Assembly (NCBI RefSeq): GCF_013409345.1
Contig: NZ_JACCBB010000001.1
Span: 3,472,001 to 3,536,000 of the forward strand
DNA from: Kineococcus aurantiacus
GTDB taxonomy: Bacteria > Actinomycetota > Actinomycetes > Actinomycetales > Kineococcaceae
Length of the DNA: 64,000 nucleotides
Direction: 5' to 3'
Shown one piece after another: positions 1 through 64,000 of this stretch (position 1 is the stretch's first letter; each line of letters opens with the position of its first letter). Both the position numbers and the translations under genes were made by a program. The notes under the pieces are model-generated. The model did not search any database. It was given only the letters and a program-made list of their open reading frames with translations, and was not told where the DNA came from.

Positions 1-843
1 CCAGGCGTTGACCATCGTCGCGTGGTACTCGGCGGCGCTGAACTCCGTCGCCGAGCCCTTGTGCTTCCAGTCGTCGGTGGCGTGCGTGTAGTAGTGGAAC
101 GACAGCGCCTGCCAGCGCTGGTGGTGCCGCTCCTCGACGGGGCCGCCGAGGGTGCTGATCGACTTCATCAGCGTCTCGGTCCAGGCGTAGTCGTCCCGGT
201 GGGGGCCGGCCGCGATGCGGTAGAGCTCGTTGCCGTCGTGGTTGCGGCAGTACGTGGAGAACTGCGAGGCGAGCTGGGCGTACTGCTCGGCGGTCATGTT
301 GCCGCCACAGCCCCACGACTCGTTGCCGATGCCCCAGAACGGCACCTTCCACGGCTCGGTGCGGCCGTGCTCGCGGCGCAGCCGGGACATCGGGGCGTCG
401 CCGGAGCGGGTGAGGTACTCCACCCAGTCGGCCATCTCCGCGACCGTCCCGGACCCCACGTTGCCCGAGACGTAGGGCTCGGCGCCCAGCAGCTCGCACA
501 GCCGCATGAACTCGTGGGTGCCGAAGGAGTTGTCCTCCACGACGTCGCCCCAGTGGGTGTTGACCATCGAGGGGCGTTCCTCGCGGGGGCCGACGCCGTT
601 CATCCAGTGGTACTCGTCGGCGAAGCAGCCCCCGGGCCAGCGCAGGTTGGGGATGCTGATGTCCTTCAGCGCCTGGACGACGTCGTCCCGGATCCCGGCG
701 GAGTTCTGGATGTCGGAGTCCTCCCCGACCCAGAACCCCTCGTAGATGCAGCGGCCCAGGTGCTCGGCGAAGTGGCCGTAGAGGTGCCGGCTGATGGTCG
801 CGCCGGCCACGTCGAGGTCGACGACCCCGTGGAGGTTGCTCAC
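1..843 (-). CDS. GH51 alpha-L-arabinofuranosidase, partial (C-terminus beyond left edge)
   Basis: The first 281 residues of a glycoside hydrolase family 51 enzyme, which removes terminal alpha-L-arabinofuranosyl groups from arabinan or arabinoxylan. Visible family motifs are an N-terminal [19 protein letters not shown] stretch, RWPGGCF near residue 75, and [11 protein letters not shown], in which Glu175 is the expected acid/base. The nucleophile Glu lies beyond the edge. The start is GTG at 843, 7 bp after the permease stop, so it is probably co-transcribed with the upstream ABC genes. There is no signal peptide, so the enzyme should be cytoplasmic and act on imported arabino-oligosaccharides. 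The same coding stretch has a long open frame on the other strand, which I regard as a shadow. Confidence 0.9.
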
Positions 844-850
844 AGGTGGT

Positions 851-1762
851 TCAGCCCTTCAGGCCGGTCCCGGCCACACCTTCGACGATGCGGCGCTGGA
901 AGATGACGAACAGGATGACGAGCGGCAGGGCACCGAGGACCGTGGAGGCCTGGATGTCGGAGAAGCGCTGACCGTAGGAGCCCTGCACCGTCGCCAGCCC
1001 CACCGGGATGGTCATGAGGTCGGGGTTGGACAGGACGAACAGCGGCAGGATGAGGTTGTTCCACACCCCGACGAAGGTCACGATCGCCATGGCCGCCAGG
1101 ACGGGCCGCGACAGCGGCATGATGACCGACCAGTAGATCCGCCAGCTGCCGGCGCCGTCGAGGCGGGCGGCCTCCTCCAGCTCGTTGGGCAGCCCGTCGA
1201 AGAACTGCTTGAAGACGAACAGGGCGATGACGCTGGAGACCTGCGGGAAGATCACGGCCCAGTAGGTGTTGAGCAGGCCGACGGAGTTGAGCATCTGGAA
1301 GATCGGGATGATCAGGACGTCGGCGGGAACCATGATCCCGGCGATGACGAGCAGGAACACGACCTGGCGCCCGCGGAAGCGCATCCGGGACAGGGCGAAG
1401 GCGGCCATCGAGGCGAAGAGGACGACCAGCACCGCCGACAGCGTCGAGGTGATGAAGCTGGCCAGGTACCAGTTCCACAGGTCCCCGCCGCCGAGCAGCG
1501 TGGAGTACGAGGCCAGCGTCGGGTTGATGTCCTCCAGGATGGCCTGGGTGCCCAGCGCCGAGACGGAGTTCGCGGTGAACGACGTCTTGATCGCCCACAG
1601 GCTCGGGACGAGCCACAGGACGGCGAAGACGCTCAGCACGACGACGGCGATGCGGTTGAACGTCTTGCCGCCGTTGGCCGCGACGCGCGCGACGCGGGGC
1701 GGCGGGGCGGCGGCGGAGATGCCGGCCCGGCGGGAGGTGCTCGCGGCACCGGTGGTGGCCAT
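851..1762 (-). CDS. carbohydrate ABC transporter permease, MalG type
   Basis: An inner-membrane permease of 303 residues, the second of the pair in this operon. Hydrophobic segments begin near residue 37 after a basic, Ala-rich cytoplasmic tail. The ATPase-docking EAA loop reads [20 protein letters not shown] followed by a conserved Pro, typical of the CUT1 sugar-uptake family. The gene lies 1 bp after the MalF-type permease stop. No ATPase gene is nearby. Actinobacterial CUT1 systems often share a distant MsiK-like ATPase, and this one may do the same (inference). The substrate is probably an arabinose-containing oligosaccharide, judged only from the GH51 neighbour. Confidence 0.9.
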
Positions 1763-1763
1763 C

Positions 1764-2705
1764 TCAGGCTCCCTTCTGCTGGGCGCGCTCGACGATCTGG
1801 CGGACGAGGGCGATCACGACGATGACGACGAACAGGAGGAACGAGGCGGCGGCCGCCGCGCCGATGCGGTAGTCGGTGAAACCGGTCTTGGTGATGAACA
1901 CCAGCGCCGTCTCCGTGCTCGTGCCCGGACCGCCGTTGGTCATGAGGTACACCTGGTCGAAGATCTTGAGGCTGGCGATGATCTGCAGCAGCAGGACCAG
2001 CGTGGTCGTGCGGCTGAGCAGCGGGATGGTCAGGTGGCGGATCTGCTGCCACGGCGTCGCCCCGTCGATGGCCGCCGCCTCGTACAGTTCGCGGGGGATG
2101 TCCTGCAGGCCGGCCAGGTAGAGGATGAAGTTGAAGCCGATGGTCCACCAGACGGTCGCGACGGCGATGCCGACCATGGCCAGGCTCGGGGTGGCCAGCA
2201 CCGGGGTGGGGGCGTCGCTGCCGAACCACTTCTGCACGGTGGCCCACAGGCCGGTGTCGGCGGTGAAGATGAACACCCAGATCAGCGAGATGGCCGCCGA
2301 CGGCAGGATGAACGGGGTGAAGAACGCCATCCGCCAGAACACCTGGCCGCGCTGCATCCGGTTCGCCAGCACGGCGAAGACGAACGACAGGACCACCAGC
2401 GGGGGGACGGTGTAGAGGGTGAACTGCAGCGTGTGCCACATCGAGGCCCAGAAGTCCGACGACGACAGCAGCGTCGTGTAGTTCTCCAGGCCGATGAAGT
2501 TGCCCAGCCCCGTCTTGACGATGCTCGTGTCGAAGAAGCTCGCGACGAACATGTACAGCGACGGGCCGAGCAGGAAGGCGAGGTAGAAGAGGCCGAAGGG
2601 GGCGATGAACAGCCACGCCTTGCCGCTGCGGCGCAGGCGGTCGGAGTCGGTGCCTCGCGCGACGGTGCGCGTCACCGTCGGCGCGCCGAGGGTCTGGGCG
2701 CTCAT
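1764..2705 (-). CDS. carbohydrate ABC transporter permease, MalF type
   Basis: A 313-residue membrane protein with six predicted hydrophobic segments. The first follows the basic RRSGKAWLFIAPFGLFYLAF region near residue 25. The EAA loop reads YEAAAIDGATPWQQIRHLTI and then Pro, which docks a nucleotide-binding subunit. It should form the heterodimeric channel with the downstream MalG-type permease and receive sugar from the lipoprotein encoded upstream. The start is ATG at 2705, 40 bp after the binding-protein stop, consistent with one operon. Length is normal for CUT1 permeases. Confidence 0.9.
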   Translation of the reverse strand: MSAQTLGAPTVTRTVARGTDSDRLRRSGKAWLFIAPFGLFYLAFLLGPSLYMFVASFFDTSIVKTGLGNFIGLENYTTLLSSSDFWASMWHTLQFTLYTVPPLVVLSFVFAVLANRMQRGQVFWRMAFFTPFILPSAAISLIWVFIFTADTGLWATVQKWFGSDAPTPVLATPSLAMVGIAVATVWWTIGFNFILYLAGLQDIPRELYEAAAIDGATPWQQIRHLTIPLLSRTTTLVLLLQIIASLKIFDQVYLMTNGGPGTSTETALVFITKTGFTDYRIGAAAAASFLLFVVIVVIALVRQIVERAQQKGA

Positions 2706-2745
2706 CGGGGTCCTCCAGCGGGGCTCGGGGTCGTGGGGTGCGCGG

Positions 2746-4113
2746 TCACAGCGGGTTCGCCGTCCGCGCGTAGGTCTCCAGCTGGGACCGGATGCGGGCC
2801 ACGGCCGCCTCCGGGGTCGACAGCCCCTGCATGACGAGGCCGATCTGCGAGCCGGTGACCGTCTCGAAGTTCGAGCCCGAGCCGGAGTACCAGGCCGCCG
2901 GGTCGTACGAGGCGTACGTCGCGGTCTCGGCGTAGTCGGCCTGCGGTTCCAGCGTCTTGTACTCCTCGCTGTCGAAGATCGGCAGGTAGGTGGGGACGTG
3001 GCCGCCCTCGGCCCACGTCATGCCCTGCTCGAGCATCGAGTGCACGAAGCCCATGGCCCGTTCCAGCTGGTCGGCGTCGCGGTCCATCTTCGGCAGCACG
3101 AACGCGTGCGAGTCGGCGTGCGCGGCCGGCTTCTCGTACAGCTGGGGGAAGGCGGCCATGCTGAAGTCCAGGCCCTCGATGCTCTGCAGCGTCGTGATCT
3201 CCCACTCGCCGTTCATGAAGAACGCCGTCTCGCCCTGCGAGAGCATGAGCTCGGCGCCGGGGACGTCGACGACCTTCGGCATGAGCCCGGTGTCGGTCCA
3301 GCGCTGGATCGCCCCGAGGGTGTCGACCATGAGGTCGTCGTCCATGGTGATCTCCTGGCCCTCCTCGCTCATGAGCGGCGCGGCACCCTCGCGCTGGCTG
3401 TAGAGGGTGTTCACGAAGCGCCAGCAGTTGGAGTCGTCGCCGACGGACGCGGTCGCGGCCCCGTAGCGGCCGGTCGTCTCCTTCGCGGCCGTCAGCGCCG
3501 CCTCCCAGGCCTCCAGGCCCTGGATCCTCGCGAGCTTGCCGTCCGCACCGAGGAGCCCGGCCTGCTGGCAGACCTCGGTGCCGTAGAACAGCACCCAGGG
3601 GTGGGTGTCCATGGGGATCGCGTAGGACTGCCCCTCGAACGAGGCGGCCTCCCACGCCGCGGGGGTGAAGTCCTCGACCTCGAGGCCCACCAGCGCCAGC
3701 GTCTCGTCCGTGATCGGTTCCAGCAGGCCCGCGGCGGCCAGGTTGGAGGCCCGGGTGAGGTGGGCGACCGCGACGTCCGGCGGCTTGTTCCCCAGCGTCG
3801 CCAGCGACACCTTGGTGTAGTACGGGTTGCCCCAGGCGAAGGTGGCCGCGACCAGCGAGTCCGGGCTGCCCTGCTGCTTGCGGTACTCGTCCAGCATGAG
3901 CAGCAGGCGGGCGCCGTCGCCGCCGCCGAAGAGGTTCCAGAAGGTGACCGTCCCGGGGTTGAGCGGCGTGCCGGCCAGGCCGGCGGCCAGCGGGGAGCCG
4001 CACCCGGCGGTCGCGGCGACCAGGCCGAGCCCGCCCGCGGCGGCACCGCCGCGCAGCAGGTTGCGCCGGCTGAGGGCACCCCGGGGGGAGGGGTTGGGGG
4101 GATGGCTGTTCAC
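2746..4113 (-). CDS. ABC transporter sugar-binding lipoprotein
   Basis: A family 1 extracellular solute-binding protein of about 455 residues. The N-terminus has a twin-arginine pattern (SRRNLLRG, Arg16-Arg17) and a hydrophobic core ending in the lipobox TAGC with Cys38, so it should be exported and lipid-anchored. The mature part has the usual aromatic-rich sugar-binding sequence, for example TFWNLFGGGDG. I prefer GTG at 4113, which has GGACGGA-like pairing 6 nt upstream. An in-frame GTG at 4152 would add 13 residues before the twin Arg. It is the first gene of the leftward operon and faces the GH2 gene. Confidence 0.87.
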   Translation of the reverse strand: MNSHPPNPSPRGALSRRNLLRGGAAAGGLGLVAATAGCGSPLAAGLAGTPLNPGTVTFWNLFGGGDGARLLLMLDEYRKQQGSPDSLVAATFAWGNPYYTKVSLATLGNKPPDVAVAHLTRASNLAAAGLLEPITDETLALVGLEVEDFTPAAWEAASFEGQSYAIPMDTHPWVLFYGTEVCQQAGLLGADGKLARIQGLEAWEAALTAAKETTGRYGAATASVGDDSNCWRFVNTLYSQREGAAPLMSEEGQEITMDDDLMVDTLGAIQRWTDTGLMPKVVDVPGAELMLSQGETAFFMNGEWEITTLQSIEGLDFSMAAFPQLYEKPAAHADSHAFVLPKMDRDADQLERAMGFVHSMLEQGMTWAEGGHVPTYLPIFDSEEYKTLEPQADYAETATYASYDPAAWYSGSGSNFETVTGSQIGLVMQGLSTPEAAVARIRSQLETYARTANPL

Positions 4114-4220
4114 TCGATGTCCGTCCCTGCCGTCGTTGGCGGTCGTGGTCACGATTCGTGCTCACGACTGACCAGGAACAGCACTGTCCCGGTCAGTGGT
4201 GCGGAACCTAGCACGGGCTT

Positions 4221-4282
4221 TGCAACGCTGCATAGATGTTGCGGAACCGCTGCGGGGAGGTCGCGGGAGGGTTGCTTGCAAC
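4221..4282. promoter_or_regulatory. LacI-type operator cluster in the GH51/GH2 divergent region
   Basis: Two inverted repeats lie in the 226-bp gap between the divergent genes. TGCAACGCTGCA (4221-4232) is a 12-bp palindrome around a central CG with one mismatched pair. GTTGCTTGCAAC (4271-4282) has perfect 5-bp arms around TT. A direct repeat of GCGGAACC also occurs at 4201 and 4241. Palindromes with a central CG and TTGC/GCAA half-sites are typical of LacI-family targets (family knowledge). No LacI gene adjoins this cluster; the only one in the window is at 15144-16184 and its own targets look different. Confidence 0.5.
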
Positions 4283-4339
4283 GATGTACTTCGCCCGGCA
4301 GACTGGACCGGCACGCCCATCGACGACGAGGAGCAGCAC

Positions 4340-6187
4340 GTGCCCACCACCCCGCGCCCCGAGTACCCCCGACCCTCGATGGTCCGCACCGACTGGGTGA
4401 ACCTCAACGGCACCTGGGGCTTCGAGGTCGACCGCGGCGACTCCGGCCTGGAGCGGGGGCTGCGCGAGCGGGACCTGACCGGCACGATCACCGTCCCCTT
4501 CGCCCCCGAGTCCGAGCTGTCCGGCGTCGGGGACACCGACTTCCTGGCCGCCGTCTGGTACCGGCGGGAGCTGACGATCCCCGCGGCGTGGGCCGGTCGG
4601 CGCACGCTGCTGCACTTCGGCGCCGTCGACCACGACGCCACCGTCTGGGTCGACGGCGAGGAGGTCGTGCGCCATCGCGGCGGCTTCACCCCCTTCACGG
4701 CCGACCTCGGCCACCGCACGGGCACCGTCACGGTCGTCGTGCGCGCCCGCGACGACCGGTACGGCCCCCAGGCCCGCGGCAAGCAGTCGACCCGGTACGG
4801 CAACTACGAGTGCCTCTACACGCGCACCACGGGCATCTGGCAGACCGTGTGGGCCGAGCCGGTGCCCGACGTCAGCCTGGGCCGGCCCCGGATCACCCCC
4901 GACGTCGCCGGCTCCACGTTCCACCTGGAGCAGCCGCTGCGGCGCGGCGGCGGCCCGGCGGGCACCGGCGCGGCGGGGGACCGGGCGGGCTGGACGCTCA
5001 CGGCCTCGGTCCGCGACGACGCCGGGCAGGTCGCGAGCGCCACCGTCCGCGCCGACCTGGACCTGTCCCCGCGCCTGGTGCTGCCCGTGCCCGCCGACCG
5101 GGTCCGGTTGTGGGGCCCGGAGGACCCCCACCTGTACGACGTGACCGTGACGCTGACCGACGCCGACGGCGCCGTCGTCGACACCGTGGAGACCTACGCG
5201 GGGTTGCGCTCGGTGAGCATCGACGGCAAGGCCGTCCTGCTCAACGGCCGCCCCGTGTTCCAGCGGCTCGTGCTCGACCAGGGGTACTACCCCGACGGGC
5301 TCATGACGGCCCCCACCGACGAGGCGCTGCGCCGCGACGTCGAGCTGGGCCTGGCGGCCGGTTTCAACGGCGCCCGCCTGCACCAGAAGGTCTTCGAGGA
5401 GCGGTTCCTGTTCCACGCCGACCGGCTCGGGTACCTCGTGTGGGGCGAGTTCGGCGACTGGGGCGCGGCCGAGGAGGGCAGCAGCCACCGCGGGGAGTAC
5501 CAGCAGCCGACGCCGAACTTCGTCGCGCAGTGGCTCGAGGCGCTCGAACGGGACTACTCCCACCCCTCGATCGTCGGCTGGTGCGGGCTCAACGAGACCC
5601 ACCAGCCGCTCACCGACCGCGGGCAGGTCCTCGACGACGTCACGCGCGCGATGTTCCTGGCCGCCAAGGCGATGGACACCTCCCGCCCCGTCCTGGACGC
5701 CTCGGGCTACTCCCACCGCGTCCTGGAGTCGGACGTGTGGGACTCGCACAACTACACCCAGGACCCGGCGCAGTTCGCCCGCGAGATGGCCGGCCTGGCG
5801 AAGGGGGAACCGGACACCAACTTCGTGCACGGCACCAGCACCGTCATCTCCCTGCCGTACCAGGGGCAGCCGTGGTTCTGCAGCGAGTTCGGCGGGATCT
5901 GGTGGCGGCCGGACACCGCCGCCAGCGACTCCTCGGTCGACCGCGGCGCGGAGTCGTCGTGGGGTTACGGCGAGGCCCCGCGCAGCGAGGAGGAGTTCCA
6001 CCACCGCTTCGAGGGCCTGACCGGCGTCCTGCTGGGCGACCCGCTGATGTTCGGGTACTGCTACACCCAGCTCACCGACGTGTTCCAGGAGCAGAACGGC
6101 GTCTACTCCTTCGACCGGTCGCAGAAGCTGGACGTGGCGCGGGTGCGCGCGGCCCAGCTGCGGCCGGCGGCGATCGAGGAGGCCTAG
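4340..6187 (+). CDS. glycoside hydrolase family 2 protein (beta-galactosidase/glucuronidase-like)
   Basis: A cytoplasmic exo-beta-glycosidase of about 615 residues. The order is the usual GH2 one: a jelly-roll sugar-binding domain (LNGTWGFEVDRG, then WYRREL and DATVWVDGEEV), an Ig-like middle domain, and a TIM barrel. The acid/base Glu419 lies in GWCGLNETHQ and the nucleophile Glu516 in FCSEFGG. Start choice: GTG at 4340 has GAGGAG about 9 nt upstream, and the protein then begins PTTPRPEYPRPSMVR, as relatives do. The reading frame stays open upstream to 4196 but runs through the operator cluster. Exact sugar specificity cannot be told; the neighbours suggest plant cell-wall oligosaccharides. 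Confidence 0.88.
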   Translation: MPTTPRPEYPRPSMVRTDWVNLNGTWGFEVDRGDSGLERGLRERDLTGTITVPFAPESELSGVGDTDFLAAVWYRRELTIPAAWAGRRTLLHFGAVDHDATVWVDGEEVVRHRGGFTPFTADLGHRTGTVTVVVRARDDRYGPQARGKQSTRYGNYECLYTRTTGIWQTVWAEPVPDVSLGRPRITPDVAGSTFHLEQPLRRGGGPAGTGAAGDRAGWTLTASVRDDAGQVASATVRADLDLSPRLVLPVPADRVRLWGPEDPHLYDVTVTLTDADGAVVDTVETYAGLRSVSIDGKAVLLNGRPVFQRLVLDQGYYPDGLMTAPTDEALRRDVELGLAAGFNGARLHQKVFEERFLFHADRLGYLVWGEFGDWGAAEEGSSHRGEYQQPTPNFVAQWLEALERDYSHPSIVGWCGLNETHQPLTDRGQVLDDVTRAMFLAAKAMDTSRPVLDASGYSHRVLESDVWDSHNYTQDPAQFAREMAGLAKGEPDTNFVHGTSTVISLPYQGQPWFCSEFGGIWWRPDTAASDSSVDRGAESSWGYGEAPRSEEEFHHRFEGLTGVLLGDPLMFGYCYTQLTDVFQEQNGVYSFDRSQKLDVARVRAAQLRPAAIEEA

Positions 6188-6294
6188 CGCGCCGGCGCGG
6201 CGGGGCCGGTCACCCAGCGTCACCCGGCTGCGGCCGGACGGGGCCATCCGCGCGGGCGCTGCCGTGAGGCGCCCGGCGCGACGATGCCTCCCGG

Positions 6295-7551
6295 GTGACC
6301 CGTTCCTGCTTCCTCGCCCCCGTGCTGGCCGCGCTCGTGGCGCTTCCGTGCGCCGGGGGCCTCGAGCTGGCGTCCGCCGCACCCGCGGCGGCCGCCGCGC
6401 AGGTCCTGCAGCCCGTCGTGCCCGCCGCGACCCAGCAGCAGCAGGTCCTCGACGGGTTCAACCGCGAGCGCGCCGCCGCCGGCGTGCCCGCGGTGACCCT
6501 CGACCCCCTGCTGGAGACGGTCGCGCAGGACTGGGCCGACGTCCTGGGCCAGGGCGACGGCATGCGGCACAATCCGGCCCTGGGCACGCTGCTGTCGGGT
6601 TTCCCGGCCTGGGGCGAGATCGTCGCCACCGCCGACACGGGCAGCCCCGACACCCACGGCCTCCTGAACGGCGACCTGGCCGTCCGGACGTGGGTGGCCT
6701 CGCCCGCGCACCGGGCCGTGCTGCTGGACCCCGAGCACACCGCCGTGGGTATCGGGCTCGTCCACACGACGCTGTGGTCGGGGGGCCGGACCGTGTGGCG
6801 CTCCTACTGGGTCGCCGACTTCGGGGCCGCCCGCCGCACCCCGCCGGTCGCCGACGGTGCGCGCAGCTACGCCGGCGTCCCCGTCGAGGGCGCGATCCTG
6901 GGCACCTACGGGGCCACGGGCGCGGACGCCGGGTACCTGGGGCGCCCGGCCGCCGCCGAGTTCGGGCCGCTGCGCGCCGGCGGGTTCGGGCAGCACTTCG
7001 CGGGCGGCTCGATCTACTGGAGCCCGGCCACGGGCGGGGCCGTGGTGCGCGGGGCCATCCGCGACCGCTGGGCCGCCCTCGGCTGGGAGGGCGGGGCGCT
7101 GGGCTACCCCCTGGGCGCCGAGTTCGCGGTCCGCGGCGGTGCGGTGCAACGGTTCCAGGGCGGCCTGGCCTACTGGTCCCCGGCCACCGGCGCGCAGGTG
7201 CTGAGCGGGCCCGTCCTCGACGCCTACGGCGCGACCGGGTGGGAGAACGGGTCCCTGGGGTTCCCCACGACGTCGCTGACGCGGCTGCCCGGCGGTGCGT
7301 TCGCGCACTTCCAGCACGGGTCGATCTACACCGCCGCCGCCGGGACCCACGTCGTGCCGCCCGCGGTCCGCGACGCGTGGGCGGCGCGGGGCTGGGAGAC
7401 CGGCCCGCTCGGCTACCCCGTCTCCGGGGCCCGGACCGTGGCCGGCGCGCTCGTGCAGGACTTCCAGGGTGGCACCGTCACGGTCGGCGGCGGGAAGGCC
7501 GTCGTGCGGACCGTGGACCTGGCGCGGGCCGCGCGGGCGGCACGGGGGTAG
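6295..7551 (+). CDS. secreted CAP-domain protein with LGFP repeats
   Basis: A 418-residue protein with a Sec-type signal peptide ending near the Ala-rich ASAAPAAAAAQ stretch (about residue 35). It then carries a CAP/SCP domain (about 40-180) with QQVLDGFNRERAAAG, MRHNP and W-HR-LL elements. The C-terminal half consists of about four LGFP repeats (G-LGYP-G or LGFP cores, each followed by FQGG-IYWSP), which in actinobacteria attach proteins to the cell wall. Several CAP-domain His/Glu positions can be seen (HNP, AWGEIV, SPAHR), but activity cannot be inferred. The role is probably cell-surface. The start GTG at 6295 gives a clean signal peptide. Confidence 0.88.
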   Translation: MTRSCFLAPVLAALVALPCAGGLELASAAPAAAAAQVLQPVVPAATQQQQVLDGFNRERAAAGVPAVTLDPLLETVAQDWADVLGQGDGMRHNPALGTLLSGFPAWGEIVATADTGSPDTHGLLNGDLAVRTWVASPAHRAVLLDPEHTAVGIGLVHTTLWSGGRTVWRSYWVADFGAARRTPPVADGARSYAGVPVEGAILGTYGATGADAGYLGRPAAAEFGPLRAGGFGQHFAGGSIYWSPATGGAVVRGAIRDRWAALGWEGGALGYPLGAEFAVRGGAVQRFQGGLAYWSPATGAQVLSGPVLDAYGATGWENGSLGFPTTSLTRLPGGAFAHFQHGSIYTAAAGTHVVPPAVRDAWAARGWETGPLGYPVSGARTVAGALVQDFQGGTVTVGGGKAVVRTVDLARAARAARG

Positions 7552-7561
7552 CGTCCGGACC

Positions 7562-8629
7562 ATGGAGTACCGACGACTGGGAAGGTCGGGGCTGCGGGTC
7601 TCGACGATCACCATGGGGACGATGACGTTCGGCGGGAAGGGGGGTTTCGCCGCCGTCGGGAACACCGACGTCGACGCCGCCCGCCGCCAGGTGGGCCTGG
7701 CCCTGGACGCCGGCGTGAACCTCCTCGACACCGCGGACATGTACTCCGACGGTCTCAGCGAGGAGATCACCGGCGAGGTCCTGCAGGGGCTGGACGCCGG
7801 CCGCCGCGAGGACGTCCTGGTCGCCACCAAGGCCCGCATGGTCGTGGGCCCCGGCCCCAACGACGGCGGCGCGTCTCGCTACCACCTCGTCCGCTCGGCC
7901 GAGCGGAGCCTGAAGCGGCTGCGGACCGACCACATCGACCTCTACCAGATCCACGAGTGGGACGGGCAGACCCCGCTGGAGGAGACCCTCGAGGCCCTCG
8001 ACACCCTCGTCCGCTCCGGCAAGGTCCGCTACGTCGGCGTCTCCAACCACACCGGCTGGCAGCTCATGAAGGCCCTGGCGACCTCCGACGCACACGGCTA
8101 CCAGCGCTACGTCTCCCAGCAGATCCACTACACGCTGCAGGCCCGCGACGCCGAGGACGAGCTCGTTCCGCTCAGCCTCGACCAGGACCTGGGGATCCTC
8201 GTGTGGAGCCCGCTGGCCGGGGGCCTGCTGTCCGGCAAGTACCGCCGCGACGCCAGCGCGCCCGAGGGGTCGCGGCACCTGGGGGAGTGGAGCGAACCGC
8301 CCGTCCACGACGAGGGCAAGCTCCACGACATCGTCGACGCCCTCGTCGAGGTGGGTTCCGCGCACGGCGTCTCGGCCGCGCAGGTCGCCCTCGCGTGGCT
8401 GCTGGGCCGACCCGGCGTGACGTCGCTGGTCGTCGGGGCCCGCACCGAGGAGCAGCTGGCCGACAACCTGGCCGCGGCCGACCTCGTCCTGGCCGACGAC
8501 GAGCGGGCCCGGCTCGACGCCGTCAGCGCCGTCCCGCTGCGCTACCCGCACTGGCACCAGCTGGCCACGGCGAAGGAACGCCTCTCGGAGGCTGACCTCA
8601 GTCTGCTCGGACCGCACCTGTCGTCGTAG
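7562..8629 (+). CDS. aldo/keto reductase
   Basis: An NADPH-dependent oxidoreductase of 355 residues with the AKR (beta/alpha)8 barrel. It begins MEYRRLGRSGLRVSTITMGT. It has LLDTADMYSDG with the catalytic Asp and Tyr, a downstream VATKARM Lys, and IYQIHEWD, where His completes the tetrad. The C-terminal cofactor loop reads SLVVGARTEEQLADNL. A TAGCGT element at 7549-7554 ends 7 nt before the ATG and there is no ribosome binding site, so the transcript is probably leaderless. The substrate is unknown; relatives act on sugars, aldehydes or quinones. Confidence 0.9.
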   Translation: MEYRRLGRSGLRVSTITMGTMTFGGKGGFAAVGNTDVDAARRQVGLALDAGVNLLDTADMYSDGLSEEITGEVLQGLDAGRREDVLVATKARMVVGPGPNDGGASRYHLVRSAERSLKRLRTDHIDLYQIHEWDGQTPLEETLEALDTLVRSGKVRYVGVSNHTGWQLMKALATSDAHGYQRYVSQQIHYTLQARDAEDELVPLSLDQDLGILVWSPLAGGLLSGKYRRDASAPEGSRHLGEWSEPPVHDEGKLHDIVDALVEVGSAHGVSAAQVALAWLLGRPGVTSLVVGARTEEQLADNLAAADLVLADDERARLDAVSAVPLRYPHWHQLATAKERLSEADLSLLGPHLSS

Positions 8630-8722
8630 GATCCTCGTCGGCTTCGCACCGCCCAGACCTCGCTGCGCGAACCGCCTCCCGCCGACCGGCGGGGGGTCGG
8701 CTGCACCGGAGGACGCACGAGG

Positions 8723-9076
8723 ATGCTCAACGGTTCGCGCCGCCTCGACGGCGCGCACGAGGACGGCGTGCACGTGGACGGTGTGCACGTCGACGGCGTG
8801 CACCAGGACGTCGACGTGGAGGCCCTGCAGGCCGAGGTGGAGCAGCTGCGGACGGCGCTGACGCGCCGCCCCGTCATCGACATGGCCAAGGGCGCGATCA
8901 TGGCGCTGCTGCGCTGCGACGAGGACACCGCCTTCCGGCAGCTGTCCGAGGTCTCCCAGCGGCACAACGTCAAGCTCTACGACCTGGCCTCGGCCCTGCT
9001 GGGCGACCTGCGCAGCGCCGAACCGGGGACCGGGCCGGTCGACCGCCTCGTCCAGCGGAACTGGACGAGGCGGTGA
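8723..9076 (+). CDS. small ANTAR-domain protein
   Basis: A 117-residue protein. After a short repeat-containing N-terminus (three DGVH units, residues about 14-28) and a coiled-coil stretch VEALQAEVEQLRTAL, it has an ANTAR RNA-binding domain: VIDMAKGAIMALLRCDEDTAFRQL followed by an SEVSQRHNVKLYDLASALL helix. ANTAR proteins bind paired RNA hairpins and relieve transcription termination. There is no receiver or GAF domain here, so input must come by dimerisation or from a partner. It is convergent with the GAF-ANTAR gene, with only 4 bp between their stops. The start ATG has GGAGGA about 10 nt upstream. Confidence 0.82.
   Translation: MLNGSRRLDGAHEDGVHVDGVHVDGVHQDVDVEALQAEVEQLRTALTRRPVIDMAKGAIMALLRCDEDTAFRQLSEVSQRHNVKLYDLASALLGDLRSAEPGTGPVDRLVQRNWTRR
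8762..8806 (+). repeat. three tandem 15-bp units in the ANTAR gene
   Basis: The unit is GACGGYGTGCACGTS, repeated three times in frame and encoding DGVHV. The third copy ends in CAG. Being a multiple of three, copy-number changes would alter only the length of the N-terminal linker. Confidence 0.8.
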
Positions 9077-9080
9077 ACCC

Positions 9081-9803
9081 CTACGCCTGCCCCGCCGGGA
9101 CCTCTCCGAGCTGGGCGACGACCTCGCTCGCCACGTCCCGCAACCGCCGCCGCTGAGCCCGGGCCCGGGTGCGCAGCTGCGTGAAGGCGTCGTCCGGGTG
9201 GACCCGGTGACGTTCGGCCAGCACGCCCTTCGCCTGCTCCAGCACGACCCGGCTGTCGAGGGCCTCCTGCAGCTGGTCGCGCAGCCGGTCGCCCTCGGCG
9301 CCGGCCACCAGCTGGCCGATGCCCACGGCGCCGAACGAGGCCATGGCGTGCGCCACGTCCGTCTCCACCGCCGAGAACGGGCCCTCGCGGTCCCGGAACA
9401 GGTTCAGGGCACCGACCGTGCGGCCCAGCACCTGCACGGGCAGGGTGTGCACGGAGACGATGCCCTGCGAGATCGCCTTCGCGGCGAACCGCGGCCACCG
9501 CGCGGTCAGCTCCGCCGCGGTCGAGGCCGCCGTCGGGGTGGCGTCGCGGTAGCAGTCCAGGCACGGGCCCTCGTCGTTCTGCAGCTGGAACAGCTCCACG
9601 ACGACCGCCTCGCTGGAACTGGCCGCCAGCAGGCTCAACCGTCCCGCGGCGTCCTCCACCAGGAACCCGACCGCGCTCGCGGACACCAGGTCCGCCGTGT
9701 GGTGCACCAGCCGGTGCGCCAGGTCCAGGGGCTCACCGCGCTGGGCCAGCACCCCCGCCACGTCGGCCACCGCCGCCGCGACCGCGTCCGCACGAACGTC
9801 CAC
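9081..9803 (-). CDS. GAF-ANTAR transcription antiterminator
   Basis: A 240-residue sensory RNA-binding protein. Residues about 20-165 form a GAF domain, including the actinobacterial signature NDEGPCLDCYRD and the HTLPVQVLGRTVGALNLF strand-turn. Residues about 180-235 form an ANTAR domain (LQEALDSRVVLEQAKGVLAERHRVHPDDAF). The GAF domain would sense a small molecule or redox state, and the ANTAR domain would bind tandem hairpins in target RNAs. The target RNA is not evident here. Its 3' end nearly meets the small ANTAR gene. Confidence 0.88.
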   Translation of the reverse strand: MDVRADAVAAAVADVAGVLAQRGEPLDLAHRLVHHTADLVSASAVGFLVEDAAGRLSLLAASSSEAVVVELFQLQNDEGPCLDCYRDATPTAASTAAELTARWPRFAAKAISQGIVSVHTLPVQVLGRTVGALNLFRDREGPFSAVETDVAHAMASFGAVGIGQLVAGAEGDRLRDQLQEALDSRVVLEQAKGVLAERHRVHPDDAFTQLRTRARAQRRRLRDVASEVVAQLGEVPAGQA

Positions 9804-9905
9804 CGAACCCCTCCCGCCGACCGACTCCCCCCGAGGGTGCCAGGCCGCGCGCGCGGGCGCGTGCCGGACGGCCCGGTCGGGGCGCGACGGCCGGCCCGGG
9901 ACTGG

Positions 9906-10178
9906 TCAGCCCAGGAACGTGGAGGGGTCCGGGCCCGTGCTGCGGGGCAGCGCGCGCGCCGGCGGGCGGCACCGGCGCTCCAGGTCGTTGATCTCGCGGG
10001 CGCTGCGGGCCAGCTCCTCCTCGGCCGGGTGCTGCGCCGTGGTGCCGGCGACGAGCCGCCAGCGGTCGGCGTACGCCTCGCGCAGCTCCTCCAGGGGGCG
10101 GTCTCGCAGGTCCAGCGCCGCGAGCGCCCCGCGCTCCAGCGACGTCTCCAGCGGTCTCTCCAGCGGCGTCGTGGCCAT
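9906..10178 (-). CDS. small helical protein of unknown function
   Basis: A 90-residue acidic, helix-rich protein beginning MATTPLERPLETSLERGALAAL, with no domain I recognise. The start is ATG at 10178, preceded by GAGGTG about 5 nt upstream. The N-terminal LER-PLE-SLER pattern is a small internal duplication. It diverges from the phytochrome operon across a 168-bp gap, so both could share regulation. A longer reading frame upstream (to 10553) runs antisense through the heme oxygenase gene and is rejected. Confidence 0.6.
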   Translation of the reverse strand: MATTPLERPLETSLERGALAALDLRDRPLEELREAYADRWRLVAGTTAQHPAEEELARSAREINDLERRCRPPARALPRSTGPDPSTFLG

Positions 10179-10346
10179 CGGGCACCTCACCGTCTCGGGG
10201 TCCGCGGCTCGTCCCTGGACCACGGAGGATGCCGTTGAGCGAACCACCCGCGGCACGGCCCGGCAACCCGGAGCGTGTCCGGCCCGCCGCAGCGGGTTAG
10301 CGTCGAACCGGACCCGGTGCCGCACCGGCACCCACGAGGAGGAACG

Positions 10347-10955
10347 TTGCCCCAGACGCCCGCGCCCCGGCGTGACCCGGACGGTGCGCTCGCGCGGTTG
10401 CGCGCGGCGACGGCCCGGGCCCACCACGACCTCGACGCCTCCCTCGCCGTCGTGGACCGTCCCTGGGACCGGACCCGGCACCGCCGCTGGCTGGAGCTGA
10501 CGTGGGGGCTGCTGGCCCCCCTCGAACGGGCGCTGGCCGCCCAGGCCGCGCACGACCCGGGGGCGCTGGAGGCCACCTCGCGGGCGCGCGCGGACCTGGC
10601 CCTGGCCGACCTGCGCGTCCTGGGCGCCACCGGCGCCGAGCTCGCCGCGCTGCGCGAGTGCCCGGCCGTGCCCGCCGTCGCCGACCGCCCCGCCGCGCTC
10701 GGGGTCCGCTACGTCCTGGACGGCTCGACGCTGGGCGGCAAGCTCATCGCCGCGGCCGCGGTGACCGCCGGCGTGCCCGCGGCCGCCACGACGTCGCTGA
10801 CGGGGCGGGCCGGGACCGGTCGCCGCTGGCGGGAGACGGTGGCGGCGCTCGAGGGCACCGGGCCCGGTGCCCTCCCGGCGGTCGTCGAGGCCGCGCGCGC
10901 CACGTTCGCGGCCTACCGGTCGTGGCTGGCGCCGCTGGCGGAGCCGGTGCCGTGA
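10347..10955 (+). CDS. bphO: biliverdin-forming heme oxygenase of a phytochrome operon
   Basis: A 202-residue all-helical heme oxygenase. It opens heme to biliverdin, the chromophore of the phytochrome encoded next. The family marks are the proximal-His region ATARAHHDLD (His26/27) and the glycine-rich distal segment YVLDGSTLGGKLI. The start is TTG at 10347 with AGGAGG at 10337-10342, a strong and well-spaced site; earlier in-frame starts lack one. Its TGA overlaps the phytochrome GTG, indicating translational coupling. A possible -10 element TAGCGT lies at 10298-10303. Confidence 0.87.
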   Translation: MPQTPAPRRDPDGALARLRAATARAHHDLDASLAVVDRPWDRTRHRRWLELTWGLLAPLERALAAQAAHDPGALEATSRARADLALADLRVLGATGAELAALRECPAVPAVADRPAALGVRYVLDGSTLGGKLIAAAAVTAGVPAAATTSLTGRAGTGRRWRETVAALEGTGPGALPAVVEAARATFAAYRSWLAPLAEPVP

Positions 10956-13219
10956 GCGAGGTCAGCCCGTACGTCCCGGTCTACGGCGAGGTCGACCTCA
11001 CCAACTGCGACCGCGAGCCCATCCACGTGCCGGGGGCGGTCCAGCCGCACGGGTTCCTGCTGGCCGTCGACCGCGGGGACGAGAGGGTCGTCGTGGCCTC
11101 CGGGACCACCGCGGACTTCCTGGGCCGCAGCGCGCAGGAGGTCGTGGGCCGGCCGCTGGCGCAGGTGCTGGGGGACCGGCTGGCGGCCGACGTCCTGGGC
11201 GTGGAGGCCTCCGACGTCCTGTCCGAACCGCTGCGCGCCCGGCTGGAGCCGGCCCCGGGCGCCGGGTCCGACGCCGGGTCCGACGCCGGGACCGAGGTGG
11301 ACGTCGTCGTGCACCTGTCGGGGGAGCGGCTCGTCGTCGAGGTCGAGCCCGTCGACACCTCCCCGGCGGGCGCCCCCGTCTCCTACCGCACCGCGCGGGC
11401 CGCGGTCTCCCGGCTGTCCGAGACCTCCTCGGTCGACCAGCTGTGCCGGCGGCTGGCCCACGAGGTCCGCCGGCTCACCGGGTTCGACCGCGTCATGGTC
11501 TACCGGTTCGACGCCCAGTGGAACGGCGAGGTCGTCGCCGAGGACCGCCGCGAGGACCTCAACGCGTTCCTGGGCCTGCACTACCCGGCCGGCGACATCC
11601 CCGCCCAGGCCCGGCGGCTCTACACGGTGAACTGGACCCGGCTCATCGCCGACGTGTCCTACGTCCCCTCGCGGCTGCACCCCGTGCTGGACCCCGCGAC
11701 GCGGGCGCCCCTGGACCTGTCGTTCTCGGTGCTGCGCAGCGTCTCGCCCATCCACGTGGAGTACCTGCGCAACATGGGCGTCACGGCGTCGATGTCGGTC
11801 TCCCTCGTCCAGGACGGGCAGCTGTGGGGCCTCGTCGCCTGCCACCACTACTCCGGCCCGCACCGCCCGTCCCACGACGTGCGCTCGGCGGCGGAGTTCC
11901 TGGGGCAGACCGCCTCCCAGCTCATCCTCAGCCGCCAGCGCGCCGACGACCGGGAGGACGTCCTGCGCGCCCGGGAGCTGCTGGCCGCCGTGGTCGCCGA
12001 CGTCGCCGGGTCCGGTCGCGAACCGCTGAGCGGTCTGGCCGGCGACGAGCGGCTCCTGGAGCTCGTCGGCGCCGGCGGGGCGGCGCTGTGGGACGGCAGC
12101 CGGCTCCTGACCCTGGGCCGCGTCCCGGGACGGGCCGCGCTGCAGCGCACCGCGGCCGTGCTGGCGCGCGCGGACGGGGCGCCCACGTTCACCGACCACC
12201 TCGCCTCCCTCGCGCCGGGCCTGGCCGAGGTCGAGCGCGAGGCGGCGGGGGCGCTGCGCGTGGGGCTGGGCGCGGACCGGTGGCTGCTGTGGGTGCGCCC
12301 GGAGCAGGAGGAGGTCGTCGACTGGGGCGGGGACCCGCGCAACAAGGAGATCGCCGCCGCCGAGGGGCCCGACGTCCGGCTCAGCCCCCGCAAGAGCTTC
12401 GAGAAGTGGCGCGAGACCGTCCGCGGCCGCAGCACCCCCTGGCAGCGCTGGCACGCCGAGACGGCCGAGCAGCTGCGCAACCAGCTGACCTCCCTCGTCC
12501 TGGGCCGGGCCCGGGACCAGATCGCCATCGCCGAGTCGCTGCAGCGCGCCGTGGTGCTCGACGAGGCGCCGGCGTTCGACGGGCTGCAGGTCCTGGCCCG
12601 GTACCGGCCGGCGGAGGGCTCGCAGCTCGGCGGGGACTGGTGGGACGCCCTGGGGCTGCCCGACGGCCGGGTCGCCGTCGTGGTCGGGGACGTCGCCGGG
12701 CACGGGGTGCACGCGGCGGCCGCCATGGCGCAGCTGCGCACCGCCCTGCGCGCCTACCTGCTGGAGGGCCACGGCCCGGCCGGCTGCCTGGACCGCCTCG
12801 ACGAGCTCGTGGGGACGCTGTCCGGCCCGCGCACGGCCACGGCCGTCGTCGCCGTCGTCGCCCCCGACCGGGCCACGGTGCGCTTCGCCAGCGCCGGTCA
12901 CCCCCCGCCCCTGCTGGCCGCCGGCGGGACGTGCCGGCCGCTGGACGTGCCGTCGCGGCCGCTGCTGGGCGTCGGGGCCGGCCGGGCCACCGACGTCGAC
13001 GTCGACCTGCCGCCGGGCGGTTGCGTCCTGCTGCACAGCGACGGCCTCGTCGAACGCCGCGGCCGGTCCCTGCGGGAGACGACCGGGCTGCTGCGCGCGG
13101 CCGCGGCCCCCGGCCCGGTGGGGGAGGACCTCGGTGCGTTCGTGGAGCACCTCATGACGGTCGTGCCGGGGGCCGAGGGCGACGACACCACCCTCGTCGC
13201 GCTGCGGCGGCGGCCGTGA
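10952..13219 (+). CDS. bacteriophytochrome fused to a PP2C/SpoIIE phosphatase
   Basis: A 755-residue photosensor-phosphatase. A PAS domain carries Cys19 (DLTNCDREPIHVPGAVQPHG), the biliverdin-linking position of bacteriophytochromes. The GAF domain has PAGDIP (Asp215; most relatives have PASDIP) and SPIHVEYLRNMG with His268. The PHY domain tongue has PRKSFEKW (479-486). The output is a SpoIIE-type Ser/Thr phosphatase instead of a histidine kinase: GGDWWDA (Asp562), GDVAGHG (Asp580) and EGDDTT (Asp744-Asp745) supply the metal ligands. A GSDAGSDAG repeat marks a loop in the PAS domain. The likely job is red/far-red control of an anti-anti-sigma partner (inference). Confidence 0.93.
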   Translation: MSEVSPYVPVYGEVDLTNCDREPIHVPGAVQPHGFLLAVDRGDERVVVASGTTADFLGRSAQEVVGRPLAQVLGDRLAADVLGVEASDVLSEPLRARLEPAPGAGSDAGSDAGTEVDVVVHLSGERLVVEVEPVDTSPAGAPVSYRTARAAVSRLSETSSVDQLCRRLAHEVRRLTGFDRVMVYRFDAQWNGEVVAEDRREDLNAFLGLHYPAGDIPAQARRLYTVNWTRLIADVSYVPSRLHPVLDPATRAPLDLSFSVLRSVSPIHVEYLRNMGVTASMSVSLVQDGQLWGLVACHHYSGPHRPSHDVRSAAEFLGQTASQLILSRQRADDREDVLRARELLAAVVADVAGSGREPLSGLAGDERLLELVGAGGAALWDGSRLLTLGRVPGRAALQRTAAVLARADGAPTFTDHLASLAPGLAEVEREAAGALRVGLGADRWLLWVRPEQEEVVDWGGDPRNKEIAAAEGPDVRLSPRKSFEKWRETVRGRSTPWQRWHAETAEQLRNQLTSLVLGRARDQIAIAESLQRAVVLDEAPAFDGLQVLARYRPAEGSQLGGDWWDALGLPDGRVAVVVGDVAGHGVHAAAAMAQLRTALRAYLLEGHGPAGCLDRLDELVGTLSGPRTATAVVAVVAPDRATVRFASAGHPPPLLAAGGTCRPLDVPSRPLLGVGAGRATDVDVDLPPGGCVLLHSDGLVERRGRSLRETTGLLRAAAAPGPVGEDLGAFVEHLMTVVPGAEGDDTTLVALRRRP

Positions 13220-14235
13220 ACGGCGCCGGGCTCGCGCGGGCCTTCCACGTCGAGGTCGTCGCCCCGCTGGTGCGGGAGCGGTTCGGGGACGTGCCGCTCG
13301 TGGCCGGGCGCTTCGGCGGCGGCTCCGACGTCCTCGGCCTCGACGACGACGTCTCCACCGACCACGACTGGGGGCTGCGGACGACCCTGCTCGTCCCCGC
13401 CGGGACCGCCGGTGTCGACGAGCACCTGGAGCGCGCCCTGCCGCGGGAGTTCGCCGGGCACCCGGTGCGCTTCGCCACGACGTGGGACCCCGCGGTGCGG
13501 CACCGGGTGGAGGTCGGGACCGTCGAGGGGTTCGTGCGGTCCCGGCTCGGCGTCGGCCCGCGGGAGCGGTGGTCGGTGCCGGACTGGCTGTCGTTCACCG
13601 GCCAGGCCGTCCTCGAGCTCGTCGCCGGTCCCGTCTTCGCCGACGACGAGGGGCGGTGGGCGGCCCTGCGCGACCGGCTGGCCTGGTACCCCGACGACGT
13701 CTGGCGCCACCTCGTGGCCAGCGCGTGGCGGCAGCTGGAGCAGGAGCTGCCGTTCGTCGGCCGCACCGGCTCGCGCGGCGACGACCTGGGCTCGCGGCTG
13801 GTGACCGCCCGGCTGGCCGGGGTGGCGGTGCAGCTGGGCCTGCTGCTGGACCGCCGCTGGGCCCCGTACGCCAAGTGGGCCGGGACGGTCTTCGCCGCCT
13901 CCCCCAGCGGGCGCGTCCTGCCGGACCTGGCGCGGGCGCTGGGCGCGCAGGACTGGCCCGCGCGCGAGGCCGGGCTGTGCGCCGCGCTGGAAGGGCTCCT
14001 CGCGCGGCAGCGGGAGGTGCTCGGCGGACCGGCCGCCGCGACGCGCCCGTTCCACGACCGGCCGTCCCGGGGGGTCGCGCAGGACGTGGCCGAGGCCGTC
14101 CTCGTCGGGGTCGGCGACCCGGCCGTGCGCGCGCTGCCGCGGGGGGTGGGCGCGCTGGAGCAGTGGTCCGGCGCCGTCGACGTGCTCGTGCGCCCGGACC
14201 TGCGGCGGGTCCTGGCGGCGGGGGTGTGCCGGTGA
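13216..14235 (+). CDS. DUF4037 nucleotidyltransferase-like protein
   Basis: A 339-residue protein whose GTG start overlaps the phytochrome stop by 4 bp. Residues 34-53 read as a nucleotidyltransferase-fold active site: GGGSDVLG, a spacer of three Asp residues, then STDHDWG, where Asp49 and Asp51 form the expected metal-binding pair. The C-terminal two thirds (about 110-310) are helical, with WYPDDVWRHLVASAWRQLEQE and RWAPYAKW, as in DUF4037. The biochemical role of DUF4037 is not known to me. Coupling to a photosensor-phosphatase suggests a regulated nucleotidyl transfer, but that is inference. Confidence 0.75.
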   Translation: MNGAGLARAFHVEVVAPLVRERFGDVPLVAGRFGGGSDVLGLDDDVSTDHDWGLRTTLLVPAGTAGVDEHLERALPREFAGHPVRFATTWDPAVRHRVEVGTVEGFVRSRLGVGPRERWSVPDWLSFTGQAVLELVAGPVFADDEGRWAALRDRLAWYPDDVWRHLVASAWRQLEQELPFVGRTGSRGDDLGSRLVTARLAGVAVQLGLLLDRRWAPYAKWAGTVFAASPSGRVLPDLARALGAQDWPAREAGLCAALEGLLARQREVLGGPAAATRPFHDRPSRGVAQDVAEAVLVGVGDPAVRALPRGVGALEQWSGAVDVLVRPDLRRVLAAGVCR

Positions 14236-14567
14236 GCGCGGCCGAGGACGCCCTGCTGGGGGCCGTGACGCGGGCGGGGGAGACCGTGCTGGTCTCGCTG
14301 CCGCTGACCGGCGGGGTGCTCGGCGGCGGGGGCGCGCTGGCGGTCTCGGCGCTCAGCGTGTGGCTGGCGCAGCCGCAGCTGCTGGGCGGGGCCTCGACGG
14401 CCTCGGTCCCGCGCACCGAGCTGCGCGCGGCGAGCGCGCGGCGGACCCGGTTCGGCGGGCACGTCCTCGAGCTGGAGCTGGGCGGGGGGCGGATCCGGCT
14501 CGGCACGCGCGCCGACGCGGCGGACGTCGAGGAGCTGCTGCGAGTCCTCGACGTGCCCCGCGGGTGA
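14232..14567 (+). CDS. small protein of unknown function, last gene of the phytochrome operon
   Basis: A 111-residue protein translated from GTG at 14232, again overlapping the previous stop by 4 bp. The sequence has alternating strands (ETVLVSLPLTGG, GGALAVSALSVWL, HVLELELGGGRIRLGT) and ends in a helix AADVEELLRVLD. This could be a PH-like or small beta fold, but I do not recognise a family. Its stop abuts the stop of the convergent reductase gene (shared TGATCA). Confidence 0.65.
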   Translation: MSAAEDALLGAVTRAGETVLVSLPLTGGVLGGGGALAVSALSVWLAQPQLLGGASTASVPRTELRAASARRTRFGGHVLELELGGGRIRLGTRADAADVEELLRVLDVPRG

Positions 14568-15131
14568 TCAGCGCAGGACGTCGTAGACGAGCTTGACCAC
14601 GCCGTTGGGGTAGGTCTGCGACTCCACGACCCGCAGCCGCTCCTTGTCCTTGTCGGTCTCGCTCCACAGCCGCAGACCCGCGCCGAGCAGCACGGGGAAG
14701 ACCAGCAGGTGGTAGCGGTCGACCAGCCCGGCGTCGGCCAGGGCCTTGCCCAGGGTGGCGCTGCCGTGCACGGCGATGGGGCCGCCCTCGGTCTCCTTCA
14801 GGGCCGCGACCTCGTCGAGGGAGCGCAGGAGGGTGGCCGGCCAGCGGTCGTCCTGCTGCTGCAGCGTCGTGGAGACGACGTAGCGGGGCATGGCGTTGTA
14901 CCCGGCGAAGTCGTCCATCGTCGGCCACACCGGCGCGAACGCCTCGTAGCTGGTGCGCCCGAGCAGCAGGGCGGTGGTCTCGCGCTGCTCGCGGTCCTTG
15001 ATCTCGTAGACCGCGGGGTCGAACTCGACGTCCTGGAACGTCCAGCCCGCGTTGCGGTACCCCGGTTCACCGCCGGGGGCCTGCACGACGCCGTCGAGGG
15101 AGGTGAAGGCGGTCACGACGAGGGTGCGCAC
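14568..15131 (-). CDS. dihydrofolate reductase-like (RibD C-terminal family) protein
   Basis: A 187-residue member of the RibD_C/DHFR-like superfamily common in actinobacteria. It has the N-terminal TAFTSLDGVVQAPGG motif, the LLLGRTSYEAF cofactor loop, and HGSATLGKALADAGLVDRYHLLVFPVLLG near the C-terminus. It probably reduces a small substrate with NADPH, but the substrate is unknown. The start is GTG at 15131. TACGTT (15138-15143 on this strand) ends 6 nt before it, with no ribosome binding site, suggesting a leaderless mRNA. It lies 12 bp downstream of the LacI gene stop. Confidence 0.87.
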   Translation of the reverse strand: MRTLVVTAFTSLDGVVQAPGGEPGYRNAGWTFQDVEFDPAVYEIKDREQRETTALLLGRTSYEAFAPVWPTMDDFAGYNAMPRYVVSTTLQQQDDRWPATLLRSLDEVAALKETEGGPIAVHGSATLGKALADAGLVDRYHLLVFPVLLGAGLRLWSETDKDKERLRVVESQTYPNGVVKLVYDVLR

Positions 15132-15143
15132 CCGCCGAACGTA

Positions 15144-16184
15144 CTACCGCGGGGGTGCCGTGGACTCCCGGACGACCAGTTCGGTCGCCAGCTCCACGTG
15201 GTGGGAGTCCAGCCGCTCCCCGCCGGCCATCCGCAGGACCGTGCGCAGCGCCACCCGCCCCATCTCCCGCAGCGGCTGGCGGACCGTCGTCAGCGGGGGA
15301 GCGGCCATCGGGGCCAGCTCGGTGTCGTCGAAGCCGGTGACGGACAGGTCGTCGGGCACGCGCAGCCCCAGGGTGCGGGCGGCCTCCATGATGCCCAGGG
15401 CGATCGAGTCGCAGCCGCCGACGACGGCCGTCGGGCGGTCGGGCCCGGCCAGGATCCGGGCCCCGAGGCGGCGGCCGGCGTCGTAGCGGAAGTCCTCGTT
15501 GACGATGTGCTCGGGGGCCGGGGCCAGCCCCGCGGACTCCATGGCCGCCCGGTAGCCGTGCAGCCGCGCCTGGTTGCACTGCGATCCCGGCGGCCCGCCC
15601 ACCCACGCGATCCTCCGGTGCCCCTGGGCCAGGAGGTGGTTGGTGGCGCTCATGCCGCCGGTGAAGTTGGTGGACCCGACGCTGGCCACCTCCCGGCGCG
15701 GCATGTTCAGCGGGTCGATGACGACCAGCGGCACGTTGACGGCCGCGAGGGCGTCGACGTGCGCCCCGGTCAGCTCGCCCGTGACGACGATGACGCCCGT
15801 GCGGCCGGTCTGGGCCAGCGAGCGCGCCCACGAGCGCGGCGGCACGGGGTAGCGGCCCATCCGCTGGTCGCGCATGAGGCCGACGACCACGGCCGTCCCG
15901 GCCTCCCGGGCGGCCTCCACCACGCCGTCGACGACCGTCGTGGCGTAGGAGGAGAAGTCGCCGTCGATGAGGAACTCGACGGTGGCGTTCACGGTGTTGG
16001 GCCGGCGGGCCGACGGCGGGGAGTAGTCGTGCGCGGCGAGCAGGCCCTCGACGAGCGCGCGGGTCTCCGGCGAGACGTCCTCACGGCCGTTGACGACCTT
16101 CGAGACGGTCGCGACCGAGACCCCGGCGCTCGCGGCGATGGTCGCCAGGGTCGTCTTGTGGCTTGCTCGTGGACTGTCCAGCAC
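15144..16184 (-). CDS. LacI-family transcriptional regulator
   Basis: A 346-residue repressor. The N-terminal helix-turn-helix is TLATIAASAGVSVATVSKVVNGRE, with a hinge around residues 50-60, followed by a periplasmic-binding-like sensor domain (FIDG-FSSY, VVVIDPLN, VGSTNFTGG, GCDSIALG, SVTGFDDTELAPMAAPPLTTVRQP). I choose GTG at 16184, which has GGAGGA about 7 nt upstream, over an in-frame start at 16202. It is divergent from the second sugar operon, whose promoter region carries three palindromes that are its obvious targets. The effector is probably the imported sugar or a derivative. Confidence 0.92.
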   Translation of the reverse strand: MLDSPRASHKTTLATIAASAGVSVATVSKVVNGREDVSPETRALVEGLLAAHDYSPPSARRPNTVNATVEFLIDGDFSSYATTVVDGVVEAAREAGTAVVVGLMRDQRMGRYPVPPRSWARSLAQTGRTGVIVVTGELTGAHVDALAAVNVPLVVIDPLNMPRREVASVGSTNFTGGMSATNHLLAQGHRRIAWVGGPPGSQCNQARLHGYRAAMESAGLAPAPEHIVNEDFRYDAGRRLGARILAGPDRPTAVVGGCDSIALGIMEAARTLGLRVPDDLSVTGFDDTELAPMAAPPLTTVRQPLREMGRVALRTVLRMAGGERLDSHHVELATELVVRESTAPPR

Positions 16185-16246
16185 GGGTCCTCCTCGACTC
16201 ACGTTGGCGTGACTGTACGGCTACCGGGCCCCTGCTGGCTACGGGT

Positions 16247-16264
16247 TCTCGAAAGTTTTCGAGA
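16247..16264. promoter_or_regulatory. LacI-type operator 1
   Basis: TCTCGAAAGTTTTCGAGA: perfect 8-bp arms around a GT centre, in the 291-bp gap between the LacI gene and the binding-protein gene. It sits nearer the LacI start, so it could serve autoregulation or looping with the site at 16378-16400. Confidence 0.65.
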
Positions 16265-16324
16265 CACGATCGTGACTCCTGGCCGTTGTCCCGCAGCACA
16301 TCACGAGGCGGTCTCGGTCGAGTT

Positions 16325-16340
16325 GGTCGAAAGCTTGACC
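16325..16340. promoter_or_regulatory. LacI-type operator 2, overlapping the -35 box
   Basis: GGTCGAAAGCTTGACC is an imperfect palindrome: 4-bp outer arms GGTC/GACC plus a partial inner match. It shares the TCGAAA half-site with the other two operators. Its right half contains the TTGACC -35 box, so binding should block RNA polymerase. Confidence 0.5.
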
Positions 16341-16364
16341 GAAACGCTGCGGGCAACTTATGGT
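16335..16364 (+). promoter_or_regulatory. sigma-70 type promoter of the second sugar operon
   Basis: TTGACC at 16335-16340, an 18-bp spacer, and TATGGT at 16359-16364. It lies between two operator-like palindromes and 112 bp upstream of the binding-protein start codon. Confidence 0.5.
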
Positions 16365-16377
16365 CCCTTCAGACGAC

Positions 16378-16400
16378 GCGGTCGAAATGTTTTCGACCGC
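16378..16400. promoter_or_regulatory. LacI-type operator 3
   Basis: Perfect 10-bp arms GCGGTCGAAA and TTTCGACCGC separated by TGT. It lies just downstream of the predicted transcription start, an arrangement that represses by roadblock or loop formation with upstream sites. The 3-nt centre differs from the 2-nt centre of operator 1. Confidence 0.65.
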
Positions 16401-16475
16401 GATCGCCGCGGCCCCACCCGGGGTCGTGGACGAGGGCAGCCGCAGGGAAGCGGCTCGGCACAAACGGAGATCACT

Positions 16476-17804
16476 GTGGATCACAACCGCGCTTCGCGTC
16501 GGTCCTTCCTCGCCCTGGCGACCGCCACGCCGCTGGTCGCCACGGTCCTGGCCTCCTGCGGTGACTCGGGCCCCGCCGGGTCGGGCTCCGCCGACACCGC
16601 CACGGACTGGATCCTCACGGGCCAGCCCAAGGAGGGCATCCGCCAGACGGCCGTCGACGACTGGAACGAGGCGCACGAGGACCAGCAGATCAAGACGAGC
16701 GCCTTCCAGAACGACGCCTACAAGGCCAAGATCAAGACGGCCATCGGCGCCGGTCAGGCCCCCACCATCATCTTCGGCTGGGGCGGCGGCACGCTGCGCG
16801 ACTACGCCCAGCAGAACCTCGTCGACGACCTGACCCCGTGGCTGCAGGAGAACCCCGACGTCAAGGACCGCCTGTTCGACGCCGCGTTCGCCGCCGGCAC
16901 CGTCGAGGGCAAGGTCTACGGCCTGCCCACCGAGACGGTGCAGCCGCTGGTGCTCTTCTACAACAAGAAGCTCTTCGGGCAGGTCAACGCCGAGCCGCCC
17001 ACCACGTGGGACGAGCTGATGGCCCTGGTGCCGAAGTTCAACGCCGCGGGCATCGCGCCGATCTCCCTGGGCGGGCAGTCGCGCTGGACCAACATGATGT
17101 GGCTGGAGCTGCTGTTCGACCGCATCGGCGGCCCGGAGCTGTTCGAGTCCATCTACAACGGGCAGCCCAACTGGACCGACCCGGCCGCCATCGACGCCCT
17201 CACCAAGGTGCAGGACCTCGTCAAGGCCGACGGCTTCATCAAGGGCTTCGCGTCCATCACGGCCGACTCCAACGCCGACCAGGCCCTGCTGTACACCGGC
17301 AAGGCCGCCATGATGCTGCACGGCACCTGGACCTACGGCGGCATGAAGACCGACGGCGGCGACTTCGTCTCCGGCGGCGACCTCGGGTACATGAACTTCC
17401 CGGCCGTCACCGGCGGCAAGGGCGACCCGGCCAACACCTTCGGCAACCCGGCGCAGTACGTGTCGATCTCCTCCAAGGCCACCCAGGCCCAGAAGGACAT
17501 CGCGCTGGCCTTCTTCAAGGGTGGCCTGCTGCAGGAGAAGGAGGCCGAGGCGTACGTCACCGAGGCCGGTGAGGTCCCCATCCTCAAGGGCATCGACTCC
17601 TCGTTCTCCGGCTCCGACGACGCCGACTGGCTCAAGTTCGTCTACGACCTCGCCACGAACGCGCCGTCGTTCGCGCAGTCGTGGGACCAGGCCCTGTCGC
17701 CGACCGAGGCCGAGACCCTGCTGGACAACATCGAGAAGCTCTTCGGCCTGGCCATCACGCCGCAGGAGTTCGCCGACAACATGAACGCGGCGATCGGCTC
17801 GTGA
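16476..17804 (+). CDS. ABC transporter sugar-binding lipoprotein
   Basis: A 442-residue extracellular solute-binding protein. Twin Arg (SRRSFLAL, Arg8-Arg9) and lipobox LASC (Cys28) indicate export and lipid anchoring. The mature part matches family 1 sugar-binding proteins (IIFGWGGGTLRDYAQQ, VYGLPTETVQPLVLFYNKKLF, MLHGTWTYGGM). The start is GTG at 16476 with GGAGA 5 nt upstream. Its stop overlaps the next permease start by 4 bp. It is the first gene of the LacI-controlled operon; the ThuA and Gfo/Idh neighbours hint at a disaccharide or unusual sugar substrate. Confidence 0.92.
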   Translation: MDHNRASRRSFLALATATPLVATVLASCGDSGPAGSGSADTATDWILTGQPKEGIRQTAVDDWNEAHEDQQIKTSAFQNDAYKAKIKTAIGAGQAPTIIFGWGGGTLRDYAQQNLVDDLTPWLQENPDVKDRLFDAAFAAGTVEGKVYGLPTETVQPLVLFYNKKLFGQVNAEPPTTWDELMALVPKFNAAGIAPISLGGQSRWTNMMWLELLFDRIGGPELFESIYNGQPNWTDPAAIDALTKVQDLVKADGFIKGFASITADSNADQALLYTGKAAMMLHGTWTYGGMKTDGGDFVSGGDLGYMNFPAVTGGKGDPANTFGNPAQYVSISSKATQAQKDIALAFFKGGLLQEKEAEAYVTEAGEVPILKGIDSSFSGSDDADWLKFVYDLATNAPSFAQSWDQALSPTEAETLLDNIEKLFGLAITPQEFADNMNAAIGS

Positions 17805-18730
17805 GCGCCCCCGTGAGCGCGGCACCTCCTGCGGTCGCGGCCAAGGTCCCCTCGGCGAAGCACACGTCGACGGGTCGGCTGGGATGGCTCGTGCTGCCTG
17901 CGCTGCTCATCTTCGTGGCCTTCGCCGTCGTCCCCCTCATCGGCGTGTTCGTGCTGAGCTTCACGTCCTGGGACGGGATCGGGTCCATCAGCTTCGCCGG
18001 CTTCGACAGCTGGAAGTCCGTGCTCACGGACCCGGGTCTCCCGCACGCGCTGTGGATCACCTTCCTCATCATCGTGCTGTCGTGGATCGCCCAGACGCCG
18101 CTGTCGATCCTGCTCGGGGTCTTCATCTCCGGCAGCCAGAAGTACCGCGCGGTCCTGGCCGTGCTGTTCTTCCTGCCGCTGCTGCTGTCGGCCGCGGCCG
18201 TCTCCATCGCCTACAAGGCGCTGCTGGACCCGAACTTCGGCCTCGGGCCGGGGCTGAACCTGAGCTTCCTCACGCAGGACTGGCTGGGCCGGCCCGCGCT
18301 GGCCATGGGCGTCGTGATCTTCATCATCGCCTGGCAGTGGATCCCCTTCCACTCCCTGATCTTCCAGGGGGCGGTGCGGCAGATCCCGGCCTCGATGTAC
18401 GAGGCGGCGCAGATCGACGGCGCCGGCCGCATGCGGCAGTTCTTCTCCATCACGCTGCCGCAGCTGAAGAACACCCTCATCACGTCCTCCACGCTGCAGG
18501 TCGTGGGGTCGCTGACCACGTTCGACCTCATCTTCGTCCTCACCGGCGGCGGGCCGAACGACGGCACCCGGGCCCTGGCCCTGGACATGTACCTCACCGG
18601 TTTCCGCGCCAACCAGATGGGTCTGGCCTCGGCCATCGCCGTGATCCTGGTCGTCGTCGGCCTCGTCCTGGCCCAGCTCCTGCAGCGCCTCGGCGGCCGT
18701 GAGCGCAACTCGCAACTCGAAGGAGCCTGA
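17801..18730 (+). CDS. carbohydrate ABC transporter permease, MalF type
   Basis: A 309-residue inner-membrane protein. After a 25-residue soluble N-terminus it has about six hydrophobic segments and the EAA loop YEAAQIDGAGRMRQFFSITL followed by Pro. GTG at 17801 overlaps the preceding TGA. It pairs with the MalG-type permease 2 bp downstream. No ATPase is encoded in the operon. Confidence 0.92.
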   Translation: MSAPVSAAPPAVAAKVPSAKHTSTGRLGWLVLPALLIFVAFAVVPLIGVFVLSFTSWDGIGSISFAGFDSWKSVLTDPGLPHALWITFLIIVLSWIAQTPLSILLGVFISGSQKYRAVLAVLFFLPLLLSAAAVSIAYKALLDPNFGLGPGLNLSFLTQDWLGRPALAMGVVIFIIAWQWIPFHSLIFQGAVRQIPASMYEAAQIDGAGRMRQFFSITLPQLKNTLITSSTLQVVGSLTTFDLIFVLTGGGPNDGTRALALDMYLTGFRANQMGLASAIAVILVVVGLVLAQLLQRLGGRERNSQLEGA

Positions 18731-18732
18731 CG

Positions 18733-19614
18733 ATGGCGACGCAGACCGCGAGCGCGCGGACCGGGTCCTCCTCGGCCGGTGCCCCCCGCAACGGCACCAC
18801 GCACCGCAAGAACTGGGCGGGCGGCGCCTTCGGGTGGCTGTGGCTGCTCATCGTGCTGATCCCGATCTACTGGATCGTCATCACGAGCTTCAAGACCTCG
18901 GCGAACTACTTCGGCACCAACCCGCTGGTCCCGCCGTCGTCGCCGACGCTGGACAACTACAAGCTCGTGCTCGAGAACGACTTCGCCCGGTACTTCATGA
19001 ACTCGGTCATCGTGACCGTGGGCGCGACGATCCCGGCCGTGCTCGTCTCCTTCATGGCGGCGTTCGCGATCGTCCGCGGCGCCGGCCGGTGGCTGAAGGC
19101 GGCCAACTCGCTGTTCCTCATGGGGCTGGCGATCCCGCTGCAGGCGACGATCATCCCGATCTACCTGATCATGATCAAGCTGGGGATGTACAACTCGTTC
19201 GGTGCGCTGATCCTGCCCTCGATCGCGTTCGCCATCCCGCTGACCGTCCTCATCCTGAGCAACTTCGTGCGCGACGTCCCCAACGAGCTGTTCGAGGCCA
19301 TGCGCATGGACGGCTCGACCGAGTGGGGCACCATGTGGCGGCTGGCGTTCCCGCTGACCCGCCCCGCCCTGGTGACGGTGACGATCTACCAGGGTCTGCA
19401 GATCTGGAACGGCTTCCTCCTGCCCCTGATCCTCACCGACCGGGCCGAGATGCGCGTCCTGCCGCTGGCGCTGTGGACCTTCCAGGGGCAGTACTCGGTG
19501 AACATCCCGGCCGTGCTCGCCTCGGTCGTCCTCACGACGCTGCCGATCCTCGTGCTGTACGTCGTCGGCCGTCGTCAGCTCCTCTCCGGCCTCACCGCCG
19601 GCTTCTCCAAGTGA
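18733..19614 (+). CDS. carbohydrate ABC transporter permease, MalG type
   Basis: A 293-residue membrane protein starting with ATG at 18733 behind a GAAGGAGCC ribosome binding site at the end of the previous gene. The EAA loop is slightly altered, FEAMRMDGSTEWGTMWRLAF then Pro, with Met in place of the second Ala. It completes the importer with the upstream permease. Confidence 0.92.
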   Translation: MATQTASARTGSSSAGAPRNGTTHRKNWAGGAFGWLWLLIVLIPIYWIVITSFKTSANYFGTNPLVPPSSPTLDNYKLVLENDFARYFMNSVIVTVGATIPAVLVSFMAAFAIVRGAGRWLKAANSLFLMGLAIPLQATIIPIYLIMIKLGMYNSFGALILPSIAFAIPLTVLILSNFVRDVPNELFEAMRMDGSTEWGTMWRLAFPLTRPALVTVTIYQGLQIWNGFLLPLILTDRAEMRVLPLALWTFQGQYSVNIPAVLASVVLTTLPILVLYVVGRRQLLSGLTAGFSK

Positions 19615-19627
19615 CAGGGGTTCCCTC

Positions 19628-20353
19628 GTGACTCGCCAGGCTCTCGTCGTCCGCGGCGGCTGGGACGGGCACTCGCCCGTCGAGGCCACCGAGCTGTTCA
19701 TCCCGCACCTGGAGGCGAACGGCTTCACCGTCCGCGTCGAGGACCTCGGCACCGAGTTCGGCTCGTCCTCCACGGCGACGCCGAAGATCTACACCGACGC
19801 CGAGTACCTCGCGACGGTGGACCTCATCGTCCAGTGCAACACCATGAACACCATCGAGAAGGAGGAGTTCGAGGGGCTGCGCGCCGCCATCGAGGCCGGT
19901 ACCGGCTTCGCCGGCTGGCACGGCGGCATCGCCGACTCCTACCGCTCCAACTCCGACTACCTCACGCTGGTCGGCGGGCAGTTCGGGTGCCACCCGGGCA
20001 AGCACCCCGACGAGCGCGAGGGGGGCCCGCAGGACAACTACGTGCCCTACACGGTCAACGTGCTGCCCGAGGCGGCCTCGCACCCGATCACCGAGGGCAT
20101 CGAGGACTTCGACCTCGTCACCGAGCAGTACTGGGTCCTGTCCGACGACTACGTCGACGTCCTGGCGACGACGACGCAGGCCGTGCGGGAGTGGGACCCG
20201 TGGAACCGCCCGGTGACCTCCCCGGCGGTCTGGACGCGCCAGTGGGGGAAGGGCCGCATCTTCGTGGCCACCCCCGGGCACGACCCGCAGACGCTGAAGA
20301 ACGAGAACGTCAAGACGATCATCGAGAGGGGCCTGTTGTGGGCAGCCCGTTGA
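19628..20353 (+). CDS. ThuA-like domain protein
   Basis: A 241-residue protein with the ThuA fold, a class I glutamine-amidotransferase-like flavodoxin fold. It begins ALVVRGGWDGHSPVEATELF and includes AGTGFAGWHGGIADSYR, GGQFGCHPG, HPITEGIEDFDLVTEQYWV and the C-terminal GKGRIFVATPGHDPQTL. ThuA proteins accompany sugar transport and oxidation operons, for example trehalose use in rhizobia, but their reaction is not firmly known. It lies 13 bp after the permease with AGGGG upstream. It probably acts with the next gene on the imported sugar. Confidence 0.87.
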   Translation: MTRQALVVRGGWDGHSPVEATELFIPHLEANGFTVRVEDLGTEFGSSSTATPKIYTDAEYLATVDLIVQCNTMNTIEKEEFEGLRAAIEAGTGFAGWHGGIADSYRSNSDYLTLVGGQFGCHPGKHPDEREGGPQDNYVPYTVNVLPEAASHPITEGIEDFDLVTEQYWVLSDDYVDVLATTTQAVREWDPWNRPVTSPAVWTRQWGKGRIFVATPGHDPQTLKNENVKTIIERGLLWAAR

Positions 20354-21465
20354 AGGTAGGCGTCGTCGGGGCCGGGGTCATCTCCGCCCAGTACTCGGCG
20401 TCCTTGAAGCGGCTGCCGCAGCTGCAGATCACCGCGGTCAGCGACTTCGTCCCCGAACGGGCCCAGGCCCTGGCCGACGAGCACGGCGCGCAGGTCCTGT
20501 CCCTGGACGAGCTGCTCGCCTCGCCCGAGGTGGACGTGGTCCTGAACCTCACCCTGCCGCGCACCCACGCCGAGGTGGCGCTGGCCGCCATCGCGGCCGG
20601 CAAGCACGTCTACGGCGAGAAGCCGCTGGCCATGGACGTGGCGGAGGGGCGCGACGTCGTCAAGGCCGCGGCCGCCGCGGGCGTCCGCGTCGGCTGCGCG
20701 CCCGACACCGTGCTGGGCACCGGCATCCAGACCGCCCGCGCCCTGGTGGACGCCGGCAGGATCGGCACCCCGCACTCGGCGACGGCGTTCATGACCACCC
20801 CCGGTCACGAGCGCTGGCACCCCCAGCCGGACTTCTACTACCAGCCCGGCGGCGGCCCGCTGCTGGACATGGGCCCGTACTACCTGACCTCGCTGGTGCA
20901 CCTGCTCGGCCCGGTCACCCGCGTCGTGGGTGCCTCCTCGCGGCCCTCGCAGTCGCGGACCATCGGCTCGGGCCCGCGCGCCGGGGAGTCCTTCGGGGTC
21001 ACCATCGACACCCACATCACCGGCATCCTCGAGCACGCCTCCGGCGCGCTGTCGACGCTCATCATGAGCTTCGACACCTGGGCCGCGCGGCTGCCGCGCA
21101 TCGAGGTCCACGGCACCGGCGGCTCGCTGTCCGTGCCGGACCCGAACATGTTCTCGGGGGCCGTGGAGCTGTTCGCCGCCGAGACCGCGCCGGCGCCGGG
21201 TCCCGACGTCGACCCCGCGGCGAACTGGGTGGACGTCGGCGCGACGGCCGGGTTCGTCGACGCCGGCCGCGGCTACGGCCTGGCCGACCTGGCCCTCTCG
21301 CTCGACGAGGGCCGCCGCCACCGCGCCAACGACGAGGTCGCCCTGCACGTCCTGGAGATCATGGAGTCGGTGCAGCGGGCCGCGGACGCGCACTCCTCGG
21401 TGACGCTGACCACCACGTGCGAGCGCCCCGAGGCCATCGGCACCCCGGTGGACCTCACCGCCTGA
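20338..21465 (+). CDS. Gfo/Idh/MocA family oxidoreductase
   Basis: A 375-residue NAD(P)-dependent sugar dehydrogenase-like enzyme. The N-terminal Rossmann fold starts KVGVVGAGVISAQY, and YGEKPLAMDVAEG carries the family EKP motif with its catalytic Lys. The C-terminal alpha/beta domain has GGGPLLDMGPYYL. GTG at 20338 has AGAGGGG upstream and gives a 16-bp overlap with the ThuA gene; TTG at 20350, overlapping TGA as TTGA, is the alternative. It closes the LacI-regulated operon and is followed by a strong hairpin. Confidence 0.9.
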   Translation: MGSPLKVGVVGAGVISAQYSASLKRLPQLQITAVSDFVPERAQALADEHGAQVLSLDELLASPEVDVVLNLTLPRTHAEVALAAIAAGKHVYGEKPLAMDVAEGRDVVKAAAAAGVRVGCAPDTVLGTGIQTARALVDAGRIGTPHSATAFMTTPGHERWHPQPDFYYQPGGGPLLDMGPYYLTSLVHLLGPVTRVVGASSRPSQSRTIGSGPRAGESFGVTIDTHITGILEHASGALSTLIMSFDTWAARLPRIEVHGTGGSLSVPDPNMFSGAVELFAAETAPAPGPDVDPAANWVDVGATAGFVDAGRGYGLADLALSLDEGRRHRANDEVALHVLEIMESVQRAADAHSSVTLTTTCERPEAIGTPVDLTA

Positions 21466-21488
21466 CCCGCCGCAACCGCCCGAACCCC

Positions 21489-21524
21489 GCGCCCGCGGCC
21501 GTCCCCCCGGACGGTCGCGGGCGC
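21489..21524. terminator. bidirectional terminator-like hairpin
   Basis: A 16-bp GC-rich stem with one G-U/A-C type mismatch, GCGCCCGCGGCCGTCC paired with GGACGGTCGCGGGCGC, and a CCCC loop. It lies between the convergent ends of the dehydrogenase and VOC genes. There is no U-tract, as is common in actinobacteria. Confidence 0.7.
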
Positions 21525-21567
21525 GGTCGCGTTCCCCGCCGGTGGCGGGGCCGGTGCCGGGGCGGGG

Positions 21568-21954
21568 TCAGGCCGAGTCCAGGCACAGGCAGAACAGGTG
21601 CCCGGCCGGGTCGGCGTACACGCGCCACGACGGGTGCTCCGCCTCGTCCTGCACGAGCCGGCCACCGAGCTCGAGCACCCGCGGCTGCGTGCTGTCCCAG
21701 TCGGCGACGTGGAAGTCGAGGTGCACCTGCTGCGGCACGTCCCCGGCCGGCCACGTGGGCGGGACGTGGTCGGGGGCGAGCTGGAAGGCCAGGTGCAGCC
21801 CGGGGACGTCCCCGCGCACGTTCACCCACTCGTCGCCGGAGGTGTCCTCGTCGACCCGCCAGCCCAGCAGGGCCGCGTAGAAGGCGGCGAGGCCGCGGGG
21901 GTCGGGGGTGTCCAGGGCGACGGTGGTGAACCGGACGCCGGTCTGCTCAGCCAT
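21568..21954 (-). CDS. VOC-family (glyoxalase/bleomycin-resistance fold) protein
   Basis: A 128-residue vicinal oxygen chelate protein with two beta-alpha-beta-beta-beta units: FTTVALDTPDPRGLAAFYAALLGW, then QVHLDFHVADWDS and DPAGHLFCLCLDSA. It resembles actinobacterial glyoxalase-like proteins without a defined substrate. I take the ATG at 21954; the frame is open further upstream through low-complexity, Arg/Ala-rich sequence antisense to the sigma factor gene, which I reject as coding. Confidence 0.85.
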   Translation of the reverse strand: MAEQTGVRFTTVALDTPDPRGLAAFYAALLGWRVDEDTSGDEWVNVRGDVPGLHLAFQLAPDHVPPTWPAGDVPQQVHLDFHVADWDSTQPRVLELGGRLVQDEAEHPSWRVYADPAGHLFCLCLDSA

Positions 21955-22010
21955 GGCCCGAGCCTTCCCCTCCGCGTGCCACGCTGTCCAGGTCCTCCCG
22001 GCGGGCGACC

Positions 22011-22047
22011 TCACACCCGGGCCGTCCCGGGCGTTGGCAGGGTGTGA
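22011..22047. promoter_or_regulatory. inverted repeat overlapping the sigma factor start
   Basis: Perfect 8-bp arms TCACACCC (22011-22018) and GGGTGTGA (22040-22047) with a 21-nt spacer that itself contains CCCGGG twice. The right arm covers the GTG start codon at 22044. It could be an operator or a translation-controlling hairpin. Confidence 0.45.
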
Positions 22048-22526
22048 GAGCACCGGTGGAACCCTTCGAGCGGGTCGTGGACCAGCACGGCGCGGTCGTG
22101 CTGCGGGTCTGCCGCGCCCTGGTGGGGGCCGACGCCGCGCAGGACGCCTGGTCGGAGACCTTCCTGGCCGCGCTCGTCGCCTACCCCCGGCTGCGGCCGG
22201 ACAGCGACGTGCGCGCCTGGCTGGTGACCATCGCCCACCGCAAGGCCGTCGACGTCCTGCGGGCCCAGGCCCGGCGCGCGGTGCCGGTGGCCGACCCGCC
22301 CGAGCCGCCCTCGTCGGGGGAGCACCCCGGCGACGGGCGCGCGGACGTGTGGGCCGCGGTCGCGGCCCTGCCCCCCAAGCAACGGCGGTGCGTGGCCTAC
22401 CACCACGTCGCCGGCCTGCCCTACGACGAGGTCGCCGCCCTCGTCGGGGGCACCCCCGCTGCCGCCCGGCGCGCCGCCGCCGACGGCATCGCCACCCTGC
22501 GGCGCACCTGGGAGGAGGCATCGTGA
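22044..22526 (+). CDS. ECF-type RNA polymerase sigma factor
   Basis: A 160-residue sigma-70 family protein containing only regions 2 and 4. Region 2 spans about residues 8-75 (RVVDQHGAVVLRVCRALVG, WSETFLAALV, RAWLVTIAHRKAVDVLRA). Region 4 spans about 105-158 (VAALPPKQRRCVAYHHVAGLPYDEVAALVGG then AARRAAADGIATLRR). The GTG at 22056 is an alternative start four codons later. The stop overlaps the ogt start by 4 bp. No anti-sigma gene is adjacent, so its control is unclear; coupling to a DNA repair gene suggests an alkylation or stress link (inference). Confidence 0.87.
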   Translation: MRAPVEPFERVVDQHGAVVLRVCRALVGADAAQDAWSETFLAALVAYPRLRPDSDVRAWLVTIAHRKAVDVLRAQARRAVPVADPPEPPSSGEHPGDGRADVWAAVAALPPKQRRCVAYHHVAGLPYDEVAALVGGTPAAARRAAADGIATLRRTWEEAS

Positions 22527-23179
22527 CCGGCCCTGCGAGGAGCACCGCGAGGAGCACCGTGGACGTCGTAGCCCTGGACGTCGTGGCCCTGGACGGGACC
22601 GGCCTGGAGGTCGAGGTCGAGGACCTGCACCACCGGCTGGTGCTGCGCGCCGCGGCCCAGGGGGTGCTCGACGTCGCCTACCGGACCCTCGACTCCCCGG
22701 TCGGGTCGCTGCTGCTGGCGGCCACCGGGGCCGGGGTGGTGCGCGTCGCCTTCGAGCGCCAGGGGCACGACGCGGCCCTGGACGAGCTGGCCCGGCGGGT
22801 CAGCCCCCGGGTCCTGCGGGCACCGGCCCGCCTGGACGCGCTGGCCCGCCAGCTGGAGGAGTACTTCGCGGGCCGGCGGACCGGTTTCGACGTGCCCCTG
22901 GACCTGACGCTGGCCTCGGGGTTCCGGCGCCGGGTGCTGGACGTGCTCGGGGGCATCCCCTTCGGCACGACCCTCAGCTACGCGGGCGTCGCCGGTGGGG
23001 CGGGCAGCCCGCGGGCGGTGCGGGCCGTGGGGACGGCGTGCGCGCGCAACCCGCTGCCGCTCGTCGTGCCCTGCCACCGGGTCGTGCGCAGCGACGGCAG
23101 CCCCGGCGAGTACGCCGGGGGAGCCGCGGCCAAGGGGCGGTTGCTGGAGCTGGAGCGAGCCGCCAGAGTGGGTGCGTGA
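22523..23179 (+). CDS. ogt: methylated-DNA--protein-cysteine methyltransferase
   Basis: A suicide DNA repair protein of 218 residues that removes methyl groups from O6-methylguanine. The active site is VPCHRVV with the acceptor Cys184, preceded by the helix-turn-helix region IPFGTTLSYAGVAGGAGSPRAVRAVGTACARNP (Arg finger) and followed by GEYAGGAAAKGRLLELE. The N-terminal 45 residues, with a VVALDVVALDG repeat, exceed the usual family start and may be an extension or a misplaced start. GTG at 22523 has GGAGGA upstream and overlaps the sigma factor stop. Confidence 0.92.
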   Translation: MTGPARSTARSTVDVVALDVVALDGTGLEVEVEDLHHRLVLRAAAQGVLDVAYRTLDSPVGSLLLAATGAGVVRVAFERQGHDAALDELARRVSPRVLRAPARLDALARQLEEYFAGRRTGFDVPLDLTLASGFRRRVLDVLGGIPFGTTLSYAGVAGGAGSPRAVRAVGTACARNPLPLVVPCHRVVRSDGSPGEYAGGAAAKGRLLELERAARVGA

Positions 23180-23613
23180 ACCGGCTGGACGTCCTCACCC
23201 TCGCCGTCCCCGACGTCGACGTGGCGCGGCGGTTCTACCTCGACGGCCTGGGGCTGCGACCGGTGTTCGACCTGCCCGGCGAGATCGTCTTCCTGCAGCT
23301 GAACCACGGGCTGACCGTGGCCCTGTGGAGCGCCGACGCGCTCGCCGCCGACCTGGGGCAGGAGCCGGGGTCGGTCGTGCCGGGGCAGGGTTTCACCCTG
23401 GCGCAGGTCGTCGACAGCGAGGCGGAGGTCGACGCGGTGACCGCCCGGGCGCGGGCCGCGGGCGCCGACGTCCTGAAACCCCCGCAGCGCGCGGCGTTCG
23501 GCGGGTACCACTCCTACGTGCGCGACCCCGCGGGAGTGCGCTGGGAGATCGCGCACAACCCCGGCCTGACCGTGGACGTCGACGGCACGGTGCACCTGCG
23601 GGCGGTCCCGTGA
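23176..23613 (+). CDS. VOC-family protein
   Basis: A 145-residue glyoxalase-fold protein (LDVLTLAVPDVDVARRFYLDGLGL, then GGYHSYVRDPAGVRWEIAHNP). Its GTG start overlaps the ogt stop by 4 bp, and its stop overlaps the next start, so it belongs to the sigma-ogt operon. It may be a small-molecule binding or detoxifying enzyme; no substrate is evident. Confidence 0.88.
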   Translation: MNRLDVLTLAVPDVDVARRFYLDGLGLRPVFDLPGEIVFLQLNHGLTVALWSADALAADLGQEPGSVVPGQGFTLAQVVDSEAEVDAVTARARAAGADVLKPPQRAAFGGYHSYVRDPAGVRWEIAHNPGLTVDVDGTVHLRAVP

Positions 23614-24146
23614 GGTGGGTCGTCCTGCTGCGCGGGGTGAACGTCAACGGGGTGACGGTCAAGGCGGCCCCGTTGTCGGCCTGCCTGCAGCAGGCGGGGT
23701 TCACCGGTGTCCGGTCGGTGCTGGCCAGCGGGAACGTGACGTTCGAGGCCGAGGACGGCGTCGGCGCCGAGGACGTGCGGGCCCGGGTGGAGCAGGCGCT
23801 GCGGGAGGGTTTCGGCTACGACGCGCGGGTCGTGGTGCTGACCCCGCAGCGGCTCGCCGAGGTCGCCGCGGCCTACCCCTTCGCGCGCGAGGACGAGGTC
23901 CGGCACCCGTACGTGGTGTTCGCCTCCGACCCCGACCGGCTGGCCAAGCTGTTCGGCCGGCACGTGCCGAACGACGTCGAGCAGGTCGAACTGAGCGGCG
24001 ACGTCGTGTACTGGGGCTGCCCCAGGGGTTCCAGCACGGACACGCCCTTCGCGAAGCTGTCGTCCGCGGCGCGCTGGAAACCGGTCGTCACGACGCGGAA
24101 CCTGCGCACCGTCGAGAAGCTGGTCACCGTCGCGGGTGCGGCGTGA
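23610..24146 (+). CDS. DUF1697 protein
   Basis: A 178-residue protein of the DUF1697 family, known by its opening WVVLLRGVNVNG and later SVLASGNVTFEA, YPFAREDE and the C-terminal KLSSAARWKPVVTTRNLRTVEKL. The function is unknown. The GTG start overlaps the VOC stop by 4 bp. Confidence 0.88.
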   Translation: MRWVVLLRGVNVNGVTVKAAPLSACLQQAGFTGVRSVLASGNVTFEAEDGVGAEDVRARVEQALREGFGYDARVVVLTPQRLAEVAAAYPFAREDEVRHPYVVFASDPDRLAKLFGRHVPNDVEQVELSGDVVYWGCPRGSSTDTPFAKLSSAARWKPVVTTRNLRTVEKLVTVAGAA

Positions 24147-24709
24147 GCGGCGCGAGCGGCGTGGAGGACCCCGAGGGCCCCTACCGGGCGCTGCGGAACG
24201 AGACGCCGACCGAGCGGCTGGACCGGAACTGGGCCGAGCTGCTGCAGGAACTGCGGGTCGTGCAGACGGGCGTCCAGCTGCTCACGGGTTTCCTGCTGAC
24301 CCTGCCGTTCCAGTCCCGCTTCGAGCAGCTCGACCGGTACCAGGTGCGGGTCTACGTCGCGGTCCTGCTCCTGGCGGTGACCGCCGTCGTGCTGTTCGTC
24401 GCGCCCGTGGGGTACCACCGGGCGTTGTTCCAGCAGCGGTCCAAGGCCCGGCTGGTGGCGGCGGGGTCGGCGTTCGCCAAGGCGGGGCTCGTGACCGTCG
24501 GGCTCACCGTCTCCGGCGGCGTGCTGCTCGTGATCGACGTGGTCGGCGGGCGCACCGCCGGCTGGACGGCCGGCGGCGCGGTCGCGGCGCTGATCCTCGT
24601 GTGCTGGTACGTCCTGCCCCGCCGGGCGCGGCGGCTGGCGGTGCGGGCCCGCCAGGAGGGTCAGGCCAGCGCCGCCGAGAGGTCCGGCACGAGCCGGGAG
24701 ACCCCGTAG
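24143..24709 (+). CDS. DUF6328 family membrane protein
   Basis: A 188-residue membrane protein with about four hydrophobic segments (LLTGFLLTLPFQSRF, VYVAVLLLAVTAVVLFVAPVG, GLVTVGLTVSGGVLLVIDVV, AVAALILVCWYVL). It is preceded by the family signature ERLDRNWAELLQELRVVQTGVQ, which fits DUF6328. The function is unknown. It is the last gene of the five-gene overlapping operon that starts with the sigma factor. Confidence 0.83.
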   Translation: MSGASGVEDPEGPYRALRNETPTERLDRNWAELLQELRVVQTGVQLLTGFLLTLPFQSRFEQLDRYQVRVYVAVLLLAVTAVVLFVAPVGYHRALFQQRSKARLVAAGSAFAKAGLVTVGLTVSGGVLLVIDVVGGRTAGWTAGGAVAALILVCWYVLPRRARRLAVRARQEGQASAAERSGTSRETP

Positions 24710-24900
24710 GGGACCGGGAGCACGCTGCCGCAGGTCATCGCCCCGCGCACGTCCAGGTCGGGCAGGACCGTCCCGCGGGCGTCCTGCGGGGAGGACACCC
24801 CGTACCCGTCGTGGGGGAGCGGCCGACCACGCCGGTCCTGTCCCGCGGACCCGGGGTGGTCGGCGACCGCGTCGGCCAGGGTGCCGGCGGTGCGTCCCAC
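24661..24900 (-). CDS. possible small protein or gene remnant
   Basis: An open frame of 79 codons from GTG at 24900, starting 11 bp after the stop of the TPP enzyme gene and overlapping the end of the convergent DUF6328 gene by 49 bp. Nearly every third codon position is G or C and the composition looks protein-like (DARGTVLPDLDVRGAMTCG, VSRLVPDLSAALA). This differs from the Arg/Pro-rich shadow frames elsewhere. No family or clear ribosome binding site is seen. Confidence 0.35.
   Translation of the reverse strand: MGRTAGTLADAVADHPGSAGQDRRGRPLPHDGYGVSSPQDARGTVLPDLDVRGAMTCGSVLPVPYGVSRLVPDLSAALA
24822..24864. terminator. possible hairpin between convergent operons
   Basis: Arms GCCGACCAC (24822-24830) and GTGGTCGGC (24856-24864) form a perfect 9-bp stem with a 25-nt loop. 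The site lies between the stops of the DUF6328 and TPP enzyme genes, but also inside the small candidate reading frame on the minus strand. Confidence 0.35.
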
Positions 24901-24911
24901 CGGTGCCGGTC

Positions 24912-26735
24912 TCAGCGGTCCCGGACGTGCCGCCGCACGGCCCGGGCGGCGGCGCCCACGGTCTCGCGCACCCCCTCCACGACGATGCCCCGCGCCGCCG
25001 GGTCGCCCTTGAGCTGCGACTTCACCGTCGAGACGACCTGGTCGAGGCTGACGTGCGGCGGGATCATCGGCACGTCGGGGTCGACGACCGCGTCGAGGAC
25101 GAAGGGGCGGGTCGCCGCCATCGCCTCGGTGAGGACCTCGTCGAGGTCCTCCGGGCCCTCCACGCGGCGGCCCGCCAGCCCCAGCAGCCCGGCCCACCCG
25201 GCGTACGGCACGTCGGGCACGTCCATGGCCGGGCCGAACGGCACCTCCGCCTGCATGGCCCGCGCCTCCCACGCCACGAAGGAGAGCTGGCGGTTGTTCA
25301 GGACGAGGACGACGAACCGGGGGTCCGCCCACGTCCGCCACCGCTGGGCGACCGTCACCAGCTCGGACAGGCCGTTCATCTGCATGGCCCCGTCCCCCAG
25401 CAGCGCCAGGACCGGCCGGTCGGGGTGGGCCTCCTTGGCCGCGAGCGCGTACGGCAGGCCGCCGCCCATCGACAGCAGCGTGCCGGACAGCGACGCCGTC
25501 ATGGTCGGGCGCAGGTCCAGGTCGCGGGCGAACCAGCTCGTGGCGGTGCCGCAGTCGACGGCGATCTGGTGGTCGTCCTCCAGGCGCGCCGACAGCCCCC
25601 GCACCACGAGCTCGGGGTTCAGCGGCTCCGCCTCCGCGCGGGCCCGCTCGGCGCTCCACTCCTCCCACGCCGTGTTCCAGCGCGCGATGTCGGCGCGCCA
25701 CGACGGGTCGGGGTCGGCGCCGGCGAGCAGCGGCAGCAGGGCCGCCAGGGTGAGCCCCGCGTCCCCGACGAGGTTCACCTCGGTGGGGTAGCGCAACCCG
25801 CACCGGGTGCCGTCGACGTCGATCTGCACGGCCCGGGCCTGGCCGGGGGCGGGGTAGTACTCGGTGTACGGCATGGTCGTGCCGACCAGGAGCAGCGTGT
25901 CGCACTGCCGCATGAGGTCGTAGCTGGGCCGGGTGCCCAGCAGGCCGATGGCCCCGGTGACCCACTCGACCCGGTCGTCCAGGACGGCCTTGCCCAGCAG
26001 CGCCTTGGCGACCCCGGCGCCGAGGGCGTCGGCGACGGCCGTCAGCTCCGCGGTGGCGCCCAGGGCGCCGGCCCCGGCGAGGATCGCGACCTTGCGGCCC
26101 GAGCGCAGGACCTCGGCGGCCTGCTCCAGGGCCTCCTGGCGCGGGGTGCCCGGCAGCGACCCCGGGACGGCGGAGGTGTGGGTGAAGCCGTGGCCGTCGG
26201 GGACCTCGGGGACCGCGTCGGCGTCCTGCACGTCGCTGGGCAGCACGATCGCGGTGACGGTGCGCCGTTCCCGGGCGATCCGCGCGGCGCGGTCCACGGC
26301 GTGCTGCACCTGCGAGGGGGAGGTCACCTGGAAGACGAACTCCCCGGCCACGTCGCCGTACAGCCGGACGAGGTCGAGCTCCTGGTAGTAACCGGTGCCC
26401 AGCGCGTTCGTCGCGGTCTGCCCCAGCAGCGCGACCACCGGGACGTGGTCCAGCTTGGCATCGTAGAGGCCGTTGAGGACGTGCACGGCCCCGGGGCCGG
26501 AGGTCACCGCGACGACCCCCAGCGGTGAGCCGCCGAACTTCACGTCGGCGGTGGCGGCGAAACCCGCCGTCTCCTCGTGCCGCACCTGGACGAACTCGGC
26601 GTCCCCGGCCTCCACGGCCCGGCCGACGGCGGAGATGACACCGCCGATGCCGTCGCCGGGGTACCCGTAGAAGCGCCGGGCGCCCCAGCGGCCCAGACGC
26701 GAGACGACGTGGTCACCGACGGTCGGGGAGCTCAT
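24912..26735 (-). CDS. thiamine pyrophosphate-dependent pyruvate oxidase/decarboxylase-like enzyme
   Basis: A 607-residue member of the POX/acetolactate synthase superfamily. The N-terminal Pyr domain has FYGYPGDGIGGV and the catalytic RHEETAGF (Glu54/55). The central FAD/DHP-binding domain spans about 190-330. The C-terminal PP domain has the TPP-Mg motif GDGAMQMNG through VVLVLNNRQLSFV. It is closest in style to quinone-dependent pyruvate oxidase (PoxB) or the uncharacterised TPP-requiring proteins of actinobacteria, rather than to a biosynthetic acetolactate synthase, for which no small subunit is present. ATG at 26735 has GGGGAG on its strand. Confidence 0.87.
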   Translation of the reverse strand: MSSPTVGDHVVSRLGRWGARRFYGYPGDGIGGVISAVGRAVEAGDAEFVQVRHEETAGFAATADVKFGGSPLGVVAVTSGPGAVHVLNGLYDAKLDHVPVVALLGQTATNALGTGYYQELDLVRLYGDVAGEFVFQVTSPSQVQHAVDRAARIARERRTVTAIVLPSDVQDADAVPEVPDGHGFTHTSAVPGSLPGTPRQEALEQAAEVLRSGRKVAILAGAGALGATAELTAVADALGAGVAKALLGKAVLDDRVEWVTGAIGLLGTRPSYDLMRQCDTLLLVGTTMPYTEYYPAPGQARAVQIDVDGTRCGLRYPTEVNLVGDAGLTLAALLPLLAGADPDPSWRADIARWNTAWEEWSAERARAEAEPLNPELVVRGLSARLEDDHQIAVDCGTATSWFARDLDLRPTMTASLSGTLLSMGGGLPYALAAKEAHPDRPVLALLGDGAMQMNGLSELVTVAQRWRTWADPRFVVLVLNNRQLSFVAWEARAMQAEVPFGPAMDVPDVPYAGWAGLLGLAGRRVEGPEDLDEVLTEAMAATRPFVLDAVVDPDVPMIPPHVSLDQVVSTVKSQLKGDPAARGIVVEGVRETVGAAARAVRRHVRDR

Positions 26736-26778
26736 GCCCCCAGCGTCGGTGCCACGTCGCCGGTCCGCACCCGGGACG

Positions 26779-27096
26779 TCAGTCCGTGGGCATGCGGGTG
26801 TGGTGCTGGTCGCCCAGCGGCTGGTCGCCCGGCGACTGGTCGCCGCCCAGCTTGCTCTTGACGGTGCCCGCGACCGAACCGGCCGCGGCGCCGACCTTCT
26901 CCTGGGCGACCGAGCCGGCCTGCTTGGCGAGGTCCCCGGCGCGGTCCTCGAGGTCGACGACGCGCTGCTGCACCTTGGGGTTGCCCCACAGCCTGCCGAC
27001 CGCCGAGGAGATCTGGTCGTACCGTTCCCGGCCCGCCCGCGCGCCGAGCACGTAGCCCGCGGCACCCGCGATGAGGAAGATGGCCTTGCCCTTCAC
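26779..27096 (-). CDS. YtxH-like small membrane-anchored protein
   Basis: A 105-residue protein with one N-terminal hydrophobic segment (IFLIAGAAGYVLGARAGRERY) followed by an amphipathic, Ala/Lys-rich helix (VVDLEDRAGDLAKQAGSVAQEKVGAAAG). This is the pattern of YtxH-type general stress proteins. The C-terminus has GDQ repeats. GTG at 27096 has GGGAGG 6 nt upstream. Confidence 0.75.
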   Translation of the reverse strand: MKGKAIFLIAGAAGYVLGARAGRERYDQISSAVGRLWGNPKVQQRVVDLEDRAGDLAKQAGSVAQEKVGAAAGSVAGTVKSKLGGDQSPGDQPLGDQHHTRMPTD

Positions 27097-27169
27097 GTCG
27101 AACCTCCCGTGAGTTCTCCTGGTTGATCGTCCTGCGTCAACTGTGGCAGCGAGCGCCGCCGTCCGCGCG

Positions 27170-28306
27170 TCAGGAGCGGCGCAGCAGGGCCGCGGCCATG
27201 GCGTCGACGTCCTCGGCGGTGGTGTCGAGGTGGCCGCTGACGCGCAGCGCGGGCCCGTCCATCTCCAGGGGGGCGCGCTCGGGGCCCAGGTGGGTCGTGA
27301 CGACGCCGTCGTCGGCGATGAGCGCTGCCCGCAGCGCCGCGACGTCCACGGGGCGCAGCGGGCGCAGCGTGACGGTCGCGCTGGGTTCGTCGAGGTCCTC
27401 CACGACCTCCCACGTCCCCTCCAGGGCGGCGGCCAGCCGGTGGCGGGTGGCCGTCCCGACCTGCGCCAGGCCGGCGTGGACGGCCGTGGGGCCGAGCTCG
27501 ACGTGCTGGGTCAGGGCCGCGGCGAACCCCAGCCGGCCGGCGACGTTCGCCTCGGTCTGCTCCAGCGGGCCGGTCCGGTCCGCCAGGTCCCCGCGGACGG
27601 CGACGAACCCGACGCCGCGCGGCCCGGCCAGCCACTTGCGGGACGTGCCGTAGACGACGTCGGCCGCGGCGGCCCCCGTGGTGCCCACGTGCCCGAAGGC
27701 CTGCGCGGCGTCGACGACGACGGGCAGACCCGCTGCGCGGCAAGCCGTCACGACGTCGGCGAGGGGCTGGACGGTGCCGCGGTGCGAGCCGACCCAGGTC
27801 AGGTGCACCAGGTCCGGCCGCTGCCGGGCGAAGGAGGCCGTGAACGCCTCGGGGTCCCACCGGTGCGGGGTGTCCACGACGCTCGTGCCGACGCCCAGCT
27901 GGGCCAGCACCGCCAGGTTCGGGCCGTACTCCCCGCGCGGGTGCGCGACGGTGACCGGCAGGTCCCCGGGCCAGCGCAGCAGGACCTGCCGCAGCGCGTC
28001 CTCGGCGCTGTGCACGAAGGCGACGACGCCCTCGTCGGGGGCCCAGCCCAGCAGGGTCCGCACGGTGGCGCGGGCGGTGTCGAGGACGGGGGAGGCCTCC
28101 AGCGCCGCCACGTACCCGCCGCGCTCGGCCTCGCGCCGCAGGTGCGCGCCGACGGCGTCCAGCACGGCCCAGCTGCTGCGGCCGGCCGCCGCGGAGTCCA
28201 GGTGCAGCAGGGTGCGCGGGGGGCGGGTGCGCCGCCACGCGGCGGACAGGGCGGTCAGCCCGGTCGGCTCGGTGGTGGGGTCGGTGGGCGTTCCAGGGGT
28301 CGGCAC
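27170..28306 (-). CDS. egtE: EgtE-like PLP-dependent enzyme (class V aminotransferase fold)
   Basis: A 378-residue fold-type I PLP enzyme. LLHLDSAAAGRSSWAV and REAERGGYVAALEA near the N-terminus match the EgtE C-S lyase of ergothioneine synthesis, and TSRKWLAGPRGVGF carries the Schiff-base Lys. The preceding VVVDAAQAFGHVG has the Asp that pairs with the pyridine nitrogen. EgtE releases ergothioneine from the hercynyl-cysteine sulfoxide made by EgtB and EgtC. The other egt genes are not in this window, so the assignment rests on sequence alone; a cysteine desulfurase-like role is the alternative. Confidence 0.72.
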   Translation of the reverse strand: MPTPGTPTDPTTEPTGLTALSAAWRRTRPPRTLLHLDSAAAGRSSWAVLDAVGAHLRREAERGGYVAALEASPVLDTARATVRTLLGWAPDEGVVAFVHSAEDALRQVLLRWPGDLPVTVAHPRGEYGPNLAVLAQLGVGTSVVDTPHRWDPEAFTASFARQRPDLVHLTWVGSHRGTVQPLADVVTACRAAGLPVVVDAAQAFGHVGTTGAAAADVVYGTSRKWLAGPRGVGFVAVRGDLADRTGPLEQTEANVAGRLGFAAALTQHVELGPTAVHAGLAQVGTATRHRLAAALEGTWEVVEDLDEPSATVTLRPLRPVDVAALRAALIADDGVVTTHLGPERAPLEMDGPALRVSGHLDTTAEDVDAMAAALLRRS

Positions 28307-28349
28307 GGGGCCGATCCTGGCACCGGCGCGCGGGTCGGGGCGGGAGGGC

Positions 28350-28568
28350 TCAGCCCGTGGTGGCGGGGGCCGGGGCGCTCGCCGCGGCGCGCACGGCCCG
28401 GCGGTGGCGCCACGCGACGGCCCCGGCCCAGGCCAGCGCCAGGACGACCGCGAGCGCGCTCTGCCCCCAGCGGGACTCCACGGCGCTGCCGACGGCCACG
28501 ACGAGCAGGGCCAGGCTCAGCAGCAGGTCGGCCGCGTCCAGCCAGGCGCGGCGTCCGGTGGTGTGCAC
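28350..28568 (-). CDS. small two-segment membrane protein
   Basis: A 72-residue protein with two hydrophobic helices (LLLSLALLVVAVGSAVE and SALAVVLALAWAGAVAW) and a basic loop after the second. GTG at 28568 has AAGGGGG about 7 nt upstream. It is divergent from the DtxR gene; the palindrome at 28623-28638 lies between them. The function is unknown. Confidence 0.62.
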   Translation of the reverse strand: MHTTGRRAWLDAADLLLSLALLVVAVGSAVESRWGQSALAVVLALAWAGAVAWRHRRAVRAAASAPAPATTG

Positions 28569-28622
28569 GGCGAACCCCCTTCGTCGGGCCGGATCGTCCC
28601 GGTCGGACCACTGTAACCACGG

Positions 28623-28638
28623 TTTCGGTGCTCCGAAA
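28623..28638. promoter_or_regulatory. candidate DtxR-family operator
   Basis: TTTCGGTGCTCCGAAA: perfect 6-bp arms with a 4-bp centre, 38 bp upstream of the DtxR-family start codon and 55 bp upstream of the divergent small membrane protein. Position and symmetry suggest metal-dependent autoregulation (inference). Confidence 0.5.
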
Positions 28639-28675
28639 AGTGGGAGTGCGGGATGGGGGTGGCAAGCTGGGCGCC

Positions 28676-29404
28676 GTGCCCCGCACCTCGACGCCCTCCT
28701 CGACGACGGCCGGGGTCACCCCGGCCGCGGAGGACTGCCTGAAGACCGTCTACGCCGCCGGCGAGTGGTCCGACGCCAAGATCACCCTCTCGATGCTCGC
28801 GCAGAGCATGGGGGTCTCGGCCTCGACCGCCTCCGAGGCCGTCCGCAAGCTCACCGACGCCGGGCTGCTGCGCCACGAGCGCTACGGCGGCGTGGAGCTG
28901 ACCGACGAGGGACGGTCCCGCGCGCTGGCCGTCGTGCGCCGCCACCGCCTCCTGGAGACCTTCCTCGTCGCCGACCTCGGGTACTCCTGGGACGAGGTCC
29001 ACGAGGAGGCCGAGGTCCTCGAGCACGTCGTGTCCGACCGGATGCTCGACCGCCTCGACGCCCGGCTCGGGCACCCCGAGCGCGACCCCCACGGGGACCC
29101 CATCCCGCGCGCCGACGGCACCGTCCCCCAGCCCGGCGCCCACAACCTGTCCGACGTGCCCGAGGGCGGAGTGGGGGTCGTGGCCCGCATCTCCGACGCC
29201 GACCCCGACGTGCTGCGGTACTTCGCCGAGCTCGGCATCGGCCTGGACCTGCGACTGGAGGTGCTGCAGCGCAGGGAGTTCGCCGGGACCACCGTGGTGC
29301 GGCTGGGCGCGGGGCGCGAGGTCGACCTCGGGGACCCGGCCGTGGCGGCCATCTGGGTGCTGCCCGGGCGCGGGGACGTCCCGGAGCAGGGGGGTGCGGC
29401 GTGA
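28676..29404 (+). CDS. DtxR-family metal-dependent transcriptional regulator
   Basis: A 242-residue repressor. The N-terminal winged helix is EDCLKTVYAAGEWSDAKITLSMLAQSMGVSASTASEAVRKL and so on, followed by a dimerisation/metal domain (RHRLLETFLVADLGYSWDEVHEEAEVLEHVVSDRM; the Glu and His residues are typical metal ligands). The C-terminal part has an SH3-like FeoA domain. It resembles both manganese (MntR) and iron (IdeR) sensors; I cannot separate these. The GTG start at 28676 lacks a clear ribosome binding site. The stop overlaps the ribokinase start. Confidence 0.88.
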   Translation: MPRTSTPSSTTAGVTPAAEDCLKTVYAAGEWSDAKITLSMLAQSMGVSASTASEAVRKLTDAGLLRHERYGGVELTDEGRSRALAVVRRHRLLETFLVADLGYSWDEVHEEAEVLEHVVSDRMLDRLDARLGHPERDPHGDPIPRADGTVPQPGAHNLSDVPEGGVGVVARISDADPDVLRYFAELGIGLDLRLEVLQRREFAGTTVVRLGAGREVDLGDPAVAAIWVLPGRGDVPEQGGAA

Positions 29405-30327
29405 GCCTCACCCACGACAGCCACGGCCGCCCGCAGGCCGAGAAGACCCACGACGTGACGGTCGTCGGCAGCGTCAACGCCGACCTGGCCATCCGCCTCG
29501 AGGACCTGCCGCCGGCCGGGCAGACCGTCCGCGGCTCCGACGCCGAGCGGGGCCTGGGCGGCAAGGGCGCCAACCAGGCCGTGGCCGCCGCCCGCCTGGG
29601 CCGCAGCGTCACCATGGTCGGGGCCGTCGGCGACGACGACGAGGGGCGGGGGCTGCGCCGGCGCCTGGCCGAGGAGGGCGTCGACGTCGAGCACGTCAGC
29701 GCCCTGGACACCCCCACGGGCGTGGCCGTCGTGCTCGTCCACCGCGGGGAGTCGACCATCGTCATCAGCCCCGGCGCCAACGACCGGGTCGACGGCGCGC
29801 GCGTGCAGGACGCCGCGGCGGCCGTCAGCTCCGCGCGCGTGGTGCTGCTGCAGTGCGAGGTCCCGGACGAGGCGCTGCTCGCCGCCGCCCGGCTGTGCAC
29901 GGGCCTGCTCGTGCTCAACCCCGCCCCGGCGCGGCCGCTGCCGCCGGAGCTGCTGACGCGGGCGGACCTGCTGGTCCCCAACGCCGGTGAGCTGGCCGTC
30001 CTGGCCGGCGGGGACGTCGCCGCGGACGTGGAGGGGCTGGTCGCCCAGGCCCGCGCCGTCCGCCCGAACGGCACGACGATCGTCACGCGCGGCGAGCGGG
30101 GGTCGCTGGTGGTGACCCCCGGCGGGCACGCCGAGGTCGGGGCCGTCCCCGCCCAGCTCGTCGACGCGACCGCCGCGGGGGACAGCTTCGTCGCGGCGCT
30201 CGCCGACGGGCTGCTCGACGGCCTGGGGCTGGTGGAGGCCGCGCAGTGGGCCGCGCGGGTCGCCGCGGTCACGGTGAGCCGTCCCGGTGCGTCGCAGTCG
30301 CTGCCGCGCAAGGCTGAGGTGCTCTGA
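29401..30327 (+). CDS. rbsK: ribokinase
   Basis: A 308-residue PfkB-family sugar kinase that phosphorylates ribose to ribose 5-phosphate. The first signature is GGKGANQAVAAARLG, the second DATAAGDSFVAAL with the catalytic Asp (most relatives have DTTGAGD). VVGSVNADL near the start is the substrate-binding strand. The GTG at 29401 overlaps the DtxR-family stop by 4 bp, which makes an unusual regulator-kinase pairing. The gene downstream is another Gfo/Idh/MocA enzyme. Confidence 0.88.
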   Translation: MSLTHDSHGRPQAEKTHDVTVVGSVNADLAIRLEDLPPAGQTVRGSDAERGLGGKGANQAVAAARLGRSVTMVGAVGDDDEGRGLRRRLAEEGVDVEHVSALDTPTGVAVVLVHRGESTIVISPGANDRVDGARVQDAAAAVSSARVVLLQCEVPDEALLAAARLCTGLLVLNPAPARPLPPELLTRADLLVPNAGELAVLAGGDVAADVEGLVAQARAVRPNGTTIVTRGERGSLVVTPGGHAEVGAVPAQLVDATAAGDSFVAALADGLLDGLGLVEAAQWAARVAAVTVSRPGASQSLPRKAEVL

Positions 30328-30342
30328 CACGAGGAGGCGGAC

Positions 30343-31344
30343 GTGAGCGTCGGGTGGGGTTTCGTCGGCACGGGGGGCATCGCGGCGACCGTCGCGCAGG
30401 CCCTGGAGCTCGTCCCGGGCGGGAGGCTGGTCGCGGTCGCCTCCCGCCAGGCCGAGCGCGCCGCCCGCTTCGCCGCCGACCACGGTCCGGGCGTGCACCC
30501 CTACGGCGACGTCGGCGCGATGCTGGCCGACCCCGCGGTGGACGCGGTCTACGTCGCGACGACGCACCCGCAGCACCACGCCCCGGCGAAGGCCGCGCTG
30601 CTGGCCGGCAAGGCGGTCCTGGTCGAGAAGCCGATGACGGTGAGCCTGGCCGCGACCCGGGACCTGCTGGAGACGGCGGCGCAGCGCTCGGTCTTCTGCA
30701 TGGAGGCGTACTGGACGCGGTTCCTGCCCGGGACGCTGGCGCTGCTGGAGCTGCTCGACCGCGGCGACGTGGGGCAGCCGCACGGGCTGCACGCCGACTT
30801 CGGCTTCCCGGCGCCGCCGTCCCTGGCGCGCTTCCACGACCCCGCGATCGGCGGGGGCTCCCTGTTCGACCTGGGCCCCTACCCGGTGGGGCTGGCCCTG
30901 ACGCTGTTCGGGACCCCGCGCACGGTGCGGGCCACGGGGTCGCTGGCCGACTCCGGCGTCGACCGGCAGGTGGGGCTGGCCCTGGACTGGCCCGGCGGCC
31001 AGGTGGCGGCGCTGTCGACGACGATGGTCGCCCGGACGCCGTCGCGGGCGTGGATCGAGGCCGGCGAGGGCTGGGTGGAGGTGGCCTCCCCGCTGCCGGC
31101 GGCGCCGGGCTTCACCGTCCACGCGCAGGGCCCCGACGGCACCGAGCACGTCCGGGTGCACGACCACGCCGTGGCGCACGGGCACCGGTTCATGCTCGAG
31201 CACGTCCACGAGTGCCTGGCGGCGGGCCGGACGAGCAGCCCGCTGGTCACGCCGCGGTTCTCCCTGGACCTGGCGGCGGTGTTCGAGGCGGCCGTCGAGC
31301 AGCTCGGGATCACCCGCGCGCTGGAAGATCGCGGGGCACGTTAG
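30343..31344 (+). CDS. Gfo/Idh/MocA family oxidoreductase
   Basis: A 333-residue NAD(P)-dependent dehydrogenase: Rossmann motif WGFVGTGGIAATVAQ, the VLVEKPMTVSL Lys motif, and GGGSLFDLGPYPVGLAL in the C-terminal domain. GTG at 30343 has GAGGAGG 6 nt upstream. It follows ribokinase by 15 bp, so the two may metabolise the same sugar or polyol. Confidence 0.9.
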   Translation: MSVGWGFVGTGGIAATVAQALELVPGGRLVAVASRQAERAARFAADHGPGVHPYGDVGAMLADPAVDAVYVATTHPQHHAPAKAALLAGKAVLVEKPMTVSLAATRDLLETAAQRSVFCMEAYWTRFLPGTLALLELLDRGDVGQPHGLHADFGFPAPPSLARFHDPAIGGGSLFDLGPYPVGLALTLFGTPRTVRATGSLADSGVDRQVGLALDWPGGQVAALSTTMVARTPSRAWIEAGEGWVEVASPLPAAPGFTVHAQGPDGTEHVRVHDHAVAHGHRFMLEHVHECLAAGRTSSPLVTPRFSLDLAAVFEAAVEQLGITRALEDRGAR

Positions 31345-31353
31345 CGTCGGGCC

Positions 31354-31788
31354 ATGCCGTTGACCGGAGAGTACGAGCCCAGCCCCGAGGCGTGGGTCCG
31401 CGAGCAGGTGGAGCAGTACGAGTCGTCGGGCGGGACGGAGGGCACCACGCTGCGCGGGATGCCCGTCGTCGTCCTGACGACCAAGGGGGCGAAGTCGGGG
31501 AAGCTGCGCAAGCAGGCGCTCATGCGCGTCGAGCACGACGGGTCCTACGCGGCCGTCGCCTCCATGGGCGGGTCCCCGAAGAACCCCGTCTGGTACTACA
31601 ACCTCAAGGCCCACCCGCACGTGGAGCTGCAGGACGGGCCGCAGAAGAAGGACTACACCGCCCGCGAGGTGACGGGTGAGGAGAAGGCGGCGTGGTGGGA
31701 GCGGGCCGTGGCGGCCTACCCGGACTACGCCGACTACCAGACCAAGACCGACCGCGAGATCCCGGTCTTCGTGCTGGACCCCCTCTGA
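31354..31788 (+). CDS. deazaflavin (F420)-dependent nitroreductase-family protein
   Basis: A 144-residue Ddn-like split-barrel protein: [52 protein letters not shown], and a C-terminal [19 protein letters not shown]. The family uses cofactor F420 and is confined largely to actinobacteria. TAGCGT at 31342-31347 sits 6 nt before the ATG with no ribosome binding site, suggesting a leaderless mRNA. Confidence 0.9.
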
Positions 31789-31814
31789 CCTGCAGCTCCA
31801 CCAGTCAGACGTCG

Positions 31815-31848
31815 GTCACCCGGACGGTCGTTACGCCGTCCGGGTGAC
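31815..31848 (+). terminator. intrinsic terminator-like hairpin
   Basis: A perfect 13-bp stem, GTCACCCGGACGG with CCGTCCGGGTGAC, and an 8-nt loop, 26 bp after the nitroreductase-family stop. A short T-containing tail follows. Confidence 0.75.
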
Positions 31849-31942
31849 TTCAGCTCAGATCATGGACGAGCCTGCCTAACACTGGGAGTCACACAGAGAA
31901 CACTCTGGGCAACTATCCTCAAGGCAAGAGCAGGAGATGACG

Positions 31943-32362
31943 ATGCGACTCGGAACGGTGACCTCGGCCCCCGCGGTGCGCACGACCTCCCGCGTCGACG
32001 GCCTCAGCGGCAGCGAGTCGATCACCCCCGTCCGGGAGATCACCCCCGACTGGGTCGACGAGGACCCGCTGGACGAACTGACCCGGGCCGACCGCGACCT
32101 GCTCGGCCACCTCTACGGCACCGGCGAGGACGGCTCCGTCGACGTCAGCGCCGCCCCCGTGGCCTCCCTGGCGCGCGAGATCAACCGCGAGCGCGCCGCC
32201 GGCATGGTCTCCGGCCAGCGCGACCTGACCGCCGAGGACCTGCGCCGCATGATCGGCCGGATGACCTTCACGGCCAAGGAGCCGGTGCCCGTCGAGGTGC
32301 AGCTGCGGATCATGACCATGCTCAACGGCGCCCAGCAGGGACGGCTCGACGTCGTCCTCTGA
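31943..32362 (+). CDS. conserved-looking small protein of unknown function
   Basis: A 139-residue acidic protein with no domain I recognise. It has two possible helical parts (LDELTRADRDLLGHLYGT and LREINRERAAGM-like) and ends AQQGRLDVVL. I choose ATG at 31943, which has AGGAG 6 nt upstream; ATG at 31937 would touch the ribosome binding site. Upstream, TATCCT (31914-31919) could be a -10 box and CAGAGAACACTCTG (31894-31907) is an inverted repeat just before it. Confidence 0.7.
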   Translation: MRLGTVTSAPAVRTTSRVDGLSGSESITPVREITPDWVDEDPLDELTRADRDLLGHLYGTGEDGSVDVSAAPVASLAREINRERAAGMVSGQRDLTAEDLRRMIGRMTFTAKEPVPVEVQLRIMTMLNGAQQGRLDVVL

Positions 32363-32404
32363 GCCCGGCCCGGTGTCCTGACCCGGGTCCCCGGTCGCGC
32401 GGAG

Positions 32405-32467
32405 GGGTTCGGATCGTTGTGACAGCGCTGCCGATCATCGGCAGCGTTGTCACAACGATCCGAACCC
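32405..32467. repeat. 63-bp near-perfect palindrome between convergent genes
   Basis: Left arm 32405-32435 (starting GGGTTCGGATCGTTGTGACA) and right arm 32437-32467 are complementary over 31 positions with a single mismatch, around one central C at 32436. It lies between the stops of the 139-residue protein gene and the MarR gene. It can extrude as a cruciform or act as a very strong bidirectional terminator; there is no U-tract. Confidence 0.9.
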
Positions 32468-32482
32468 GCGACCCCGCGACGC

Positions 32483-32917
32483 TCAGCGCTCGCCGTCGAC
32501 CATCCTGAGCAGGACGTCGTTCAGGGCGCTCACCTCGGCCGCGCTCATGCCGAGCCGCTCGGGCCGGTTGGCCTCGCGCACCGCCGGCCACACCGCGGCG
32601 AGCAGGTCGCGGCCCGCGGCGGTCAGGGCCAGCGGGTTGCGCCGGCCCTTGGACCGCTCGGCGTCCCGGGTGACCAGCCCGCGCGCCACCATGCCGTCCA
32701 GGACCCCGCTGATCGACTGCGGGCGCACCAGCACGGCCCGGGCCAGCTGGGCCTGGGTGAACTCGGTGCCGGTGGCCAGGTGAGACAGCACCCCGAACTG
32801 CACGGGGGACAGCCCGTGGGCGGCGAACAGCGCCGTGAGCTCCCGCTCGGCGCGGTGCGCGGCGCGGATGAGCGACCACGTCACGAGGGCGTCGATGTCG
32901 GCGTCGGTCAGGTCCAC
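32483..32917 (-). CDS. MarR-family transcriptional regulator
   Basis: A 144-residue winged-helix regulator: RAAHRAERELTALFAAHGLSPVQFGVLSHLA, the recognition region TQAQLARAVLVRPQSISGVLDGMVARGLV, and the wing DAERSKGRRNPLALTAAGRDLL. It is divergent from the NmrA-like gene across a 72-bp gap and probably represses it in response to a small molecule. GTG at 32917 has AGGAGG about 12 nt upstream, a little far. Confidence 0.9.
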   Translation of the reverse strand: MDLTDADIDALVTWSLIRAAHRAERELTALFAAHGLSPVQFGVLSHLATGTEFTQAQLARAVLVRPQSISGVLDGMVARGLVTRDAERSKGRRNPLALTAAGRDLLAAVWPAVREANRPERLGMSAAEVSALNDVLLRMVDGER

Positions 32918-32989
32918 GGTCGGGTTGCCACCTCCTGGGGGAGCGGGCAGTCTCTCACCAACAGGTTCCTGCTACTCAGGGAGGTCGCC

Positions 32990-33913
32990 GTGCCCGCACC
33001 CACCCGTCCCGAACCCACCACCCCCTCGCGGGTGCTGGTCACCGGAGCCACCGGCGACGTCGGCACCCACCTCGTCACCGAGCTCACCACCCGCGGCACC
33101 CCCTTCCGGGTGCTGTGCCGCCGCCCCGACCAGGTCCGCGCCTTCACCGACCGCGGCGTCGAGGCCGTCCTGGGCAGCTTCGAGGACGGCGCCAGCCTGC
33201 GGGAGGCGATGCGCGGGTGCGACCAGGTGTTCCTCAACACCCCACCGGGGCTGGAGCAGTTCCGCCAGAACCGCGACGCGGTCGACGCCGCCGTCGCCGC
33301 CGGGGTCCGTCACGTCGTGAAGGTCTCCGCCTCCGACGCCAACCCCCGCTCGGCCATCCCCTGGGCGCGCGACCACGCCCTGGCCGACGAGCACCTGCGG
33401 CGCAGCGGCCTGGCGTGGACGCGCCTGCTGCCGGGCGCCTTCACCAAGAACCTGCTCGTGGAGGCGTCGGCGATCCGCCGCGGCTGGCTGCCCCAGACCA
33501 GCGGGCACGGCGCGACCGCGTGGATCGACGTGGCCGACGTCGCCGCCGTCGGCGCCCGCGTCCTCACCGACCCCGCCGTGCAGGGCGGGACCGGCGAGGA
33601 CGGCCGGACCTACCGGCTCACCGGCGACCGCCCGCTGTCCTACCCGGAGGTCGCCGGCGTCCTCACGACGGTGCTCGGGCGCCGCGTGCGCTACGTCCAC
33701 GTGCCCGCGCCCGCCTTCTACGGCGTCCTGCGCCTCAGCGGGACCCCGGCGTGGCAGGCGAAGGGCCTCGTCCACCAGTTCGTGGACGTGGTGCGCCGCG
33801 GCCAGGACGACGGGCGGCTGTGCAGCAGCGACGTCCCCGACCTGCTGGGCCGCCCGGCCGTGACCGTCGCCGAGTTCGCCGCCGCGCACCGCGCCGAGCT
33901 CAGCGCCGCCTGA
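32990..33913 (+). CDS. NmrA-like NAD(P)-binding protein
   Basis: A 307-residue atypical short-chain dehydrogenase: Rossmann motif VLVTGATGDVGTHLV, then GSFEDGASLREAMRGCDQVFLNTPPGL, VVKVSASDANPRS and WIDVADVAAVGARVL. Family members are NAD(P)H:quinone reductases or redox sensors. GTG at 32990 has GGGAGG about 6 nt upstream. It forms a divergent pair with the MarR gene. Confidence 0.88.
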   Translation: MPAPTRPEPTTPSRVLVTGATGDVGTHLVTELTTRGTPFRVLCRRPDQVRAFTDRGVEAVLGSFEDGASLREAMRGCDQVFLNTPPGLEQFRQNRDAVDAAVAAGVRHVVKVSASDANPRSAIPWARDHALADEHLRRSGLAWTRLLPGAFTKNLLVEASAIRRGWLPQTSGHGATAWIDVADVAAVGARVLTDPAVQGGTGEDGRTYRLTGDRPLSYPEVAGVLTTVLGRRVRYVHVPAPAFYGVLRLSGTPAWQAKGLVHQFVDVVRRGQDDGRLCSSDVPDLLGRPAVTVAEFAAAHRAELSAA

Positions 33914-33975
33914 ACGGCGCCGCACCGCGCGGGGCCGGGTGGAGGGGGCGCCCGCGGCCTGGTTGGGTGGCGTCC

Positions 33976-34665
33976 GTGCGCCTCTTCCTCGTCCGCCACG
34001 GCCAGACGCAGTCCAACGTCGACCACCTCCTCGACACCGCCGTCCCCGGCGCCGACCTGAGCCCCCTGGGCCGCGAGCAGGCCGGCGCCCTCGTGGGCGC
34101 GCTGGGGGAGCGCGGCATCGGCGCGGTCACCGCCTCGACGCTGGTGCGCACCCAGCAGACCGCCGCGCCGCTGGCCGCCCACCTCGGCCTCGACGTCGCC
34201 GTCGCCGACGGGCTGCGCGAGATCGAGGCCGGGGACCTGGAGATGCGCGGGGACGAGGAGTCCGTCCGGCGCTACCTGGAGGTCGTGGCCGCCTGGCTGC
34301 ACGGGGACCTGACCGTCGCCGAACCCGGCGCCGAGGACGGCCACGCCTTCTTCGCCCGCTACGACGCCGCCGTCGCCGACGCCCTCGCCGCAGCCCGCGC
34401 CGCCGGCGTCGACACCCTGGCCCTGGTCAGCCACGGCGCGGCGATCCGCACCTGGTCCGGGGTGCGCGCCCGGAACCTGACGGCCGCGTTCGTCATCGCC
34501 ACCGGCCTGGAGAACACCGGCGTCGTCGAGCTCCAGGGCGGACCCGGGGAGGGGTGGACCTGCGTGCGCTGGACCGGCGCCGTCCTCGGCCCCGAGCAGG
34601 CCGAGGTCGCCGGGGCGGGCCCCGCCGCCGAACCCGCCCCCGTCGAACCGGGCCCGGTCTTCTGA
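33976..34665 (+). CDS. histidine phosphatase family protein (phosphoglycerate mutase-like)
   Basis: A 229-residue enzyme with the RHG signature LFLVRHGQTQSN, where the His is phosphorylated. A second catalytic region is TLALVSHGAAIRTW. The C-terminal 30 residues are Pro/Ala/Glu-rich and likely disordered. It lacks features of a true glycolytic mutase, so a broad-specificity phosphatase is more likely. Its TGA overlaps the next ATG (TGATG), pairing it with a P-loop kinase. Confidence 0.87.
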   Translation: MRLFLVRHGQTQSNVDHLLDTAVPGADLSPLGREQAGALVGALGERGIGAVTASTLVRTQQTAAPLAAHLGLDVAVADGLREIEAGDLEMRGDEESVRRYLEVVAAWLHGDLTVAEPGAEDGHAFFARYDAAVADALAAARAAGVDTLALVSHGAAIRTWSGVRARNLTAAFVIATGLENTGVVELQGGPGEGWTCVRWTGAVLGPEQAEVAGAGPAAEPAPVEPGPVF

Positions 34666-35279
34666 TGGCCTACCCCGAGCTGCTGGAGCGCGCCCGCGCG
34701 CTCGCCTCCGGCCCCCGGCGCGTCCTCGGGCTCGTCGGGGCGCCCGGGGCGGGCAAGTCGACGCTCGCGGCGCGGCTGGCCGCCGACCTCGGCCCGCAGC
34801 TCGCCGTCGTCGTCCCCCTGGACGGCTTCCACTACGCCGACGTCGTCCTGGGCGCCCTGGGTCGGCGCGAGCGCAAGGGCGCCCCGGACACCTTCGACGT
34901 CGGCGGCTACGTCGCGCTGCTGCGGCGGCTGCGCTCGGGGGAGGAGGACGTCGTCCACGCCCCCGAGTTCCGCCGCGACCTCGAGGAACCCGTCGGCTCG
35001 GCCCTGCCCGTCCCCCGCGAGGTGCCCCTGGTCATCACCGAGGGCAACTACCTCCTCCTGCGCGAGGGCCCCTGGGCCGCGCTGGAGGGGCTCCTCGACG
35101 AGACCTGGTACCTGCGGCCCGCCGAGGACGTGCGGCGCGAGCGGCTCGTCGCCCGGCACGAGGCGTACGGCAAGGACCCCGCCGCGGCCCGGGCCTGGGC
35201 GCTCGGCAGCGACGAGGCCAACGCCGCCGTCGTCGCCGCCGCCGCCCACCGCGCCGACCGGGTCGTCGACCCCGGCTGA
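34665..35279 (+). CDS. P-loop nucleoside/sugar kinase-like protein
   Basis: A 204-residue kinase of the uridine kinase/pantothenate kinase-like group. Walker A is GLVGAPGAGKST, followed by VVPLDGFHYAD (substrate-binding Asp), VITEGNYLLL (Walker B-like) and the lid RERLVARHEAYGKDP. It may phosphorylate a nucleoside or a sugar such as fructose; the substrate is unknown. It is translationally coupled to the phosphatase upstream. Confidence 0.85.
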   Translation: MAYPELLERARALASGPRRVLGLVGAPGAGKSTLAARLAADLGPQLAVVVPLDGFHYADVVLGALGRRERKGAPDTFDVGGYVALLRRLRSGEEDVVHAPEFRRDLEEPVGSALPVPREVPLVITEGNYLLLREGPWAALEGLLDETWYLRPAEDVRRERLVARHEAYGKDPAAARAWALGSDEANAAVVAAAAHRADRVVDPG

Positions 35280-35306
35280 ACGCGGTCCCCGCAAGACCCG
35301 CGCGAA

Positions 35307-35324
35307 CCGGGCGCAACCGCCCGG
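35307..35324 (+). terminator. short terminator-like hairpin
   Basis: CCGGGCG and CGCCCGG form a perfect 7-bp stem with a CAAC loop, 28 bp after the kinase stop and before the secreted-protein gene. Confidence 0.45.
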
Positions 35325-35379
35325 GCCGCCGGCGCGTCCACCTCCTGACGCACCCGCACGAGATGGAGGTCGGACCGAC

Positions 35380-35763
35380 ATGCACCGCCGCACCACGCTC
35401 ACCCTCACGGCCGTGGCCGCTCCCGCCCTCGCCCTGGCCCTGTCCGCCTCCACCGCGAGCGCGGACCCGGCCCCCCAGCAGGCCCCTCAGCAGGTCCTCG
35501 CGCAGGACGTCGCGCGGGCCGTGACGACCAGCCCCGCCACGGCCGGGGTGCCCGCCTCGGCCTACGCCGTGACCGGCGTGCGCGCCGCGGGCGAGTGGGC
35601 CGCGGCCGACCTGGCCCCCACCGACCCCGCCGCGCTCGACCCGGCCACCGCCGTCCTGCGCCTGACCGGCGGCACCTGGACCGTCGTGGACCTCGGCACC
35701 GCGCAGGTCGGCTGCGGCCTCGTCGGCGACGACGTCCTGCGCGGGCTCGCCCTGAGCTGCTGA
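35380..35763 (+). CDS. small secreted protein of unknown function
   Basis: A 127-residue protein with a Sec signal peptide (MHRRTTLTLTAVAAPALALALSASTASA, cut near residue 28). The mature part has two Cys residues (GCGLV and LSC at the end) that could form a disulfide. The start ATG has GGAGG about 11 nt upstream. No family is recognised. Confidence 0.75.
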   Translation: MHRRTTLTLTAVAAPALALALSASTASADPAPQQAPQQVLAQDVARAVTTSPATAGVPASAYAVTGVRAAGEWAAADLAPTDPAALDPATAVLRLTGGTWTVVDLGTAQVGCGLVGDDVLRGLALSC

Positions 35764-35791
35764 CCGGCACCCGTCGGGTAGCTTCCGGGGC

Positions 35792-37186
35792 GTGTTCGCG
35801 CTCCGAGGTACCGGTCGCTGGCGTCTCCGGCTCGCGGAGGTCATCGCCGGCGACGCCCCCGCCACCGAGCCGCCCGTCGAGGCGGCCCTGGCGCGGGCGG
35901 CGGTCCTGGAGGCCCTGGACGCCATGGCCCGGATGGCCGAGGCGCTGCTGTCCGCGGGCGCCTCGGCCTCCGACGTCACCGCCCTGACCCTGCGGGCCGC
36001 GGCCGGGGCGGGCCTGACGGGCACCCAGATCGACATCAACTACACCGCCGTCATCGTCTACACCACCGGCGCCGACGGCGAGCCCCTGACGGCCGTGCGC
36101 GTCGTCAAGGTGCGCGCCAGCGACTACTCGCGGCTGTCGGCGCTGTACGACCTGGCCCACGCCGCCGCCGACGGCCTGGGCCCGGCCGAGGTCGACGCCC
36201 GCCTGCGGCGCCTGCTGTCCCGGCGCCGCCCCTACCGCCCGTGGATCGCCGCCGGCGGCTCGGTGGGGCTGGCGGCCTCCGTCGCCGTCACCCTCGGCGG
36301 GACGTGGGCCGTCGCGGTCGCCGCGGCGGTCGTGACGTGCGCGCTGCAGCTCCTGCTGAGCGCCCTGAACCGCCGGGGCCTGCCCGCCTTCTTCCAGCAG
36401 GTCGCCGGCGCGGGCCTGGCCACCGGCTTCGCGCTGGCCCTGCTGCTGGCCCAGCCGCACCTGCCCGCCTGGGTGGGGGACCTGCCGCCCTCCCTCGTCG
36501 TCGGCTCCGGCATCGTCGTCCTGCTCGCCGGCCTGTCCCTCGTGGGCTCCGCCGAGGACGCGATCTCCGGCTTCTACGTCACCGCCGGGGCCCGCGCTTT
36601 CGAGACCGTCCTGCTGACCACCGGCCTCGTCCTGGGCATCGCCGGGGTCCTGGACCTGGGCCAGCGCGCAGGCATCACCCTGAGCCTCAGCTTCTCCGCG
36701 GGCCAGCCCTACCCCCTGGTCGTGCAGGTCCTCGCCGGGGCCGTCGCCGCCTTCACCTGGGCCGTCTACGGGTACGCCGACGGGCGCGCCGTGCTCCTCG
36801 CGGCGCTCGCCGGGGCCACCGCCACGCTCACGTCGGCGCTGTGCGTGCTCGTGGGCATGGGGCCCGTGGCCGCCGCGGGCGTCGCGGCCCTGCTCGTCGG
36901 CTTCCTCGCCGAGGGCACCGCCTGGCGCTGGGGCGTGCCGGGCCTGGTCGTCTCCGTCTGCGGCATCGTCCCGCTGCTGCCGGGCCTGGCGATCTACCGG
37001 GCGATCTTCTCCATCGTCGGCGGCGGCACCTCGGCGGGGCTGGCCCAGCTCGTCACCGCCTCCGGCACCGCGCTGGCCCTGGCGGCCGGCGTCACGCTGG
37101 GGGAGTTCTGCTCCACCCCGCTGCGCCGGGAGTTCGACCGCATCGAGCGCCGGGTCCGGCGCCGCTCGCTCAGCCGCCAGTTCTGA
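35792..37186 (+). CDS. threonine/serine exporter (ThrE) family protein
   Basis: A 464-residue membrane protein. The N-terminal cytoplasmic part (DUF1212; ARMAEALLSAGASASDVTALTL, GLTGTQIDINYTAVIV) leads to five hydrophobic segments, then a second four- or five-segment domain (DUF3815-like; LVVQVLAGAVAAFTWAVYGYADGRA onward). The two halves fused in one chain match ThrE, which exports threonine and serine. GTG at 35792 follows TAGCTT (35779-35784) by 7 nt, again leaderless in style. It ends 17 bp inside the convergent LLM gene. Confidence 0.9.
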   Translation: MFALRGTGRWRLRLAEVIAGDAPATEPPVEAALARAAVLEALDAMARMAEALLSAGASASDVTALTLRAAAGAGLTGTQIDINYTAVIVYTTGADGEPLTAVRVVKVRASDYSRLSALYDLAHAAADGLGPAEVDARLRRLLSRRRPYRPWIAAGGSVGLAASVAVTLGGTWAVAVAAAVVTCALQLLLSALNRRGLPAFFQQVAGAGLATGFALALLLAQPHLPAWVGDLPPSLVVGSGIVVLLAGLSLVGSAEDAISGFYVTAGARAFETVLLTTGLVLGIAGVLDLGQRAGITLSLSFSAGQPYPLVVQVLAGAVAAFTWAVYGYADGRAVLLAALAGATATLTSALCVLVGMGPVAAAGVAALLVGFLAEGTAWRWGVPGLVVSVCGIVPLLPGLAIYRAIFSIVGGGTSAGLAQLVTASGTALALAAGVTLGEFCSTPLRREFDRIERRVRRRSLSRQF

Positions 37187-38138
37187 GCCCGGCCACCAGC
37201 CGCGCCACCCGGGCGTCGTTGCCGGCCTCGACCTCCTCGGCGTACGGGGTGGCGCTCACCAGCAGCTCCGCCGCCCCCGTGCGCCGCACCAGGTCGGTGA
37301 GGCGGGCGGTGACCGTCGCCTCGTCGCCGTGCACCGTCGCGGCCAGCGCGCGGTCGACGTCGGCGCGCTCGCGGTCGGTGAGGACGGCCGCGGCGGCCTC
37401 GGCGGGCGTCGGCAGCGGGCCGAAGACCCCGCGGCTGCGGGCCCGGGCCAGGGCCACCGCCTGCGGCAGCAGCTCACGGCGGGCCGCGTCCCGGTCGTCG
37501 GCGACCAGCACGTCCAGGGCCAGCGCGACGTGCGCGCGCGGCGTCCGCTCCCGGTAGCGCCGCAGCGGCCCCGGGTCGCGCAGCAGCGGGCCGCCCACGA
37601 CGACCGGCAGCCCGAAGCGCTCCGCCGTCACCAGCCCCTCGCCCGTGGCCAGCAGCCACACCGGCGGCGCGGGCACCTGCGGCCGGACGGTCACCGCGCC
37701 CCGGCCGTGCAGCTGGTCCAGCAGCTCGGCGAGCCGGTCCTCGAAACCGGCCGCGCTCGTCGCGCCCAGGACCGCGCGCACCGGGGCCGTGAACCCCAGC
37801 GACCGGCCGACCCCCACGTCGAGGCGGCCCGGGTGCAGCGCGGCCAGCGTCGCGACCTGCTCGGCCACCACGAACGGCGTGTGGTTGGGCAGCATCACCC
37901 CGGCCGTGCCGACGCGGACCCGCGACGTCGCGGCCGCCACGGCCGCCGTCGTCACCGTCGGCGCCGACCCCACCGCCCCCGGCACCCCGTGGTGCTCGGC
38001 GACCCAGAACCGGTGGAACCCCAGCTCCTCGGCCCGGGCGGCGCGGCGCACGGTGGCCCGCAGGGCCTCGGCGTCCGACTGCCCGCTGCGGGTGCGCGAG
38101 CGGTCGAGCAGCGACAGCAGCACCGGGCCAGCGGACAC
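37170..38138 (-). CDS. LLM-class flavin-dependent oxidoreductase
   Basis: A 322-residue luciferase-like monooxygenase: AARAEELGFHRFWVAEHHGVPG, RVRVGTAGVMLPNHTPFVVAEQVATLAALHPGRLDVGVGRSLG are family hallmarks. It probably uses FMNH2 or F420. The start is uncertain: GTG at 38138 and 38123 are both possible because a short direct repeat (CTGGCCCGGTG) surrounds them. It is divergent from recC with about 55 bp between. Confidence 0.86.
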   Translation of the reverse strand: MSAGPVLLSLLDRSRTRSGQSDAEALRATVRRAARAEELGFHRFWVAEHHGVPGAVGSAPTVTTAAVAAATSRVRVGTAGVMLPNHTPFVVAEQVATLAALHPGRLDVGVGRSLGFTAPVRAVLGATSAAGFEDRLAELLDQLHGRGAVTVRPQVPAPPVWLLATGEGLVTAERFGLPVVVGGPLLRDPGPLRRYRERTPRAHVALALDVLVADDRDAARRELLPQAVALARARSRGVFGPLPTPAEAAAAVLTDRERADVDRALAATVHGDEATVTARLTDLVRRTGAAELLVSATPYAEEVEAGNDARVARLVAGLRTGG

Positions 38139-38193
38139 CGGGCCAGCAGACCACGGCCGCGGGCGTGTCGGCGCGGTCGGGTAGACAGTCCCC

Positions 38194-41100
38194 GTGCTCC
38201 ACGTCCACCGCTCCGCCTCCGCCGCGGCCCTCGTCGACGGCCTGGCCGGGGTCCTGGGCGAACCCGCCCGCGGCGCCGACCCGTTCACCCCCGACGTCCT
38301 GGCGGTGGGCGCGCGCGGCACCGAGCGCTGGATCGCCCAGCGCCTGTCCCACCACCTCGGCGCCGGGCCCGGCGGGGACGACGGCGTCTGCGCCCGCGTC
38401 GAGTTCCCCTCCCCGGCCCAGCTGCTGGACACCGTCGTGACCGACGTCCTGGGACGCACCCGCCCGCAGGCCGCCGCGGCCGTGCAGCGGTGGGCGCCCG
38501 ACGCCCTGACCTGGGACGTGCTGGAGGTCCTGGAGGCCATCGCCCCCGCCGACGGCGCCGACCCGGACCGACGACCGGAGTTCGCCGTCCTGCGCCACCA
38601 CCTGCGCACCCCGGCGGGCGAGGACGTCCCCCGGGTGCGGCGCACGGCCGCCGCCTCCCGCCTCGCGCACCTGTTCACCCGCTACGGCGCCGCCCGCCCC
38701 GACCTGCTGACCGCGTGGGCCGCGGGCGGTTCCGACGTCCCCGAGGACCTGCGCTGGCAGCCGGAGGTGTTCCGCGCCGTCCGCGACCACGTCGGCCTGC
38801 CCGCCCCCGCCGAGCTGCTCGACGACGTCTGCGCGGCCCTGCGCGCCGACCCCTCCCTGACGGGCGTGGGGTCGCGGCTGACGGTCTTCGCCGTCACGCG
38901 CCTGGCGCAGGCCCGGCTGCGGGTGCTGGCTGCGCTCGCCGCGCACCGCGAGGTCCACCTCTTCCTCCAGCACCCCAGCCCCGCGCTGTGGTCGCGGACC
39001 GCGCCGCCCGCCGGCCCGCGCCGGGCCGACCACGAGCGCGCCGCCCAGGAGGTCGTGCGGCACCCGCTGCTGCTGTCGCTGTCGCGCGACGTGCGCGAGC
39101 TGCAGGCCCGTCTGCTGCAGGCCGCCCCCGGGTTCGTCGACGTCGCCCACCCCGCGCCGGAACCGCCGCCGACCCTCCTGGGCCGGCTCCAGCGGGCCCT
39201 GGCCGACGACGAGGTCCCCGCCCCGGCGCCGGACCCGGGGGACACCTCCGTGCAGGTGCACGCCTGCCACGGCCGCGCCCGGCAGGTCGAGGTGCTGCGC
39301 GAGGTCGTCCTGGGCCTGCTGGACGACGACCCGAGCCTGCAGCCGCGCGACGTCCTCGTGGTGTGCCCCGACGTCGAGGCGTTCGCCCCGCTCGTCCAGG
39401 CCGTCTTCTCCACCGACTCCCACCCCGGCGGGACGCTGCGCGTCTCCGTCGCCGACCGCTCCGCGCTCCAGACGAACCCGCTGCTCGGGCTCGCGGCCCG
39501 GCTGCTGGACCTGGCCCGGAGCCGGCTGACCGCCACCGAGGTCCTCGACCTGGCCGGGGCCGCCGCCGTCCGGCAGCGCTTCGCCCTCACCGACGAGGAC
39601 CTCGAGCAGCTCCGCGAGTGGACCGTCGACGCCGGGGTGCACTGGGGCCTGTCCGCCGAGCACCGCCGCACCTGGGCGCTGGGGGCCGTCGGCCAGGGCT
39701 CCTGGCGGGCCGGGCTCGACCGGCTGCTCGTCGGCGTCGCCGTCGGCGGCGGGCACGCCGAGGACCTCGTGGGCCCCCCGGGCGCCGAGGTCGTGCCGCT
39801 GGCCGACGTGGAGTCCTCCCGCGTCGACCTCGCCGGCCGCTTCGCCGAGCTCCTGGACCGGCTGGAGGCGGCCGTGACCCGCCTGTCCGGGCGGCGCAGC
39901 GTCTCGGCGTGGTGCGAGGCGCTGCTGGAGGGCGTGCTCGACCTCGCCGACGTCACCCCCGACACCGCCTGGCAGGTCACCCAGCTGCGCCGCGAGCTGG
40001 GTGACGTCGCCACCGACGCCGCCCGCGCGGGCACGGCCGCCGTCGGCCTCGCCGACGTCGCCGCCCTGGTGTCCGAGCGGTTCGCCGGCCGTCCCCAGCG
40101 GGCCAGCTTCCGCACCGGCGCGCTGACGGTGAGCACCCTGACGCCCATGCGCTCGGTCCCGCACCGCGTGGTGTGCCTGCTGGGCATGGACGACGGCGCG
40201 TTCCCGCGGGTCACCAACCCCGACGCCGACGACGTGCTCTCCCGCGACCCGCACCTGGGCGACCGGGACCCGCGCAGCGAGGACCGGCAGGTGCTGCTCG
40301 ACGCCGTCGAGTGCGCGCGCGACGCCCTCGTCGTCACCTACTCCGGCCGCGACGTCCGCACGGGCGCCGAGCTGCCCCCGGCCGTGCCGGTCGGGGAGCT
40401 GCTGGACAGCCTGGAGGCCGCGCACCCGGGGGTGCGGGCCCGCATCGAGGTGCGGCACCCGCTGCAGCCCACCGACCCGCGCAACTTCACCCCCGGGGCG
40501 CTGGGCCGCGCCGGGGCGTTCAGCTACGACCGCAGCGCCTTCGCCGGGGCCGCCACCGGCGCCGCCGAGCCCGCCGCGCCGCCGCCGTTCCTGCCCGCGG
40601 GGCTGCCCCCGGCCCCCGTGGCCGACCTCGACCTCGACCAGCTCGTGCAGTTCTTCCAGCACCCCGCCCGGGGCTTCCTGCGCCAGCGGCTCGACGTCGC
40701 CACCACCACGCGCGAGGAGGAACCCGCCGACGCCCTGCCGGTGGAGCTGGACGCCCTGGCCACCTGGGCCGTCGGCGACCGCGCCCTGAGCGCCCGGCTG
40801 CGGGGGGCCGGCCCGGCCGACGTCGTCCGCCTCGAGACCGCGCGCGGCACCCTGCCGCCGGGGCCCCTGGGCCTCGCCGTGCTGCGCGAGGTCGGGCCCA
40901 CCGTCGACCGCATCGCCGCCGTCGCCGCCGAGTTCGACCGCGGCGCCGACGGGTCGCCGGCCCGCAGCGTCGACCTCGAGCTCGACCTCGACGTGCCCGG
41001 CCACGGCCAGGTCCGGCTCACCGGGAACGTGCGCGGCGTGCGGCCCGTGCGCCCGGGGGGCCTGGCCACCGGCGACGTCGCCGTGACGACCACCTACTCG

Positions 41101-41604
41101 CGGGTCAAGGCCAAGCAGACCGTGCGGGCGTGGGTCGAGCTGCTCGCCCTGTCCGCCGCGCACCCCGGCACCGAGTTCCGCACCGCCGTCGTCGGGCGCG
41201 GGTCGCGGGGCAGCGTGGCGCTGCTCCAGCTCGGCCCCGTGCCCGCCCCCGTGGCCCGCGGCCTGCTCACCGACCTGCTCGCCCTGCGCGCCCACGGCCT
41301 GCGGGCCCCGCTGCCGCTGCCGGTGGAGACCGCGATGGCCTACGCCGTCGCCGCCTGGAACCAGCGGCCCGCCCCCGCCTGCCGCCGCGCCGCCGAGCAG
41401 TCGTGGGTGTCGGGGTACTCCTTCCCCAAGGAGGACGCCGACGAGGAGAACGTCACCGCCTGGGGCGCGGGCGCGGGCGTCGACGTGCTCCTGGACTGGT
41501 CCCCACCACCGGGCTGGCCCGCCACCGCCCCGCAGACCTTCCCCGACGCGGTGCGGCGCTTCTGGGAACCGCTGCTGCGCGCCCAGCGGCTGGAGGAGCG
41601 GTGA
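38194..41604 (+). CDS. recC: exodeoxyribonuclease V gamma subunit (RecC)
   Basis: The 1136-residue RecC subunit, which recognises the regulatory DNA sequence and scaffolds the RecBCD helicase-nuclease. It begins LHVHRSASAAALVDGLAGVL and includes GTERWIAQRLSHHLG, VNVFA-type ADGVC-RVEFPSP, QVHACHGRARQVEVLREVVL, MRSVPHRVVCLLGMDDGAFPR and FSYDRSAF, all typical of RecC. Iron-sulfur or nuclease residues are absent, as expected. TAGACA (38182-38187) lies 6 nt before the GTG. The stop overlaps recB by 4 bp. Confidence 0.93.
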   Translation: MLHVHRSASAAALVDGLAGVLGEPARGADPFTPDVLAVGARGTERWIAQRLSHHLGAGPGGDDGVCARVEFPSPAQLLDTVVTDVLGRTRPQAAAAVQRWAPDALTWDVLEVLEAIAPADGADPDRRPEFAVLRHHLRTPAGEDVPRVRRTAAASRLAHLFTRYGAARPDLLTAWAAGGSDVPEDLRWQPEVFRAVRDHVGLPAPAELLDDVCAALRADPSLTGVGSRLTVFAVTRLAQARLRVLAALAAHREVHLFLQHPSPALWSRTAPPAGPRRADHERAAQEVVRHPLLLSLSRDVRELQARLLQAAPGFVDVAHPAPEPPPTLLGRLQRALADDEVPAPAPDPGDTSVQVHACHGRARQVEVLREVVLGLLDDDPSLQPRDVLVVCPDVEAFAPLVQAVFSTDSHPGGTLRVSVADRSALQTNPLLGLAARLLDLARSRLTATEVLDLAGAAAVRQRFALTDEDLEQLREWTVDAGVHWGLSAEHRRTWALGAVGQGSWRAGLDRLLVGVAVGGGHAEDLVGPPGAEVVPLADVESSRVDLAGRFAELLDRLEAAVTRLSGRRSVSAWCEALLEGVLDLADVTPDTAWQVTQLRRELGDVATDAARAGTAAVGLADVAALVSERFAGRPQRASFRTGALTVSTLTPMRSVPHRVVCLLGMDDGAFPRVTNPDADDVLSRDPHLGDRDPRSEDRQVLLDAVECARDALVVTYSGRDVRTGAELPPAVPVGELLDSLEAAHPGVRARIEVRHPLQPTDPRNFTPGALGRAGAFSYDRSAFAGAATGAAEPAAPPPFLPAGLPPAPVADLDLDQLVQFFQHPARGFLRQRLDVATTTREEEPADALPVELDALATWAVGDRALSARLRGAGPADVVRLETARGTLPPGPLGLAVLREVGPTVDRIAAVAAEFDRGADGSPARSVDLELDLDVPGHGQVRLTGNVRGVRPVRPGGLATGDVAVTTTYSRVKAKQTVRAWVELLALSAAHPGTEFRTAVVGRGSRGSVALLQLGPVPAPVARGLLTDLLALRAHGLRAPLPLPVETAMAYAVAAWNQRPAPACRRAAEQSWVSGYSFPKEDADEENVTAWGAGAGVDVLLDWSPPPGWPATAPQTFPDAVRRFWEPLLRAQRLEER

Positions 41605-44600
41605 GCGCGCACGACTTCGACGTCACCGGGCCGCTGCCGGTGGGCACCACCGTCCTGGAGGCCAGCGCCGGCACCGGCAAGACGTGGACCATCGCGGGCC
41701 TCGTCGCGCGGTACGTCGCCGAGGGCGTCGCGACCGTCGACCAGCTCCTCGTCGTGACCTTCGGCCGGGCCGCCACCGCCGAGCTGCGCGACCGCGTCCG
41801 CGAGCGGCTCGTGCGCACCCGCGACGCCCTCGCCGACCCCGTCGCGGCGCTGGGCTCGCCCGACCCCGTCGTGCGCCACCTCGCCGCCGGCGACGTCGGG
41901 CCGCGCCGCGCCCGGCTCACCGCGGCCCTGGCGGGTTTCGACGCCGCCACCGTCGCGACCATCCACGAGTTCTGCCAGCAGGTCCTGACCAGCCTGGGGA
42001 CGGCCGCCGACGTCGACCCCACGGCCACCCTCGTCGAGGACGTCGACGACCTCGTCGAGGAGGTCTGCGACGACCTGTACGTCCGGTTCGCCGTGCGGCC
42101 CGGCGCGGGCGCGCCGCCGTTCCCGCGGGGCGTGGCGCTGCGGATCGCCCGCGAGGCCGTGGCCCGCCCCGACGCCCGGCTCGAACCGCGCGGCACCGCC
42201 CCCGACACCCCCGAGGACCTGCGGGTGCGGTTCGCCGAGGGCGTGCGCCGCGAGGTCGCCGCCCGCAAGCGCTCCCGCCGGGTCGTGGGCTTCGACGACC
42301 TGCTCACCCGGCTGCGGGACGCCCTGGCCGACGACGTCGCCGGCCCCACGGCCTGCGGCCGCCTGCGCCGCAGGTACTCCGTCGTGCTCGTCGACGAGTT
42401 CCAGGACACCGACGCGGTGCAGTGGCAGATCCTGCGGACCGCCTTCCACGGGCACCGCCCGCTCGTCCTCATCGGCGACCCCAAGCAGGCGATCTACGCC
42501 TTCCGCGGCGCCGACGTCAACGCCTACCTCGACGCCGTGCGCGTCGCCACGACCACCGCGACGCTGGGCACGAACCACCGCAGCGACCCCGCGGTCCTGG
42601 CGGGGACGGCGGCGCTGCTGCGCGGCGCGGCGCTGGGGGACCCGCAGATCGTCGTGCACCCCGTCGAGGGCAGCCACCCGCGGGCCGCCCTCGTCGACGC
42701 CGCCGGCGCGCAGGACCCCGCGCCCGTGCGGCTGCGGGTGCTGCGCCGCGACGGCCTGCCCGTCACCGCCCGCACAGCGGTGCCCGCCGTCACCGACGTG
42801 CGGGCCGCCGTGGCCCGCGACACCGCCGCCCAGGTCGTCGCCGTCCTCGCCGAGGGGCTGACCGTGCGGCCCCACCGCGGCGGCCCCGAGCGGCCCCTGG
42901 CCGCCGGTGACGTCGCCGTGCTCGTGCGCACCGGCGCGCAGGCCGTCGCCGTGCAGGAGGAGCTGCGCCGCCGCGGCGTGCCGTGCGTCCTGTCCCGCGG
43001 GCCCAGCGTCTTCGCGACGCCGGCGGCGCGGGAGTGGCTGTGGCTGCTGGAGGCCGTCGAGCAGCCGCACCGCGCGCCGCGCGTGCGGCGCACGGCGCTG
43101 TCCAGCTTCGTGGGCCGCACCGCCGCCGAGCTGGACGCCGCCGGGGACCGCGCCACCGACGAGCTGTCGGTCCAGCTGCGCGAGTGGGGGACCGTCCTGG
43201 CCGAGCGCGGCGTCTCGGGCGTGTTCGCCACCGTCGCCGAGACCCACCGGCTGGCCCACCGCCTGCTGGGCGTCGACGGCGGCGAGCGGCGCCTGACCGA
43301 CCTGCGGCACATCGCCGAGGTCCTGCACGCCGAGTCGGCGCGCAACCCCGGCGGCGGGGTCTCCAGCCTGCTGTCGTGGCTGCGGGGGCGCGTCGAGGAC
43401 GCCGCCGGCGACGTGGACCGGGAACGGTCGCGGCGCCTGGACACCGACCGGGCCGCCGTGCAGGTCGCGACGGTCCACACCAGCAAGGGCCTGGAGTTCG
43501 AGGTCGTCTGCGTGCCCTTCTGCTGGGACTCCAGCGGCGGCGGGTCCCAGGACCGGCTGCCCGTCGCGCACGCCCCCGACGGCCCGCGCGCCCTGCACGT
43601 CGGGGGGCCCGCGGCGCCCGGCTACGACGCGGCCTGCCGGGCCGCCGACACCGAGGACCTCGGCGAGGACCTGCGGCTGCTCTACGTGGCGCTGACCCGC
43701 GCGGTGTCCCGGCTCCTGGTGTGGTGGGCGCCCAGCACACCCACGCAGCGCGGTGCGCTGCACCGCCTCCTGCTGGCCGAGGACCCCCGGCGGATCCCCG
43801 AGCGGATCGCGCTGCCCACCGACGACGAGCTCGCGGCCCGGCTCGCCGGCCTCTTCCCCGCGGGCTCGCCCGTGGTGGTCGAGGACGTGCCCCTGGACGC
43901 GCCGGTCGTCCGCCGCGCGGCGCAGCCCGCCGCGGTGACCGCGCTGGAGGTGGCGCGGTTCGGGGCCGTCGTGGACACCGGCTGGCGCCGCACGTCGTAC
44001 TCCGGCCTGACCCGCGGCGTCCACGAGGCCCACGGCGCCGGCCCGGCCGTGCTGTCCGAGCCGGAGGCCGGGGTGACCACCGACGAGCCGGACCTGGATC
44101 CGGCCGAGCCCGGCGCCGACGCCGACCCGCTGGGCTGGCGCGAGGTCGTCTCCCCGCTGACCGGCCTGCCCGCCGGCACCGGCTTCGGCACCCTCGTGCA
44201 CGCCGTGCTGGAGGGTTTCGACCCCGCGGTCGCGGACCGTCCCGCGCACCTGGCCGCCCTGGCCCGCGAGCAGTTCGCCCCGCAGCTGGCCGAGCCGCTG
44301 GCCGCCGCGCTGGACCCCGTGCTGCGCACCGGGCTCGGGCCGCTGGCCGCGGACCGGGCGCTGGCGGACTTCCCCGTCGCCGACCGGCTGGCCGAGCTGG
44401 ACTTCGAGCTGCCGCTGGCCGGCGGGGACGGCGCCCCCGCGGACCCGGCGGCCGGTTCGACGCTGGGCGCCGTCGCGGGGCTGCTGCGCCGCCACCTGCC
44501 GGTGACGGACCCGGTGCACCGCTACGCCGACGCGCTGGAGGACCCCGTGCTGGCGGCCGAGGGGCTGCGCGGGTACCTCACCGGCTCCATCGACGCCGTC

Positions 44601-44963
44601 CTGCGCGACGGTGAGCGGTTCCTCGTCGTGGACTACAAGACGAACCGGCTCGCCGGGCCGGGGGAGACCCTCACGGCGTGGCACTACCGGCGCGAGGCCC
44701 TCGACGAGGCCGTCCTGGCGGCCCACTACCCGCTGCAGGCGCTGCTGTACTGCGTCGCGCTGCACCGGTTCCTGCGCTGGCGCCTGCCCGGCTACGACCC
44801 GGCCCGGCACCTGGGCGGCACGCTGTACCTGTTCCTGCGCGGGATGTGCGGCCCCGGCGCCGCCCCCGGCCCCGACGGCGTCCCGCCGGGGGTGTGGTCC
44901 TGGCGACCGCCCGCCGGGCTCGTCGTCGACCTGTCCGAACTGCTCGCCGGGAGGCTGCCGTGA
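41601..44963 (+). CDS. recB: exodeoxyribonuclease V beta subunit (RecB)
   Basis: The 1120-residue 3'-5' helicase and nuclease of RecBCD. Walker A is EASAGTGKTWT (residues 20-30), Walker B/DEXX is VVLVDEFQDTDAVQW, and TNHRSDP and VATVHTSKGLEFEVV are helicase motifs IV-V. The C-terminal nuclease motif FLVVDYKTNRL carries Asp1011 and Lys1013. The gene order recC-recB-recD with 4-bp overlaps implies one transcript and coordinated assembly for double-strand break repair. Confidence 0.95.
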   Translation: MSAHDFDVTGPLPVGTTVLEASAGTGKTWTIAGLVARYVAEGVATVDQLLVVTFGRAATAELRDRVRERLVRTRDALADPVAALGSPDPVVRHLAAGDVGPRRARLTAALAGFDAATVATIHEFCQQVLTSLGTAADVDPTATLVEDVDDLVEEVCDDLYVRFAVRPGAGAPPFPRGVALRIAREAVARPDARLEPRGTAPDTPEDLRVRFAEGVRREVAARKRSRRVVGFDDLLTRLRDALADDVAGPTACGRLRRRYSVVLVDEFQDTDAVQWQILRTAFHGHRPLVLIGDPKQAIYAFRGADVNAYLDAVRVATTTATLGTNHRSDPAVLAGTAALLRGAALGDPQIVVHPVEGSHPRAALVDAAGAQDPAPVRLRVLRRDGLPVTARTAVPAVTDVRAAVARDTAAQVVAVLAEGLTVRPHRGGPERPLAAGDVAVLVRTGAQAVAVQEELRRRGVPCVLSRGPSVFATPAAREWLWLLEAVEQPHRAPRVRRTALSSFVGRTAAELDAAGDRATDELSVQLREWGTVLAERGVSGVFATVAETHRLAHRLLGVDGGERRLTDLRHIAEVLHAESARNPGGGVSSLLSWLRGRVEDAAGDVDRERSRRLDTDRAAVQVATVHTSKGLEFEVVCVPFCWDSSGGGSQDRLPVAHAPDGPRALHVGGPAAPGYDAACRAADTEDLGEDLRLLYVALTRAVSRLLVWWAPSTPTQRGALHRLLLAEDPRRIPERIALPTDDELAARLAGLFPAGSPVVVEDVPLDAPVVRRAAQPAAVTALEVARFGAVVDTGWRRTSYSGLTRGVHEAHGAGPAVLSEPEAGVTTDEPDLDPAEPGADADPLGWREVVSPLTGLPAGTGFGTLVHAVLEGFDPAVADRPAHLAALAREQFAPQLAEPLAAALDPVLRTGLGPLAADRALADFPVADRLAELDFELPLAGGDGAPADPAAGSTLGAVAGLLRRHLPVTDPVHRYADALEDPVLAAEGLRGYLTGSIDAVLRDGERFLVVDYKTNRLAGPGETLTAWHYRREALDEAVLAAHYPLQALLYCVALHRFLRWRLPGYDPARHLGGTLYLFLRGMCGPGAAPGPDGVPPGVWSWRPPAGLVVDLSELLAGRLP

Positions 44964-46792
44964 CCGCACCGACCGACCTGGACGTCGACCGCTCGCCCGC
45001 GGTGGCCCGCGCCGCGACGGGTCTGCTGCGGGTCGTCAACGACGCCGGCCTGCTGAACGCCGCCGACGTGCACGTGGCCCGCCGGCTCGGGGCGGTGGCG
45101 GGGGAGCAGGACGAGACGGTCCTGCTGGCGGTGGCACTGGCCGTGCGCGCGGTCCGGCACGGGTCGGTGGTGTTCCGGCTGTCCCAGGTCGACCAGCTCG
45201 TGCCCGAGGACGTCGACGACTCCGGGGAGGTGACCGCCGTCGCCGTGCCCTGGCCCGCGCCGGAGGCGTGGCGGGAGGCGCTGCGGCGCAGCCCGCTGAC
45301 GGTCGAGCACGGTCCCGGCCCGGTCGAGGAGGCCCTGTCCGCCCCCGTGCACCTGGTGGGGGACGGGTTGTGGCTGGACCGGTACTGGCGCCAGGAGCTG
45401 GCCGTGGCGCGGGACCTGCGCGAGCGCAGCGGGTCGGTGGCCGCCTTCGACCCCGTCGCGGTCGCCGCCGTCCTGGACCGGCTGTGGCCGGGCGACCCCG
45501 CCGACGACCAGCGGGCGGCGGCCGCGGTGTGCCTGACCCATGGGGTGTCGGTGCTGGCCGGGGGGCCGGGGACGGGCAAGACGACGACGGTCGCGCGGCT
45601 GCTGGCCGCGGTGCACGCCCTGTCCGGCGGGGTCCCGCGCGTCGCGCTGGCCGCCCCCACCGGCAAGGCCGCCGCCCGGCTGACCGAGGCCGTGGTCTCG
45701 GCGGCCGGCGGCGACGTCTTCACCGACGCCGAGCGCGGGTTCCTCGCCGGGGCGGGCGCCTCGACGCTGCACCGGCTGCTGGGGATCCGGCCGGGGTCGG
45801 TGCGGGCCCGGTTCGACGCCGAGCACCGGCTCCCGCACGACGTCGTCATCGTCGACGAGGCCTCGATGGTGGGGCTGGGGGTCATGGCGCGGCTGCTGGC
45901 GGCCCTGCGGCCGGGGGCCCGGCTGATCCTGGTGGGGGACCCGCAGCAGCTGGCGTCGGTGGAGGTCGGGGCGGTGCTGGCCGACCTCGTCGCCCCCGCC
46001 GACTCCGCCCCGCACGGCGTCTCCCGGCTCCAGCGCACCCACCGGTTCGCCTCCGGGGGGCGCATCGCCGCCCTGGCCCAGGCCGTGCGCGAGGAACGCG
46101 CCGACGACGTCGTGGACCTGCTGCGCGCCGGGGGCCCGGACGTGGAGTTCCTGGAGGTCCCCGACGCCGAGCTCGTCGAGGGGCCGGTCCTGGACGTCGT
46201 GCGCGCCGACGTCGTGGAACGCTCCCGCGCGGTCGTCGAGGCCGCGCGCGCCGGGGACGCCGACACGGCGCTGGCCGCCCTGGACACCCACCGCCTGCTG
46301 TGCGCGCACCGGCGCGGCACCCGCGGGGTCTCGCACTGGTCGCACCTGGCGCAGCGCTGGGCCGTGGAGGAGCTGGGGGTGGTGCCGCGCAGCGACGGCC
46401 GGTACGTCGGGCTGCCCGTCATCGTCACCGCCAACGACGCCGGCCTGGGGGTGTTCAACGGGGACACGGGCGTGGTGCTGGAGGAGGACGGCGTCCTGGT
46501 GGCCGCCATCGGGCGGGGCACCGGCCCCCTGCGGGTGCCGCTGGCGCGGCTGGCGGCGTTCGAGCCGGTGCACGCCATGACCGTCCACCGCAGCCAGGGG
46601 TCGCAGTTCGAGACGGTGACGGTGCTCGCCGCGCCGCAGACGTCCCCGCTGGCGACGCGGGAGATGTTCTACACGGCCCTGACGCGGGCCCGCAGCCGCG
46701 TCCGGGTCGTCGGCTCGGCCCAGGCGGTGGCCGCGGCCGTCGCCCGCCCGGTGGCGCGGGCGACGGGCCTGGCCGACCGCCTCCGCGCCTGA
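44960..46792 (+). CDS. recD: exodeoxyribonuclease V alpha subunit (RecD)
   Basis: The 610-residue 5'-3' helicase subunit. Walker A is AGGPGTGKTTT with Lys207, followed by APTGKAAARLTEAV, HRLLGI, VVIVDEASMVGL (motif II) and VGDPQQLASVEVGAVL (motif III). The C-terminal MTVHRSQGSQFETVTVL and MFYTALTRAR are motifs V-VI. The start overlaps the recB stop by 4 bp. A three-copy 16-bp repeat begins 3 bp after its stop. Confidence 0.95.
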   Translation: MTAPTDLDVDRSPAVARAATGLLRVVNDAGLLNAADVHVARRLGAVAGEQDETVLLAVALAVRAVRHGSVVFRLSQVDQLVPEDVDDSGEVTAVAVPWPAPEAWREALRRSPLTVEHGPGPVEEALSAPVHLVGDGLWLDRYWRQELAVARDLRERSGSVAAFDPVAVAAVLDRLWPGDPADDQRAAAAVCLTHGVSVLAGGPGTGKTTTVARLLAAVHALSGGVPRVALAAPTGKAAARLTEAVVSAAGGDVFTDAERGFLAGAGASTLHRLLGIRPGSVRARFDAEHRLPHDVVIVDEASMVGLGVMARLLAALRPGARLILVGDPQQLASVEVGAVLADLVAPADSAPHGVSRLQRTHRFASGGRIAALAQAVREERADDVVDLLRAGGPDVEFLEVPDAELVEGPVLDVVRADVVERSRAVVEAARAGDADTALAALDTHRLLCAHRRGTRGVSHWSHLAQRWAVEELGVVPRSDGRYVGLPVIVTANDAGLGVFNGDTGVVLEEDGVLVAAIGRGTGPLRVPLARLAAFEPVHAMTVHRSQGSQFETVTVLAAPQTSPLATREMFYTALTRARSRVRVVGSAQAVAAAVARPVARATGLADRLRA

Positions 46793-46794
46793 CT

Positions 46795-46842
46795 CCCGTG
46801 ATCAAGCACTCCCGTGATCGAGCACTTCGGTGATCAAGCACG
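46795..46842. repeat. three tandem 16-bp units at the recD/TOPRIM junction
   Basis: Units CCCGTGATCAAGCACT (46795), CCCGTGATCGAGCACT (46811) and TCGGTGATCAAGCACG (46827). The period is not a multiple of three although most of it lies in the 3' end of the TOPRIM gene, so it is not explained by protein repeats. Confidence 0.85.
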
Positions 46843-47344
46843 AGAGGGTGGGCGGGAGGTCGGCGCGCGAGGCGGCGCGGGCGGCCGCGGCGTAGCGGGC
46901 GGGGTCCTTGTCCAGCGCCCCGCCGTCGCGGTGCAGGGCGTGCAGGAAGGAGGCCCAGCCGGCCAGCGACACCTCCAGGTCCCCGGGCAGGACGTGGAGG
47001 CGGACGGGAGCGGCGGCCAGCGCCGCCTGGACGCGCCGGCTGCCGTGGTGCGCGCGGTGGTCGCCGGCGTCGGAGTCGAGGACGACGTCGACGTCGGCCC
47101 CGTGCGCGCGGGCCACGGCGACGGCCAGCGGGAAGACGTGCTTGCCGCCGACGGCGACGACCGGGACGGCCAGCAGCGCGCCGAGCACGGCCGCGTCGGT
47201 CGCCCCTTCGACGAGCACGACGCGCGGGACCGTCACCGCACGCGCGAAACCCGCCGGCAGCGCGGTGTGCGCCAGCCGGCGGGCCCGGTTCGTGCTGGTC
47301 CCGAGGCAGGCGGCGACGTGCGCCACCGCCTCCTCGGAGATCAC
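46802..47344 (-). CDS. small TOPRIM-domain protein
   Basis: A 180-residue protein with a TOPRIM-like core: VVLVEGATDAAVLGALL with Glu46 and VVLDSDAGD with Asp90 and Asp92, the expected metal-binding acid pair. The rest is short and helical, so it is not a primase or topoisomerase. Relatives of this size are OLD-like or uncharacterised nuclease-type TOPRIM proteins. It starts at GTG 47344, 13 bp after the NDH-2 stop, and is convergent with recD. A DNA repair role is only suggested by the neighbourhood. Confidence 0.72.
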   Translation of the reverse strand: MISEEAVAHVAACLGTSTNRARRLAHTALPAGFARAVTVPRVVLVEGATDAAVLGALLAVPVVAVGGKHVFPLAVAVARAHGADVDVVLDSDAGDHRAHHGSRRVQAALAAAPVRLHVLPGDLEVSLAGWASFLHALHRDGGALDKDPARYAAAARAASRADLPPTLSCLITEVLDHGSA

Positions 47345-47357
47345 CTCGGGGGAGGGG

Positions 47358-48740
47358 TCAGCCGACCTTCGGCTTCTCCTCGGCCTTGGGGTAGATGTCC
47401 GTGTTCTGCGCCGGGGTGATGAGCGCGTCCTCCGGACGGGTCTGGTTCAGCGCGACGGCCTGCGGGGGCAGGACGACGTGCAGCGCCCAGTCGGTGAGCA
47501 CGCGGATGCGGTTGCTCATGGCCGGCAGCGCGTACAGGTGGTACCCGCGGGCGACGATCTTGGCCGGCAGACCGGTCATCTCGATGCCCAGCGGCTTGGC
47601 GACGGCGGTGCCGCCCCCGAGGTCGGCCACGAGGCCGAGGTCCTTGTGCACGTAGTCGGCGGCCTGGCCGATGCCGAAGGACGCGGCGATGTTCTTGCCG
47701 GCCTGGGTGCCCTGGCGCTGGGCGTGCTGCGCGGTGGGCGGGGTGATCGGCTGCGGGCCGTCGGCCGGCTTCGGCTTGGCCAGGTCCGGCACGGCGGCGG
47801 CGTCCCCGGCGGCCCAGACGTCGTCGGCGCCGGCGACGCGGAACTTGGCGTCGACGACGAGGCGGCCGCGGTCCAGCGGCAGGCCCAGGGTGCCCATGAG
47901 CGGGTTCGCCATGATGCCCGCGCCCCAGATGAGGGTGCGCGAGGGCACCGGGGTGCCGTCGGTGAGGTTGACGACGTTGCCCTCGACGCTGGCCACGGAG
48001 ACCCCGAGGCGCACGTCGATGCCGCGGGCCTTCAGGGCCGACAGGGCGTACTGGCCCAGGCGCGGCCCGAGCTCGGGCAGGACGGCCGGGGCCACGTCGA
48101 TGAGCAGCCACTTCACGTCGCGCACGTCGATGTTCGACCAGCGGTCGGCGACGCGGGACAGCCAGCGGTGGGTCTGGGCGACGATCTCGGTGCCGGTGTA
48201 GCCGGCGCCGACGGCCACGACCGTCATGCGCTCGGCGCGCTCGGCGTCGAAGCGCGGGTCGTCGGGCAGGCTGTCGGCCTCGTCGAGCTGGGACAGCAGG
48301 TGGTCGCGGACGAACGCGGCCTCGGTGATGGTCTTGACGCCGCGGGCGTTCTCGGAGACGCCCGGGATCGGGAAGCGGCGGGTGACCGCACCGGGGGCCA
48401 GCAGGAGCTTGTCGTAGGACAGCACCTGGGTGCCCTCGCCGACGACGCCGCGCTCGCTCTTGGAGATGGTGATGGTCTTGGCCTCGGGGTCGACCGAGGT
48501 GGTGTGCCCGATGACCAGCTTGTGGCGGGGCAGGACCTGCCGCAGCGACACCGCGACGTGGCGGGGCTCGATGACGGACGCGGTGACGTCCGGCAGGAGC
48601 GGGCTGTAGGTGAGGTGGTCCGTCGGGGAGACGATCACCAGCTCCGCCGTGGAGGCCGGAAGGAGCTTCTCGAGCTTCTTGCCGGCGTACAGGCCGGTGA
48701 AGCCACCCCCGACGATGACGACTCGCTGTCGATCGACCAT
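47358..48740 (-). CDS. ndh: type II NADH:quinone oxidoreductase (NDH-2)
   Basis: A 460-residue, non-proton-pumping NADH dehydrogenase of the respiratory chain, bound to the inner membrane face. FAD-binding GGGFTGLYAGKKLEK (11-25) and the NADH-binding VVAVGAGYTGTEIVAQ are both present, plus VWAAGDAAAVPD, the FAD-closing motif, and a quinone-site-like AQHAQRQGTQAGKNIAA. ATG at 48740 has AAGAGGTG 6 nt upstream. The following 230-bp gap up to the glycosylase gene holds its promoter, but I cannot place a convincing -10/-35 pair. Confidence 0.92.
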   Translation of the reverse strand: MVDRQRVVIVGGGFTGLYAGKKLEKLLPASTAELVIVSPTDHLTYSPLLPDVTASVIEPRHVAVSLRQVLPRHKLVIGHTTSVDPEAKTITISKSERGVVGEGTQVLSYDKLLLAPGAVTRRFPIPGVSENARGVKTITEAAFVRDHLLSQLDEADSLPDDPRFDAERAERMTVVAVGAGYTGTEIVAQTHRWLSRVADRWSNIDVRDVKWLLIDVAPAVLPELGPRLGQYALSALKARGIDVRLGVSVASVEGNVVNLTDGTPVPSRTLIWGAGIMANPLMGTLGLPLDRGRLVVDAKFRVAGADDVWAAGDAAAVPDLAKPKPADGPQPITPPTAQHAQRQGTQAGKNIAASFGIGQAADYVHKDLGLVADLGGGTAVAKPLGIEMTGLPAKIVARGYHLYALPAMSNRIRVLTDWALHVVLPPQAVALNQTRPEDALITPAQNTDIYPKAEEKPKVG

Positions 48741-48970
48741 GTGAACACCTCTTGTTCTTCGGCTCGCCGGGACGTGGCTCCCGCTCGGTCCACGATTCTC
48801 GCACTCGCGACCGCGTTCCTTCACGCGGGTGCGTCCCACGGCGGTCACAGCACCTTCACACGCCGTCAACGGCTGCCGCCGGTCGGGCGGTGTCGGACCG
48901 CCGCGTCCCGGGCACCGCTGTCGTCGCCCGTTGCGCGCGTTCGGGATCGGGGGGCGGGTGGGCGCACCGC

Positions 48971-49561
48971 TCAGGCGCGGCCCGCCTCCCGCTCGACGGC
49001 CGCCCGGACCGGGCAGTGCCGCAGGTGGTCGTCGACCAGCCCGCAGGCCTGCATGCCCGCGTACGCCGTCGTCGGCCCGACGAAGCGGAACCCGGCGGCC
49101 TTCAGCGCCTTCGCCAGGGCCGTCGACCCCGGGGTCAGGGCCGGCACGTCGGCGGCCGACTCCGGGGCGGGCGGGCGCGGGTCGGGGGCGAAGGACCAGA
49201 AGAGGTCGGTCAGGCTCCCGCCGGCCTCGCGCAGCGCCAGCACGGCCCGCGCGTTGGCGATCGTCGCCTCGACCTTGAGCCGGTTGCGGATGATCCCGGG
49301 GTCGGCCAGCAGCCGCGCCACGTCGTCCGGCCCGTAGGCGGCGACGGCCGCGGGGTCGAACCCGTCGAAGGCGGCCCGGAACGCCTCGCGGCGGCGCAGG
49401 ACGGTGATCCAGCTCAGCCCGGACTGGAACGCCTCCAGGCTGATCCGCTCGAACAGCTCGCGGTCCCCGCGCACGGGGCGCCCCCACTCGGTGTCGTGGT
49501 AGGCGGCGTACAGGGCGTCGCCGGTGCCGAAGCAGCGGAAGGGCTCAGCGGGGGTGCTCAC
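48971..49561 (-). CDS. tag: DNA-3-methyladenine glycosylase I
   Basis: A 196-residue base-excision repair enzyme. It has the Tag signature [23 protein letters not shown] (zinc-binding Cys and His and the Glu), [26 protein letters not shown], and the C-terminal DHLRHCPVR with the remaining zinc ligands. GTG at 49561 is chosen over an in-frame start ten codons earlier, which would add a non-conserved leader. Confidence 0.92.
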
Positions 49562-49613
49562 GGCCCGGAGCGTGGCACCGACCCCCGACACGGCCCCGGG
49601 CTACTGTCCCCGC

Positions 49614-50054
49614 GTGACGATCCTCGTGCTCAACGGACCCAACCTCGGCCGTCTCGGCAAGCGCCAGCCGGAGGTCTACGGCACCACGACGCTGGCCGAC
49701 GTCGACGCCCGGTTGCAGGTGCTCGCCGCGGAGCTGGGGGTGGCGGTGGAGCTGCGCCAGACCGACGCCGAGCACGAGATGCTCGGCTGGGTCCACGACG
49801 CGGCCGACGCGGGCGACCCGGTCGTCCTCAACCCCGGCGGCTGGACCCACACGTCGGTCGCGCTGCGCGACGCCTGCGCCGAGCTGCGCGCGGGGCTGGT
49901 GGAGCTGCACGTGTCCAACGTGCACGCGCGCGAGGACTTCCGCCGGCACTCGTACCTCACCCCCGTCGCGACGGGCGTCATCGCCGGGCTGGGCGTGCAG
50001 GGCTACGAGCTCGCGGTGCGCTTCCTGGCCTCCCGTGTCGCAGGGGACGCGTAG
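49614..50054 (+). CDS. aroQ: type II 3-dehydroquinate dehydratase
   Basis: A 146-residue shikimate-pathway enzyme that makes 3-dehydroshikimate. The opening [21 protein letters not shown] holds the active-site Asn, Arg and Tyr. [16 protein letters not shown] and [17 protein letters not shown] supply the His101-type base and phosphate contacts. TACTGT (49602-49607) lies 6 nt before the GTG with no ribosome binding site, suggesting leaderless translation. Confidence 0.94.
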
Positions 50055-50094
50055 GCTCGCGCCCGACAAGCGGGGCGAACAGCGGGGAGCAGTT

Positions 50095-51759
50095 GTGGTC
50101 GAGCACATGAAGTGGTGGGGCTGGGGCCAGGAGGGCGTCGCCTTCCACCACGAGGACAAGCCGAACCTGGCGCCGTTCGTCATGAAGGTGGCGGGCATCG
50201 ACTTCGACGCCCCGCCCGTGCGGGTCCCGGAGCTGTCCGAGCTCGACGTCCCCGCCTCCCGGGCCCCCGAGGAGCTGCGCGCGGCCTTCGTCGAGGCGCT
50301 GGGCGCCGAGCACGTCCACGACGACGACCTCGACCGCGTCGTGCACACCTACGGCAAGTCGATGCGCGACCTGGTCCGCATCCGCCGCGGCGACTTCGGT
50401 CGCCTGCCGGACCTCGTGGTCTACCCCGGCACCGAGGCCGAGACCGAGGCCGCGCTGCGGATCGCCCTGGAGGCCGACGCCGTCCTGATCCCCTTCGGCG
50501 GCGGTTCCAACATCGTGGGGTCCCTGGAGGCCCCGCGCGAGGAGACCCGCCCGGTCGTGTCCCTGGACGTGGGCCGGATGCGCGCGGTCCTGTCCCTGGA
50601 CGAGACGGCGAAGACCGCCCGCATCCAGGCCGGTGCGCTCGGACCGGACCTGGAGGAGCAGCTCAACGCCCGCGGCTGGACCATCGGGCACTTCCCGGAC
50701 AGCTTCAAGCACTCCACCCTCGGCGGCTGGATCGCGACCCGTTCCTCGGGCATGCAGTCCGACCGCTTCGGCGACATCGCCGACATCACCCGCGCCGTGC
50801 GGGTCGTGACCCCCAAGGGCCTCGTCGCCACCGCGGAGGTGCCGGTGCAGTCCACCGGCCCCAGCGTCCGGGAGATGGTCCTGGGCAGCGAGGGCCGGCT
50901 GGGGATCATCACCGAGGCCACCGTCCAGGTGCACCGCCTGGCCGAGGAGCGCGTCATCCAGGCCTACTTCTTCCCCGACTACGCCAGCGGGCTGAAGGCC
51001 ATGCACGCCATCGCCGCCTCCGACGCCAGCCCCAGCATCACCCGCGTCTCGGACGCCAACGAGACGCAGTTCACCCTCGCCACGTCCAAGAAGGGCAGCA
51101 CGCTGGGGCAGCTGCTCAACAAGGGCGTGCAGCTCTACGCGAGCAAGCGCAAGGGCATGGACCTGTCGCAGATGTGCCTGTCGTTCATCGGCTTCGAGGG
51201 CTCGGCGACCAGCGTGCGGCGCGACAAGACCCTCGTGGGCGAGATCGTCAAGAAGCACGGCGGGTTCGGCGTCGGCTCGGGGCCGGGGACCCTGTACGAC
51301 CAGAAGAAGTTCGACACCCCCTACATCCGCGACTTCATCCTCGACCGCGGCGCCTACGGCGACGTGTCGGAGACGTCGTCGTCGTGGACGACGCTGAAGT
51401 CGGTGCACGACAACGTGGTCGCCGCGGCGGAGAAGGCGTTCGCCGAGGTGGGCGTGAAGGGGTTCATCTTCTGCCACCTGTCGCACAGCTACCACTCCGG
51501 GGCGTGCCAGTACTTCACCTTCGCGTTCCAGGCCCCGACCGACCGCGACGGGCTGGAGGTCTACGACACCGTCAAGGGCGCCATCCAGCAGGCGTTCATC
51601 GACAACGGCGGGACGCTGTCGCACCACCACGCCGTGGGGCGCGAGCACAAGCGCTGGATCGAGCAGGACATCTCCCCGGCCGGGGCCGGGATCGTCGGCG
51701 CGCTGTTCGCCGGGGTGGACCCGGGGCGCAACCTCAACCCCGGCGCGATCGTCGACTGA
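50095..51759 (+). CDS. FAD-binding oxidase, alkyldihydroxyacetonephosphate synthase-like
   Basis: A 554-residue VAO-family flavoenzyme. Start features MKWWGWGQEGVAFHH are typical of the ADPS-like group. The PCMH FAD domain has VLIPFGGGSNIVGSLE and HFPDSFKHSTLGGWIATRSSGMQSDRFGDI. The C-terminal domain ends with LSHHHAVGREHKRW, containing the catalytic-site His cluster, and NPGAIVD. Eukaryotic ADPS makes ether lipid precursors, but bacterial homologues may have other roles. GTG at 50095 has GGGGAG 5 nt upstream; TAGGCT (50052-50057) could be the -10 box. Confidence 0.83.
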   Translation: MVEHMKWWGWGQEGVAFHHEDKPNLAPFVMKVAGIDFDAPPVRVPELSELDVPASRAPEELRAAFVEALGAEHVHDDDLDRVVHTYGKSMRDLVRIRRGDFGRLPDLVVYPGTEAETEAALRIALEADAVLIPFGGGSNIVGSLEAPREETRPVVSLDVGRMRAVLSLDETAKTARIQAGALGPDLEEQLNARGWTIGHFPDSFKHSTLGGWIATRSSGMQSDRFGDIADITRAVRVVTPKGLVATAEVPVQSTGPSVREMVLGSEGRLGIITEATVQVHRLAEERVIQAYFFPDYASGLKAMHAIAASDASPSITRVSDANETQFTLATSKKGSTLGQLLNKGVQLYASKRKGMDLSQMCLSFIGFEGSATSVRRDKTLVGEIVKKHGGFGVGSGPGTLYDQKKFDTPYIRDFILDRGAYGDVSETSSSWTTLKSVHDNVVAAAEKAFAEVGVKGFIFCHLSHSYHSGACQYFTFAFQAPTDRDGLEVYDTVKGAIQQAFIDNGGTLSHHHAVGREHKRWIEQDISPAGAGIVGALFAGVDPGRNLNPGAIVD

Positions 51760-51765
51760 GGCACC

Positions 51766-51795
51766 CCGGCCACCCCGCCCGGGTGGGGTGGCCGG
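51766..51795. terminator. bidirectional terminator-like hairpin
   Basis: A perfect 11-bp stem, CCGGCCACCCC with GGGGTGGCCGG, and an 8-nt loop, between the convergent ends of the flavoenzyme and the GAF-phosphatase genes. Confidence 0.7.
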
Positions 51796-51827
51796 TCAGG
51801 CTGGCCGGTCAGGCTGGCCGGTCAGGC
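51790..51827. repeat. three tandem 13-bp units
   Basis: GGCCGGTCAGGCT repeated at 51790 and 51803, with a 12-nt third copy at 51816. It begins inside the right arm of the hairpin and runs into the stop region of the GAF-phosphatase gene. Confidence 0.8.
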
Positions 51828-53477
51828 GACGAGCAGGTCGGCCCAGACGGTCTTGCCGTCGCCGGTCGGCGCCACCCACCACCGGTGCGCCAGCAGCTGC
51901 ACGATGTGCATGCCGCGGCCGCCGGTGGCGTCCTCGTCGCTGTCGCGCGGCTGCGGGTGCCGGGTGGAGCCGTCCTCGACCCCGACGCACAGCAGCCGGT
52001 CCTCGCGGTCGTGCCGCAGCGTCAGGGCGGCCGGCGACCCCGAGTGCAGCACGGCGTTGGTCACCAGCTCGGACACCACGAGCTCGGCCTCGTCGGCCGC
52101 GCTGGACAGGTCCCACGCGGCCAGCGTCGTGCGCAGGTGGTCGCGGGCGGCCCGCACGGCGCGGGTGTCGGTGGGCAGGACGATGCGAGTCTCGCGCAGG
52201 CCCGGGTCGGGGCCGGAGTAGTCCAGGACGAGCAGGGCGGCGTCGTCGTCGCGCTCGTGCTGCACGGGGGCCAGCACCCGGTCGGCGACCGTCTCGGCGG
52301 GCGCGGACGCGTGGGCGGTCAGGGCCACCTCCAGGGTCCCCTCCCCGGTGCCGGCCTCGCGCGGCCACTCCACGACCCCGTCGGTGTAGAGCAGCACCCG
52401 GCTGCGGCCCGTGAGCCGGTGTCGGGTCCGGGGGAACTCCGCGTCGTGCTCCACGCCCAGCGGCGGGCCGGGGTCGACGCTCAGGGGGCGGACCGGCCCG
52501 GGGGCGAACAGCAGGGGGGCGGGGTGCCCGGCGCTGGCGACCTCGACCTCGCCGGTGGCCTGGTCGAGGGCGATGAGGCAGCAGGTGGCGAACAGCTCGC
52601 CCTCGAAGGACTGCATGAGCTGGTTGGTGCGCTCCAGCACGGCCGACAGGTCGTGGCCCTCGCTGACGTAGGCGCGCACGGCCGTGCGCACCCGGCCCAT
52701 GAGCGCGGCGGCCGAGGCGTTGTGCCCCTGCACGTCGCCCATGGCGACGACGAAGGTGTTCCCGGCCTCGATGGCGTCGTAGAAGTCGCCGCCGACCTCG
52801 GCGCCGTCGGTGCCGGGCAGGTAGCGGGCGGTGAGCCGGACGTGGTCGGTGCTCGGCAGCGCGTGCGGCAGCAGCGCCGCCTGCAGGGCCCGGGCGGTGT
52901 CGGCGTCGCTGCGGGCCACGGCGAGCGCCTCCTCCTGGGCGTGCACCAGGCGGGCGCGGCGCTCGCGGTCGAAGATGGAGACGACCAGGTCGGCCAGGTC
53001 GGCGAGGTCGGTGCGCTGGCTCTCGGTCAGCTCCTGCGGCCGGGTGTCGTCGAAGACGCACAGGGTGCCGAGCGCGTGGTGGTCGGGGGTCAGCAGGGGC
53101 GCGGCGGCGTAGCTGCGCACGTGGCCCAGCCTGCCGTCCACCCAGGGGTTCCCGGCCCAGCGGGCGTCCTCGCGGGCATCGGGGGAGTGCACCGGGGCGC
53201 CCTCGCCGAGGGTGTAGTAGCACATGGAGTCGGTGCGGGCGCTGATGCCGCGGTCGAAGCCCTCGGCGGCGAGCTGGCGCTGGTACTGCTCGTCGATGAT
53301 GTTGACGACGGCGTGGGGGAGCCCGGTCAGGCGGGTGGCGAGCCGGACGACGGCCTGCAGCTGCGCCGGCGGTGGAGCGGTGACGTCGACGTAGTCGCGC
53401 AGGGCCTCCAGCCGTGCGCGCTCGTCGCGGTCACCGGTGTCCACCTCGGCGGTCCGGTCCGAGGGCACAGCATTCAC
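51822..53477 (-). CDS. GAF-PP2C(SpoIIE)-HATPase partner-switching regulator
   Basis: A 551-residue cytoplasmic protein. A GAF domain (about 25-170) senses an unknown signal. A SpoIIE-type phosphatase (about 200-410) has VGGDFYDA, MGDVQGHNASAAALMG and ERDDDAALLVL metal-ligand Asp motifs. A C-terminal RsbW-like ATPase (about 430-551) has EAELVVSELVTNAVLHS (N box), VGVEDGSTRHP (G1) and GGRGMHIVQLL (G2). Having both anti-sigma kinase and phosphatase activities in one chain suggests a self-contained switch. TAACTT (53485-53490) is 7 nt from the GTG, and GTTCTAGAAC (53510-53519) overlaps the -35 position. Confidence 0.92.
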   Translation of the reverse strand: MNAVPSDRTAEVDTGDRDERARLEALRDYVDVTAPPPAQLQAVVRLATRLTGLPHAVVNIIDEQYQRQLAAEGFDRGISARTDSMCYYTLGEGAPVHSPDAREDARWAGNPWVDGRLGHVRSYAAAPLLTPDHHALGTLCVFDDTRPQELTESQRTDLADLADLVVSIFDRERRARLVHAQEEALAVARSDADTARALQAALLPHALPSTDHVRLTARYLPGTDGAEVGGDFYDAIEAGNTFVVAMGDVQGHNASAAALMGRVRTAVRAYVSEGHDLSAVLERTNQLMQSFEGELFATCCLIALDQATGEVEVASAGHPAPLLFAPGPVRPLSVDPGPPLGVEHDAEFPRTRHRLTGRSRVLLYTDGVVEWPREAGTGEGTLEVALTAHASAPAETVADRVLAPVQHERDDDAALLVLDYSGPDPGLRETRIVLPTDTRAVRAARDHLRTTLAAWDLSSAADEAELVVSELVTNAVLHSGSPAALTLRHDREDRLLCVGVEDGSTRHPQPRDSDEDATGGRGMHIVQLLAHRWWVAPTGDGKTVWADLLVA

Positions 53478-53509
53478 GTGCTCTAAGTTACCCCTCGACT
53501 ACCCTCCGT

Positions 53510-53519
53510 GTTCTAGAAC
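53510..53519. promoter_or_regulatory. possible operator upstream of the GAF-phosphatase gene
   Basis: GTTCTAGAAC is a perfect 10-bp palindrome. It falls where a -35 box would lie for the TAACTT -10 element on the minus strand, so a bound repressor could block transcription. Confidence 0.4.
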
Positions 53520-53526
53520 GGGGAAG

Positions 53527-54351
53527 TCAGTGCCGGCCCGTGGGGTGCCGGCGCTTGGCGCCGGACGGCATCCGGTTCCACACCGAGCTGACCAGGCCGC
53601 GCGGCAGGACGTCGAGCACCGTCGAGACGGCCTTCCACCGCTTGGTGGGGACGCTGACCGACCGGCCCGCGAACAGGTCGTCCAGCGAGGCGTCCACGAC
53701 GTCGTCGATGTCCAGCCAGATCCGGCTCGACAGCGTCGAGCTGCCCCCCGAGGACATCCCCGAGCGGGCGTGGAACTCCGTCCGCACGTAGCCCGGCTCC
53801 ACGACCGTCGCCGTCACGCCCGTCCCGCGCAGCTCCCCGGCCAGCGTCTCGGTCAGCACGATCACGTACGCCTTGGCCGCGGAGTAGTGCCCCCCGCCGG
53901 GCACCAGGCCCGCGACCGAGCCCACGTTGAGGATCCGCCCGCGCCCGCGCGGCACCATCGCCCCCGTCGCGGCCCGCGACAGCACCATGACGGCCCGGCA
54001 CAGCACGTCGAACATGCGCTCGTGGTCGGCCACCACGCCGTCGAAGAAGCGCTGACGCAGGCCGAAGCCGGCGTTGTTGACCAGCACGTCCACGGGGCGC
54101 TCGGTGCTGGCGACCCGCGCCGCCACCCGCTCCAGGGCCGCCCGGTCGGACAGGTCGGCGGCCAGCACCTCCACCTCCACGCCGAAGTCCGCGCGCAGCT
54201 GCGCCGCCGTCGCCTCTAGGCGGGGCACGTCGCGGGCCACGACCACCAGGTCGTGGCCGCGGCCGGCCAGCGACCGCGCGTAGGCGGCCCCCAGCCCGGC
54301 GGTGGCCCCCGTGACGAGGGCGGTGGGACGGGAGGACGGTGCGCTGCTCAC
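53527..54351 (-). CDS. short-chain dehydrogenase/reductase
   Basis: A 274-residue SDR: cofactor motif TALVTGATAGLGAAYARSLA, then DVLVNNAGFG, ILNVGSVAG (catalytic Ser) and HYSAAKAYV (YxxxK). GTG at 54351 follows TAGGCT (54360-54365 on this strand) by 8 nt with no ribosome binding site, another leaderless candidate. The substrate is unknown. Confidence 0.9.
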   Translation of the reverse strand: MSSAPSSRPTALVTGATAGLGAAYARSLAGRGHDLVVVARDVPRLEATAAQLRADFGVEVEVLAADLSDRAALERVAARVASTERPVDVLVNNAGFGLRQRFFDGVVADHERMFDVLCRAVMVLSRAATGAMVPRGRGRILNVGSVAGLVPGGGHYSAAKAYVIVLTETLAGELRGTGVTATVVEPGYVRTEFHARSGMSSGGSSTLSSRIWLDIDDVVDASLDDLFAGRSVSVPTKRWKAVSTVLDVLPRGLVSSVWNRMPSGAKRRHPTGRH

Positions 54352-54362
54352 GACGCGCGAGC

Positions 54363-55610
54363 CTAGTGAACCCGGCCCGGGGGGACGGTCGCGGCCACCG
54401 GCCGCTGCGCGGCCCACGTGCGCTGGGCCGCCGCGCACACCACGGCCCCCGCCAGCACCGCCGAGGCCGCGACCGTCAGCGCCGTGCGCGCCCCGGCGGC
54501 GTCCAGCAGCACCCCGGCCACCGCGTTGCCGACCGCCGCGCCCGCGGTGATCGCCGTCGACAGCCACGCCTGGGCCTCCCCGAGCCGGTGCGCCGGGGCC
54601 AGCAGGTCGACCAGCCCCTGCGCGGCGATGAGGTTGGGGGAGATGGTCAGCCCCGTCAGGAACAGCACCACCACCAGCACCGCGAACGGGACGTCGTCAC
54701 CGGCGCCGGCCACGACGGAGAACAGCAGCACGCCGAACGCCGTCAGCGTCACCAGCAGCCGCCGCCGGTCCGGGCTGCGCCAGTCCCGGCTGCCGTACAG
54801 CAGGCCGCCCACGGCCGACCCGCTCGCGATGGGCGCGAACAGCACCCCCAGCCGGTCCGCCGAGCCCAGCAGGTGCTCGGCCAGCCCCGCCATCGACACG
54901 TCGAGGATCCCAAACCCGACGCTCATGACGGCCATCACCGCCAGCAGCAGCACGAACCCCGGGCTGTGCAGCAGCACCGCCCCGCCGCCGTGGGCGTGCG
55001 CGGCCCCGGGGTGGGGCACGGTGCGCCGCACCCCCGGGGAGCGGCTGTAGACCAGGGTCCCGCCCACGAGCAGCACGGTCGTCACCAGCAGCGGCAGCGG
55101 CGCGAAGCCCAGCAGCAGCAGCAGGCTCAGCAGCAGCGGCCCGCCCACGAAGATCGTCTCCACCGCCGCGGCGTCCAGGGCGTAGCCGCGCCGCCGGCTG
55201 CGCTCCTCGGCGACCACCACGCGCCACGTCGAGCGCATCGCCGGCGACAGCGGCGGGAACGTCGCGCCGGCCAGCAGCGCCAGGACGGGCAGCACGACGG
55301 CCGGCACCGCCGGCCACACCGTCGCCCCCGTCAGCAGCAGGAGCAGCAGCCCGCTCAGGGTCGCCGAGGGGACCAGCACCCGGGGCTGCCCGAGCCGGTC
55401 CATCGCCCGGCCCCACAGCGGGGAGCCCACGGCCAGGCCCACGGCGAACAGCCCCGTGACGATCCCGGCCAGGGTGTAGTTGTCCCGGGCCGTCCGCACG
55501 AGCAGCACCAGCCCCAGCGGCGCGGTCGCGATCGGCAGCCGCGCCACCACCGAGGCCACGAAGGGCCGTGCCACCACCGGATCGCGCAGCAGCGCGAAGT
55601 ACCCCGACAT
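54363..55610 (-). CDS. MFS transporter
   Basis: A 415-residue membrane protein with about 12 hydrophobic segments. It has an A-type motif variant GSPLWGRAMDRLGQPRVL between helices 2 and 3, as in drug/metabolite exporters. ATG at 55610 has GAGGAA about 9 nt upstream; GTG at 55616 would place it too close. The substrate is unknown. It ends 11 bp before the SDR gene start, so co-expression is possible. Confidence 0.87.
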   Translation of the reverse strand: MSGYFALLRDPVVARPFVASVVARLPIATAPLGLVLLVRTARDNYTLAGIVTGLFAVGLAVGSPLWGRAMDRLGQPRVLVPSATLSGLLLLLLTGATVWPAVPAVVLPVLALLAGATFPPLSPAMRSTWRVVVAEERSRRRGYALDAAAVETIFVGGPLLLSLLLLLGFAPLPLLVTTVLLVGGTLVYSRSPGVRRTVPHPGAAHAHGGGAVLLHSPGFVLLLAVMAVMSVGFGILDVSMAGLAEHLLGSADRLGVLFAPIASGSAVGGLLYGSRDWRSPDRRRLLVTLTAFGVLLFSVVAGAGDDVPFAVLVVVLFLTGLTISPNLIAAQGLVDLLAPAHRLGEAQAWLSTAITAGAAVGNAVAGVLLDAAGARTALTVAASAVLAGAVVCAAAQRTWAAQRPVAATVPPGRVH

Positions 55611-55675
55611 GCCCACCCGTTCCTCGTCGGCGACCGCCGCTGTGCGATCGTTCCCAGCCCCGGGTGATCAGCTTG

Positions 55676-57328
55676 TCAGACGGGCCAGATCCGCGCGCAG
55701 TGGCCTCCGGCACCACGTGCCGAATCCAGGGCCTGGACCGCCTGCCGGTGCGCCTCGCCCGCCGTCGCCGCCCGGGTCGGCGCCAGGCTCGCCCCGATGC
55801 TCACCGACAGCGAGGGGTGGACGTCCACCGCCAGCTCGACGGCCAGCAGCAGCGCGTCGGCCACGCGCTCGACGACGCCCTCGCTGCCCGCGCGGGGCAA
55901 CCCCGTCAGCAGCACCGCGAAGTGCGTGGGCCCCAGCGGGACCCACCGGTCCACCGAGCGCACCGCCCGGCGCATCCGGCGCACCAGGTCCTCCCGGCCC
56001 CCGCGCCCGCACGTGCCGTCCACGCCCACCAGCAGCAGGCCCGTGCCCGTGCCCGTGCGCCGGTCGCCCTCCAGCGCCTCGGTGACCAGGTCGGTCAGCG
56101 CCACCGCGCGCGCCGGCGCCGCGACCTCGGGGCGGGCGGGCCCGCGGTCGCGGGTCAGGACCTGCTCGACGAGGTCGGCCACCAGCTCCGGGTCGTGGCT
56201 CACGGCGAGCCCGCGCTCACCCGCGCCGCGGGCCGGGCCCGACAGCACGACCGTCGCGGTGTGCGGGCCCAGCACCGCCAGGCCGTGCCCGTCGAGGTCG
56301 GCGTGCGCCGAGAAGGCCACCGGGCCCAGCGCGGACGCGGCCCGCCGCGCGGCGCCGCCGCCGAGGGAGACGACCACGACCGGGTCCGGCCCGCGCCGGG
56401 CGCGCAGCCGCAGCTGCTCCAGGACGCGCTCCACGACGTCGGCCCCCGCCGGGCGCGCCGCGGCGCCCAGGCGGGCCAGGGCGTCGGCCGGCGCCGGGCG
56501 CGGCGCGGGCAGCGCCACCGGTCCCGGCTCCCCGGCCGGGGTGCGCGTCACGTGCGCCACCCCCCAGCCCTGCACCAGGTCGGCTCCCAGGGCCCGTGCG
56601 GTCGCCAGGTCCGCGGCGTCCTCGACCGACTCGGCCAGCACCAGCGCCCCGTGCCGCGCGGCGAAGGCGCCCACCGCGCCGGCGAGCACGGCCACCTCCT
56701 CGGCCGTGCGCCGGGCCAGCAGCCGCAGGTCCAGCTTCACGACGTCCGGGCGCAGCACGGGCAGCAGCGCCAGGACGCCGGGATCGGCGCCCAGGTCGTC
56801 CAGCGCCACGGACCAGCCGCGCTCGCGGGCCCGCCGCGCCAGCCGCAGGGCGGCGCCGGGACGGGACCGCAGCGTGCGGGCGGGGACGTCGAGGACCACC
56901 GGCCCCGTCGGCCCGGGCGGGGTGGGCAGGTCGTCGCCGACACCGTCGGGGGAGGAGTTCACGAACACCGGCCACGCGCCGGGCAGCGCGGCCGCACCGG
57001 CCAGCACCACCTCCTGCGCCGCCCGGTCCAGGTCGCCGACGCGCCCGGCGGCCGAGGCCGCGCGGAACAGCTGCGCGGGGGAGGACAGCGCGCCGTCCTG
57101 CGGCCCGCGGACGAAGCCCTCCACCGCGACGGCGCGGCCGGTGCGCAGGTCGTGGACGGGCTGGAACAGCGCGTGCAGGGCCCCGGCCCGCAGGACCCGG
57201 TCGAGCTCACCGCTCCCGGGGTGCGCGGGGTGCGCGGGGTACGCGGGGTGCGCGGGGTGGCGCACCGGCGCGGAGACGCCGAGCGCGAGGTCCGGGGGCG
57301 CGTCCACGGCCGGGTCCAGCGTCGTCAT
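55676..57328 (-). CDS. degenerate EAL-DICT-GGDEF sensory protein
   Basis: A 550-residue multidomain protein. The EAL domain (about 41-270) has VAVEGFVRG (Glu70 kept, AL changed to GF), VFVNSSP (Asn kept), LDVPARTL where relatives have LEITE (Glu to Asp), ALDDLGAD, VKLDLRLL and AESVEDA, so c-di-GMP hydrolysis is doubtful. A middle part (about 285-400) resembles the DICT sensory domain. The C-terminal GGDEF-like domain has PLGPTHFAVLL in place of GGDEF and cannot be an active cyclase. A PAH repeat lies near the N-terminus. The start is ATG at 57328; GTG at 57394 is in frame. Confidence 0.8.
   Translation of the reverse strand: MTTLDPAVDAPPDLALGVSAPVRHPAHPAYPAHPAHPGSGELDRVLRAGALHALFQPVHDLRTGRAVAVEGFVRGPQDGALSSPAQLFRAASAAGRVGDLDRAAQEVVLAGAAALPGAWPVFVNSSPDGVGDDLPTPPGPTGPVVLDVPARTLRSRPGAALRLARRARERGWSVALDDLGADPGVLALLPVLRPDVVKLDLRLLARRTAEEVAVLAGAVGAFAARHGALVLAESVEDAADLATARALGADLVQGWGVAHVTRTPAGEPGPVALPAPRPAPADALARLGAAARPAGADVVERVLEQLRLRARRGPDPVVVVSLGGGAARRAASALGPVAFSAHADLDGHGLAVLGPHTATVVLSGPARGAGERGLAVSHDPELVADLVEQVLTRDRGPARPEVAAPARAVALTDLVTEALEGDRRTGTGTGLLLVGVDGTCGRGGREDLVRRMRRAVRSVDRWVPLGPTHFAVLLTGLPRAGSEGVVERVADALLLAVELAVDVHPSLSVSIGASLAPTRAATAGEAHRQAVQALDSARGAGGHCARIWPV
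57222..57257 (-). repeat. four tandem 9-bp units encoding a Pro-Ala-His repeat
   Basis: TGCGCGGGG at 57222, 57231 and 57249, with TACGCGGGG at 57240. On the coding (minus) strand they specify HPAHPAYPAHPAHP, residues about 24-37 of the EAL-DICT protein, just before its first domain. Confidence 0.85.
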
Positions 57329-57436
57329 GGTCGCGTCATCGGCAGCCTCGACCGGCGACTTGAGCCGTTCGGGTGAACGACCACGGAGAGTCACCGCCCT
57401 GGCTCACGGTGACCAGCCCCTCACGACCGGGCGATC

Positions 57437-57453
57437 GTTCGACATCGTCGAAC
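57437..57453. promoter_or_regulatory. operator of the glycerol operon
   Basis: GTTCGACATCGTCGAAC: perfect 7-bp arms around ATC, ending 8 bp upstream of the -35 box. Glycerol operons in actinobacteria are often controlled by IclR-family proteins; no such gene is in the window. Confidence 0.6.
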
Positions 57454-57461
57454 GCGCGGCG

Positions 57462-57490
57462 TTGACGCGCTCCCACGGCCCTCCTACCTT
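57462..57490 (+). promoter_or_regulatory. glp operon promoter
   Basis: TTGACG (57462-57467), 17-bp spacer, TACCTT (57485-57490), about 60 bp upstream of the glpF start codon. Confidence 0.55.
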
Positions 57491-57550
57491 CACGACCACG
57501 GCACCACGCCGCACCTTCCGCCGTGAACACGACTCAACGTGGAGTTCGCC

Positions 57551-58390
57551 ATGTCCCACACCAGTTCCGCGGCCGCGCCGCCCCGGCGGGTCGCGCCCCG
57601 CACCCCCACCCTCACCGGCGAACTGCTCGCCGAGTTCGCCGGCACCGCCGTCCTCATCCTCTTCGGCGTCGGTGTCGTCGCCCAGGTCGTCGCCGGCCAG
57701 AACGGCGGTGCCGACTCGATCCACTGGGCCTGGGGCCTGGGGGTCACCTTCGGCATCTACGTCGCCGGCCGCACCACCGGCGCCCACCTCAACCCGGCCG
57801 TCACCATCGCGCTCGCCGTCTTCCAGGGCTTCTCCTGGAAGAAGGTCCTGCCCTACTCGGTCGCGCAGTTCCTCGGCGCGTTCGTCGCCGCCCTCATCGT
57901 GCGCTGGGTGTACAACGACGCGATCATGACCGTCGACCCCGGCACGACGTCCGAGACGCAGGGCATCTTCGCCACCCTGCCGGGTACCGGCGTCAGCATC
58001 GGCACGGCCTTCCTGGACCAGGTCGTCGGTACCGCCATCCTCGTCTTCCTCATCTTCGCCATCTCGCAGGCCAAGGCCATGCCGCCGGCCGCGAACCTGG
58101 CCCCCTTCATCATCGGCCTCGTCGTCGTCGGGATCGGCATGGCCTGGGGCTCGAACGCCGGCTACGCCATCAACCCCGCCCGCGACTTCGGCCCCCGCGT
58201 GGCGGAGTTCCTCACCGGCTACTCCGACGCCATGAAGACCCCCGGCGGGCAGCTGTACTTCTGGGTGCCCATCGTGGCCCCGGTCATCGGTGCCCTCATC
58301 GGGGGCGGCCTGTACCGGGTGCTCGTCGAACGCCACCTGCCCGACCCCGAGGCCGCCGAGCCCGAGGGCCGCGTCCACACCGACGACTGA
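57551..58390 (+). CDS. glpF: glycerol uptake facilitator (aquaglyceroporin)
   Basis: A 279-residue MIP-family channel with six hydrophobic segments and the two pore half-helices HLNPAVT and [10 protein letters not shown]. Asp after the second NPAR marks glycerol-conducting channels rather than strict aquaporins. ATG at 57551 has GGAG 6 nt upstream; GTG at 57539 would add four residues. It is the first gene of the operon with glpK and glpD. Confidence 0.93.
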
Positions 58391-58422
58391 CCGACCACTC
58401 AACGCAGAGACGGGACCACAGC

Positions 58423-59952
<1,530 letters not shown>

Positions 59953-59969
59953 CGCCCCCCTCCCTGAAC

Positions 59970-60000
59970 GCGCCGGGCGCGCGGACCGCGCGCCCGGCGC
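59970..60000 (+). terminator. hairpin between glpK and glpD
   Basis: A perfect 13-bp stem, GCGCCGGGCGCGC with GCGCGCCCGGCGC, and a GGACC loop. It begins 17 bp after the glpK stop, with no U-tract. It may attenuate transcription or stabilise the upstream mRNA. Confidence 0.65.
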
Positions 60001-60057
60001 ACACCATGGAGCAACACCAGAAGCACGACCGGTACGGAAGACGCTGAGGAGCAGGAC

Positions 60058-61770
60058 GTGGAGATCAAGGCACTGTCGCCGCAGGCACGCGCGGACGCGC
60101 TGCGGGAGATGGCAGAAGGTGAGCTCGACGTCCTCGTCATCGGTGGCGGGGTCGTCGGGACCGGTGCGGCGCTGGACGCCGTGACCCGGGGGCTGCGGAC
60201 CGCGCTGGTGGAGGCGCGCGACTGGGCCTCGGGCACCTCCAGCCGTTCGTCCAAGCTCATCCACGGCGGCCTGCGCTACCTGGAGATGCTCGACTTCGCC
60301 CTCGTCCACGAGGCGCTGTCCGAGCGCGGCCTGCTGCGCAACAAGCTGGCCCCGCACCTGGTCAAGCCGGTGCCGTTCCTGTACCCGCTGTCCAAGCGGC
60401 TCACCGAGCGGCCCTACGTCGGCTCCGGGGTCGCCCTCTACGACGGCATGGCGCTGAGCTCGGGGAACAACAAGGGTTTCCCGCTGCACCGCCACCTGAC
60501 CCGCAAGGGCGTGCAGAAGGAGGCCCCCGGCATCCGCAAGGACGCCATGGTCGGGGCCATCCAGTACTACGACGGCCAGGTCGACGACGCCCGCCACACC
60601 ATGACGATCGCCCGCACCGCGGCGACGTACGGCGCGCTCATCGCCAACCGCACGCGCGTCAAGGAGTTCGTCCGCGAGGGCGAGCGCGTCGTCGGCGCCG
60701 TCCTGGTCGACCTGGAGTCCGGCACCGAGATCCGCGTCAAGGCCAAGCAGGTCATCAACGCCACCGGCGTGTGGACCGACGAGACGCAGGAACTGGTCAA
60801 GGCCCGCGGGCAGTTCAAGGTCCGCGCCTCCAAGGGCATCCACCTCGTCGTGCCGCGCGACCGGATCCAGTCCCGCACGGGCCTGATCCTGCGCACCGAG
60901 AAGTCCGTGCTGTTCATCATCCCGTGGGGCCGGCACTGGATCATCGGGACCACCGACACCGACTGGACGATGGACAAGGCGCACCCGGCGGCCACCAGCG
61001 CCGACATCGACTACGTCCTCCAGCACGCCAACTCCGTGCTGAAGTCCCCGCTGACCCGTGAGGACGTCGAGGGCGTCTACGCGGGCCTGCGGCCGCTGCT
61101 GTCGGGGGAGAGCGAGTCCACCTCGAAGCTGTCGCGCGAGCACGTCGTCGGCCACCCCGTCCCGGGTCTGGTCGTCGTCGCCGGCGGCAAGTACACGACG
61201 TACCGCGTCATGGCCAAGGACGCGGTCGACGTCGCGGTCGACGGCCTGGACGGCAAGGTCCCCGCCTCGACCACCGAGAACGTCCCGATGGTGGGGGCCG
61301 AGGGGTACCACGCGCTGTGGAACCAGCGGCACGCGCTGGCGGCGAAGGCGGGCATCCACGTCGACCACGTGGAGCACCTGCTGAACCGCTACGGCTCGGC
61401 CGTCGACGAGGTCCTCGCGCTCATCGCCGAGGACCCCTCGCTCGGGGAGGTCGTCCCGCACGCCGACGACTACCTCAAGGCCGAGTTCGTCTACGCGGCC
61501 ACCCACGAGGGTGCCCTGCACCTCGACGACGTCCTGGCCCGCCGCACGCGCATCTCCATCGAGACGTACGACCGGGGCACGGAGTCGGCCGAACTGGCCG
61601 CCGACCTGGTCGCCGGCCCGCTGGGCTGGGACGCCGAGCGCAAGGCGAAGGAGGTCGCGACGTACCTGCAGCGGGTCGCCGCCGAGCGAGCCTCCCAGGA
61701 GCAGCCCGACGACGCCTCGGCCGACGCGGTGCGCCTGCAGGCCCCCGAGATCGTCCCGCTGGGGAGCTGA
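60058..61770 (+). CDS. glpD: aerobic glycerol-3-phosphate dehydrogenase
   Basis: A 570-residue membrane-associated flavoenzyme that oxidises glycerol 3-phosphate to dihydroxyacetone phosphate and passes electrons to quinone. The FAD motif is VLVIGGGVVGTGAALDA (residues 26-42), followed by GTSSRSSKLIHGGLRYLE, ATGVWTDE, WGRHWIIGTTDTDW and VAGGKYTTYRVMA. The start GTG at 60058 has GAGGAGCAGG just upstream. With glpF and glpK it completes glycerol catabolism. Confidence 0.96.
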   Translation: MEIKALSPQARADALREMAEGELDVLVIGGGVVGTGAALDAVTRGLRTALVEARDWASGTSSRSSKLIHGGLRYLEMLDFALVHEALSERGLLRNKLAPHLVKPVPFLYPLSKRLTERPYVGSGVALYDGMALSSGNNKGFPLHRHLTRKGVQKEAPGIRKDAMVGAIQYYDGQVDDARHTMTIARTAATYGALIANRTRVKEFVREGERVVGAVLVDLESGTEIRVKAKQVINATGVWTDETQELVKARGQFKVRASKGIHLVVPRDRIQSRTGLILRTEKSVLFIIPWGRHWIIGTTDTDWTMDKAHPAATSADIDYVLQHANSVLKSPLTREDVEGVYAGLRPLLSGESESTSKLSREHVVGHPVPGLVVVAGGKYTTYRVMAKDAVDVAVDGLDGKVPASTTENVPMVGAEGYHALWNQRHALAAKAGIHVDHVEHLLNRYGSAVDEVLALIAEDPSLGEVVPHADDYLKAEFVYAATHEGALHLDDVLARRTRISIETYDRGTESAELAADLVAGPLGWDAERKAKEVATYLQRVAAERASQEQPDDASADAVRLQAPEIVPLGS

Positions 61771-61825
61771 GCGGGTAGTCCTCCCGGATCGGTCGAAACT
61801 CACCCGTTCGGGCTAGTCGAGGGGC

Positions 61826-61879
61826 TAGCGTGTGCTGTGCGCGATGGGGGTCGCGCACAGCACGGTGCCGCTCGGCACC
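61826..61879 (+). promoter_or_regulatory. -10 element followed by two tandem hairpins in the CARDB gene leader
   Basis: TAGCGT (61826-61831) could be a -10 box. Immediately after come a 13-bp perfect stem (61832-61844 with 61851-61863, loop TGGGGG) and a 6-bp stem GGTGCC/GGCACC (61864-61879, loop GCTC). The ATG is at 61926 with GGGGGA upstream. If the -10 assignment is right, the hairpins form the extreme 5' end of the mRNA; otherwise they may end the glp transcript. Confidence 0.5.
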
Positions 61880-61925
61880 GTTCCGCACGGGATTCACGAG
61901 GGCGACGACGTCCTGGGGGGACGAG

Positions 61926-62825
61926 ATGAAGCACGTCAAGGCTGCCCGCGCACTGGCAGCAGCAGGTGTCGTGGTGGGTTCGATCGCCGGCGCGGGCGCG
62001 GTCAGCGCCGCCGCACCCGCTCCGGACCTGGTGGTCACGGCCGTGACCGTGGCGCCGGGCACGGTGGCCGGCCAGCAGGTCCGGTTCGCGGCCACCATCA
62101 AGAACACCGGGACCGCGGCCACGCCCGCGGGCACCATCGCCGGGGTCGGGTTCCAGGTCGACGGCAAGCTCGTCACCTGGGCCGACCAGTACACCGCCTC
62201 CTTGGAGCCTGGGCGGTCGACCACGGTCACGGCCGTGGGCGGCCCGGCGGGCTCGGCCACGTGGACGGCCACGGTCGGCACCCACACGCTCCGCGCGTTC
62301 GTCGACGACACGGGCCGCATCAAGGAGTCCAACGAGGGCAACAACACCCGCGACGTGCGGCTCACCGCAGCGGCCGGGATGACCCACCGGGTGCAGGGCG
62401 ACACGGTTGTGACGAAGCTGGCGCCGCTGAACCAGCCCACGTCCATCGCGACCTCGATCACCGGCGACGCCTACGCGGGCTGCTTCACGGCCGACGGGGT
62501 GCTCGTCGGCGGCAGCGAGCGGTTCCTGCAGACCCGCTCGGTCGGCAACGACATGGTCGACGTGACCTGGAAGTGGCAGGACGGCCTGGCTGAGGTCCCG
62601 GCCGGGGCGGCGCAGGTCCGCACCCACGCGAGTTTCACCCAGTTGCTGTACGCCTACCAGGAGCGCTACCCGTTCGAGTGCGCCGCCGGGCAGACGCCGG
62701 GCTTCACCCGGTTCCAGGCCACGTCGCTGCGCACGACCCGCTGGATGGGGTCCTTCAGTGGCGTCGGCGCGCAGATCGCCTCGGTCAGCACCCCCGTCGA
62801 CGTGGACTTCGACGTCCAGCCCTGA
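61926..62825 (+). CDS. secreted CARDB-domain protein
   Basis: A 299-residue exported protein. The signal peptide ends near AVSAAAPAP (about residue 30). Residues about 33-125 form a CARDB immunoglobulin-like domain (DLVVTAVTVAPGTVAGQQVRFAATIKNTGTAATPAG through ESNEGNNTRDVRLT). The remaining 170 residues have two Cys (YAGCF, FECAAG) and match no family I recognise. A cell-surface adhesion or carbohydrate-binding role is possible, but not shown. Confidence 0.8.
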   Translation: MKHVKAARALAAAGVVVGSIAGAGAVSAAAPAPDLVVTAVTVAPGTVAGQQVRFAATIKNTGTAATPAGTIAGVGFQVDGKLVTWADQYTASLEPGRSTTVTAVGGPAGSATWTATVGTHTLRAFVDDTGRIKESNEGNNTRDVRLTAAAGMTHRVQGDTVVTKLAPLNQPTSIATSITGDAYAGCFTADGVLVGGSERFLQTRSVGNDMVDVTWKWQDGLAEVPAGAAQVRTHASFTQLLYAYQERYPFECAAGQTPGFTRFQATSLRTTRWMGSFSGVGAQIASVSTPVDVDFDVQP

Positions 62826-62862
62826 CGGGCTCCCCGGCCCGCGCCGGGACTAGGGTGCGCGG

Positions 62863-63597
62863 GTGAAACCGTTCCTCCTGCTCGCCACCCGCGTCGACGA
62901 CGCGGTCGCCGAGGCCGAGTTCGCCGCGTTCGTGCGGTACGGCGGCCTCGGCCCCGGCGAGCTGGAACGGGTTCGGCTGGAACGGGACCCCATGCCCGCG
63001 CTCGACGTCGGGGCGTACTCCGGGATCGTCCTGGGCGGCAGCCCGTACTGCACGTCCGACCCCGAGGGGGCCAAGTCCGCCGCCCAGCGCCGCGTCGAGG
63101 TGGAGCTGCACGCGCTGCTGGAGGTGGTCGTCGCCCGCGACGTCCCGTTCCTGGGCGCCTGCTACGGCATCGGGACCCTCGGCGTCCACCAGGGCGGCAC
63201 CGTGGACCGCGCGCACGGCGAACCCGTCGGCACGGTCCCGGTGACGCTGACCGCCGCCGGCCGCGCCGACCCGGTGTTCGGCGGGCTGCCGGGGACGTTC
63301 GACGCCTACGTCGGGCACAAGGAGGCGCTGCGCGCGGCGCCGCCGGGGGCGGTGCTGCTGGCGGGGTCCGCGCCGTGCCCGGTGCAGGCGTTCCGGGTGG
63401 GGGAGAACGTGTACGCGACGCAGTTCCACCCCGAGCTGGACGCGGAGGGTTTCATCCAGCGCTGCGCCGCGTACCGGGACGAGGGGTACTTCGACCCGGC
63501 CGAGTTCGACGTCCTCGCCGCGCGGTTGCGGACGACGTCGGCTCCCTCCGCGCCGCTGGTGTGGCGGCGCTTCGTCGAGCGCTACGCGCGGGACTGA
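62863..63597 (+). CDS. class I glutamine amidotransferase
   Basis: A 244-residue GATase1-fold protein: GIVLGGSPYCTSD oxyanion strand, FLGACYGIGTLG with the nucleophile Cys100, and YATQFHPELD with His189 and Glu191. It resembles stand-alone GuaA-like amidotransferases whose acceptor is unknown. TAGGGT (62851-62856) is 6 nt from the GTG with no ribosome binding site. Its stop overlaps the end of the SWIM gene by 16 bp. Confidence 0.88.
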   Translation: MKPFLLLATRVDDAVAEAEFAAFVRYGGLGPGELERVRLERDPMPALDVGAYSGIVLGGSPYCTSDPEGAKSAAQRRVEVELHALLEVVVARDVPFLGACYGIGTLGVHQGGTVDRAHGEPVGTVPVTLTAAGRADPVFGGLPGTFDAYVGHKEALRAAPPGAVLLAGSAPCPVQAFRVGENVYATQFHPELDAEGFIQRCAAYRDEGYFDPAEFDVLAARLRTTSAPSAPLVWRRFVERYARD

Positions 63598-64000
63598 CGC
63601 CCCGGGGGCTGCCCACGCGTCCCCTCCTGGTCGCCGGGCCGCACCGCCACGTACCAGGGCCGGAGGCTGTCGGCGATCCCCGCGGCCCCCGGCCCCAGCA
63701 CGAGGTCGTCGAGGCCGTCGGCGACGGTCCGCCCGGGCACCCGGTCCCGCACGCCCAGGTCCGGCAGGTCACCGGCGAGCCGGTGGAAGGCGGCGACGTG
63801 CAGGGCGAGGTCCTCGACGGGGGCGGACGGGCCCGAGGCCGCGTCGGTGATGCGGCGCAGCAGGTCGGGCAGCGCGACCCCGCGCAGCGTGAGGGCCGTG
63901 GCGGGTTCGGCGTCGAGCTGCTCGGCGAGGGCGTACACGACGGCGGCGGCGTGCTTGCACGGTTCGGAGGCGTCGGGGCAGCTGCAGTCGTAGGTGACCT
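63582..64000 (-). CDS. SWIM zinc-finger protein, partial (N-terminus beyond right edge)
   Basis: The C-terminal 139 residues of a protein whose start lies beyond 64000. The visible part begins with a SWIM zinc finger, CSCPDASEPCKHAAAVVYAL (Cys-x-Cys then Cys-x-His), followed by a helical region (AEQLDAEPATALTLRGVALPDLLRRI). SWIM proteins of actinobacteria often neighbour SNF2 helicases; none is visible here. The frame stays open to the edge. Confidence 0.8.
   Translation of the reverse strand, partial: VTYDCSCPDASEPCKHAAAVVYALAEQLDAEPATALTLRGVALPDLLRRITDAASGPSAPVEDLALHVAAFHRLAGDLPDLGVRDRVPGRTVADGLDDLVLGPGAAGIADSLRPWYVAVRPGDQEGTRGQPPGRQSRA

What the first reader, a model, noticed from the sequence alone, without database searches (positions are those of the whole stretch)
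10347..14567. Light-sensing phosphatase operon with a DUF4037 protein
Heme oxygenase, phytochrome-PP2C, DUF4037 and a small protein are joined by three consecutive 4-bp GTGA overlaps. Phytochromes normally end in a histidine kinase; here the output is a SpoIIE phosphatase. The tight coupling suggests that all four products act together, which I do not know as a described system.
Basis: partly seen in the sequence, partly recalled or inferred. Interest (0 to 1): 0.78.

Follow-up and report, generated by a model that had tools for sequence, protein, structure and literature searches.

The report
Bacterial red-light sensor with chance neighbours
A bacterium carries an ordinary pair of genes that should make a red-light sensor with a phosphatase tail, and the two extra genes behind it look like neighbours rather than working partners.

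Summary
BphO-type heme oxygenase, PAS-GAF-PHY-SpoIIE phytochrome, a DUF4037 protein and a 111-aa protein lie at 10347-14567(+), joined by three GTGA overlaps. That all four act together is not supported. The order is complete in 2 of 11 genomes of the genus (Kineococcus). DUF4037 is found in 11 of 11 and the small protein in 10 of 11, including two genomes without BphO or phytochrome matches. Outside the genus DUF4037 and phytochrome co-occur in 5 of 385 genomes (4.2 expected, p=0.41), never as neighbours; 0 of 80 DUF4037 loci show BphO, phytochrome or SpoIIE. The same window has another run of three 4-bp overlaps joining a DNA methyltransferase, a glyoxalase, DUF1697 and DUF6328. The BphO-phytochrome pair is real: 8 of 8 BphO hits outside the genus lie directly upstream of a phytochrome, and the 30 best-scoring phytochrome loci all end in SpoIIE, an architecture already in print (PMC9587094). 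DUF4037 models as an aminoglycoside-nucleotidyltransferase-like protein. The small protein seems restricted to the genus. New member of a known kind; low interest.

The parts
10347..10955 (+). BphO-type heme oxygenase (TTG start behind a GAGGAGGAA ribosome-binding-like stretch)
   Evidence: PF01126 E=1.4e-6, above cut-off; 8 of 8 hits outside the genus directly upstream of a phytochrome match
10952..13219 (+). Bacteriophytochrome PAS-GAF-PHY with SpoIIE/PPM phosphatase output, 755 aa, Cys19
   Evidence: Pfam; nearest solved structures are BphP photosensory modules for residues 13-521 and Rv1364c for the output; motifs
13216..14235 (+). DUF4037 protein, 339 aa: nucleotidyltransferase-like fold with GS-x(11)-DHD motif; Pfam DUF4037 covers residues 124-221
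   Evidence: PF13228 E=1.2e-26; model pLDDT 94.7; Foldseek best match ANT-4'' E=1.3e-4; conservation
14232..14567 (+). Small 111-aa protein, found only in the genus, possibly PH-like
   Evidence: No Pfam family; 2 of 8 relatives scanned hit bPH_3 weakly, below cut-off; 10 of 11 genus genomes and 0 of 286 others sampled; low-confidence model

Best explanation
The functional unit is the first two genes. BphO would cleave heme to biliverdin (inferred from family and linkage), which would bind Cys19 of the phytochrome (inferred from motif). Red/far-red photoconversion would switch the C-terminal PPM phosphatase, most likely to dephosphorylate an anti-anti-sigma (STAS) protein and so free a sigma factor or other target from an RsbW-like partner (inferred). 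DUF4037, a protein with an aminoglycoside-nucleotidyltransferase-like fold, and the small protein share the same chromosomal slot. In this lineage they are probably co-transcribed with the sensor (inferred from the overlaps), but they do an independent job.
For: Domain content and motifs DLTNC, DIP, SPIH, PRxSF, GGDWWD, GDVxGHG, SDG, DD in the window protein. BphO directly upstream of a phytochrome match in 8 of 8 hits outside the genus, and beside it in 5 of the 9 genus genomes that have BphO. The closest solved relative of the output domain is Rv1364c, E=2.1e-28; that it is a phosphatase-RsbW-STAS fusion is recalled. The own genome has 13 STAS matches (12 over the cut-off) and 37 HATPase_c_2 matches (28 over it). 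Uncoupling: DUF4037 in 11 of 11 and the small protein in 10 of 11 genomes, both in G006 and G007, which lack BphO and phytochrome matches; all four together only in G000 and G005; co-occurrence at chance outside the genus; 0 of 80 DUF4037 loci with a BphO, phytochrome, SpoIIE or small-protein hit at E<=0.01.
Against: BphO and DUF4037 lie directly next to each other in G001, G003 and G010, without a phytochrome between, and in the same run in G000 and G005; in G001 they overlap by 8 bp. So a BphO-DUF4037 link is not wholly dismissed. The gene trees fit vertical descent of one slot for most genomes but disagree on the place of G002 and, in BphO, of G000. Only 7 of the 49 phytochrome-bearing genomes outside the genus gave a BphO hit, with one divergent query. 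No light, expression or activity data exist here; no STAS or HATPase gene was found among the flanking genes scanned, so the target is unproven.
Confidence: 0.8

Rival explanations
1. A four-component light system: the phytochrome phosphatase controls, or is controlled by, the DUF4037 nucleotidyltransferase-like protein, with the small protein as adaptor or membrane anchor.
For: Three 4-bp overlaps; order shared by G000 and G005, in G005 with overlaps of 8, 4 and 4 bp by the called starts; well-formed nucleotidyltransferase-like model.
Against: 2 of 11 genus genomes; DUF4037 and the small protein remain where BphO and phytochrome matches are absent; chance co-occurrence and no adjacency outside the genus; such a run of overlaps also joins unrelated genes in the same window.
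Confidence: 0.07
2. BphO and DUF4037 form a unit of their own: DUF4037 nucleotidylates a heme- or bilin-related molecule, or a protein of that pathway.
For: Directly adjacent in G001, G003 and G010 without a phytochrome between, with an 8-bp overlap in G001.
Against: Separated in G002, G004, G008 and G009; DUF4037 kept without BphO in G006 and G007; in G003 the frame that starts at the BphO end is not the frame of the DUF4037 body, so that copy may be broken or mis-assembled; no BphO hit in any of 80 DUF4037 loci with up to 7 kb of flank.
Confidence: 0.06

Closest known systems
Bacteriophytochromes with SpoIIE/PPM-type phosphatase output (named in the legend of Fig. 2 of PMC9587094; passages and section 4 part 1 of 3 seen)
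   Same: PAS-GAF-PHY core with the Cys, DIP and PRxSF motifs that paper lists for phytochrome sensors, and a SpoIIE output
   Different: Nothing tested here differs in kind; this copy has PAGDIP where 10 of the other 13 aligned rows have PASDIP
bphO-bphP operons supplying biliverdin (recalled; linkage measured)
   Same: Heme oxygenase directly upstream of the phytochrome
   Different: Output is a phosphatase, not a histidine kinase; two further genes follow in this lineage
Rv1364c (PDB 3ke6), an RsbU-type phosphatase (type recalled)
   Same: Closest solved relative of the output domain
   Different: Sensor is a phytochrome; no HATPase or STAS domain in the protein
Aminoglycoside nucleotidyltransferases such as ANT-4'' (PDB 6nmk, 6un8), compared with the DUF4037 protein
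   Same: Fold by Foldseek; PMC3710099 (one table row seen) puts DUF4037 at the C-termini of aminoglycoside nucleotidyltransferases and related proteins
   Different: 12% identity, modest TM-scores 0.43/0.54, rmsd 7.8; substrate unknown; nothing here shows action on any drug

Membership tests
Bacteriophytochrome | PAS-GAF-PHY domains | tested here: met
   PAS_2 1.1e-16, GAF 2.5e-17, PHY 1.2e-43
Bacteriophytochrome | N-terminal Cys, DIP motif, PRxSF tongue | tested here: met
   All three present in the window protein; motif list from PMC9587094 section 4
Bacteriophytochrome | Biliverdin binding and photoconversion | not testable with these tools
   Needs protein spectra
SpoIIE/PPM phosphatase | SpoIIE domain with acidic metal-site motifs | tested here: met
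   PF07228 3.5e-42; GGDWWD, GDVAGHG, SDG, DD present (their role is recalled)
SpoIIE/PPM phosphatase | Dephosphorylates a STAS partner | not testable with these tools
   13 STAS matches in the genome, none shown to be the target
BphO heme oxygenase | Heme_oxygenase family and linkage to a phytochrome | tested here: met
   PF01126 28.8 bits, cut-off 23; 8 of 8 hits outside the genus directly upstream of a phytochrome match; in the genus 5 of 9
BphO heme oxygenase | Makes biliverdin from heme | not testable with these tools
   Needs an enzyme assay
ANT-like nucleotidyltransferase (DUF4037 protein) | Nucleotidyltransferase fold | tested here: met
   Foldseek ANT-4'' E=1.3e-4, probability 1.00, TM 0.43/0.54, on a model of pLDDT 94.7
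ANT-like nucleotidyltransferase (DUF4037 protein) | GS...DxD active-site motif (recalled) | tested here: inconclusive
   G36, S37 and D49 in 58 of 58 rows, but position 51 is D in 46, E in 1, N in 7 and other in 4 of 58; the window copy has DHD
Four-component light system | Conserved four-gene order | tested here: not met
   2 of 11 genus genomes
Four-component light system | Co-inheritance of DUF4037 with the phytochrome | tested here: not met
   5 of 385 genomes outside the genus hold both, 4.2 expected, p=0.41, none adjacent

The most novel reading that the evidence does not exclude
In the branch leading to this genome and G005, an ANT-like nucleotidyltransferase and a PH-like protein were captured into a phytochrome phosphatase operon and became light-responsive partners, giving a sensor that joins dephosphorylation to nucleotidylation.
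Probability: 0.06. Interest if true: 0.55.

Novelty: new member of a known kind. Interest (0 to 1): 0.2.

Why it matters
It is a clean case in which tight gene overlap in a G+C-rich genome suggests a system that comparison of genomes does not back. The sensor pair is one more example of a putative light-controlled PPM phosphatase, whose target is open. DUF4037 gains a confident structural model as an ANT-like nucleotidyltransferase of unknown substrate, in line with an earlier classification (PMC3710099, one table row seen).

Tried and rejected
Rejected: the four-gene system (order, co-occurrence and neighbourhood tests above). Rejected: the overlap run as evidence of joint function. Led nowhere: the DUF4037 profile against solved structures gave only a flavoprotein monooxygenase, E=0.0086; the small-protein profile gave nothing better than E=0.031; BphO gave no match at E<=1; the promoter and terminator scan found 0 sites. 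Foldseek on the small-protein model gave nothing at E<=0.001; many of the weak matches are titled as PH-domain proteins or known to me to hold PH domains (recalled), but the model has pLDDT 51.5: a hint only. Literature: searched for phytochromes with phosphatase or SpoIIE terms, DUF4037, Kineococcus and heme oxygenase; no title listed describes this gene order, but no search combined DUF4037 with phytochrome, only open-licence papers are held, and I opened two (PMC9587094: passages and section 4 part 1; PMC3710099: one passage).

Limits: the output domain was examined in 30 loci, the best-scoring ones, of the 63 matches listed (10 in the family of the window, 20 outside); the rest, mostly weaker, were not examined and may have other outputs. 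The order-wide samples are 396 genomes and 297, drawn from a larger group, at thresholds E<=1e-20, 1e-30, 1e-6 and 1e-4. BphO was sought with one divergent sequence, so other heme oxygenases are missed. Gene calls are home-made. Of 110 DUF4037 relatives only the best 80 were kept; 4 are Kineococcus, and some lie on short contigs. Of the 80, 57 went into the structure alignment: I left out 22 by hand and L177, which holds a stop. The match list was cut. The labels LacI, sugar-ABC, aldo/keto reductase for flanking genes are by eye, not from a family search.

Full report
What is there. The four ORFs and the three GTGA junctions are as described. The first gene is a divergent BphO-type heme oxygenase (PF01126, E=1.4e-6), the second a PAS-GAF-PHY phytochrome with a SpoIIE output, the third carries DUF4037 (E=1.2e-26, residues 124-221), and the fourth has no family. 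The window is C1:3472001-3536000 of a 5.03-Mb genome. Its genus is Kineococcus by inference: contig lengths in four sister genomes (G002, G006, G007, G008) equal those of named Kineococcus records.

The sensor. The photosensory half aligns over residues 13-521 with solved BphP modules (best E=3.3e-115). The output half is closest to Rv1364c among solved structures (E=2.1e-28). The chromophore and catalytic motifs are present; of 14 aligned rows the window copy alone reads PAGDIP in the GAF motif, where 10 of the other 13 read PASDIP. In the sampled order 58 of 396 genomes have a phytochrome match at E<=1e-30. I examined the 30 best-scoring loci, and 30 of 30 carry SpoIIE after the PHY region on the same strand. 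PMC9587094 (passages and section 4 part 1 seen) already lists SpoIIE/PPM outputs among phytochromes; a passage there also names a Kineococcus phytochrome with a GGDEF-EAL output. So the architecture is common here and known.

BphO and the phytochrome belong together. Of 8 BphO hits in 7 genomes outside the genus, all 8 lie directly upstream of a phytochrome match (coordinates). In the other direction, 42 of the 49 phytochrome-bearing genomes outside the genus gave no BphO hit with this one query. In the genus 9 of 11 genomes have BphO and the same 9 have the phytochrome. The two are neighbours in G000, G005, G008, G009 and, in reversed order, G004; apart in G001, G002, G003 and G010.

DUF4037 and the small protein do not depend on it. 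DUF4037 is in 11 of 11 genus genomes and the small protein in 10 of 11; both are in G006 and G007, which have no BphO match and no phytochrome match. In one syntenic slot, marked by a small gene c9 or ANTAR genes on one side and a LacI-like regulator with sugar-ABC-like genes on the other (labels of the latter by eye), the contents differ: BphO-phytochrome-DUF4037-small in G000 and G005; BphO-DUF4037-small in G001 and G003; BphO-DUF4037 in G010; DUF4037-small in G004 and G009; BphO alone in G002; BphO and phytochrome pieces on two contigs in G008. In G001 BphO overlaps DUF4037 by 8 bp without a phytochrome; in G010 a gap of 32 bases separates them by the called starts. In G003 the frame that opens at the end of BphO is not the frame of the DUF4037 body, so that copy may be broken or mis-assembled.

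Trees. Seven phytochromes outside the slot form one clade (100/100). G000+G005 (99/99) and the slot copy of G008 fall outside it, with their mutual order unresolved; G008 has one copy inside and one outside the clade. The simplest reading is an old duplication or transfer followed by loss of the slot copy, with BphO left behind in some genomes (inference). G001+G003 pair in all four trees; G000+G005 pair in the DUF4037, LacI-like and phytochrome trees, but in the BphO tree G000 sits with G001+G003 (86/88). G002 pairs with G010 for DUF4037 and with G008 for the LacI-like gene, both at 100/100, so DUF4037 has probably moved or been exchanged at least once.

Outside the genus. DUF4037 matches occur in 33 and phytochrome matches in 49 of 385 genomes; 5 have both (4.2 expected, Fisher p=0.41). 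None are neighbours: in four they lie on different contigs, in the fifth (G071) about 113 kb apart. A scan of named genomes gave 110 relatives, of which the best 80 loci were kept, from Actinomycetota, Alphaproteobacteria, Chloroflexota and others by their titles; none had a BphO, phytochrome, SpoIIE or small-protein hit at E<=0.01 within the flank held, up to 7 kb. The small protein was found in 10 of 11 genus genomes and 0 of 286 others.

The overlaps prove little. Another run of three joins MGMT, glyoxalase, DUF1697 and DUF6328.

What DUF4037 is. A 58-row alignment gave a model of pLDDT 94.7, whose best solved matches are aminoglycoside nucleotidyltransferases (ANT-4'' E=1.3e-4; kanamycin nucleotidyltransferase 1.5e-3; LinB 1.8e-3), with modest TM-scores. 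PMC3710099 (one table row seen) groups DUF4037 with the C-terminal domain of such enzymes. G36, S37 and D49 are invariant, D51 is not. Substrate unknown.

How it works, in steps. Shown: domains, motifs, linkage. Inferred: BphO makes biliverdin; the phytochrome binds it at Cys19; light switches the phosphatase; the target is a phosphorylated STAS protein in a partner switch. The genome has 13 STAS and 37 HATPase_c_2 matches, and in G001 a PAS-SpoIIE protein and a HATPase_c_2 protein follow the phytochrome, which fits but does not prove it.

Noticed in passing
window 22559-24709: MGMT, glyoxalase, DUF1697 and DUF6328 genes joined by three consecutive 4-bp overlaps: a control for the value of such runs.
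   Followed up: yes
window 38194-46792: recC-, recB- and recD-like genes by Pfam domains, joined by two 4-bp overlaps.
   Followed up: partly
own genome: 25 matches to the phytochrome protein at E<=1e-20, the listed ones other than itself in the SpoIIE region (list cut), and 37 HATPase_c_2 matches: a large partner-switch repertoire.
   Followed up: no
window 11579-11602, phytochrome residues 210-217: GAF motif reads PAGDIP; 10 of the other 13 aligned rows read PASDIP. May alter the chromophore pocket.
   Followed up: no
L074:6657-11650 and L075:4659-9632: In G001 and G003 the phytochrome is followed by a PAS-SpoIIE protein and a HATPase_c_2 protein (Pfam on the G001 genes, clustering for G003).
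   Followed up: partly
G008: L073, L078, L084 and C52:303378-304889: One genome carries a slot phytochrome (pieces on two contig ends), a second copy in the other clade, and a more distant third phytochrome (42% identity over residues 8-525).
   Followed up: partly
L062:6949-7963(-): DUF4037 of G003: the start-proximal frame and the body frame differ; frameshift or assembly error. Described only.
   Followed up: partly
window 8723-9803: An ANTAR protein and a convergent GAF-ANTAR protein beside the slot, also found in several sister genomes.
   Followed up: no
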